Shown here one piece after another: positions 1 through 33,966 of a DNA stretch of 33,966 nt (position 1 is the stretch's first letter; every line of letters begins with the position of its first letter). The DNA is taken from the NCBI GenBank assembly GCA_025462755.1, contig JAOAPF010000277.1:1-33966 (forward strand), given 5' to 3'. Under the pieces are notes generated by a model. The model was given only the letters and a program-made list of their open reading frames with translations. It was not told where the DNA came from and did no database searches. Origin of the DNA: Edaphobacter sp. GTDB lineage: Bacteria > Acidobacteriota > Terriglobia > Terriglobales > Acidobacteriaceae. Made by a program: the position numbers and the translations under genes.

Positions 1-2
1 TC

Positions 3-191
3 CAGACCGCCTTCACTTGGCCCGTTCTGGTGCTGCTCTTCTGTGTCTCTCTCATCCTCAGCTACGTCCGCCTCCGCCTCCGCTCTGTCATGGCCTCAAC
101 CCTCATCCATGTCAGCTACAACGCGACGATCTTCGCCTTCCTCTTCGTCGTCACTGGCGGCTTCCGTCACCTCGAAAAGATCACCCACTAA
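3..191 (+). CDS. CPBP-family intramembrane metalloprotease, C-terminal fragment
   Basis: The reading frame is open from the window edge and ends at TAA 189-191, giving 62 residues. A hydrophobic helix (WPVLVLLFCVSLILSYV) is followed by a basic turn, then S-x-x-x-x-x-L-I-H-V-S-Y-N, a second hydrophobic helix and a GGFRHLEK tail. The H-x-x-x-N arrangement at the start of a membrane helix is the last conserved motif of the CPBP (CAAX-protease/ABI) family, whose members are integral membrane metalloproteases or inactive relatives. The catalytic E-E-x-x-x-R motif would lie outside the window, so activity cannot be judged. The gene runs toward the DUF1080 gene (convergent). The family call is moderate because only the last third is visible. 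Confidence 0.6.
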   Translation, partial: QTAFTWPVLVLLFCVSLILSYVRLRLRSVMASTLIHVSYNATIFAFLFVVTGGFRHLEKITH

Positions 192-213
192 CCCTGTCCC
201 CGCCCCCAACCCG

Positions 214-250
214 TGTCATTCCAGGCGCAGCGAAGAACCTCCGCATTGGT
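214..250. repeat. Candidate dispersed intergenic repeat
   Basis: The short gap between two convergent genes holds a GTCATTCC..GCGCAGCGAAGAACCT..CCGCAT stretch. It resembles the GTCATyCTGAGCGnAGyGAAGnAyCT type of dispersed intergenic sequence common in Acidobacteria and Deltaproteobacteria genomes. A TTG/GTTG-rich run follows. The resemblance is from memory, and only one copy lies in this window. Confidence 0.3.
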
Positions 251-285
251 TGTTGCTGTTGTTGTGCTCTGGCGGGGCCTCCACC

Positions 286-1059
286 CTACTTCAGCGGATA
301 AAGCTTAATATCCCTGAAATAAACCTCCGCCCCCTCTGACTGGAACAAAATCTTCCCGCTCGAAGGCAAAGGATCGGTCCCCTCATTCACCAGCTTCCCA
401 TTGACATACTGCTTGACGTCGTTCCCCTGAGTCACCAACTCCAGCACATTCCACTCTCCATGGGGCTTCTCCACCTCTCCCACAGGATCGCGAAAGCCCA
501 CCACATTCTCTGAAGGCCCCTTGCCAAAGCGGTCGATCTTCATCGCCTTCCCCGCCGGCCCCGTCACCCGAGTGCCATCCTTGCCCGTCAGCGCCGCCCC
601 ATCTGTCATCCAGAAATCGCCTGTCCCGCCTTCCATAATCTGGAACTCAACCGACCGCGGCCACACCTTCTGCTCCCCCTGCACGTTATAGAGGATGCCG
701 CTATCGCGAGCCTTACCCTCGCGGGTTCCATACGTTCCCTCTCCCCACTTGAACTCAGCGCGCAGATAAAAATTCTGAAAGGCCTTCTTCGTGATGAGGT
801 AGCCAAACTCTTTACCCGAGACATGGATCACGCCACTCTCCACCTGAAACACATGCTCAGGATCGGAGTTCAGCCCCGTGCTCGTAAAGAAAGTGTCGAA
901 GCTCTTGAGATCCGAGCCGTCAAACAAGACGATCGCAGACTTATGGGCCGGTATCTTAGGCGACGCCGACTGTTCCAGCGCATTGACGCAGGCTGTCAGC
1001 ACGAGCATCGTCATCACCGTAGAAATAGCTCTTCCGCTAAGTTGCACATGCTCTCCCAA
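286..1059 (-). CDS. DUF1080 (3-keto-disaccharide hydrolase-type) lipoprotein
   Basis: This is a 257-residue protein. The N-terminus has a hydrophobic segment ending in V-L-T-A-C (Cys about residue 24), a good lipobox, so the mature protein is probably an outer-membrane or periplasmic lipoprotein. The rest matches the DUF1080 domain, a concanavalin-like jelly roll. It opens with V-L-F-D-G-S-D-L near residue 45, continues with F-x-L-R-A-E-F-K-W, then R-D-S-G-I-L-Y-N and V-E-F-Q-I-M-E-G-G-T-G-D-F, and ends with I-L-F-Q-S-E-G-A-E-V-Y-F-R-D-I. Family members include hydrolases of 3-keto-glycosides, and glycoside substrates are the best guess here. The longest frame begins with TTG at 1059. GTG or ATG codons about 15 residues further in, just before the lipobox helix, are equally possible starts. 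Domain call is firm; start is not. Confidence 0.8.
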   Translation of the reverse strand: MGEHVQLSGRAISTVMTMLVLTACVNALEQSASPKIPAHKSAIVLFDGSDLKSFDTFFTSTGLNSDPEHVFQVESGVIHVSGKEFGYLITKKAFQNFYLRAEFKWGEGTYGTREGKARDSGILYNVQGEQKVWPRSVEFQIMEGGTGDFWMTDGAALTGKDGTRVTGPAGKAMKIDRFGKGPSENVVGFRDPVGEVEKPHGEWNVLELVTQGNDVKQYVNGKLVNEGTDPLPSSGKILFQSEGAEVYFRDIKLYPLK

Positions 1060-1386
1060 ACTACGCAGTATTGAAAAGTCAATTTTAAACCAGAAACATC
1101 ACACCTCGGCGACTTTCTCCTCGTTCGTCTTGCACGGCTGCACTTGCTGAGGTCTGTCCCTCTTCACAATCGCCACACGATCGGGTGCACCATCATCGCG
1201 CACGGATACCGGCCCTAAGCTCCTCAAAATCGGCATTTAAGCGGAAAAATACCTTACAGGAGGGGCCGAGTGTCTGCCAACCGATTCCGTGCCTCAACTT
1301 GACCGAAAGTTGCGTGTCTCTGCCGTTTAGTCCACAATCGCCGGTGGCAGGTCAGACCAATTATTCCCGTTGCGAATCGATTGGTG
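1060..1386. other. Intergenic region between divergent DUF1080 and LamG genes
   Basis: About 330 bases with no credible gene. It must hold the promoters of both divergent neighbours. A TTGACC at about 1299 could be a -35 element, but no convincing -10 follows at the proper distance. Short plus-strand frames here have no coding character. Confidence 0.5.
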
Positions 1387-1418
1387 TCCTACCGAATTTC
1401 AATCGGCTCCAGGTAGGA
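1387..1418 (+). promoter_or_regulatory. Inverted repeat covering the Shine-Dalgarno sequence
   Basis: TCCTACC (1387-1393) and GGTAGGA (1412-1418) are perfect 7-base complements separated by 18 bases. The right arm is the ribosome binding site of the 1423 gene, four bases before its ATG. In the mRNA the stem would hide that site. A competing small stem (CCGA 1392-1395 with TCGG 1403-1406) lies inside the loop. Translational control is inference. Confidence 0.4.
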
Positions 1419-1422
1419 ACTA

Positions 1423-4400
1423 ATGCGCTGCTTCTCATCACTTCTGTCCCTATGTCTCATCACCGGCACAGTGTTTGCCGCGACCGAACCTTCGAAAGAG
1501 CCCGGACTCCTCTTCTACCTCTCCGGCGACCACGGATTCAACGCCGACTACGCCGCCGGGGCTAATCCGGTCCCCAACTTCCTGAAAGACGTCAAAATTG
1601 TTCCCGGCGGGGCGAAGGGCTCTTACCTGCAGTGCGGCGATAACCAGCTTCTCTCCTACTGGGCTCCGGGAAATATCTACTCCCAACGCGGAACGCTCTC
1701 GTTCGACTGGCGCGCTCGCGAACCGGTCGACGCAACCGAGTTTCCTGTATTTCGCGTCGGCTACGGTGATCACTCCAGCTGGGACATGGTCTGGCTCCGC
1801 ATCGATTATAACGGCCACGGCTTCGACGCCTTCGTCACCGACATCAATCTCGGACGAACCCGCGTCTCCTACACGATGCCGAACTTCCCCAAGCCGAACG
1901 AGTGGGTTCACCTCGCGCTGGCGTGGGATGAGACGGCCGGAATCCGCTTCTATGTAAACGGCAAACTCGCAGGAGAGAAGGCCGCGACTGGAATGTTCGA
2001 CGCCGCGCTCGACCAGTTCGGACCGCACTCACGCATCATCGCTCCCACAGGCGTCGAAAGCTCCTACAACTACGACCGCGGCGGCGACATCGACGAGCTG
2101 CGCATCTACGACCGCATGCTCTCCGACGACAATATCGCTTCGCTTGCCAAAGGTGAGACGCCGCAGTCGATCCCGCCACTTCAGCGCAACATCGCTCAGC
2201 CAGACTGGCAGAAGGAGTGGTGGTTCCACTACGGTTGGAACCGGCCCACCGACATCCCCGCGCCTTTGCCTGCCACTAACACAACCATCCGCAAGATCGA
2301 GATCCACGATGCCTACGACCTGAAACGCTGGTGGTGGAAGGGCACCGATGGTATCCGCGAGACCACCTGGCCCGGCGTCTACAACCGCTCCAGGCTGATC
2401 GGGCGCTTTGACTACTTCCAGCTTCCCGACTGGGACTGCTATGCGCTCTCCGGCAAATCCGTAACGTTCTACCTCCCACAGGAGCCGTGGAATCACCTCG
2501 AGATCCAAGGCGGAGCATGGGGTAATGTATCTCTTCTGACGCCCGGCGAAGGCAAACCCGGGGCGGTCGCCGATCCCGACCAACACGACACATCACCACA
2601 ACTCGCCAGCACCCTGTTCGAGCGCCCTGAGGGCCAGGAGCGCACCACCCACGAACTTAGCCAGCCCATTACCGGCGAGAAAGTGCGCTTCACCAACGTC
2701 AAGCAGGAGTGGCCCATTGGCGAGTTTTCCGCCTACTACGTACACCCCGGCGACGAGCCCGCGGGCATTGCCGTACTGCGCTACACCTTCACCAGCAAGA
2801 GCGCTCTCGAGAACCCTTCGCTGACCTCCCTCGCCACCTTTATTCACGGTCGCTTCCCGGCCGATGAGCGGGCCACGATGATCGCCATGCCTGCGGTGTC
2901 GACCGGCGGTGGACGCACGTCCATCGGACACAGCAAAGAGAGCGGAGACGCATCCGCCGCCACGCAAAACCTGCCGATCGTCCATCTGCTCGTGCCGGCG
3001 GACTACCGTGCTCTGCAGGCGGACGAGGGCCATGGCGCCTCCTACAGCTGGGAGAACATGCATGCCGGCCTCGACGGCATTGCCATCGACCTGCCGGCGC
3101 TGAACCTGAAGCCTACGCACGGCGATTGCATTCCCATGAACATCCAGATCAAAGACCCGATCTGGCCCATGCGCGACATGCTCGACTTCAGCTTCTCGGT
3201 CAAGCCCGGCGAGCCACACACTCTGTGGCTCGATACGCGCGACCGCATGCTGCCGAACGGCAAGAGTCTGTATCTGACCATCGCCTCGGCCAGCGGGGAG
3301 TTTGGCCCGGCCGCGCTCGAAGGCATGCATCTTCGGCTGATCTTCAAGCCGTGGAAGGATGCTTTGCCGGAACACGTGAGCGACCGCCTGACCCAGGTTC
3401 GCGACAACTACGCCAATCTCGTGGAGGAGTCGGTGAACTCGCGGAAGCTGAACATCTTCAACCGGGTCGATGCCGACATGACGGACCTGCTGCGCGTCGA
3501 TCCCGACAACGATCTCGGCCGCAAGTACTGGAACGAGATGAATCACGAACAGATCAAGCCTCCGTTTGCGCTGCCGAAGGCTCCGGCGGGCGTGCCGGAG
3601 TGGGCGTTCCTGCAGACGACGGACCTGGGCTACCTCGATCGTCTGATCAACTGGTATATCGACAACCGGCAGATCTCCGATGGCGAGTTCGGCGGGGGAT
3701 TGTCAGACGACAGCGATTTCCTGAACTGGTGGCCAGGACTTGCGTTTATGGGCGCGGACCATGACAAGCTGAAGCACTCGCTGCTGCGGACGCTGGACGC
3801 GATGTATGCGACGAACATGTTCACCAACGGTCTTGCTACGGCTCAGTACGACGAACTGCATAGCTACGAGGACGGCATCAATGTGCTCGGACAGGCGATG
3901 ATGATCGACTTCGGCAGCCCGAAGCAGATTGAGCGGGCGATGGAGACCTCGCGGCGCCTTGAATGGCTGACGGGCATCAACGTCGCGGGTCAACGGCAGG
4001 TGCGCTCATCGTATTACAGCGGCACGAAGATGGCCGACAGCGGCGTCTGGGGCTGGGGCAAAGGGCGATCCTACATGGTCTTCCACCCGGCGCTGCAGCT
4101 TGTGCTCTATAACGGGATGCCTGAGACGCGCAAGATGGTCACGGAGATCGCGGATGGCTTCCTTGCGCATCGGCATCTCGATGCGAACGGGAAGTACGGA
4201 ATGCATTATGCGGTCAACTTCCATACGAATGAGGACCTGTCGGATGGAAATACTCCGTGGTTTATGTTGTGGGCTGCTTATCGATGGACGGGCGACAGGA
4301 AGTACCTTGTTCCGTTCGGTGACAATCCTCCGGATTCGCTGCGGCTGATCAACTCCGATGCGCTCGACATGCTGAACGTGCGCGATACGTGGGGCAAACA

Positions 4401-5298
4401 ACTGTTGCAGACGGCTGCTCCTGATCGGCGTACCGATTCGGGCACCGCGAGCGAGACGAACCTGCATCTTGCGTGGCAGCTTACGGGCGATACGAAGAAT
4501 CTCGACAAGCTTTATGCTTCGCAGATCGAGACCGCGGTCGATCGTCAGTTCATCAACACGGAAGGAAGCCTGTGGATCGATCGCGTTTATTTCAACAACG
4601 GTGAACTCCAGCGGGCCCGACTGGGCGGCGTGGCGCTGATGCGCAATTATGTTTATCCGGGCAATGTCGTGAGCTGGAAGTTCGATGCGCCGGCGACTGG
4701 GCAGAGCGTCGGCATCCTGGTGCCTGAGGGGACGCCGGACCACATCAAGATCATCGCGTACAACCTTGATCCGGTTGCGGTGAAGGCGAAGATGACCGGC
4801 TGGGAGATCGATCCGGGAAAGTGGGAGATTACGCAGGGCGTACAGGGTTCGTCTGCAGATGCTCCTCTGCGCGATGTCAGCACGCGGACGGAGGAGTTTG
4901 AGCGGAGTCGCGATGTTGAAGTTACTTTTCCGCCGCACGCCACGACGGTCATTGAGTTGAAGCTGGTTACGAAGGGGGTTCCGTACTGGTCGCGTCCTGA
5001 TCTGGGGATCGGCGAGGACGACGTCAAGGTTGAGCACGGTCGCATGAAGGTGATCGTCCATAGCCTTGGTTCGGTGCCCGCGGCTGCTTCAAAGATTGTG
5101 CTTCGCGACAAGGCGGGGAAGGTGCTGGCCACGGCCGCGGTTCCTGCGCTCAAAGCTCCAATCGACCTGTACCCGAAGACGGTGGCGGTTGAGCTCCCAC
5201 TGCCGAAGGGGGTGGATTGGAAGGGCGGGAGTGTGACGGTCGAATCGAGTGGCGAGGTTCCGGAGATTACGCGGGTGAACAATCGCGTGCCGTTGTAA
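1423..5298 (+). CDS. Large exported LamG-domain protein with probable alpha/alpha-barrel core
   Basis: The protein has 1291 residues. Residues 1-19 form a Sec signal peptide ending V-F-A-A. Residues about 25-245 look like a LamG/concanavalin-like sandwich: G-T-L-S-F-D-W-R-A, E-W-V-H-L-A-L-A-W-D, I-R-F-Y-V-N-G-K-L and D-I-D-E-L-R-I-Y-D-R are the typical strands. A middle beta-rich part (about 260-650) is followed by a helical region (about 730-1060) with W-W-P-G-L, H-S-Y-E-D-G, W-G-W-G-K-G-R-S-Y and N-T-P-W-F-M-L-W-A-A-Y-R, which reads like an (alpha/alpha) toroid of a glycan-active enzyme. The C-terminal 200 residues are beta-sandwich-like. I cannot assign a glycoside hydrolase or polysaccharide lyase family, nor name catalytic residues. 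ATG 1423 is chosen because GGTAGGA precedes it and the signal peptide starts there. It is monocistronic and convergent with pyrE. Confidence 0.75.
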   Translation: MRCFSSLLSLCLITGTVFAATEPSKEPGLLFYLSGDHGFNADYAAGANPVPNFLKDVKIVPGGAKGSYLQCGDNQLLSYWAPGNIYSQRGTLSFDWRAREPVDATEFPVFRVGYGDHSSWDMVWLRIDYNGHGFDAFVTDINLGRTRVSYTMPNFPKPNEWVHLALAWDETAGIRFYVNGKLAGEKAATGMFDAALDQFGPHSRIIAPTGVESSYNYDRGGDIDELRIYDRMLSDDNIASLAKGETPQSIPPLQRNIAQPDWQKEWWFHYGWNRPTDIPAPLPATNTTIRKIEIHDAYDLKRWWWKGTDGIRETTWPGVYNRSRLIGRFDYFQLPDWDCYALSGKSVTFYLPQEPWNHLEIQGGAWGNVSLLTPGEGKPGAVADPDQHDTSPQLASTLFERPEGQERTTHELSQPITGEKVRFTNVKQEWPIGEFSAYYVHPGDEPAGIAVLRYTFTSKSALENPSLTSLATFIHGRFPADERATMIAMPAVSTGGGRTSIGHSKESGDASAATQNLPIVHLLVPADYRALQADEGHGASYSWENMHAGLDGIAIDLPALNLKPTHGDCIPMNIQIKDPIWPMRDMLDFSFSVKPGEPHTLWLDTRDRMLPNGKSLYLTIASASGEFGPAALEGMHLRLIFKPWKDALPEHVSDRLTQVRDNYANLVEESVNSRKLNIFNRVDADMTDLLRVDPDNDLGRKYWNEMNHEQIKPPFALPKAPAGVPEWAFLQTTDLGYLDRLINWYIDNRQISDGEFGGGLSDDSDFLNWWPGLAFMGADHDKLKHSLLRTLDAMYATNMFTNGLATAQYDELHSYEDGINVLGQAMMIDFGSPKQIERAMETSRRLEWLTGINVAGQRQVRSSYYSGTKMADSGVWGWGKGRSYMVFHPALQLVLYNGMPETRKMVTEIADGFLAHRHLDANGKYGMHYAVNFHTNEDLSDGNTPWFMLWAAYRWTGDRKYLVPFGDNPPDSLRLINSDALDMLNVRDTWGKQLLQTAAPDRRTDSGTASETNLHLAWQLTGDTKNLDKLYASQIETAVDRQFINTEGSLWIDRVYFNNGELQRARLGGVALMRNYVYPGNVVSWKFDAPATGQSVGILVPEGTPDHIKIIAYNLDPVAVKAKMTGWEIDPGKWEITQGVQGSSADAPLRDVSTRTEEFERSRDVEVTFPPHATTVIELKLVTKGVPYWSRPDLGIGEDDVKVEHGRMKVIVHSLGSVPAAASKIVLRDKAGKVLATAAVPALKAPIDLYPKTVAVELPLPKGVDWKGGSVTVESSGEVPEITRVNNRVPL

Positions 5299-5315
5299 GG
5301 CGTGGTGGTTACGCC
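5299..5315 (+). terminator. Short stem-loop after the LamG gene
   Basis: GGCGT-GGTGGTT-ACGCC begins one base after the stop codon and lies in the 25-base gap between convergent genes. There is no strong T-run (CATCTGGGTTACTTCTT follows), so its role as a terminator is doubtful. Confidence 0.3.
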
Positions 5316-5323
5316 CATCTGGG

Positions 5324-5983
5324 TTACTTCTTAGGAATGCCGGCGGCGAGGTGGGCGGCGCGGACCTCGGTGGCGGTGAAGACGGAGAGGAAGGGGGCGC
5401 CGTTCAAGGCGGCTTCGATCTTTTCGCGGCCGCCCTGTTCGCGGTCGACGAGGCACAGGACGCCGGCGACCGTCATGCCGGCCTCGCGAGCGGCTTCGAT
5501 GGCGGTGATGGTGCTGCCTCCGGTGGTGCAGACGTCGTCGACGATGACGACGCGGGCGCCGGGCTGGAGGAAGCCTTCGATTTTGCGGCCGGTGCCGTGG
5601 GCCTTTTCCGCTTTGCGGACGAGGAAGCCATGGATCAGGGTGGGGGCGAGCCCGGGGTCTTCGTCGCCGAGTTCGAGGGTGTGGGACAGTTCAAGGATCT
5701 CGTTGTGGTCGGCGAGGGCCCAGGCACTGGCGGAGGCGGTGTTGGAGACCAGGGGGTCGGCACCCATGGTGAGGCCGCCTACGGCTTCGACGCGCGGAAT
5801 GTGCTTCTGAATCAAGTCGTAGAGGACGAGGCCGGAGAGGCGGCCGCCCTCGGCGTGGAGGGTAGTGATGCGGCAGTCGATGTAGTAGTCAGACTTCTTG
5901 CCGCTGGCGAGGGTGAAGTCGCCGAGCTTGAAGGAGAGAGTCGCGATGAGATTGAGGAGAGCGGTCCTGTTGTCAGTGGGCAT
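5324..5983 (-). CDS. pyrE: Orotate phosphoribosyltransferase
   Basis: This cytoplasmic enzyme joins orotate to PRPP to make orotidine 5'-phosphate, the fifth step of de novo pyrimidine synthesis. The 219-residue sequence shows F-x-L-x-S-G-K-K-S-D-Y-Y-I-D near residue 22 (the orotate-site start), V-G-G-L-T-M-G-A-D-P in the middle, and the PRPP-binding motif V-V-I-V-D-D-V-C-T-T-G-G-S-T with acidic pair D149-D150. Between the central strand and the F-L-V-R-K-A-E-K-x-H-G-T loop there is about 20 residues more than in the enterobacterial enzyme (residues 94-116, acidic). The ATG has no strong ribosome binding site. A stem-loop lies about 80 bases upstream. No other pyrimidine gene is adjacent. Confidence 0.93.
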   Translation of the reverse strand: MPTDNRTALLNLIATLSFKLGDFTLASGKKSDYYIDCRITTLHAEGGRLSGLVLYDLIQKHIPRVEAVGGLTMGADPLVSNTASASAWALADHNEILELSHTLELGDEDPGLAPTLIHGFLVRKAEKAHGTGRKIEGFLQPGARVVIVDDVCTTGGSTITAIEAAREAGMTVAGVLCLVDREQGGREKIEAALNGAPFLSVFTATEVRAAHLAAGIPKK

Positions 5984-6059
5984 GATCTTATCGGATATCT
6001 TACGGGTACCGTACTTCCTTACAAACGAAAGTTGTGTACTTCAATCTCTCCTTACCAGC

Positions 6060-6091
6060 AAAAGCCCCAAGGAACGCGTCCCGGGGCTCTT
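6060..6091 (-). terminator. Rho-independent terminator or attenuator upstream of pyrE
   Basis: Read on the minus strand, AGCCCC and GGGGCT enclose a GGA/TCC inner pair and are followed by TTTTGCT. This is a normal intrinsic terminator shape. It sits 120 bases after the end of the 6214-7284 gene and about 80 bases before the pyrE start, so it either ends the upstream transcript or attenuates pyrE. No pyrimidine-dependent antiterminator partner is evident. Confidence 0.6.
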
Positions 6092-6213
6092 GTCTGATTC
6101 ACTACATCCAGTATAGCGGCTTGGAGTTGGCTGATACGCCGCGTGAATATCGTGGGTAAGCAATCGGTTAAGTGGTTGGGGGGCGGGCAAGCGTCTTGCG
6201 GTCCTTGCCGATT

Positions 6214-7284
6214 TTAGTAGACGATGCTGTTCGGGCCAACGGTACGGCGGTCGGGATCGCGGTAGTAAGGGGCGCGAAAACGAGCAACGTTCGCGGCGCT
6301 CTTTCCCGGTGTTGAAAGCGAGGACGCCAGCAGGAGCCACTTGTTCCTGGTGCCATGCCTTACGCGGGAGAGGATGAAGCGGTCGATTGCGTCCTCTCCC
6401 ACATTCCAGGCCAGTCCACCAATCGGTGTGAAGAAGAAATCCTGCATGCCGGTCTCGTTCGTGTAGACGCCGTCGCGGGTCCGGATGTAGTAGTTGATCC
6501 CGGTGTTGCCGACGGAGGCTTCGCTCGCGGGTCCGATCTTCCACTGCGCGCTGTATGCGGCCGAGTACGCCATGGCGCGGAGCCGGCCCATCCAGTATCT
6601 CCGCGAGTTCTCATACATGAGGGCACGCTGTTTCGGATCGTTCTGTTCGTAGATGCTGCTGGTCACCGCGCCCATCATGGGATGGCCGATGTAGTCGACA
6701 CCGAACGGGTCGTCATCCTTCCACCGCGACCAGCGATAGTGCTCCACGCAATACTGATACTTTGCCCAGAAATCTCCGTGGGTTAGCTGATTGCGCGTGT
6801 CGCTGTCCATGGCGATGTTGCCGGCGTGTTGGGCGGAGAGAAAAATAAATGATTCGCCCAGCAGCCGCGACCAACTGACTCTACAGGGTTTCCCGTGAAG
6901 TCTGCCCTCTTCGCAGGCGGTGTTGCGCTCGGCTTCACCTAGGACCTTTTCCTCTCGACTGAGTCTGGCGGCAGGTGGACGAACCACTCCAACGGCGCCA
7001 GCTTCGGTTGTGCCATCAACGGTCGCGTCGCTACGCGAGAAGCTGGGCAAAGGCGCATCGACCAAAGAAACGGGCACAGGATCGACCGGTAGCCGTGCTG
7101 GATTCGCACCCGCGAAAGCCGTGGTCGTCGGCTGATCGGTCGTTGGCTGATGGATCGAACTCTCCCGGAGTTGCTGCGCACCTGCATGGAGCGAGAAAGC
7201 CAGAGACATCAAGGCCGCGTGCGACGCAAACAGGCAGAGGAGGAAAATCGAAGGGCCCGGTGTGCCTGATGGCTTCCTGTTCAT
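6214..7284 (-). CDS. Exported protein resembling DUF3943
   Basis: The protein has 356 residues. A hydrophobic stretch (residues about 13-35) ending A-G-A-Q is a Sec signal peptide, and residues 37-120 are a low-complexity Pro/Thr/Ala linker. The C-terminal two thirds contain W-K-D-D-D-P-F-G-V-D-Y-I-G-H-P-M-M-G-A, close to the W-x-D-D-x-F-x-x-N-Y-x-G-H-P-x-x-G motif I associate with DUF3943, followed by Y-x-N-S-R-R-Y-W. The protein ends with W-N-V-G-E-D-A-I-D-R-F-I and a basic tail. Function is unknown; an envelope or outer-membrane location is likely. A GGAG lies about 15 bases before the ATG, which is far. No partner gene is adjacent. The DUF3943 link rests on one motif and memory. Confidence 0.6.
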   Translation of the reverse strand: MNRKPSGTPGPSIFLLCLFASHAALMSLAFSLHAGAQQLRESSIHQPTTDQPTTTAFAGANPARLPVDPVPVSLVDAPLPSFSRSDATVDGTTEAGAVGVVRPPAARLSREEKVLGEAERNTACEEGRLHGKPCRVSWSRLLGESFIFLSAQHAGNIAMDSDTRNQLTHGDFWAKYQYCVEHYRWSRWKDDDPFGVDYIGHPMMGAVTSSIYEQNDPKQRALMYENSRRYWMGRLRAMAYSAAYSAQWKIGPASEASVGNTGINYYIRTRDGVYTNETGMQDFFFTPIGGLAWNVGEDAIDRFILSRVRHGTRNKWLLLASSLSTPGKSAANVARFRAPYYRDPDRRTVGPNSIVY

Positions 7285-7797
7285 AAAGTTAAAGCGCTGC
7301 TCCGTGTTCGAACGAGAACGTCATCAGCAGACCATCAACCACATCAGGCAGCAATGCCACCCAAGTGGTAGCTAACCTATCGGGCATTGAGAGCCCCAAT
7401 CTTCTCCTTTCCCCTCAGATTGAAAAATTGAAGAAGAGGCCGGAATCCGGCACAGTGAACGAAAGGCCCGAGATTCGTCGCGAAGCCCAAACTGTCTAAA
7501 TCTCGGTGAGTCGACCTGCAGTGCCTAATCCCCGGCAAACGACGCAAAGCTTTCAGGCAAGCCGCACCGCTCCTGAACCCACCCAAAGCTTGACAGTATC
7601 ACCCCAAAAAATGCGGGGGTATCGCCCACCGACCCTCTACCCTGCGAAACCCCAACTCATAAGGCCACAGCCCAAAGTACCAAGCTAAAGTCTCTCGTTC
7701 GAAGACTTTGTACACTTTTGGGGGGGAGGGGGGGGCATTGCCTCACACCGCGTCCCGCACCATCGCGCGACGGTTTAACGAGCCTGTGAGACCAGGA
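7285..7797. other. Intergenic region between the DUF3943-like gene and korB
   Basis: About 510 bases with only short, unconvincing frames in both directions. It should contain the promoter of the minus-strand gene starting at 7284 and the end of the korAB transcript. Its right half is the repeat-like block described separately. I see no RNA gene. Confidence 0.5.
7603..7735 (+). repeat. Candidate dispersed element with hairpin and G-tract
   Basis: The block begins with CCCCAAAAAATGCGGGGG. It then runs through a C-rich stretch to AAAGTC-TCTCGTTCGAA-GACTTT (about 7687-7709), a perfect 6-base stem, then TGTACACTTTT, and ends in a tract of 7 G, one A and 8 G (7720-7735). The combination of an AAAGTCT..AGACTTT hairpin followed by a GGGGGGAGGGG run is one I associate with repeated intergenic sequences in Terriglobia. 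Only one copy is in this window. Confidence 0.4.
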
Positions 7798-8694
7798 TTA
7801 CATCAACTCGTCGACGAAGGATTTGGCGATGTCGGCGGGGATGCGGACGTCTTGATGGACGAGGGGGCCCGCCTTCAGGACCGGTTCGGCTTCGTGCGCT
7901 GCGGGCACGTCGGTGCGCTCGAAGAAGAGCCCGATGGGGATCTCATCGCCCCAGAGCAGCGATTTTTCAACGGCCGCCTGAAAGTCGGTGGGATCGTAGG
8001 CTGGATTGTCCTCGAGCTTTTTGACGCGCGGGCGGAACCACTGGAAGGTGTTGTCGTGGTTGTAGGTCACGCATGGGCTGAAGACATCGATAAAGGAGAA
8101 GCCTTTGTGCTGGATGGCTCGCTTGAGCAACTCGGTCAGGTGTTTTTGTTCGGCGCTGAAGCCGCGCGCAACAAAGGTCGCTCCGGCGGCGAGGGCGAGG
8201 GAGATGGGATTGACTGGGGCGTCAACGTTGCCGAAGGGCATGCTCTTGGTCTTCATGCCGATGCGGCTGGTGGGCGAGGTCTGCCCGGTGGTGAGGCCGT
8301 AGATCTGGTTGTCCATCACGATGTAGGTGAGGTCGAGGTTGCGGCGCATGGTATGGACGAAATGGCCGGCGCCGATGCCGAAGCCGTCGCCGTCGCCTCC
8401 TGTGACCAGGACGGTCATGGCGTGATTGGCGAGTTTCATGCCGCTGGCTACGGGGAGCGAGCGGCCGTGAAGCGTGTGCATGCCGTAGGTGTCGATGAAG
8501 CCGGGAAAGTTCGAGGAACATCCGATGCCGCTGATGGTTGCGACTTCATGCTTCTGAATCTGGAGTTCGACCAGCGCCTTTTGCACGGCGGCGAGGACGC
8601 CGAAGTCACCGCATCCTGGGCACCAGTCGGGGTCGACCTTGCCCTTTAGATCGGCCATTACCATCTGCTTGGGAAGTACTGCTTCAGTCGCCAT
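7798..8694 (-). CDS. korB: 2-oxoacid:ferredoxin oxidoreductase, beta subunit
   Basis: This is the catalytic thiamine-diphosphate subunit that oxidatively decarboxylates a 2-oxoacid (probably 2-oxoglutarate) to acyl-CoA while reducing ferredoxin. It has 298 residues. Cluster-binding cysteines are visible at C25 and C28 (W-C-P-G-C-G), C59 (G-I-G-C-S-S) and C208 (F-S-P-C-V-T). The thiamine-diphosphate/Mg site is G-G-D-G-D-G-F-G-I-G at 99-108 with N129. The ATG is preceded by AGAGGA at good spacing. It lies 52 bases downstream of korA, clearly one transcript. The KorB pattern (S-R-x-G, Y-x-H-D-N-T-F-x-W) favours 2-oxoglutarate over pyruvate, but this is not certain from sequence alone. Confidence 0.92.
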   Translation of the reverse strand: MATEAVLPKQMVMADLKGKVDPDWCPGCGDFGVLAAVQKALVELQIQKHEVATISGIGCSSNFPGFIDTYGMHTLHGRSLPVASGMKLANHAMTVLVTGGDGDGFGIGAGHFVHTMRRNLDLTYIVMDNQIYGLTTGQTSPTSRIGMKTKSMPFGNVDAPVNPISLALAAGATFVARGFSAEQKHLTELLKRAIQHKGFSFIDVFSPCVTYNHDNTFQWFRPRVKKLEDNPAYDPTDFQAAVEKSLLWGDEIPIGLFFERTDVPAAHEAEPVLKAGPLVHQDVRIPADIAKSFVDELM

Positions 8695-8746
8695 GGAATC
8701 CTCTCGAATTTTCTAAGATTCTTTTGCTTCTCTCAGATCGAAACTC

Positions 8747-10525
8747 TCAAACCATAATTTCGTGGGCCGGCACGGAGAGGTTGGTGTTGCCGGCAAGTTG
8801 TTCCTTGACTGCTTCTACGATGTGGTGGGGCATGAAGGGTTCGCCGTCGTATTTGCGGATGTTTCCGTCGGGAACGAAGCTGGTTTCGCTGCGCAGGTAA
8901 CGGGCGAACTGACCGCTGTAATTGTTTTCGACGATGATGGTGTGCTTGGAACCCTTCAGGATTTCGACGATTGCATCGCCGTGCAGGGGGACGAGCCAGC
9001 GGATCTGCAGTTGATTCGCAGAGATGCCCTGATCGCGGAGGAGTTCGCGTGCTTCTTCGATGACGCCGTAGGTCGATCCCCAACCGATGAGAGTGACGTC
9101 GGCATCGCGGGGGCCGATAAGCTCAGGCGAAGGAACGGATTGTTCGATTCCGGCCATCTTGCGCATGCGCTTTTCCATCATGGCGCGGCGCTTGGTCGCG
9201 TTGGTGTATTCGTCGCTGATGAGGACGCCGTTTTCGTCGTGCTCGTCGCTGGAGACGGTGTGGGTGTAACCGGGCACGCCGGGAATAACACGTGGAGAGA
9301 CGCCGCTTTCGGTGATGAGGTAGCGCTTGTACTCTTCGTGCGTTTCCGCGCCGTTGGAGGTGATGAGTTCGCCGCGATCGATGTGGGGCTGGAAGTTGAG
9401 GACCTTGGGGTCAACACTGAGTCTGCCTTCGGAGAGCAGGAGGTCGCAGAGAACGATCCCGGGAACCTGGAAGCGGTCGGCGAGATTGAAGATCTCCGGA
9501 ATGAGGGTGAAGCAGTCGCCGATGTCGAGGGGGGCGCCGATGATTCTTGGGTAGTCGCCGAAGGCTGCGCCGAGCATCTGCCACAGGTCGCCTTGCTCGG
9601 TTTTGGTGGGCACGCCGGTGGAGGGGCCGGCGCGCTGACAGTCGATGACGACTAGGGGGATCTCTGCCTGGGCGGAGAGACCCAGGCCTTCGCTCATGAG
9701 CGCGAAGCCTCCGCCGGAGGTGGCGCACATGGAACGAACGCCGGCGTGTGCGGCGCCGATGGCCATGTTGATGACGCCGATTTCATCCTCGACTTGGCGG
9801 ACAACGATTCCGGCCTTGCGGGCGTGATCGGCCATCCAGTGAAGAACGCCGGTGGAGGGACTCATGGGATAGGCGCAGTAGAATTTGACACCTGCGGCGG
9901 CGCCTCCCATTGCGAGGGCGCTGTTGCCGCTGAGGACGGCGTATTTGTTCTCCGTCATGGGGAGCGGCCAGGCGAAGGGCTTGAAGTTTTCGGTAGCGTA
10001 GTCGTAGCCGGCGCGGGCAACGCTGACGTTCTCGTCGATGACTGACTTTTCCTTCTTGCGGAACTGCTCGATGATGACGCTTTCGAGTGCGGGAAAGCCG
10101 ACGCCCATCATGCTGAGCGCGGCGCCCATGGCGAGGGTGTTTTGCGCGACTTTGTTGCGCGTGATGTCGGCGAGTTTGGAGACGGGGATGGGACAGAGCT
10201 GGACGCCGGCAGCGGCGGGACCGGGGCGGATCTGATCGGCGTTGTAGAGGCAGGCGGCGCCCGAAGCGAGGAGGCCGAGGTGGCGGTCCATCGTGTCCTG
10301 GTTGAGTGGAATCAGGAGATCGAGGCGGTCTCCCATGTTCGTGATGGGGTCGGGACCCGTGCGAACGGTGAGGAAGGTGTGGCCGCCGCGAATGATGGAC
10401 TGATAGGCGTTGTAGGCGTTCAGGTGAAGGCCGCGGCGGCTGAAGATTTTTGCGAAGATATCACCGGGCGTTGCGACGCCCTGGCCGGCCGCACCTCCGA
10501 TTGCAACGGCGAAAGACTGCCTCAT
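8747..10525 (-). CDS. korA: 2-oxoacid:ferredoxin oxidoreductase, fused gamma-alpha subunit
   Basis: Partner of the beta subunit in the reversible 2-oxoglutarate:ferredoxin oxidoreductase, linking the TCA cycle to low-potential ferredoxin. The protein is 592 residues from the chosen start. Residues 1-190 are the gamma domain (I-G-G-A-A-G-Q-G-V at the start, then G-x-H-T-F-L-T-V-R). Residues about 200-592 are the alpha domain, with Y-P-M-S-P-S-T-G-V, E-D-E-I-G-V-I-N-M-A-I-G-A-A-H-A-G and the S-G-G-G-F-A-L-M-x-E-G motif. This gamma-alpha fusion is the usual form in aerobes. I prefer ATG 10525 because GGGGA lies 8-9 bases upstream and it puts the Rossmann strand at residue 5. An ATG at 10534 and an in-frame upstream extension to 10576 are less likely. 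Confidence 0.92.
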   Translation of the reverse strand: MRQSFAVAIGGAAGQGVATPGDIFAKIFSRRGLHLNAYNAYQSIIRGGHTFLTVRTGPDPITNMGDRLDLLIPLNQDTMDRHLGLLASGAACLYNADQIRPGPAAAGVQLCPIPVSKLADITRNKVAQNTLAMGAALSMMGVGFPALESVIIEQFRKKEKSVIDENVSVARAGYDYATENFKPFAWPLPMTENKYAVLSGNSALAMGGAAAGVKFYCAYPMSPSTGVLHWMADHARKAGIVVRQVEDEIGVINMAIGAAHAGVRSMCATSGGGFALMSEGLGLSAQAEIPLVVIDCQRAGPSTGVPTKTEQGDLWQMLGAAFGDYPRIIGAPLDIGDCFTLIPEIFNLADRFQVPGIVLCDLLLSEGRLSVDPKVLNFQPHIDRGELITSNGAETHEEYKRYLITESGVSPRVIPGVPGYTHTVSSDEHDENGVLISDEYTNATKRRAMMEKRMRKMAGIEQSVPSPELIGPRDADVTLIGWGSTYGVIEEARELLRDQGISANQLQIRWLVPLHGDAIVEILKGSKHTIIVENNYSGQFARYLRSETSFVPDGNIRKYDGEPFMPHHIVEAVKEQLAGNTNLSVPAHEIMV

Positions 10526-10563
10526 AAGGATCATCCCCTGTTCAAGCCGAGACCCACGGGCCC

Positions 10564-10577
10564 AGTGCCTCGGCACT
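10564..10577. promoter_or_regulatory. Short palindrome in the korA-eutB divergent promoter region
   Basis: AGTGCC-TC-GGCACT is a perfect 14-base palindrome about 40 bases upstream of the korA start. A second small inverted repeat, CTCAT-CTA-ATGAG, begins at 10583. Both could be operator sites. No regulator gene is nearby to match them. Confidence 0.3.
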
Positions 10578-10600
10578 AGTGACTCATCTAATGAGCAGGG

Positions 10601-10630
10601 ATTCTACGTTGTTCTGGAAGCGATGGGCAA
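10601..10630 (-). promoter_or_regulatory. Candidate sigma-70 promoter for korAB
   Basis: On the minus strand TTGCCC (10625-10630) and TAGAAT (10601-10606) are separated by 18 bases, about 75 bases before the korA start. The match is acceptable but not strong. Confidence 0.35.
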
Positions 10631-10750
10631 GAGATTTGGAATTTATTGATCGGCCGGTGGATTCATGCTCCGAGGGTTCAACATAATAGACTGCATCCAG
10701 CGGTTCATCGCCCAGGTGATCGCTCCAGTTATTGCCCGCGAGGGAATCTC

Positions 10751-12109
10751 GTGCCTCTGCACCACACCATCGACGGCGTTACGTATGGTTTTCGGGACCT
10801 GAAGGACCTGCTCGCCAAGGCGACCCCGGCGCGGGCCGGCGATGAGCTTGCCGGGATTGCGGCGCGGAGTTCGGTGGAGCGAGTTGCGGCCCAGATGGCC
10901 CTGGCTGATCTGCCCCTGACGGCCTTTCTGAACGAGGCCGTTGTGCCGTATGAGGCCGACGAGGTTACGCGGCTTATCTTTGATACGCACGATGCTTCCG
11001 CGTTTGCTCCGGTCGCGAGTCTTACGGTTGGGGCTTTGCGGGACTGGCTGCTGTCGTATGACGCGACTACTGAATCGCTCGCTGCGCTTGCTCCTGGGTT
11101 GACTCCTGAGATGGCTGCGGCTGTCTCCAAGCTGATGCGGGTGCAGGATCTGGTCGCTGTTGCGCGGAGGATTCGGGTAGTTACGCGGTTTCGGACGACG
11201 GTGGGGCTGGCGGGACGGCTTTCTACACGGCTGCAACCGAATCATCCCACCGATGATCCTGTTGGCATTGCGGCTGCCATTCTTGATGGCTTGCTGCTGG
11301 GATCGGGCGACGCGGTTATTGGGATTAATCCTGTAGCCGATAGCGTGGCGAGCACGAGAAGATTGCTCGAACTTATCGACTCGATTCGGGAACGCTACTC
11401 GATTCCGACACAGAGCTGCGTTCTCGCTCATATCACCACGCAGCTTGCTGCACTGAAACAGGGTGCGCCCATTGACCTCCTGTTCCAGTCTGTCGCTGGA
11501 ACTGAGCGAGCCAATGCTTCGTTCGGCGTCAATCTTGCTCTGCTTGACGAAGCATACCCAGCGGCGCGGGAACTCCGCCGGGGAAATGTGGGGGACAACG
11601 TGATGTACTTCGAGACCGGCCAAGGCAGTGCGCTCTCGGCGAATGCTCATCATGGTGTTGATCAGCAGACCTGTGAGGCGCGTGCGTACGCTGTGGCGCG
11701 CCGCTTCTCTCCTATGCTCGTCAATACTGTCGTCGGTTTTATCGGCCCGGAGTACCTTTACGATGGCAAACAGATTCTTCGCGCTGGGCTGGAGGACCAC
11801 TTTTGCGGCAAACTGCTTGGGCTGCCGATGGGATGTGATGTCTGCTACACCAACCATGCTGAGGCCGATCAGGATGACATGGATACGCTGCTCACTCTGC
11901 TTGGGACAGCGGGGGTCAACTACATTATGGGCGTTCCTGGCGCTGATGATGTCATGCTCCAGTATCAGAGCACGTCGTTCCATGATGCGCTTTACCTTCG
12001 ATCCGCACTTGGCCTCCGTCCAGCTCCGGAGTTTGAAGCGTGGCTCGGAAGCGACATTCCCGGGCGCCTCGCTCTGCCGACGTTAATGCAGTTGCCGGCT
12101 GAAAGTTGA
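10751..12109 (+). CDS. eutB: Ethanolamine ammonia-lyase large subunit
   Basis: The catalytic subunit of the adenosylcobalamin-dependent enzyme that converts ethanolamine to acetaldehyde and ammonia. From GTG 10751 the product is 452 residues, close to the usual length of about 453. Family motifs are clear: F-R-D-L-K-D-L-L-A-K-A near the start, R-x-G-D-x-L-A-G-I-A-A, V-V-P-Y-E-x-D-E-V-T-R, D-A-V-I-G-I-N-P-V-A-D-S, F-E-T-G-Q-G-S-A-L-S-A-N-A-H-H-G-V-D-Q-Q-T-C-E-A-R, F-I-G-P-E-Y-L-Y and M-G-V-P-G-A-D-D-V-M-L. GTG 10751 is chosen because GAGGGAA precedes it and homologues begin just before the F-R-D-L-K-D segment; the frame extends upstream without family similarity. It overlaps the start region of eutC. 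Confidence 0.95.
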   Translation: MPLHHTIDGVTYGFRDLKDLLAKATPARAGDELAGIAARSSVERVAAQMALADLPLTAFLNEAVVPYEADEVTRLIFDTHDASAFAPVASLTVGALRDWLLSYDATTESLAALAPGLTPEMAAAVSKLMRVQDLVAVARRIRVVTRFRTTVGLAGRLSTRLQPNHPTDDPVGIAAAILDGLLLGSGDAVIGINPVADSVASTRRLLELIDSIRERYSIPTQSCVLAHITTQLAALKQGAPIDLLFQSVAGTERANASFGVNLALLDEAYPAARELRRGNVGDNVMYFETGQGSALSANAHHGVDQQTCEARAYAVARRFSPMLVNTVVGFIGPEYLYDGKQILRAGLEDHFCGKLLGLPMGCDVCYTNHAEADQDDMDTLLTLLGTAGVNYIMGVPGADDVMLQYQSTSFHDALYLRSALGLRPAPEFEAWLGSDIPGRLALPTLMQLPAES

Positions 12110-12117
12110 ACGATCCC

Positions 12118-12909
12118 ATGTCATCTTTCATCCCAACTCGCCGTCTCGATCTCCGCGACTTTACGCCCGCGCGGGTGTCCCTGCCTGCTACAGGCCATAG
12201 CATCGCCACGAGTGAAGTGCTTAATTTCCAGCTTGCGCACGCTCAGGCGCGCGACGCGGTCCATGCTGCTTTGCACCTTCCTTCCTTTGCGCAACGCCTC
12301 CGCTCGGAACTCCCCCAGCTTGCTGAAGCCTGTATTCCTGTTCTTCAGCTTCTGAGCAACGCCCCCGATCGCGGTGCTTATCTCCGCCAGCCTATGCTTG
12401 GCAGGACGCTCCACCCCGATTCTGTAGTGCAGCTTCAACCTGTCTCCAGCAGCGACCTCGCCATCATCATCGCCGATGGCCTCTCCGCGCTTGCGGTTGA
12501 GCACCATGCCATTCCTCTGCTTGCACAGCTTCTCCCTCAGCTTCTCGGTGCCGGGTGGACGATCGCTCCAGTTAGCCTGGTGCAACAGGGCCGGGTGGCA
12601 ATTGGGGATCCGATCGGCTTTCGTCTCGGTGCGAGCCTTAGCCTGGTCGTCATCGGCGAACGTCCGGGGCTGTCCTCGCCGGACAGCCTTGGAGCTTATC
12701 TCACCTGGCATCCCCATCCTGATCGCACCGACGCCGACCGCAACTGTCTATCCAACATCCGCGATGGCGGGCTCTCTCCCGAATTCGCGGCGGGCCGTCT
12801 GCTTTGGTATCTGCAGGCTGCCCGCGCGAGGCAAATCACCGGCACTTCGCTTAAGGAGGGGTCTATCGAACTCGAAGCCCCTTCAGCGTCTGCGAAACAG
12901 ACGCCGTGA
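12118..12909 (+). CDS. eutC: Ethanolamine ammonia-lyase small subunit
   Basis: The small subunit that, with EutB, binds adenosylcobalamin and completes the holoenzyme. The product is 263 residues from ATG 12118. It shows D-L-R-D-F-T-P-A-R-V-S-L near the start, L-x-F-Q-L-A-H-A-x-A-R-D-A-V, then S-S-S-D-L-A-I-I-I-A-D-G-L-S-A, G-R-V-A-I-G-D-P-I-G and the V-I-G-E-R-P-G-L-S-S-P-D-S-L-G-A-Y-L-T-W motif. It ends with N-C-x-S-N-I-R-x-G-G-L. A TTG at 12106, overlapping the eutB stop, would add four residues, but neither start has a strong ribosome binding site, so coupling to eutB is likely. No eutA-type reactivase, aldehyde dehydrogenase, permease or shell-protein gene follows. Confidence 0.93.
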   Translation: MSSFIPTRRLDLRDFTPARVSLPATGHSIATSEVLNFQLAHAQARDAVHAALHLPSFAQRLRSELPQLAEACIPVLQLLSNAPDRGAYLRQPMLGRTLHPDSVVQLQPVSSSDLAIIIADGLSALAVEHHAIPLLAQLLPQLLGAGWTIAPVSLVQQGRVAIGDPIGFRLGASLSLVVIGERPGLSSPDSLGAYLTWHPHPDRTDADRNCLSNIRDGGLSPEFAAGRLLWYLQAARARQITGTSLKEGSIELEAPSASAKQTP

Positions 12910-13165
12910 GTATTCTGTTTCGGTTTCGAGATGAAGTTTTTTCTGCCTCACAGCTTGTCCCAGGTCCTCTCGGCCCACGGCAGCATCGGGATCTGTTGCG
13001 CGGATTCACATTGTTGTCGCCGCATCACCCATGGTTTATAGGTCATTTGCCGTACGTAGAGGCCTGTAGGACTGTGCGATGATCAATCCAAAAGCAACGA
13101 AGTGCCGATAGAACAACATGCATTTGGCCGGGCGATTGTATTCATCGCGTCGGCTATGGAGCGAT

Positions 13166-14692
13166 ATGGCAATTACCGTTCTCCGGCAGGATCCGCGTTA
13201 TGACACGCTGAAAAAGGGACATAACCTTCGCTGGCCAGCATCGGAGGCGGATGCTGTGGGGCGAATTGAGGTATGCGAGAGCGCTGAAGACGCGGCCGAG
13301 GCTCTTCAGCGGATTGTGAATGCGGGATTGCGGCCGACGGTGCGCAGCGGTGGACATTGCTACGAAGACTTCTTCGCCAACAATCCGGATGGAGCGATCC
13401 TGGATTTGGGTATGCTCACGCAAACCAATCCTCCAGGCAAAGATGCGCCCTACACGATTGGCGTGGGGACGCAACTTTGGCAGGCCTATGTGGAGCTCTA
13501 TAAACGTTACGGTGTGACGCTTCCTGGTGGGACTTGCGGTTCTGTGGGTGCCGGCGGCCATATCACTGGCGGTGGCTACGGCATGTTGTCGCGACTGCAT
13601 GGTTTGACAGTGGACTGGCTGTCTGCAGTGGAGATTTTGACCGTCGACGCAAAGGGGAAGGTAGTTGCCCGCAGAGTGGACCGGACGCACGACCCTGATT
13701 TATTCCGCGCGTGTCGAGGAGCTGGTGGAGGCAACTTCGGCGTCATCACAAGTTATACGTTCGATAAGCTGCCGCAGCCGCCACGGGAGGTTATGCTGGC
13801 ACACCTCTCCTGGGCGTGGGTCGACATGACGCCGGAGCGCTTTACGAAGATACTGACGACGTTTGGAGATTATTGGGAGACGCGCGGCAAGGACCCGGAT
13901 ACGTGGGGCATGTTTGCTGTTCTGGTCGTGTCTCATCAGGCCGGAGGGCGATTCGGCATGTCGGTGCAGTTCTGCAATCCTGATGGAAGCTGCAAGGACT
14001 TGAGTGTCCTGACGGAGTATCTTGATCGCTTTCAGGATTGCAAGCCTGCCTCAGGTGGTCCTGCTTCCGCTTCGGTCTTGGGCTCCCCGCCGGCGAGTGC
14101 CGGGCAACCGGTGTGCGTCGGGGCGCACACAATGTCACGCTTTGACTGGTTGCTCGCGGTTGAGGCGGATATCGGTGGCGGTAGCAGCTCACGCGCGAAA
14201 TATAAGTCTGCCTATATGAAGCGCGCCTTCACTGCTGAAGATGCGCGGTGTATGTACAAACACATGACGCGGACTATCCCGGGTGTCGATCTGCGCAGTT
14301 CAATGGTGGAGATCGATTCGTATGGTGGAGCCATCAACCGTAAGAATTTGGTGGACGAGACGGCCACAGCGCAGCGGTCATCCGTGATTAAGCTGCAGTA
14401 CCAGACGTATTGGAGAGAAGAGAAGGACGACGATGCGCACCTGACGTGGATTCGTGATTTTTATAGCGACATGTACTCGGGCGGCGACGTGGATTCGAAA
14501 TACAGCAAAACACCCTATCCTGGCGAGCGGTACGATGGGTGCTACATCAACTACCCGGACAAGGATATGCTCGCCTACCCTTTTTGGCCGCAGCTGTACT
14601 ATGGCGACCAGTTGTATGGCTTCCTACAGGGCGTCAAGCGACGTTACGATCCCAACAATATCTTTCACCATGCCATGTCAGTTCGGCCTTGA
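13166..14692 (+). CDS. Berberine-bridge-type FAD-dependent oxidase
   Basis: A 508-residue PCMH-type FAD oxidase. The FAD-binding half (about 40-220) has V-R-S-G-G-H with H64 and G-G-T-C-G-S-V-G with C124. These are the positions used for bicovalent 8alpha-His/6-Cys flavin attachment, and the 60-residue spacing matches glucooligosaccharide oxidase. [10 protein letters not shown] and G-G-G-N-F-G-V-I-T follow. The C-terminal BBE segment has Y-I-N-Y-P-D and Y-Y-G-D-x-L-Y-G-F-L-x-x-V-K-x-x-Y-D-P-N-N-I-F. Such enzymes oxidise sugars, oligosaccharides or alkaloid-like alcohols with O2, producing H2O2; the substrate here is unknown. No signal peptide is visible. ATG 13166 is preceded by GGAG; a longer frame from 13118 has no family similarity. 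Its last codons lie inside a 19-base inverted repeat. Confidence 0.87.
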
Positions 14693-14709
14693 ACTGACAT
14701 GGCATGGTG
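14666..14709. terminator. Perfect 19-base inverted repeat between convergent genes
   Basis: CACCATGCCATGTCAGTTC (14666-14684) is followed by the loop GGCCTT and its exact complement (14691-14709). The left arm and loop encode the last residues and stop codon of the oxidase. The right arm ends one base before the stop codon of the minus-strand amidohydrolase gene. The symmetry suits a bidirectional transcription stop, although neither side has a T-run. The stem is unusually long and perfect. Confidence 0.65.
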
Positions 14710-14710
14710 A

Positions 14711-16063
14711 CTAGTGCGGCATCTCTTTTGCGGGAGCGTTGTGGGTATCCGGCGCACGGGGGGCAAACGTCGTCCAGCGCGACGCATACTTCGCATTGGG
14801 ATCGAGAGGCTCATTCCATAGCTTCGCTTCCATTCCGTTGAGGTCGTATACGATCTTGCCGTCTTTGATGGTGAGTTCGGCGACAAGCTTCTGTGTGCCA
14901 TCGACGCGCGTGTTCTGCATATCGGTGAAACCGTAGTGACCTTTTTCTACGCTGAGCACGGCTATGTCGGCGACGGAGCCTTCAGAAAGATTGCCCAGGT
15001 CGTCGCGCTTGATTTCGTGGGCCGGGTGAGAGGTCATCTCCGCAACGACCTCCTGTAATGAAAGCCCGATGGCCATCATTTTGCTGGCTACGTTGAGTTC
15101 ATCCTTTGTCGCGCCGTTCATGCTGCCTATGTGGAGGTCGGTGGAGATGGAGTCGGGAATAAATCCGGCCTTCACCATGGGAACGGCGAGCGACCATTTG
15201 AAGCTGCCTCCGCCAGTGCCGGCATCAAAGTAGATGCCGCGCTTGCGGCCTTCAATGAAGGCCTTACTGGGACCGAGGGTCGTCGGGTCCTGCTCGTGGC
15301 GGAGGCCGGAGTACATATGAGTGTAGATGTCGCCGGGGCGCAGCTTTACCGTCAACAGGTCGTAGAGTGGGCGAGTGGGGCGATCGGTGCCGAAGTCGAC
15401 CATGACGGGGATGTTGGCTTTCGTGCCGGCGATGACGGCCTGCTCGACGGGCGTCCACTCAGGGCCGCCGAAGTGTGCGGTCTTGATGCCGACGACGGTT
15501 CCTGGATATTTGAGCGCCATCTGTGCCGTAGCGTCTCCGTCCATATCCGCCATGTTTTGCTCGTACTTATCGCCGCGCATGCCGGAGCCGACGATGTTGA
15601 GCATCGCAAGAACGCGAGTCTTCGAACGATCGATGATTCGCCGCTTGAAGTCTTCGAAGTTCTTCCAGCCGGAGCAGCCTGCGTCGACGACGGTTGTGAC
15701 GCCAACGCGGAAGGTGAAACCATCAGGGGGAACGCTGTTGTCACCCGCATAGGAGTTGCGTTCGCCGGTGCCAGCGTAGACATGGACGTGAATGTCGATG
15801 AGGCCGGGAGTGACGTACAAGCCCTTGGCGTCAATCGTCTTTAGCGCGTCGCTTGAAGGGATATGTTGTGCCACCTTGGCGATCTTGCCATCCTTGATCG
15901 CAACATCCATCACGGAGTCGATGTGATTTTTGGCATCGATGACGTGTCCCTGCTGAAGCAGGAGATCGTAGGCCGGGAGTGCTGTCTGGGCGAAGGCACT
16001 CGAAGCTATTAGAAGAGAGAGTACGGTGCTGCACTGGGCAATATATTTTTGGGGGAGCTTCAT
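14711..16063 (-). CDS. Exported amidohydrolase/deacetylase (dihydroorotase-like)
   Basis: A 450-residue amidohydrolase-superfamily protein with a Sec signal peptide (residues 1-26, ending S-S-A-F-A-Q). The metal centre is visible as H92-V-H94 after G-L-I-D-I, the probable carboxylated lysine K194 in G-I-K-T-A-H, H249 in Y-T-H-M-Y-S-G, and D309 in S-T-D-L-H. At the place where I expect M-V-H-x-G, with its metal-ligand histidine, the sequence reads M-V-D-F-G (D223). The closest family I recognise is the amidohydrolase/deacetylase group found beside SelA-like D-glucosaminate ammonia-lyases in other bacteria, and such a PLP gene is directly upstream here (104-base gap). The expected reaction is removal of an acyl group from an amino-acid-like or sugar-acid substrate, here probably in the periplasm. 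GAGGA precedes the ATG. Confidence 0.85.
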   Translation of the reverse strand: MKLPQKYIAQCSTVLSLLIASSAFAQTALPAYDLLLQQGHVIDAKNHIDSVMDVAIKDGKIAKVAQHIPSSDALKTIDAKGLYVTPGLIDIHVHVYAGTGERNSYAGDNSVPPDGFTFRVGVTTVVDAGCSGWKNFEDFKRRIIDRSKTRVLAMLNIVGSGMRGDKYEQNMADMDGDATAQMALKYPGTVVGIKTAHFGGPEWTPVEQAVIAGTKANIPVMVDFGTDRPTRPLYDLLTVKLRPGDIYTHMYSGLRHEQDPTTLGPSKAFIEGRKRGIYFDAGTGGGSFKWSLAVPMVKAGFIPDSISTDLHIGSMNGATKDELNVASKMMAIGLSLQEVVAEMTSHPAHEIKRDDLGNLSEGSVADIAVLSVEKGHYGFTDMQNTRVDGTQKLVAELTIKDGKIVYDLNGMEAKLWNEPLDPNAKYASRWTTFAPRAPDTHNAPAKEMPH

Positions 16064-16167
16064 TTACGTGGTCCTCAATTGATGCACAACCGACGCGGTT
16101 GATATTTAGATGAATGGATTGCGCGCTGCCGCCGGAGAATATGGCACCAGCGCAGGCACATTTGGGG

Positions 16168-17784
16168 TCAAGCGTGAATTGCCTTCCAGGTGGCGTTTCC
16201 GTACTCTCCCATGCGGACGTTGCCGGTGATGCTGTTGCCCTGAACGACTCCCTTGAAGGTCCAGGGAATCGAGTTTCCTGGAACCTGCATATTGCTGTGA
16301 AGTTCGATCTGGTCGGCGTGAATTATGCCCTTGAGCTTTGCGTTGTAGATCTCACCGTTCTGTGTACCGGTGAGATCGTTGCCGCTTTGCTCGATGGTGA
16401 ACTTCTGCTCGCCGGTACCGCGGGGGTAGTGAATTGTGACGGCCCACGTTCCCTGGACAGGGGCGGGCGTTCCGGATGGAATCACAGGATTCTCGTAGTG
16501 GCCGGGTTTGGTGAGGGCCTCGTAGATAGCGTTCGCTATGATTCGATCTTCACCGGGATCCATCATGTAAGGCATGATGATGACTGAGCTCTTCATCATG
16601 TCGGGCCGGCGACCCACACCTGCATCGATAACGATGCGAGGTGTGCCGGCGTCGAGTCGGGCAACCAGTTCTGTGCCGGTGATCTTTAGGACGTCGGCGT
16701 CCCAGTGAATACGCAGACGCGGAGCCTTGTTGGAAAGATCCTCGGGTTCCAGGTATTCGAAGGTGGTGGAGGGCAGAGGCTTGATACGGGCCTGAATGTT
16801 CTCGAGCCAGGAGCGCCACTCCCGCTGTTCGGCGGCGTGATCGCGCTTGTACCACTGCTGAACGGCGGCGAGCAGGCCCATGGCCTCCTCCTTGCTGCAT
16901 TTGAAGGCGCGGCCATAACAATGATGAGGCGCGGCCTGGTAGTAGGCCGCCTTGCACAGGTCCTTCTGGCCGATCAGCATCCCGGAAGACTGTGGTCCAC
17001 GCAGGCACTTGCCACCGGAATAGCCGACGAGCGTTGCCCCTGCGGCGATGTGGATGTTTGGCGAGATAGGCTCCTCGGCGGCTGCATCAACGAAGACGGG
17101 CACGCCCTTCTCCTTCGCAATGGAGCAGATGTTCGAGATGCTCAGTGGACCTTTTTCTGCTTCAGGGCTGGAAAGGATGTAGATCATGGCTGTGCGTTTC
17201 GAGATCTTGGACCGCAACTCCTCGTCTGAATCGACTTCGACCATCTCGGCGCCTGTCATGCGTATGCCGAAGTCGTACGGGTTTCGCGAGTGTTTTGGGA
17301 TGATGACCTGGTCACGCTCTTTGATGTATGGAAGGGCCTGACAACGCTCTACGTTGGTGCCGGCGATGCACGCCACAGTTGCGAGACAGATGGCGGCTTC
17401 GCATCCGGTGGTGGCGATGCCCCACTCCGCGCCGGTAAGCTTGCCAAGCTGCGCGCCGATTCCATCCATCATCTCGTCGAGCTGAACGAAGTAGTGCGAC
17501 GCCTCGAACATGGCCTGCTTTACCTGCGGAAGAGACCGCGATCCGCTGATGATGGTGAACGTGCCGCGGCCATTGATGAGTGGACGCACGCCGATGCGGG
17601 TAAAGAGATTGTCCTGTTCTGTGCCCTCCTTGGCAGGGACTGTCTTTTGTGTCTGGAGCTCTGCAAGCGCAGCCGAGCCTGCAGCAAAAGGTGAAACAGC
17701 GGTGGCAGCTCCGAGGGCCGAGAGCATTCCGGACTGCTTGAGGACTTCTCGCCTTGACCAGCGCGCTTTGCGAAAGAGGGACAT
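16168..17784 (-). CDS. Tat-exported SelA/DgaE-like PLP enzyme with C-terminal beta domain
   Basis: The protein is 538 residues. The N-terminus has W-S-R-R-E-V-L-K followed by a hydrophobic Ala-rich stretch, a twin-arginine signal. The body (about 60-430) is a fold-type I PLP enzyme of the SelA-like group. D233 in V-F-V-D-A-A-A-E should contact the pyridine nitrogen, and K259 in Y-S-G-G-K-C-L-R-G-P-Q is the Schiff-base lysine. Related cytoplasmic enzymes include DgaE, D-glucosaminate-6-phosphate ammonia-lyase. Residues about 440-538 are an extra, strand-rich domain (G-T-W-A-V-T-I, F-T-I-E-Q-S-G-N-D-L-T-G-T, I-T-G-N-V-R-M-G-E-Y-G) not present in the paralogue at 18346. AAAGGCGAG precedes the ATG. 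Selenocysteine synthesis is unlikely, given the export signal and lack of selB or tRNA-Sec nearby. Confidence 0.82.
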   Translation of the reverse strand: MSLFRKARWSRREVLKQSGMLSALGAATAVSPFAAGSAALAELQTQKTVPAKEGTEQDNLFTRIGVRPLINGRGTFTIISGSRSLPQVKQAMFEASHYFVQLDEMMDGIGAQLGKLTGAEWGIATTGCEAAICLATVACIAGTNVERCQALPYIKERDQVIIPKHSRNPYDFGIRMTGAEMVEVDSDEELRSKISKRTAMIYILSSPEAEKGPLSISNICSIAKEKGVPVFVDAAAEEPISPNIHIAAGATLVGYSGGKCLRGPQSSGMLIGQKDLCKAAYYQAAPHHCYGRAFKCSKEEAMGLLAAVQQWYKRDHAAEQREWRSWLENIQARIKPLPSTTFEYLEPEDLSNKAPRLRIHWDADVLKITGTELVARLDAGTPRIVIDAGVGRRPDMMKSSVIIMPYMMDPGEDRIIANAIYEALTKPGHYENPVIPSGTPAPVQGTWAVTIHYPRGTGEQKFTIEQSGNDLTGTQNGEIYNAKLKGIIHADQIELHSNMQVPGNSIPWTFKGVVQGNSITGNVRMGEYGNATWKAIHA

Positions 17785-17830
17785 GGACTCGCCTTTTCTT
17801 GCTTGGATGTAAATGATGTGCTGCCAATAT

Positions 17831-18316
17831 TTAGATGTAGGCGATGAGGTCCATCTCGACCAGGGAATTGCCGGGGATGCCGCCAGCAGCCGCGATAGTC
17901 GTACGCACGGGAGGAACCTTGCCCCACCGGCCGGCGTAGACCGTGTTCATCTTGGCCCAGTCGTTGATGTCGTTGAGGTAGACGTTGACCTTAAGCACCT
18001 TCTCCATCGACGATCCGGCACCGATGAGATTCTTTTCCAGCTCATCGAGCACATGCTTGGTGTGCTCCTCGATGGTCCCTTGGAAGTGCGCGCCGACACC
18101 GGCGAGGAACAACAGGTTGCCGTACGAGACAGCGCTTGAAAAGAGTGGCGGGGCGGCCGGGGACTGGTCTGAACTCGGCTTCACTGGATATGACTTCTTC
18201 TCCAGCTTGCCGGAGACCTGTGCGGTGGCGGTTTGGGTCAGCATGGCGCCGCCGGTGACAGCTGCTGCGGCCTTGGCCGCGTTCTTCAGTAAACCTCTTC
18301 GGGACTGCTGTTGCAT
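17831..18316 (-). CDS. Tat-exported RidA-family protein (enamine/imine deaminase)
   Basis: RidA-type proteins hydrolyse the reactive enamine/imine intermediates released by PLP enzymes to a keto acid and ammonia. From ATG 18316 (GGAG at good spacing) the product is 161 residues. It opens with Q-S-R-R-G-L-L-K and a hydrophobic Ala/Gly stretch to about residue 33, a Tat-type signal. The YjgF/RidA core has F-S-S-A-V-S-Y-G-N-L-L-F-L-A-G, V-L-K-V-N-V-Y-L-N-D and the active-site arginine in P-P-V-R-T-T-I-A-A, followed by L-V-E-M-D-L-I-A. An upstream in-frame ATG at 18346 lacks a binding site and only adds residues before the signal. It lies between two SelA-like PLP genes (29 and 46 bases away), as a product-processing partner should. 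Confidence 0.87.
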   Translation of the reverse strand: MQQQSRRGLLKNAAKAAAAVTGGAMLTQTATAQVSGKLEKKSYPVKPSSDQSPAAPPLFSSAVSYGNLLFLAGVGAHFQGTIEEHTKHVLDELEKNLIGAGSSMEKVLKVNVYLNDINDWAKMNTVYAGRWGKVPPVRTTIAAAGGIPGNSLVEMDLIAYI

Positions 18317-18345
18317 TCGGGTTACTCCTTTTGGAAAGAGACGCA

Positions 18346-19632
18346 TTATGGTTTGGGATGCATGAGAACTGCACGAACCTGCTGGCCAACGATCTCGGCC
18401 TCGCCCGGTTGCAGCATCCAGGTGCCGATGACGATGGCGTTTTCGGTAGACAGTGTACCGAAGCGGCCGCTTGAACCGGTGGCTGGGTTGAGTTCAATCG
18501 GCGGATGCTGCTGCCTTAAACGTTCCTGCACCTGCTTTGGGCTGATACCGACGGTTGCTGGATCGTAGGTGAGCATGAGATGTGGAACGTGATTCGCCAC
18601 CTCGGGTATGTTGACGCTTGCTTTCAAGGTTGGAACGTCCTTCACCGCCTGCTTGATGATGTCGACGCGGCGCATGTACTCCGCTTCGAGGGCTTCGTCG
18701 TTCTGCTCGAGCAGCCAATCAACGGCGGCGACCATGCCTACGATCTGCTCTTTAGCGACCTTCATACCGCGGCCTACCGCGTCGCTGTTCGGATTGTTGT
18801 TGGCTGCCGCCAGATCAGTGAGATGCTTTTTGCCGAGCAACAGACCGGCGTTCTGCGGTCCGCGGATGCCCTTGCCTCCGGAGAAACAAACAAGGTCATA
18901 GCCCATGCCTGTGTACTTCCAAAGATTTTCGATAGGAGGCATGTCTGCCGCGGCGTCCATGTGACAAGGAACGTTGTGCTGATGCGCAACATCAAGCCAT
19001 ATCTGCCGATCGATCTGGCCACCTTCACCGGAATTGAAGAAGTTCGTCATGATCGTGTTCGGGGTGAAGGCGCGCTTGTAGTCGTCCAGCGTGACCACTT
19101 CGACGATGCGCGCGCCGCAGATCAGCATGGCGTGGTCATACTCGTAGCGGTGCGCCTTTTGCACGATGACCTCATGCTTCATACCGTCGACGTTCTCCGG
19201 AATCTGATCCGGCTTAGTGCCATTTGCCGATGCGATGCAGGCGGCAGTAGCGAGAGTCAGGGCTGCCGACGCTCCGGAAGTGACTACTGCCCCTTCGCAG
19301 CGAAGCTTTTTTGCAATGTACTCGCCGGAGGCTTGTTGCAAGTCTTTGAGGCGGACGGGATGGAGAGCCGCCTGTGCGACGGCTCGCTGCACCTGCGGCG
19401 GCATCAACGCCGCGGTGAGATAAGTGTAGGTGCCGGCCGCATTGATGATTTTTTCGACGCCCAGCTTCGCGTAATAGTCGTCGGAGGAATTCGCCGCCGC
19501 GGGCAGCGCAAATGCCTCCGATGCTGCACCCACTCCAACGATCGGTGCTGTGCCTAAAAGCGCCATCGCCGACTGCGACCAGCGAAGAAAACTCCGCCGT
19601 GTAAAAAGACCGCGCTCACCGCTAGATGACAT
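18346..19632 (-). CDS. Tat-exported SelA/DgaE-like PLP enzyme
   Basis: The protein is 428 residues. The N-terminus reads F-T-R-R-S-F-L-R-W followed by a hydrophobic stretch to A-F-A, an excellent twin-arginine signal. The catalytic body starts near residue 52 (Y-Y-A-K-L-G-V-E-K-I-I-N-A-A-G-T, the typical SelA-like opening). It continues with V-T-S-G-A-S-A-A-L-T-L-A-T-A, D226 in C-H-M-D-A-A-A-D and the Schiff-base lysine K254 in F-S-G-G-K-G-I-R-G-P-Q. The fold is type I PLP; the nearest characterised relatives eliminate ammonia from 2-amino sugar acids. It differs from the paralogue at 16168 in lacking the C-terminal beta domain. AGAGG sits at good spacing before the ATG, and a 16-base palindrome lies just upstream of that. 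Confidence 0.85.
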   Translation of the reverse strand: MSSSGERGLFTRRSFLRWSQSAMALLGTAPIVGVGAASEAFALPAAANSSDDYYAKLGVEKIINAAGTYTYLTAALMPPQVQRAVAQAALHPVRLKDLQQASGEYIAKKLRCEGAVVTSGASAALTLATAACIASANGTKPDQIPENVDGMKHEVIVQKAHRYEYDHAMLICGARIVEVVTLDDYKRAFTPNTIMTNFFNSGEGGQIDRQIWLDVAHQHNVPCHMDAAADMPPIENLWKYTGMGYDLVCFSGGKGIRGPQNAGLLLGKKHLTDLAAANNNPNSDAVGRGMKVAKEQIVGMVAAVDWLLEQNDEALEAEYMRRVDIIKQAVKDVPTLKASVNIPEVANHVPHLMLTYDPATVGISPKQVQERLRQQHPPIELNPATGSSGRFGTLSTENAIVIGTWMLQPGEAEIVGQQVRAVLMHPKP

Positions 19633-19649
19633 CGTAAACCTCTAACTGT

Positions 19650-19665
19650 CTTCCCTTGAGGGAAG
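19650..19665. promoter_or_regulatory. Palindrome upstream of the first PLP gene
   Basis: CTTCCCT-TG-AGGGAAG is a perfect palindrome with 7-base arms, ending 17 bases before the start codon of the 18346-19632 gene and just upstream of its ribosome binding site. It may be an operator or a translation-affecting stem. It lies in the 104-base gap that separates this gene from the RraA-like gene. Confidence 0.35.
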
Positions 19666-19736
19666 TTGAATAAGGACAGGATTGCGTCAATTTCCGCGAC
19701 ACTTACACGTGTTGTGTGGCGAAAGGGATAACCGGT

Positions 19737-20543
19737 TCAAATTCGTCCAAACTGTTTGACCGCCTCCTCGATCGAATGAAATTTTTCAATAAATGGATAC
19801 ATCGAATGTTCGCTATTGTCGAGCTTTTGGGCAAGGACCAGGACGTCGGCAGCACGTTCGCGAGGTACGACGACGACGCCGTCCTGGTCGGCGACGATGA
19901 TGTCATTAGCAGAGACTTTGACGCCATCACAGTCGACCGGCACATTCACACCACCGAAACGGTAGTGCCCCACTGAAGTTGAAGGCACCGGGCCCGTAGC
20001 ATAGACCGGAAAGCCGATCTTCTTGAGCTGCGGCAGATCGCGAACGCCGCCGTCGATGACTGCCCCGGCAAAGCCGCGCGCGAACATCGCGGTACCCATC
20101 AAGCCGCCCATACCGGCAATGTCGGCTCCATCCTCTACCTGCATGACATAGACCGAACCAGGCCCGCCCGAGTCGATCGCCTTGAGCATGCCCGTGAGCG
20201 CGTCGGCGTCATGGTTTTCCTGCTTGACGAGTTTCACCGTGATCGCACTCCCCGCGAATTTCGTAGGGAAGATCGACTGCATGCGATGCGACATGTAGCG
20301 CTTCTCGTGGAGCAGTTGCTCCATGGCATCGGAGACCGAGGCGGCCTCCACGTGCCGGTAAGCGTCGAGCATCGCAGCAGGGTCAGCGATGTACTCGGCA
20401 GCGGTCTTTGGCGTGTCTGCGTGGACGATATGGGTGATGGTGAGAAGCGTTGTACAGACGATGGCGATGGCAATGGCGATCCGTGCTCGGCTCGACGACA
20501 GAATCGGGTTCAATTTCAATGACCTCATGATGACTGAGAGCAT
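19737..20543 (-). CDS. Exported RraA-fold protein (aldolase/decarboxylase-like)
   Basis: Proteins of this fold include HMG/CHA-type class II aldolases, oxaloacetate decarboxylases and the RNase E regulator RraA. The product is 268 residues from ATG 20543. Residues about 22-46 are hydrophobic, ending I-V-H-A-D, a probable Sec signal or anchor, which argues strongly against an RNase E regulator. The core has S-V-S-D-A-M, G-S-A-I-T-V-K, G-x-A-x-x-G-G-L-M-G, and the signature A-V-I-D-G-G-V-R-D-L-P-Q-L with the Arg-Asp pair of the metal/substrate site. D-C-D-G-V-K-V-S-x-N-D-I-I-V-A-D-Q-D-G-V-V-V-V-P follows. None of the possible starts (TTG 20579, ATG 20543, ATG 20528) has a clear binding site. 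In context it is a candidate for the last, C-C cleaving step. Confidence 0.8.
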   Translation of the reverse strand: MLSVIMRSLKLNPILSSSRARIAIAIAIVCTTLLTITHIVHADTPKTAAEYIADPAAMLDAYRHVEAASVSDAMEQLLHEKRYMSHRMQSIFPTKFAGSAITVKLVKQENHDADALTGMLKAIDSGGPGSVYVMQVEDGADIAGMGGLMGTAMFARGFAGAVIDGGVRDLPQLKKIGFPVYATGPVPSTSVGHYRFGGVNVPVDCDGVKVSANDIIVADQDGVVVVPRERAADVLVLAQKLDNSEHSMYPFIEKFHSIEEAVKQFGRI

Positions 20544-20601
20544 GCTACCGGAAGAGCAAGAGACGATGTTGCGATACAATCCCGGAGGAATCGTAACAAC
20601 G

Positions 20602-20626
20602 GCCGCCGGAATTCCCTTCCGGCGGC
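20602..20626 (-). terminator. Strong stem-loop between the receptor and the RraA-like gene
   Basis: GCCGCCGGAA and TTCCGGCGGC pair perfectly over 10 bases around a 5-base loop. The stem begins 19 bases after the receptor stop codon and is followed on the minus strand by CGTTGTTACG. It lacks a clean T-run, so it may be a partial terminator or an mRNA 3' end stabiliser that sets different expression levels for receptor and enzymes. Confidence 0.6.
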
Positions 20627-20645
20627 TCTGAGGTAAAAGGCGCGG

Positions 20646-23600
20646 TTAGAAGATGATCTTGGCCGCGAGTTGGAGCGCACGCGCACCACTGAGCTCACCG
20701 GGAATCTTCTGTACGTCGATGATTGACCCGGCGTTGCCGGTGGGGCTGATTGCGGTGCTGGTCAGGGATGCCGCATTAAGAGTTGGATTGCCACTACCGT
20801 TCGAAGAGTTTGGGTTCGCTGCACTGGGATGATTGAACACGTTGGATGCCTCGGCGCGGAACTGGAACTTTGCCGTCTCCCATATCTGGAAATTCTTGAA
20901 GATGGAGAGGTTGTCATAGGAGAAACCAGGTCCGTGCAAGGTGTTTCTTGACGTATTCCCGAAAGCATAATTGAACGCAGTCGTAGTCGGGACTCCGCCG
21001 ACCGGCACCTGGGTCTGTTGAGGAACCGGAAGCGCATAAGCACTGAGGTCGATACACGAAACAGTCTTTCCATTGGCAGTGTATCCGTTGACTCCGTTGA
21101 CTAAATTCTTCAGACTGCAGTCAGCTTTTGGCTGGTGTACCCAGCTTGGGCGGTCCGTGCCCTGGTCGAGGCCGGAACTGTGATAGCCAAGCGAAACGTT
21201 ATACGGCATACCGGTCTGTAAATTGAGAATGGTGTTGACCTGCCACCCGCCAAGTGTTTCGCGAACAAGCAAATTTTTTCCTTTAAAGGAAGGCAGTTCA
21301 TACGTGAGGACTCCGACAAAACGATGCCGGATGTCCCAGTTGGAGTTCCCATAATCGGCGGCGAGATTGTATTGCTGCGAAGGAACGCCTCCACCGTTGG
21401 AATCCGTTGAGACATCGAGATCGTGAGCCCAGGTATAGCTACCCTGCCCGGAAAGCCCGTGAAGAAGGCGCTGACGGAGGATGAGGCTGAGACCGTTGTA
21501 CTCGGCCCACGCAAAGTTCCTCAAGTCGCGGATGGAGCCAAAGAGCTGGTTCGGGCGAACCAGGCAATTTGCCTGACCGCAACTCCCCGGCGCTGAATTG
21601 AGCGCAATGCTCTTGGGCTGCGAAAAGACGACGCCGGCTACCATCTGCGTTGGCATGTTGGAGTACCAACTCGTGTCCAGGTCCAGGTCATGCGAGCCTA
21701 TGTATTGCGCCTCGGCTGCAGCCCCTCTCCACAGCTCTTGTCCCAGGGAGAGATTCCACTGATAACTGCGCTGCGTTTTGTTAGCGGGATCGTAGGTTAC
21801 CGCGCTCCCATAGGTGCAGGTTGGCGTGCATGTTCCTGTCACCGGCGATGCAGTCGCCTGCCCAGGGGTCGGATTCGTAAACGAGAGCGGATTGGCGGCC
21901 GTGCCCTGCGAGGCGCTGTAGCTGAAATTGGCCCCGAAAGGATAGTTGTTGCTGGTCAGCAGTGTGAAGCTATTGAGTTGGTTCGCGTTGTAATAGAAGC
22001 CAATGCCGCCGCGCAGAACTGTTTTGTCCGTGGCGCGGTAAGCGAAGCCCAAGCGCGGCCCCCAGTTGTCATGCGTCGGGCTGCCGAGTTTTAGCCCCGG
22101 AACTGGAACCCAGGTAGCTGCCGAGTTGGCAGTCGAGACCGGGAGTAGAGCGGTCTGGGCGGCATTCATGATGCGGGTATAGCCGTTGAGACTGTATGGA
22201 ACGGTAGGAAGATCGTAGCGCAGACCGTAGTTCAACGTGAGCTTCGGCGTCGCCTGCCAGTTGTCAAGGACGAAGAAGCCGTCACGCCACTCCGCCACCG
22301 AACCTTTAATGCTGGTGGACGGTGTCACGTCGGTAAAGGGACGACCAAGCGCAAAGTCAGCGCGAGCGTCGCCAGTGATATTGCCGTTGAAAGTAAACTG
22401 TCCGAGCGACAGGTTGGTTGCGATACGCCCTGTATCCAGCTTACGGAATTCAATGCCCGCTATGATGTTGTGCTTGCCGCGGGTGTAGCTGATCTGCTCA
22501 TAGGCGTCGATGGAACGATCGTCCTGGAACCAGTTTGTGCCGTTGTTGCCCACATTCATTCCGGTGGCATTGGTCACGTTGACGTTGGGAATGCCGGGCA
22601 TGTTGTCGGTGGTGTCGAAGTTGAACCCGGGTATGCCAAGGTCAGTTCCGGCGCTTTTGAGCCCGTTGACATACCAGTAGTTGAGCGAGTCGGTTAAGAA
22701 TTGGTTGACGCCAAAGTGAAAGTCATTCACCAGATTGGGCGTAATGATTTGTGTATAGCCGAAGGCATAATTCCGGCTGTTCGCCGGGCCATAACCTCCA
22801 CTTACCGGAACCTGGTTCCCATTGGCATAAGTGAGATCCTGCCAGTGGAAACGACCGAATAGCCTGACGCGCTCGCCAATGTTCTCGTCAACCCGCTCCA
22901 ACGTCTGGGCGATGAAGAGGTTGTTCGGGAAATACACGTTGTTGAGGTTGTTATTGAGGCCGGCGATATTGGGAAGAGGCACATAGGCTTGGTATTTTTT
23001 TGAGATCTGTGCGGCTCCAGTGTTCAGTTGGCTCGCAGGGATGATGTTGCCTGGGTACTTTGCCTGTGTCGCTGGATCCTTGATGCAGATTCCACCAGTG
23101 GCAGCTGAGGCAGCCTGGCCGGCTGGGGTGGGCGTGCATCCGGTCGGGCTCGTGTCCAGGAGGGCCGAGAAATCCCCGATCCTCATGGCCGACGTCATCA
23201 CGGTGGAGGTACCTGGGGACTGGGCCTTCTGGTTCAACTTCTCGTAGGAACCGAAGAAGAAGGTCTTGTTACGTCCGTTGTAGAGCTTCGGAATGATGAC
23301 AGGGCCGCCGAGCGTAAATCCCCACTGGTTGAAATTCAGTGGTGCCTTTTTCGTCGTGGCGGTATCGAAAAAATTGTGCGCGTTAAAGACTGTGTTCTTG
23401 ATGTAGTCGTAGACCACCCCGTGGTATTGATTCGTGCCGCCCTTGCTGACCATATTGATGTGTACACCGAGATACGAGCCATACTGTGCCGTGTAATTGC
23501 CGCTCTGCATCTGCACCTCGGAGATCATGTCCGTACTGGGGCGGGCAGGCGCCACGTTGCCAAGGTTGTTCATGATGGTGACACCATCGAGGGTGAGTTC

Positions 23601-24167
23601 ATTCTGGGTCTCGCGCTGGCCCGCGCCGATGAAGTCCACACCCGGAGGATTGCCGGAGTAGTTGGTCTTAGACCCAATAATCACGTTGGACGAGAGGGCG
23701 GCAATCTCAAGTGCATTATGACCCTGAATCGGCAGATCCTCCACCTGCTTGGGAGGAAACGTCTCTCCCAGGCTTGCATCATCCGTCGAGAGCGGCGGTG
23801 TGCTTGCTGATAAAACGGTCACCGTGTCCGTTGTCGCTCCAATTTTGAGGTTGAAATCGGTACGGATAGATTGGTTGACAGCCACCGGAATGCCAGTCGT
23901 AGTCACCTTACCGAAGCCAGTTTGCTCTACCGTGATGTCATAGGTGCCGCCCTGGATAAACGTGATGGCGTAATATCCCGATTCGTTCGTAGTCGCCGTG
24001 TACTGCAGTTTCGTTGCCTGCTCGACAGCAGTTACTTTCGCTCCGTTCACTGCGCTTCCGGTTGAGTCGAGCACCGTGCCGACGAGTGAGGTATTGTTTG
24101 CGATCTGGCCCAGGAGCAACACAGGGCTCAGCAAGAGTACGAGGCAATAAACCAACGCTTTCTTCAC
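20646..24167 (-). CDS. TonB-dependent receptor with carboxypeptidase-regulatory-like domain
   Basis: An outer-membrane protein of 1173 residues, of the Oar-like class expanded in Acidobacteria. Residues 1-20 are a Sec signal. About 24-105 form a carboxypeptidase regulatory-like (beta-sandwich) domain (S-L-V-G-T-V-L-D-S-T-G-S-A-V-N-G-A-K-V). About 130-240 is the plug region (F-P-P-K-Q-V-E-D-L-P-I-Q-G, L-D-G-V-T-I-M-N-N-L-G). The remainder is a beta-barrel with many aromatic strand ends, such as R-F-H-W-Q-D-L and L-T-L-N-Y-G-L-R-Y-D, finishing K-I-I-F. The start is GTG 24167 with AGGAG seven bases upstream. A large oligosaccharide- or peptidoglycan-like ligand is plausible. It is the first gene after a 418-base gap and leads the block of exported enzymes. 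Confidence 0.87.
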   Translation of the reverse strand: MKKALVYCLVLLLSPVLLLGQIANNTSLVGTVLDSTGSAVNGAKVTAVEQATKLQYTATTNESGYYAITFIQGGTYDITVEQTGFGKVTTTGIPVAVNQSIRTDFNLKIGATTDTVTVLSASTPPLSTDDASLGETFPPKQVEDLPIQGHNALEIAALSSNVIIGSKTNYSGNPPGVDFIGAGQRETQNELTLDGVTIMNNLGNVAPARPSTDMISEVQMQSGNYTAQYGSYLGVHINMVSKGGTNQYHGVVYDYIKNTVFNAHNFFDTATTKKAPLNFNQWGFTLGGPVIIPKLYNGRNKTFFFGSYEKLNQKAQSPGTSTVMTSAMRIGDFSALLDTSPTGCTPTPAGQAASAATGGICIKDPATQAKYPGNIIPASQLNTGAAQISKKYQAYVPLPNIAGLNNNLNNVYFPNNLFIAQTLERVDENIGERVRLFGRFHWQDLTYANGNQVPVSGGYGPANSRNYAFGYTQIITPNLVNDFHFGVNQFLTDSLNYWYVNGLKSAGTDLGIPGFNFDTTDNMPGIPNVNVTNATGMNVGNNGTNWFQDDRSIDAYEQISYTRGKHNIIAGIEFRKLDTGRIATNLSLGQFTFNGNITGDARADFALGRPFTDVTPSTSIKGSVAEWRDGFFVLDNWQATPKLTLNYGLRYDLPTVPYSLNGYTRIMNAAQTALLPVSTANSAATWVPVPGLKLGSPTHDNWGPRLGFAYRATDKTVLRGGIGFYYNANQLNSFTLLTSNNYPFGANFSYSASQGTAANPLSFTNPTPGQATASPVTGTCTPTCTYGSAVTYDPANKTQRSYQWNLSLGQELWRGAAAEAQYIGSHDLDLDTSWYSNMPTQMVAGVVFSQPKSIALNSAPGSCGQANCLVRPNQLFGSIRDLRNFAWAEYNGLSLILRQRLLHGLSGQGSYTWAHDLDVSTDSNGGGVPSQQYNLAADYGNSNWDIRHRFVGVLTYELPSFKGKNLLVRETLGGWQVNTILNLQTGMPYNVSLGYHSSGLDQGTDRPSWVHQPKADCSLKNLVNGVNGYTANGKTVSCIDLSAYALPVPQQTQVPVGGVPTTTAFNYAFGNTSRNTLHGPGFSYDNLSIFKNFQIWETAKFQFRAEASNVFNHPSAANPNSSNGSGNPTLNAASLTSTAISPTGNAGSIIDVQKIPGELSGARALQLAAKIIF

Positions 24168-24370
24168 GGTAGTCTCCTAATAAATCCTTGAAATGCAGGC
24201 AGCGCAGCAATGGATGCACGTACCGGTCGCGATGGAAAAAACTGCTCCTGTTCGCGACAGACCGTGGATATTTCTTGAGTGTCACGATTCCATTACAAAT
24301 GGGAAAATCTGTCATCAGGCAGTTGCCGGGGTAGCCTCTAGGTCAAATGCCCTATAAACATGGCTGGAGA

Positions 24371-24389
24371 GGTCATACCATGCATGACC
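24371..24389. promoter_or_regulatory. Inverted repeat, candidate regulator site
   Basis: GGTCAT-ACCATGC-ATGACC has perfect 6-base arms and a 7-base spacer. It is about 200 bases upstream of the receptor start and close to the end of the NarL-type regulator gene. Its size and symmetry suit a dimeric regulator. Binding by that regulator is inference. Confidence 0.35.
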
Positions 24390-24459
24390 CATCAATCTGC
24401 CGGACAAACCATTTTGAAATTCCTGGCGTAGTTCTCAGTTCTGCGCAGCGACCACACAT

Positions 24460-24550
24460 CTCACCACGTTTTGACCACAACTCACCACGTTTTAACCACC
24501 GAAATACCCCCAAAAACGAGCAAGTTTCCCCAAATACCCCAGAAAAACGA
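24460..24550. repeat. Tandem repeats of about 21 and 30 bases
   Basis: Two adjacent 21-base copies start CTCACCACGTTTT at 24460 and 24481, differing at three positions. They are followed by two copies of AAATACCCC(C)A(G/A)AAAACGA-type sequence (24502-24519 and 24532-24550) with a 30-base period. I associate this H-H-V-L-T-T-coding, C/A-rich sequence with repeated intergenic elements in Terriglobia genomes; the wider distribution is from memory. Confidence 0.55.
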
Positions 24551-24585
24551 CGTCCCTTCCCCGCAATTTTTTCTCGAAGAGTTCC

Positions 24586-25209
24586 CTACTCAAGATGGAC
24601 AATACCGCGTTGCAGGGCGTAAATCGTGGCCTGGGTGCGGTCGCGGGCCCCCATCTTGTCGAGCACCGAGCTCACATGAATCCGGACGGTCTTCTCCGCA
24701 ATATGGAGGTCCTCAGCGATCTCGCGGTTGCTCCGTCCCTGCGTAATACAAGCCAGAACCTCAGTTTCACGCGGTGTAAGTTCAACGGTTGGCATGCGTT
24801 CGGCCAATCGATCGAGAGCGAGGTGGGGAAGATAACGCAGCCCGCGATCGACATTCTGAATGGCGTTTAGAAGCTCCTCCCCACTGGCATCCTTGGTGAG
24901 ATAGGCCATCGCTCCGCTGCGTACGGCGCGGTAGATGTCTTCACTTCCCTGATAGTTCGAGAGCACTACGATGCGGGCGTTGGGAAATTCCTTGCGCAGC
25001 TGAATGATGACGTCAAAACCGCTCACCCGCGGCAGGCGAAGGTCGAGTACAACGACGTCTGGCCGCAATGTGCGGTACATCGTCATGCCAAGCTCTCCGT
25101 CGCCAGCCTCTCCTACGATGCGGATCTGGGGGTGGCCGGAGAGAACGGAATGGAGGGCCATGCGCGCTAGAAAGTGGTCCTCTATGAGAAGAACGCTGAT
25201 CTGCTTCAT
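24586..25209 (-). CDS. NarL/FixJ-type response regulator
   Basis: A two-domain cytoplasmic response regulator of 207 residues. The receiver (about 1-120) starts V-L-L-I-E-D-H and has the phosphorylatable D56 in V-V-L-D-L-R-L-P. The switch serine is in V-L-S-N-Y, and the lysine in Y-L-T-K-D. The C-terminal LuxR-type helix-turn-helix (about 144-207) reads L-T-P-R-E-T-E-V-L then S-N-R-E-I-A-E-D-L-H-I-A-E-K-T-V-R-I-H-V. ATG 25209 is chosen because it overlaps the kinase stop codon as ATGA, a classic translational coupling; an in-frame ATG four codons upstream is also possible. It pairs with the kinase at 25206-28262 and probably controls the adjacent receptor/enzyme block. Confidence 0.93.
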   Translation of the reverse strand: MKQISVLLIEDHFLARMALHSVLSGHPQIRIVGEAGDGELGMTMYRTLRPDVVVLDLRLPRVSGFDVIIQLRKEFPNARIVVLSNYQGSEDIYRAVRSGAMAYLTKDASGEELLNAIQNVDRGLRYLPHLALDRLAERMPTVELTPRETEVLACITQGRSNREIAEDLHIAEKTVRIHVSSVLDKMGARDRTQATIYALQRGIVHLE

Positions 25210-28200
25210 ATTCCAATCCACCGTATGACGTGATGCTCTTGATTGACCGGCTGCTGCATAGCGTTGAAGGATACTCTGACCGTGACCTCGGTGCCAGCGC
25301 CGGCGGAGGTCTGCAGGCGAAATGTGCCGCCGAGCTTGCGCGCTCGCTCTTCCATCACGGGAATGCCGAAGTGTCCTCGGCGCGACGCGGACCGATCGGA
25401 CGAATAAAATCCACGGCCGTCATCGCGGATGGAGAGATTGAGAGCGTCACTCTCATATTTGAGGTGGATGGCAATGGAAGAGGGTTGGGCATGGCGAATT
25501 GCGTTGGATACAGCCTCTTGACCGATGCAGACAAGGTGATGGACGCAGCCGGGGGCAAGCGGGACCTCGTCTCCTTCGACGTCGAGCGTGGTTCGGACTA
25601 CTTCCTGCATGTGATTTGTGGCGAGCGTGCGGGATAGCGCCTGGGAAAGGATGTTTGTGACCTCCTCGGCATCGCGCAGATCCCAGATAATGCGGCGAGC
25701 CTCGGCTTGGCAGTGCGAAACCATGCTTCGCGCGAGTTCGCAGGATTTGGCCGCCGGCGTGGAGGCGGAGTCAGTGTCGCGGAAGAGTTTGGCGGTGGCC
25801 TCAAGCTGCCAGGAGATGGCTGCGAACCCTGCCATCAGAGTATCGTGACACTCGCGCGAGATACGATTGCGCTCCTCCAGCACGATGCCAATGCGGCCTT
25901 TCATCATTTGGACGCGGCGGCGGAAGAGATGCACTGCGATCGTGGCGGTTAATACCAAGAGAGCAAGATAGAAATACCAGGTTTGATACATGTGCGGGCG
26001 CTGGCGGACGGGTAGTTCTGCGAGGGGGGAGAGCCATTCTTCGCCGCTGTTACGCGCCTGCACTTCAAAACGGTATTGGCCGGGAGAGAGTCTGCGATAG
26101 CGCGCGGAATGGGAGCGCGTACTTGTCCACTCGGCATCATAGCCCGTGAGCCGGTAGCGGAACTCGATGTGCGCGGGATTGGAGAGAAGTCCCGCATTAA
26201 AGAAGAAGATGATGTCTGGTTGTCCAGCCTCGAGATCGACTTGCGACCCGCTTACAGTGTCGGTTATGTTGGGGTCATTCGAGAGTGTCCAACCGGTAAT
26301 GGTTGCAGTCGGACTGAGTGAGCCCGCCTTTTCGGCGACGTCGGTCGTGTGGACGAAGCCCTTGGCGGTGGCGAACCAGAGGGTACCGTCAGCTGTTCGG
26401 GTAGACGTCGGGTTGGAGGCTCCGCCGCATTCGCTGGAACGCATTCCGTCCCCCTTGCCGAAGACGACGGTGGAGAGCTGGGACTGTCGGCCGTCGGCAA
26501 CGTCGTGCAGTTCGGTGAGAGAGAGCCGAACGATACCACGCGAGGTGCCCAGCCAAAGATGGCCGTCTTTGTCTTCGATGGCGGTGTTGACGAGAAGAGG
26601 TGTAATGCCGCTGCTTGCAGGGAGCGCTGTGGCCTGCTCCTGATGTACCCAGGCAAGACCGCCGGCCTTGGTTCCTGTCCAGGCATGCCCCATGCTGTCC
26701 AATGTCAGTGAGAGGACATAAGGATGCGGCATCCCGTCGATGGGAAGTACAACGCCGTCGCGTACGCGAAAGAGGCCCGTGCTGGTGCCGACGAGGATCG
26801 ATCCATCGCGATCCCCGATGACGCAGGTGATGAGCTTCGACTCGAGCAGGTGAGATCTTCGCATCGGATCTATCTCGCCGGTGGGAAAGTAAAAGAGACC
26901 CGTATACGTGCCGACCCAGAGACCTCCGTTGCGGTCTGGAAGGATGGAGCTGACGGCGTTGCCGGGAGATTCGATGCCCAGCAGATAGTGATGAAAGGTA
27001 TGGCCGTCGTAGCGATAGATGCCGTCGAACCACGTACCGATCCAAATGTGCCCGCGCCGATCTTCGGCGAGTGCGCGGATGGGTGTAGCGATCGGCATTC
27101 CCGGAGGATTGGAGGCGATGAGATGTCCGTTGTGCCTGCGGAAGAGACCCTTACCCCAGGTGCCGAGCCAGAGGTCGCCGTGGGTGTCTGCGAATGAGTT
27201 CGCGGCGAAGTTGGCGTGGAACCCCTCGGGCTCGCCATAAGGAGCCAAAGCGCCTTTGCGCCACCGACTCAGGCCTCCCGTCCGCATGCCGATCCAGAGG
27301 TTCTGCTCGGTGTCGATAAAAAGCGAACGGATGGTGTCATCGGGAAGGCCATTGCGAGAAGACCAGTGAGACGTTCCATCGAACCCTAGACGCCAGATAC
27401 CATCGCGACGCGTTCCTATCCAGAGATTCCCTGCAGGGTCGTCCAACAATACAGTGACCGGACTGTCGACGGTGGCTCTTGGCACCGGATCGAAACGGTC
27501 TGACAGGTCACGCGAACTAATCTTTCGAGGAACTAGTTGTACGACGCCGGTCGTCGTACCGACCCAGAGTTTCTGTTGGGAATCGCGATAAACCGCCACG
27601 GGAACAACATCCGGCGAAGCGCGAAGCGGAAAGCGAAGTGTAGTCCCGTCTGCCCAATGAAAGAGGCCGGAGGAGGTGACGAAGAACATACCTCCGACGC
27701 CATCTTCAGCGAAGGGCGTTGTGATGTCGCCGGAGATCATACCGGCTTCGGAAAGGACCTCAATTTTTCCCTCGATGAAGCGCTCTACGCCGTTCTGAGT
27801 TGCGATCCAGAGTACGCCTCGAGCGTCCTCGTAGATCGTTCGAATGCGCTCGTTGAACTTACCCGCACGCTCGCTGATATTGATGGTGCCGGACCCAGTA
27901 CGGTGAAGGACGCCGCGTCCGTCTGTCCCGATCCAAAGATCGTGGTCGCGGCCGTAAAGCATGGTGTTGACGGCCTCATTGTCGATGAGACCATCAACCT
28001 CAATCGGTACGTTTTGGAATCGCTGACCATCAAAGGTAGCGAGTCCGGAGGATGTAGCAAGCAGCAAAATGCCGTCAGGACGCTGCTCTATCATGCGTAT
28101 GTAGTTTTCGGGCAAGCCGTCTTCGACCTGCCAGTCCTGCTTTTGATACTCCGAAAGGCGCAAGGCGGTTGGCGGCGTCGCGGCGCTGGCGATGACCGCC

Positions 28201-28262
28201 ACCAGAAAGACGAAAAGAGGCGCAACTTTGCTGAATAGGAAGCGCGGGGTGATGTGCGTCAT
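25206..28262 (-). CDS. Beta-propeller/Y_Y_Y sensor histidine kinase
   Basis: The product is 1018 residues from ATG 28262. A signal peptide (about 1-28, ending I-A-S-A-A) precedes a periplasmic two-propeller sensor built from repeated W-I-G-T-x-x-G-x-x-R/Y (Reg_prop) motifs (about 35-650) and a Y_Y_Y domain (about 690-750). One membrane helix follows (about 761-781). The cytoplasmic part is a HisKA_3 domain with phosphoacceptor H806 in R-E-C-H-D-T and a HATPase domain with N920 in E-A-V-S-N-A-I-R-H and D-D-G-R-G-F at 947-952. This layout resembles the hybrid two-component systems of Bacteroides that sense glycan breakdown products in the periplasm, but here the regulator is a separate protein. 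The frame extends to GTG 28310, but the signal peptide fits ATG 28262 better. The gene starts 117 bases after the MFS stop. Confidence 0.9.
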   Translation of the reverse strand: MTHITPRFLFSKVAPLFVFLVAVIASAATPPTALRLSEYQKQDWQVEDGLPENYIRMIEQRPDGILLLATSSGLATFDGQRFQNVPIEVDGLIDNEAVNTMLYGRDHDLWIGTDGRGVLHRTGSGTINISERAGKFNERIRTIYEDARGVLWIATQNGVERFIEGKIEVLSEAGMISGDITTPFAEDGVGGMFFVTSSGLFHWADGTTLRFPLRASPDVVPVAVYRDSQQKLWVGTTTGVVQLVPRKISSRDLSDRFDPVPRATVDSPVTVLLDDPAGNLWIGTRRDGIWRLGFDGTSHWSSRNGLPDDTIRSLFIDTEQNLWIGMRTGGLSRWRKGALAPYGEPEGFHANFAANSFADTHGDLWLGTWGKGLFRRHNGHLIASNPPGMPIATPIRALAEDRRGHIWIGTWFDGIYRYDGHTFHHYLLGIESPGNAVSSILPDRNGGLWVGTYTGLFYFPTGEIDPMRRSHLLESKLITCVIGDRDGSILVGTSTGLFRVRDGVVLPIDGMPHPYVLSLTLDSMGHAWTGTKAGGLAWVHQEQATALPASSGITPLLVNTAIEDKDGHLWLGTSRGIVRLSLTELHDVADGRQSQLSTVVFGKGDGMRSSECGGASNPTSTRTADGTLWFATAKGFVHTTDVAEKAGSLSPTATITGWTLSNDPNITDTVSGSQVDLEAGQPDIIFFFNAGLLSNPAHIEFRYRLTGYDAEWTSTRSHSARYRRLSPGQYRFEVQARNSGEEWLSPLAELPVRQRPHMYQTWYFYLALLVLTATIAVHLFRRRVQMMKGRIGIVLEERNRISRECHDTLMAGFAAISWQLEATAKLFRDTDSASTPAAKSCELARSMVSHCQAEARRIIWDLRDAEEVTNILSQALSRTLATNHMQEVVRTTLDVEGDEVPLAPGCVHHLVCIGQEAVSNAIRHAQPSSIAIHLKYESDALNLSIRDDGRGFYSSDRSASRRGHFGIPVMEERARKLGGTFRLQTSAGAGTEVTVRVSFNAMQQPVNQEHHVIRWIGI

Positions 28263-28354
28263 CGCCCATCCAGCAGCGCGTGTGTTCGCGGGACAGGGTT
28301 TCATGGTCACAGACCGGGTGTCATTAACGAATCATATATTTCGACTAGCCGCAT

Positions 28355-28363
28355 TGAAACCAT
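28355..28363 (-). promoter_or_regulatory. ATGGTTTCA element upstream of the sensor kinase
   Basis: The nonamer ATGGTTTCA (minus strand) lies in the gap between the MFS gene and the kinase, 93 bases before the kinase ATG. The same nonamer is part of the inverted repeat in the MFS-Gfo/Idh intergenic region (29790-29798). It could be a shared operator half-site. Confidence 0.25.
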
Positions 28364-28378
28364 TTCTGCGCTTAACTT

Positions 28379-29689
28379 TTAGGAATCAAGGGGAAGCTCT
28401 GGGTGGACTGTCATCCAGCAGATCGCACCAATAACCGCCAGGACTGCGGCGATGGCAAAGGATGTAACCCAGCCGAAACGCTGTGCGACCCATGGTGTCA
28501 GCGATGCTGTGACAGCACCTCCGATCTGCCCACCCATGTTCACCATGCTGGAGAAGACTCCGGAGCTTCGACCGGCGATATCGACGGATACAGACCAAAA
28601 GGAGCTTTGCGAGAAGTAGAGGGCTCCTGCACCACCGGCGAGAATGACACCGGCGGCCTGCGGACTGTGAATCTGGGACCCCAGCACGAGAAACGCGGCG
28701 GTCACCAACATGGCCACGGAAGCCAGACCGCAGCGGCCGATGCGAAGTCCGTACGCTCTGGTGAGCCGGTCGCTGAGAGCTCCTCCCGCGAGACAGCAGA
28801 TCGTCATAGAAAGAAATGGGAGCATCGCGTAACGGGCGCTGGATTTGAGATCGAAGCCACGCACCTGAGCCATGTAGAGAAAGAACCAACTGAAGAATAT
28901 CCACGCGACATAGCCAAAACTGAAATAACCAACCATAAGTGCCGGAAGATCGCGACGATGAAAGATAGCCCTCCAGGAGATAACGACCGGCGCGGTGATG
29001 GCGGGCGGGATATCCGTGGCAGGTACAGGCGCCGAGGGAGCGAAAGACAAGCCATCGTGAATCTCGCGGAGTTCAGCGGCTGAAACTCCGGGGTGTTCGT
29101 CTGGCGTGTCGCGGGCCGCTATCCACCATACTGCACCGGCCGCGAGGCCAATGAGAGCGCTGAACCAGAACGCAGCGCGCCATCCGTGGTGAGTAATGAG
29201 CCATGTCAGCAAAGGAGGGGTGAGGCCGCTGCCAGCGCCGACACCGGCGAAAATGAGGCCGTTGATGAAGCCGCGTTCCTGCACCGGGACCCAGCGGGCG
29301 ACAAACTGGTTTGCCGCAGGATAGATGACTGCCTCACCCGCACCGAGGGCAAACCGAATCGCGATCAACAGCACGACGGCGTGCGCGATACCAGAGGGAA
29401 GGAGCGCTGTGAGAGCGGTTGCAACACCCCACCACAAAACCCCGATGGTAAGGACGCGCCGAGGCCCGAAGCGCGCCGCGAGCCATCCTGCTGGAAGTTG
29501 AAAGCCGGCGTATCCGATCAGGAAGGCGCTGAAGATCCACCCCAGCCTCTGGTTGCCGAGTCCGTACTCCGTGCTGATCTGCAGGCCCGCGATTGATATG
29601 TTGGTACGGTCGAGAAAGGCAACTCCGCTGAGGATGAATAACCAAAATGCGAGGAAAAACCTGACTCGAGTACGGCGTTCGACAACCAT
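28379..29689 (-). CDS. MFS transporter, anion:cation symporter (ACS) type
   Basis: A 436-residue inner-membrane protein with about twelve hydrophobic helices and a central cytoplasmic loop near residues 195-235. It has the ACS-family start F-L-D-R-T-N-I-S-I-A after helix 1 and G-A-G-E-A-V-I-Y-P-A-A in helix 4. The helix 2-3 loop reads G-W-L-A-A-R-F-G-P-R-R-V. Characterised relatives carry hexuronates, galactonate, glucarate or tartrate by proton symport, so an acidic sugar or keto-acid product is the likely cargo. AGGAG lies nine bases before the ATG. It is upstream of the sensor kinase and divergent from the Gfo/Idh oxidoreductase, sharing a 128-base promoter region. Confidence 0.9.
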   Translation of the reverse strand: MVVERRTRVRFFLAFWLFILSGVAFLDRTNISIAGLQISTEYGLGNQRLGWIFSAFLIGYAGFQLPAGWLAARFGPRRVLTIGVLWWGVATALTALLPSGIAHAVVLLIAIRFALGAGEAVIYPAANQFVARWVPVQERGFINGLIFAGVGAGSGLTPPLLTWLITHHGWRAAFWFSALIGLAAGAVWWIAARDTPDEHPGVSAAELREIHDGLSFAPSAPVPATDIPPAITAPVVISWRAIFHRRDLPALMVGYFSFGYVAWIFFSWFFLYMAQVRGFDLKSSARYAMLPFLSMTICCLAGGALSDRLTRAYGLRIGRCGLASVAMLVTAAFLVLGSQIHSPQAAGVILAGGAGALYFSQSSFWSVSVDIAGRSSGVFSSMVNMGGQIGGAVTASLTPWVAQRFGWVTSFAIAAVLAVIGAICWMTVHPELPLDS

Positions 29690-29776
29690 CTAACTTTGCT
29701 CCTGGTTACGTGCGACTTGTCTGGTTAAAACTAAGCCGCAGTCTACACTGTTCAGGTTCAGTGTTCTTATCTCATC

Positions 29777-29797
29777 GAAACCAACTGAGATGGTTTC
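29777..29797. promoter_or_regulatory. Inverted repeat in the divergent MFS-Gfo/Idh promoter region
   Basis: GAAACCA-ACTGAGA-TGGTTTC has perfect 7-base arms with a 7-base spacer. It ends 20 bases before the Gfo/Idh ATG and lies about 90 bases upstream of the MFS ATG. It is well placed to be an operator for both genes. Confidence 0.4.
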
Positions 29798-29817
29798 ATT
29801 CGATAAAGGTGTTTCTA

Positions 29818-30903
29818 ATGTTCGAAGATGGAAGGGTTGTTCGAGTCGGGTTGATCGGCTATGGCTACGCGGGCAAAACATTTCATGCGCCCCTGATTCA
29901 GTCGGTGGCAGGCTTGCAGTTGACGGTCGTTGGATCGAGCAAACGCGATACGGTGTTGGCCGATCTTCCTGGCGTTACTGTTTGTTCCGAGGTGGAAGAA
30001 GTCGCGACTCACCCTGAGGTGGATCTCCTCGTCATTGCCAGCCCGAATGAAAGTCACTATCCACTCGCGGCTGCTGCCTTGCACGCAGGGAAGCACGTAG
30101 TCGTCGATAAGCCTTTTACGGTTGTACTTGCAGACGCTCGCTCCCTTGTCCAACTTGCTGCGGAACGGGGACAATTGCTCTCGTTATTTCACAACCGGCG
30201 CTGGGATAGTGAGGTTCTGGCCGCAAAGGCAATCGTGGAGTCAGGTGTACTGGGGGAAATTAGCCACTTTGAAACCCACATTGACCGCTTTCGCCCGCAG
30301 GTTCGCCAACGATGGCGTGAGCAGACTGGTCCCGGCGCCGGGCTCTGGTTCGATCTCGGTCCCCATCTGATCGATCAGGCCGTGCAGCTGTTCGGCCTGC
30401 CCGAATCAATCAACGCCAGCTTTGCTGTGTTACGTAAAGGCGGCGAAACGGACGACTGGGCGCATGTCCAACTCAACTATCGTTCTGTGCGAGTCATTCT
30501 CCACACATCGCTGCTTGCGTCCGGAGGTGGGCCGCGTTCTTTACTGCACGGTACACTCGGAAGCTGGGCGAAATTCGGGGCTGATGTGCAGGAGAAACAG
30601 CTCACTGCTGGTGTACTGCCAGGGTCTCCCGGCTTCGGCGAAGATCCTGATCCAGGCATTCTCTACGAGGGCGGGACCGGAAAACAGACGAGGATACCGG
30701 CTCCCGCGGTGAATCAGGCCGAGTACTATGTCGGCATTCGCGAGGCCTTGTGGGGCAGACAACCAAACCCTGTTCCGCCAGAACAAGCTAGTGCAGTGAT
30801 GTCCATATTGGATACATCCTTCCAATCGGGGGCCAGGGGACGCGTTCTTCCGCTCCAACTAACCGACAGAGAACTTGCAGCATTTGCACCCTCCAAGTAT
30901 TGA
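29818..30903 (+). CDS. Gfo/Idh/MocA-family NAD(P)-dependent oxidoreductase
   Basis: A cytoplasmic sugar or cyclitol dehydrogenase of 361 residues. The N-terminal Rossmann strand reads V-G-L-I-G-Y-G-Y-A-G-K-T-F-H (about 10-23). The catalytic lysine K98 lies in V-V-D-K-P-F-T. The mid-protein D-L-G-P-H-L-I-D-Q-A motif carries the active-site acid/His pair of this family. Close relatives include the YdgJ/IolW-type dehydrogenases acting on inositol- or sugar-like substrates. ATG 29818 is chosen because AAAGGTG lies eight bases upstream and homologues start there; the frame extends to 29710 without similarity. It is divergent from the MFS gene, so it probably acts on the imported product. The exact substrate is unknown. 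Confidence 0.88.
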   Translation: MFEDGRVVRVGLIGYGYAGKTFHAPLIQSVAGLQLTVVGSSKRDTVLADLPGVTVCSEVEEVATHPEVDLLVIASPNESHYPLAAAALHAGKHVVVDKPFTVVLADARSLVQLAAERGQLLSLFHNRRWDSEVLAAKAIVESGVLGEISHFETHIDRFRPQVRQRWREQTGPGAGLWFDLGPHLIDQAVQLFGLPESINASFAVLRKGGETDDWAHVQLNYRSVRVILHTSLLASGGGPRSLLHGTLGSWAKFGADVQEKQLTAGVLPGSPGFGEDPDPGILYEGGTGKQTRIPAPAVNQAEYYVGIREALWGRQPNPVPPEQASAVMSILDTSFQSGARGRVLPLQLTDRELAAFAPSKY

Positions 30904-31015
30904 CGGTCCTCGCTGGGGTGAGTCGAACGCGCCGATAGACTCGCGAAGAATTCTGGTTTGAGGTACCGTAGAGAAACAGCGTCCCTTCATGGCGGCGCGT
31001 CTGCAGTTTTTTCGC

Positions 31016-31040
31016 ATCAGACGAGACTGAATCAGATGAG
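31016..31040. repeat. Short direct repeat upstream of the trehalose genes
   Basis: ATCAGACGAG and ATCAGATGAG (9 of 10 identical) are separated by ACTGA, a 15-base period. They lie about 125-150 bases upstream of the synthase start. It may be a regulator site; nothing else supports it. Confidence 0.25.
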
Positions 31041-31122
31041 TTGATCTATTGAGGCCGCCCCACTAGCGATTGAGAATGGGTGCGAAGGGATCACCACGGA
31101 TCCCTTTGCTCAGGAGATCCGC

Positions 31123-31167
31123 GTGATTGGTTTCTTGGCTTTCTGCAGAAAGATTGGCGCGTCATGA
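31123..31167 (+). CDS. Possible 14-residue leader peptide coupled to the trehalose-6-phosphate synthase
   Basis: GTG 31123 has an AGGAG six bases upstream, the best ribosome binding site in the region. Its frame encodes 14 residues (M-I-G-F-L-A-F-C-R-K-I-G-A-S) and stops at TGA 31165-31167, overlapping the synthase ATG as ATGA. The synthase ATG itself has no close binding site. Translational coupling through this short frame would explain that. It has no known homologue. Confidence 0.35.
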   Translation: MIGFLAFCRKIGAS

Positions 31168-33455
31168 AGATTCTTAGCTTGAGATTGATCGTCGCGTTGA
31201 TTCTTGGTGTGACTTTAGTTTCGCTGGCCTCGTCCTGGTATGAAGTAAGAACTACGAAAGATTCCCTTCGCCGGGAGCTCGAAAGCAAAGCTGAAACCCT
31301 CGGGCAAAGCTTAGCCGCCAATGCGGAGTCGAACTTGCTCGCCGGAGACACTGCGAGATTACAACAGATGGTCGAGCGCTCCAACAATCGCGACCACCTG
31401 CTTGGAATTGGTGTCTACGGTCGAGATGGCAAACCGTTGGTCGAAACCCCAGGTCTTGGTCCTCTGCTATCGGGCGCACCGAACCTCATGGCGGACGCAT
31501 TAGCTGGCAATCGAACCGTGAGTGAATTTGTACGGTTGGGGTTGAAGCGAACCCATATGCTGGTTGCCCCGATACGCACGGCAGACAATACAGTGATCGG
31601 GGAGATCGTTATCATCCAAGACGCAACTTACATACGGACCGAGATTATTCGCGTCTGGGGCCGAGTCTTTCTTCACATCGCGATCCAGGTGTTGGTGATC
31701 GCTGTTATCACATTTCTAGTCTTGCGCTGGAGCCTTGCGGGACCGATCGCTCGTGTAGCGCACTGGATGAAAGCTTTACGCACAGGACGACACGCTGTGC
31801 AACCCACAGCGCAAGATCTGAGTCTTCTGTCGCCGTTCGCGAACGAGGTGGCGCCAATGGCGGAGAGCATGCGACAGGCACGAGCGGCGGCCGAGGCAGA
31901 AGCGAGATTGAGAAACACCAACGAGTCGCTGTGGACCGCACAACGGTTGGCGGACCACGTGCGGAAAAAGCTGGATGGCAATAATCTCTTTCTGGTTTCA
32001 AACCGTGAGCCCTACACCCATACGCGACAGGACAAAAGGATTATCGTTACCGTGCCGGCCAGCGGCCTGGTCACAGCGATTGAGCCGATTCTTCGTGCAT
32101 GCCACGGAACTTGGGTGGCTCATGGAAGTGGCGATGCAGATGCAGAGGTCGTCGATACGCATGACCGATTGCAAGTGCCGCCAGACGACCCCCGCTACAC
32201 GCTTCGTCGCATCTGGCTCAGCCCTGAAGAGGAAACGGGCTACTACAATGGATTCGCGAACGAGGGCTTGTGGCCGCTCTGCCACATTGCTCACACGCGA
32301 CCAATCTTCCGCATGTCAGATTGGGAATACTACAACAAGGTGAACAAAAAATTCGCCGATGCCTTGGTAGAGGAGATAGGAGGCGAGGACCATCCGGTGG
32401 TGCTGATCCAGGACTACCACTTCGCACTTCTGCCTCGCATGCTCAAGGAAAGATTGCCAAACGCAAGAGTCGCTATCTTCTGGCACATTCCCTGGCCCAA
32501 TGCCGAATCATTCAGCATCTGCCCCTGGCAGCGGGAACTGCTCGACGGTCTGCTGGGAGCCGACCTCGTCGGTTTTCACACGCAGGCTCACTGCAATAAC
32601 TTCCTGCATACCGTTGACCACATCCTCGAAGCAAAAGTTGACTGGGAGCATTTTGCAATCGAGCGCAACCAACACAGATCGTCTGTACTTCCGTTTCCCA
32701 TCAGTGTCGAGCTTATTGAAGATCATGTTGATGGCGAGGCGAGCGCCAATGCAGAGGAGGAACGCAGCGCGTTGCTGCTGGAGTTGGGGATCGAAGCAAC
32801 GTTTCTCGGTGTGGGTGTTGATCGTGTGGACTACACCAAAGGCATCCTGGAACGCTTCCGTGCGATTGAGTCATTCCTGGAACGGTTTCCTAAATATCAG
32901 GGGAAATTCACGTTTATTCAGATCGGTGCGCCAACCCGTAGCCGTATCAAACGCTACGCCGAGTTTCAGGCTGAGGTCAGAGCCGAATCCGAAAGAATCA
33001 ATGCACGCTTCAAACGGGGGAAGTGGAAGCCGATCATCTTCCAGAACCGCGAGCATACGCATGATGAGGTCCAGCGTTATTATCGCGCCGCACATTTGTG
33101 CATGGTGACGTCTCTGCATGACGGGATGAACCTGGTGGCGAAGGAGTACGTCGCAGCACGATCGGACGAACGCGGGGTGCTAATCCTGAGCCGGTTCACT
33201 GGAGCTGCGAGAGAGTTGCACGACGCGATCATAGTAAATCCCTACGACGTCGAATCGACTGCAGAAGCAATTGCGCAGGCACTGGAAATGAACGTGAGCG
33301 AGATAGTCGATCGAATGCGGCGAATGAGAAAGTCGGTCAGAGAGCGCAACATTTATTGGTGGGCGGGAAGCCTGATCGGTGAACTCTGCGAACTTCGACT
33401 AAAACAGAGGCGTACGAAGATCTCTGTCATTAGCAGAACTCAGGCGGAAAGGTAG
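31164..33455 (+). CDS. otsA: Membrane-anchored trehalose-6-phosphate synthase with HAMP-type sensor module
   Basis: The product is 763 residues from ATG 31164. The C-terminal half (about 273-740) is a family GT20 trehalose-6-phosphate synthase, joining UDP- or ADP-glucose to glucose 6-phosphate. Visible motifs are L-F-L-V-S-N-R-E-P, Y-Y-N-G-F-A-N-x-x-L-W-P-L-C-H, I-Q-D-Y-H-F-A-L-L-P, F-W-H-I-P-W-P, G-V-D-R-V-D-Y-T-K-G-I and S-L-H-D-G-M-N-L-V-A-K-E-Y. In front is an unusual module: a membrane helix (about 4-25), a periplasmic sensor-like domain (26-165), a second helix (169-189), a HAMP-like linker and an Ala/Glu-rich coiled coil (about 240-265). The frame also extends upstream to 31080. otsB follows by one base. 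Domains are certain; regulation by an external signal is inference. Confidence 0.9.
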   Translation: MKILSLRLIVALILGVTLVSLASSWYEVRTTKDSLRRELESKAETLGQSLAANAESNLLAGDTARLQQMVERSNNRDHLLGIGVYGRDGKPLVETPGLGPLLSGAPNLMADALAGNRTVSEFVRLGLKRTHMLVAPIRTADNTVIGEIVIIQDATYIRTEIIRVWGRVFLHIAIQVLVIAVITFLVLRWSLAGPIARVAHWMKALRTGRHAVQPTAQDLSLLSPFANEVAPMAESMRQARAAAEAEARLRNTNESLWTAQRLADHVRKKLDGNNLFLVSNREPYTHTRQDKRIIVTVPASGLVTAIEPILRACHGTWVAHGSGDADAEVVDTHDRLQVPPDDPRYTLRRIWLSPEEETGYYNGFANEGLWPLCHIAHTRPIFRMSDWEYYNKVNKKFADALVEEIGGEDHPVVLIQDYHFALLPRMLKERLPNARVAIFWHIPWPNAESFSICPWQRELLDGLLGADLVGFHTQAHCNNFLHTVDHILEAKVDWEHFAIERNQHRSSVLPFPISVELIEDHVDGEASANAEEERSALLLELGIEATFLGVGVDRVDYTKGILERFRAIESFLERFPKYQGKFTFIQIGAPTRSRIKRYAEFQAEVRAESERINARFKRGKWKPIIFQNREHTHDEVQRYYRAAHLCMVTSLHDGMNLVAKEYVAARSDERGVLILSRFTGAARELHDAIIVNPYDVESTAEAIAQALEMNVSEIVDRMRRMRKSVRERNIYWWAGSLIGELCELRLKQRRTKISVISRTQAER

Positions 33456-33456
33456 C

Positions 33457-33966
33457 TTGCAGAGCATAGAAAAAACGACTGTACTTCCAGCTTTTTTGCA
33501 ACAGGTCAATGCAGCGCCGGAATCGTTGCTGCTATTGGATTATGACGGAACGTTGGCACCCTTTCACGTGGACCGCAGCCTGGCCTATCCCTACCATGGA
33601 GTCGTTTCGCTTCTTGATAGCATCATGCGGTGCGGGAAGACGAGAGTCATCATCATTTCGGGACGGCCCATCGTGGAACTGCAAACTCTGCTCACTCCAA
33701 TGAGCGATTTTGAGATGTGGGGGTCTCATGGCCTCGAGCGTCAGTTGAGCGACGGAAGCTACAGTCACGTCCAGGTCAGCGAGGAAGATGCAGCATCCCT
33801 GACGGAGGCCGAAGAGTGGGTCGTTGCGGCAGGGCTGTTATCCAGGGCTGAAATCAAGTTCGGTGGCATCGCGATCCACTGGCGTGGGCTACCATCTGCC
33901 GAGACAAGGAAAGTTCAAGCGCTGACTCAGGAGGGCTGGGGACCGCTGGCCGAACGATCAGGACTC
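33457..33966 (+). CDS. otsB: Trehalose-6-phosphate phosphatase, N-terminal part
   Basis: An open frame from TTG 33457 runs off the right edge (170 codons seen). It has the HAD-superfamily motif I L-L-L-L-D-Y-D-G-T-L-A-P near residue 25, whose first Asp is the phosphorylated nucleophile. Motif II follows in V-I-I-I-S-G-R-P. W-G-S-H-G-L-E-R then matches the cap-region start typical of OtsB. The enzyme removes phosphate from trehalose 6-phosphate to give trehalose. The TTG start begins one base after the synthase stop codon, with GGAAAGG upstream, so the two genes form an operon. The C-terminus is outside the window. Confidence 0.85.
   Translation, partial: MQSIEKTTVLPAFLQQVNAAPESLLLLDYDGTLAPFHVDRSLAYPYHGVVSLLDSIMRCGKTRVIIISGRPIVELQTLLTPMSDFEMWGSHGLERQLSDGSYSHVQVSEEDAASLTEAEEWVVAAGLLSRAEIKFGGIAIHWRGLPSAETRKVQALTQEGWGPLAERSGL

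Follow-up and report, generated by a model that had tools for sequence, protein, structure and literature searches.

The window, i.e., the whole analysed stretch of 33,966 nucleotides from Edaphobacter sp., carries five open reading frames on the minus strand, all of them real and exactly placed, which together span positions 14711-20543. Read along this strand, they encode an RraA-fold protein (19737..20543), the DgaE-like fold-type I PLP enzyme SelA1 (18346..19632), RidA (17831..18346), a second DgaE-like PLP enzyme, SelA2 (16168..17784), and an EF0837/PRK09237-type amidohydrolase (14711..16063). For RraA, the list of open reading frames begins the gene at a TTG (20579); position 20543, the end named in the initial annotation, is an ATG and agrees with the start picked by rule in the close relative L033. 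The initial annotation had described five genes of these families in one direction, and this was confirmed by the family searches, including two matches to TIGR01437. The amidohydrolase scored 407 bits with NF006689 (cut-off 371), RidA 69.4 with PF01042 (gathering score 27.3) and the RraA-fold protein 131.7 with PF03737 (24.5). Scores stayed below the cut-offs for the amidohydrolase with TIGR03583 (211.2 vs. 432.15), for RidA with the archetype model TIGR00004 (65.6 vs. 106.25) and for RraA with the HMG/CHA aldolase equivalogs TIGR02798 (91.9 vs. 304.5) and NF006731 (104.1 vs. 179). The same applied to SelA1 and SelA2 with the DgaE models of NCBIfam, with 161 and 153.1 bits, respectively, against 385.3 in TIGR01437, and 130.5 and 138.4 against 600 in a second model.

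Export-type signals were recognized on all five products, as had been claimed, Tat in SelA1, RidA and SelA2 and Sec-like in RraA and the amidohydrolase. The three twin-arginine motifs were recovered as well, i.e., TRRSFLRW in SelA1 (signal at 19507..19632), SRRGLLKN in RidA (18218-18346) and SRREVLKQ in SelA2 (17662..17784); the Sec-like signals lie at about 20415-20543 in RraA and at 15986-16063 in the amidohydrolase. Signals in relatives were called by a home-made rule, applied with score floors to one open reading frame per locus at 80 loci. By this rule, Tat signals were assigned to 72 of 80 SelA1 (seven had none, and for one no start was found), to 32 of 32 RidA and to 31 of 33 SelA2 proteins, and R12 and R13 of SelA1 were nearly invariant in 27 aligned rows. 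RraA was called Sec at 25 of 29 loci and Tat at three, with no start found at one, and the amidohydrolase was called Sec at 30 of 36 loci, Tat at three and without signal at three. The rule assigned Tat to 41 and Sec to 181 of 517 unrelated genes, so that the Tat calls exceed the background by far, while for the Sec calls conservation is the main support. Among PLP-enzyme relatives from outside Acidobacteriota, 20 of 21 had no signal; the remaining one, from Aminobacter, was called Tat, which looks false, since its start aligns with the starts of the other relatives. Neither the four amidohydrolases nor the eight RidA proteins tested from non-acidobacterial clusters had a signal. SelA1, RidA and SelA2 each combine an RR motif with a hydrophobic region, and TatC is encoded in the genome. 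Export of the five enzymes is well supported by sequence, and in the living cell they would presumably be located in the periplasm.

The neighbourhood search showed that the cluster is conserved, as anticipated. At 24 of 29 close loci, which include two places in one Terriglobus genome, three or all of the four partners lie within 5 kb, versus 5 of 51 distant, lower-scoring loci; 34 of the latter had no partner within this distance, some of their contigs being short. The extent of the unit was probed with eight further genes of the window as queries (TonB, RR, HK, MFS, GFO, BBE, EutB, and EutC). The unit is larger than the five genes first described. On the same strand, it continues with a TonB/Oar-like outer-membrane protein with CarboxypepD_reg and OMP_b-brl_4 domains and a Sec-like signal (20646..24167), a LuxR-type response regulator (24586..25221) beside a sensor histidine kinase of Reg_prop/Y_Y_Y type (25206..28310), and an MFS carrier (PF07690; 28379..29689), the last three recurring in relatives. 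The full unit accordingly reads MFS carrier, sensor kinase, regulator, TonB-type protein, RraA, SelA1, RidA, SelA2, and amidohydrolase. The carrier is nearest to the D-galactonate type, with 205 bits in TIGR00893 below the cut-off of 395, and it is a likely inner-membrane uptake system for product or substrate. In some relatives, the unit also includes a lactonase, which often bears a Tat signal, and an FAD oxidase, which has no signal. On a plasmid of Granulicella tundricola, genes for RraA, PLP enzyme, RidA, PLP enzyme, amidohydrolase, lactonase, and BBE oxidase follow each other in the same orientation, and genes for GH125, fucosidase and beta-galactosidase lie close by. Pfam tests at the distant SelA1 loci identified PQQ dehydrogenase (9 loci), SMP-30 gluconolactonase (6), and PIG-L deacetylase (6), the deacetylases being called Tat in all six cases by the home-made rule. 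A fusion of RidA with gluconolactonase was also found. By the same rule, 7 of 23 lactonase-cluster genes had no signal, which counts against a periplasmic route.

The window's module has no lactonase gene; one lactonase was located on contig C251 of the same genome. A second set in this genome consists of a lactonase, a RidA and a SelA3, all with Tat signals as judged by eye, and a KDPG aldolase is encoded as well. The gene of a BBE-type FAD oxidase (13118..14692, plus strand) is convergent with the module here, and in some relatives it adjoins the module and is co-directional. The oxidase carries the His and Cys motifs of bicovalent FAD, a pair which we take to be the mark of bicovalent-FAD carbohydrate oxidases, and by these motifs and its place in relatives it stays a candidate for the pathway. 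No export signal was recognized in the window's protein, in any of nine BBE oxidases by the home-made rule, or in the Granulicella tundricola protein, and the enzyme therefore fits poorly as a periplasmic lactone source and is doubtful as a periplasmic first step. The genes eutB and eutC for ethanolamine ammonia-lyase (10646-12909) were dropped as members of the ammonia theme and left out of the unit, as none were seen in the loci of relatives. Scans of promoters and terminators gave no more sites than shuffled sequences.

The PLP-binding lysine, K254 in the SGGK motif of SelA1 (18871..18873), was invariant in 27 rows and present in 80/80 SelA1 and 33/33 SelA2 proteins. The histidine which protonates C3 in DGL, His-163, was searched for in two alignment columns. 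Both were gaps in 80/80 SelA1 sequences, and in the 33 SelA2 sequences they held Gly/Ser/Asn/Ala and Pro, with one Glu, though some histidine occurs within six columns in 29/80 SelA1 and 1/33 SelA2 rows. At the three phosphate-binding columns of DGL, SelA1 had His (79/80), Asn (78/80), and Trp/Phe (79/80) and never Arg, as expected for an unphosphorylated substrate; SelA2 retained Arg-301 in 10/33 proteins and had no Arg in the other two. By the scores below cut-off and by the loss of the key histidine and, in SelA1, of the Arg cluster, neither protein is DgaE proper. SelA2 further carries a C-terminal eight-stranded beta domain (16171..16464), which had no other match in the genome. In the amidohydrolase, the canonical metal site of HxH, Lys, His (beta5), His, and Asp is altered, since the beta5 histidine is replaced by Asp223 (15395..15397). 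This column was Asp in every acidobacterial row and His in the four aligned cytoplasmic relatives from Klebsiella, Bartonella, Enterococcus, and Aminobacter, and the other ligands were kept where rows cover them, one row lacking the HxH region. RraA has the Arg-Asp motif DGGVRD (20037..20042), aligned with the RraA-fold aldolase 3noj and presumably involved in metal binding; the form DGx[V/I/A]RD occurred in 40 of 42 RraA-type open reading frames. A P-x-R...E motif was present in the best 48 RidA-type open reading frames, and we take its Arg and Glu to be the catalytic pair.

From the assigned families, the conserved signals, the PLP lysine, the Arg/Glu of RidA, the Arg-Asp of RraA and the neighbourhood, it seems rather probable that the locus forms a catabolic unit. 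In the periplasm, its soluble enzymes would have as substrates amino-sugar acids such as D-glucosaminate, related 2-amino-2-deoxyaldonates and their N-acyl forms. Our best reading is that amino-sugar lactones or N-acyl aldonates are converted in this compartment to 2-keto-3-deoxy acids, with release of ammonia; of this route we infer the substrate, the order of steps and the direction of the MFS carrier. The substrate would enter through the TonB-type outer-membrane protein. The aldonate could be supplied by a dehydrogenase or oxidase plus lactonase, as seen in relatives. The amidohydrolase would remove the N-acyl group, SelA1 and/or SelA2 would eliminate water and ammonia with PLP, and RidA would convert the released enamine/imine to the 2-keto-3-deoxy acid. 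The need for two PLP paralogues is likewise part of what we infer. Cleavage of the C-C bond to pyruvate and an aldehyde may be performed by the RraA-fold enzyme; the open-licence literature searched yielded no RraA-type KDG aldolase, and no RraA was seen in the stretches around the cytoplasmic counterparts. Alternatively, the MFS carrier would import the 2-keto-3-deoxy acid into the cytoplasmic Entner-Doudoroff route.

The pairing with RidA invites a more tentative proposal. The H163A mutant of DGL is described in the available text as fully active but releasing its enamine, and its authors name RidA (PMC9529869). A DgaE-like clade may have lost the protonating histidine, so that free enamine is released, and may be exported folded with PLP together with its own RidA. 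The reactive enamine would then arise and be consumed within the periplasm, separated from the PLP enzymes of the cytoplasm, and the toxicity of enamine chemistry would be dealt with by compartmentation. We regard this as possible but rather unlikely. Among 26 aligned proteins, the equivalent of His-163 was kept in 13, lost in 12 and unclear in one. DgaE of Klebsiella, Bartonella, and Enterococcus kept it and had no RidA in the stretch examined. In nine relatives from Alpha- and Betaproteobacteria, the histidine is retained and yet a RidA adjoins, and haloarchaeal relatives lack both the histidine and a signal; both observations count against the proposal. Loss of His-163 alone is not a clean explanation of the RidA partner.

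Instead of sugar acids, the exported PLP enzymes could as ammonia-lyases use beta-hydroxy-D-amino or N-acyl-D-amino acids of Ser/Thr type, for which peptidoglycan or peptides in soil are examples of a source. The chemistry of DgaE is a beta-elimination from a D-amino acid, according to the available part of PMC9529869, the proteobacterial cassettes have ABC transporters and not a sugar PTS, and OngB, the known N-acetylglucosaminate deacetylase, is placed close to D-aminoacylases in the accessible text of PMC12017989. The neighbouring genes for lactonases, glycosidases, PIG-L deacetylases, and glucose and PQQ dehydrogenases, the RidA-gluconolactonase fusion and the MFS carrier, which is nearest to the galactonate type, all speak against amino acids as substrates, and we consider this alternative unlikely. 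Quite improbable is that SelA1 and/or SelA2 are Cap15-like oxygen- and PLP-dependent oxidases or decarboxylases, converting a beta-hydroxy-amino acid to an amide or shortened acid. The oxygen-using PLP enzyme Cap15 (8t7j) was the best fold match for both SelA models (for SelA1, E 2.6e-24), but DGL (7lc0) was a close second at E 7.8e-24; the SelA2 model was weak in the PLP domain (mean pLDDT 63.1), and therefore only its C-terminal barrel and best matches were used. The Lys pair which Cap15 needs is given as K262 and K265 in the available part of PMC6411801. By alignment count it falls in GRxxKxxKE, with both lysines kept in 80/80 SelA1 and 33/33 SelA2, but the same pair occurs in DgaE proper and so does not discriminate. 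PvdN is a precedent for an oxygen-using PLP enzyme in the periplasm, whereas the regular association with RidA is in keeping with a lyase that releases an enamine.

It is very improbable that the N-terminal stretches do not work as signals, or are mere anchors, and that the enzymes act in the cytoplasm as in Klebsiella. The home-made rule does err, as it called a Gfo/Idh-type protein Sec, the Aminobacter protein Tat and 181 of 517 background genes Sec, and gave no signal for RraA of Granulicella tundricola when the annotated start was used. Against this stand the RR motif with a hydrophobic stretch at 72/80, 32/32, and 31/33 loci versus 41/517 in the background, and the lack of signals in 20/21 non-acidobacterial PLP relatives and in the tested partners, four amidohydrolases and eight RidA proteins.

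On the preferred reading of a periplasmic amino-sugar-acid route, a whole degradation set appears to have been sent to the periplasm, while the known versions of the pathway work inside the cell. If so, soil Acidobacteriota would release the nitrogen of amino sugars from chitin, peptidoglycan or glycoproteins outside the cytoplasm by PLP catalysis, a step whose equivalent is described inside cells in the pathways compared here. Soil metabolism would gain a route for carbon and nitrogen through the periplasm, and the reason for which certain PLP lyases depend on RidA could be tested on a natural example. A function could also be assigned to proteins whose present annotation goes no further than class V aminotransferase-like or PLP-dependent transferase.

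The initial annotation had drawn a parallel to D-glucosaminate degradation, which is supported: the same amidohydrolase accompanies DgaE in three of three cytoplasmic dga clusters examined. SelA1 and SelA2 themselves are not DgaE proper. The clusters are composed of amidohydrolase and DgaE in Enterococcus, with KDPG aldolase added in Bartonella; that of Klebsiella has both KDPG aldolase and a lactonase, which bears a Sec-like signal. They resemble the module in the adjoining amidohydrolase and DgaE families, and differ in that these two proteins have no signal, the substrate is PTS-phosphorylated and no RidA occurs in the three stretches. They keep His-163, and Klebsiella also the phosphate Arg cluster, whereas the module has signals, two PLP paralogues, RidA, RraA, and lost residues. 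The ong pathway of Pseudoalteromonas (OngB, OngC, OngD/RidA, and KdgK) is similar in encoding RidA together with deacetylation and deamination to KDG, and in TonB-type import and an unphosphorylated substrate, as far as presented in the available text of PMC9537276. It differs in being cytoplasmic and in its OngB, a D-aminoacylase-type enzyme with a Cys metal ligand; the window's amidohydrolase has HxH and Lys and not the subtype V site (Cys/His/His) given for OngB in the accessible part of PMC12017989. Alphaproteobacterial plasmid cassettes with amidohydrolase, RidA, and DgaE-like genes were found in Aureimonas, Paracoccus, Sagittula, Aminobacter, and Palleronia (five records). Unlike the module, they have ABC transporters, keep the HH motif and carry no credible signals on the PLP enzyme, RidA and one amidohydrolase tested, and neither RraA nor a second PLP paralogue was seen in them. 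Haloarchaeal plasmid loci combine PIG-L, DgaE-like, glucose 1-dehydrogenase, and Rid/RutC genes, an amino-sugar oxidation context as here. Their DgaE-like proteins share with SelA the missing HH motif and the SGGK-RGPQ region, but none of the five PLP enzymes tested had a signal; the pathway predicted for Natrarchaeobius uses a phosphorylated intermediate, according to the available text of PMC12343721. No exported DgaE-like lyase was found in the available portions of the open-licence literature searched. For the export of PLP enzymes as such, earlier examples are PvdN and PtaA from Pseudomonas. As described in the accessible part of PMC6206403, they are exported by Tat, folded with cofactor, as proposed here, and differ from the module in reaction and context, acting in siderophore tailoring.

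Five open reading frames were found on the minus strand between 14711 (the stop of the amidohydrolase gene) and 20543 (the ATG of the RraA-like gene), in agreement with the cluster described in the initial annotation. They are transcribed in the order RraA, SelA1, RidA, SelA2 and amidohydrolase; SelA1 and RidA have one base in common, and the remaining intergenic gaps are 46–104 bases. The enzyme families assigned there were borne out by Pfam and NCBIfam profile searches. The RidA and RraA-like proteins passed the Pfam thresholds, the amidohydrolase passed NF006689 (407 against a cut-off of 371), and the two DgaE-like PLP enzymes, SelA1 and SelA2, matched TIGR01437 with 161 and 153.1 bits, both below the cut-off of 385.3. 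Profile searches place four co-directional genes upstream: one encodes a TonB/Oar-like outer-membrane protein and one an MFS carrier closest to the galactonate type, and between them lie genes for a LuxR-type regulator and a Reg_prop/Y_Y_Y sensor kinase. Downstream are a convergent BBE-type FAD oxidase and, beyond it, eutC and then eutB. The eut genes adjoin two subunits of 2-oxoacid:ferredoxin oxidoreductase (7798–12909), and no microcompartment family was found among the window ORFs scanned.

The SelA1 scan of the genome collection gave 132 pattern matches and 104 relatives, the best 80 of which were kept, and RraA, RidA, SelA2 and amidohydrolase were counted as partners within 5 kb. Among the 29 loci with scores of at least 580, two of them being two places in one Terriglobus roseus genome, 14 had four partners, 10 had three, four had one and one had none. 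The conserved neighbourhood expected in relatives was thus found, with at least three of the four partners in 24/29 high-scoring loci. The 51 lower-scoring loci, some on short contigs, included one with four partners, four with three, 12 with one and 34 with none. SelA1-like matches at 1e-30 occurred in 30 of 297 genomes of the phylum (own genome counted), which is Acidobacteriota as judged from named relatives. In Granulicella tundricola the cluster sits on plasmid pACIX902, annotated in the order MFS, kinase, regulator, carboxypeptidase-regulatory-like protein, RraA, PLP, RidA, PLP, amidohydrolase, lactonase and BBE, with GH125, fucosidase and beta-galactosidase genes nearby.

Export was called by a home-made rule, either an RR motif with a hydrophobic stretch (Tat) or Sec-like features, on one ORF per locus across the 80 SelA1 loci with score floors applied. 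Tat signals were called in SelA1 at 72/80 loci, in RidA at 32/32 and in SelA2 at 31/33. RraA orthologues were mostly called Sec (25/29; Tat 3/29), as were the amidohydrolases (Sec 30/36; Tat 3/36). The same rule called 41 of 517 background genes Tat and 181 Sec. Among 21 PLP relatives from outside the Acidobacteriota, read from the starts given for them, 20 had no signal and the single Tat call is probably false; none was called in four amidohydrolases and eight RidA proteins from non-acidobacterial clusters. The rule therefore discriminates Tat well and Sec poorly; it missed the G. tundricola RraA at its annotated start. The export signals claimed for the cluster enzymes hold as predictions, the Tat calls being far above background and kept across loci, and we regard the case for export of the five-gene cluster, read from sequence, as strong. 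TatC is encoded in the genome, and PvdN and PtaA are described as experimental precedents for Tat export of PLP enzymes with cofactor bound (PMC6206403). Nine RidA-family matches in the genome were inspected by eye: two carry a Tat motif (window and contig C251), the start of one (C516) is Sec-like, at least three lack a signal and three were not resolved. Predicted RidA export is thus not unique to the five-gene cluster.

A quick, midpoint-rooted tree of 61 PLP-enzyme rows, labelled by a crude RR-motif search without start check, required the label to change four times, compared with 18.2 times on average after shuffling. One group of 40 rows (SH-aLRT 93) comprised 37 of the 39 that carry the label plus three from Sinorhizobium, and was separate from cytoplasmic DgaE and from the remaining proteobacterial rows; the label on Aminobacter is probably false.

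All 80 SelA1 and all 33 SelA2 sequences have the PLP lysine as well as the two lysines of the GRxxKxxKE motif. Phosphate in DGL, a DgaE-type enzyme, is bound by Arg-301/332/346 (PMC9529869), columns that we placed via the Klebsiella protein (Arg at all three, equal spacing). Here SelA1 has His (79/80), Asn (78/80) and Trp/Phe (79/80), while in SelA2 the first column is Arg in 10/33 and the other two are Arg in 0/33. The His-162/163 pair was found at the aligned columns in none of 113 rows (80 SelA1, 33 SelA2), some His lying within six columns in 29/80 and 1/33 rows, respectively. In 26 diverse proteins the His-163 equivalent was kept in 13, absent in 12 and unclear in one. The H163A variant of DGL is described as retaining activity and releasing the enamine, and its authors name RidA (PMC9529869). 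Every aligned acidobacterial amidohydrolase has Asp at the beta5 metal-binding position (Asp223, window 15395–15397), where His stands in all four aligned cytoplasmic enzymes (those of Klebsiella, Bartonella, Enterococcus and Aminobacter).

The SelA1 model (mean pLDDT 79.8) matched Cap15 best (8t7j, E 2.6e-24), followed by DGL (7lc0, E 7.8e-24) and SelA; the weaker SelA2 model (63.1) had the same top two. The C-terminal end of SelA2 (window 16171–16464) is modelled as a beta domain of eight strands, in which a GEYG..W motif recurs; no other match to this domain was found in the genome. Since Cap15 is described as an oxygen-using PLP monooxygenase-decarboxylase (PMC6411801), a Cap15-like activity of SelA1, SelA2 or both is a less likely rival reading, with Cap15 ranked first and DGL directly behind it. 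We consider a periplasmic amino-sugar-acid pathway the best reading of the cluster, with moderate confidence, and infer its substrate, step order and RraA step.

Distant SelA1 loci had, within 9 kb, a PQQ dehydrogenase similarity cluster (nine loci; Pfam-tested members, some resembling cytochrome-type pieces) and an SMP-30 gluconolactonase cluster (six loci; Pfam-tested members); a PIG-L deacetylase cluster occurred in six. At one SelA1 locus a fusion protein with a Sec-like start joins three RidA domains to an SMP-30 gluconolactonase (L092:4587-6716). On own-genome contig C251 (L151:98-4763) lies a second, apparently exported set: a lactonase, a RidA and SelA3, a further DgaE-like enzyme, each with a Tat signal judged by eye, preceded by the apparent end of a TonB-type protein. 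Taken with the contexts in other bacteria and haloarchaea given below, these neighbourhoods point to amino-sugar lactones and aldonates as the substrate class. On own-genome contig C509 (L189:689-4093) an RraA-like gene, whose start looks Sec-like by eye, is convergent with a GH20 hexosaminidase gene.

No description of an exported DgaE-like route was found in the open-licence literature searched. The amidohydrolase family of the window occurs together with DgaE in the cytoplasmic dga clusters of Enterococcus, Bartonella (plus KDPG aldolase) and Klebsiella (plus KDPG aldolase and lactonase). The Klebsiella lactonase (L145:7788-8942) has a Sec-like signal; the adjacent DgaE and amidohydrolase have none. 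Plasmids of Aureimonas, Paracoccus, Sagittula, Aminobacter and Palleronia carry amidohydrolase, RidA and DgaE-like enzyme together, whereas two Rhizobium records, Thalassospira and Paraburkholderia have DgaE-like enzyme and RidA with no such amidohydrolase in the stretch examined. Two Sinorhizobium records show relatives in other settings: one has methyltransferases, and the other is phosphonate-like, a plasmid (L146:2228-8318) on which a DgaE/SelA-like protein, likely a biosynthetic relative, lies inside a phosphoenolpyruvate-mutase cluster. The stretch from Niallia carries no annotation. Haladaptatus and two Halorussus loci combine PIG-L, DgaE-like enzyme, glucose dehydrogenase and Rid; in Natronococcus and Halomontanus heparinases adjoin the DgaE-like gene, with no Rid within the stretch examined. 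For haloarchaea, chitinase clusters that include a DgaE homologue have been predicted to encode a glucosaminate route (PMC12343721). In the oxidative chitin (ong) pathway of Pseudoalteromonas, as described in PMC9537276 and PMC12017989, deacetylation and deamination lead to KDG in the cytoplasm and growth on N-acetylglucosaminate needs the RidA gene; the enzymes belong to other families.
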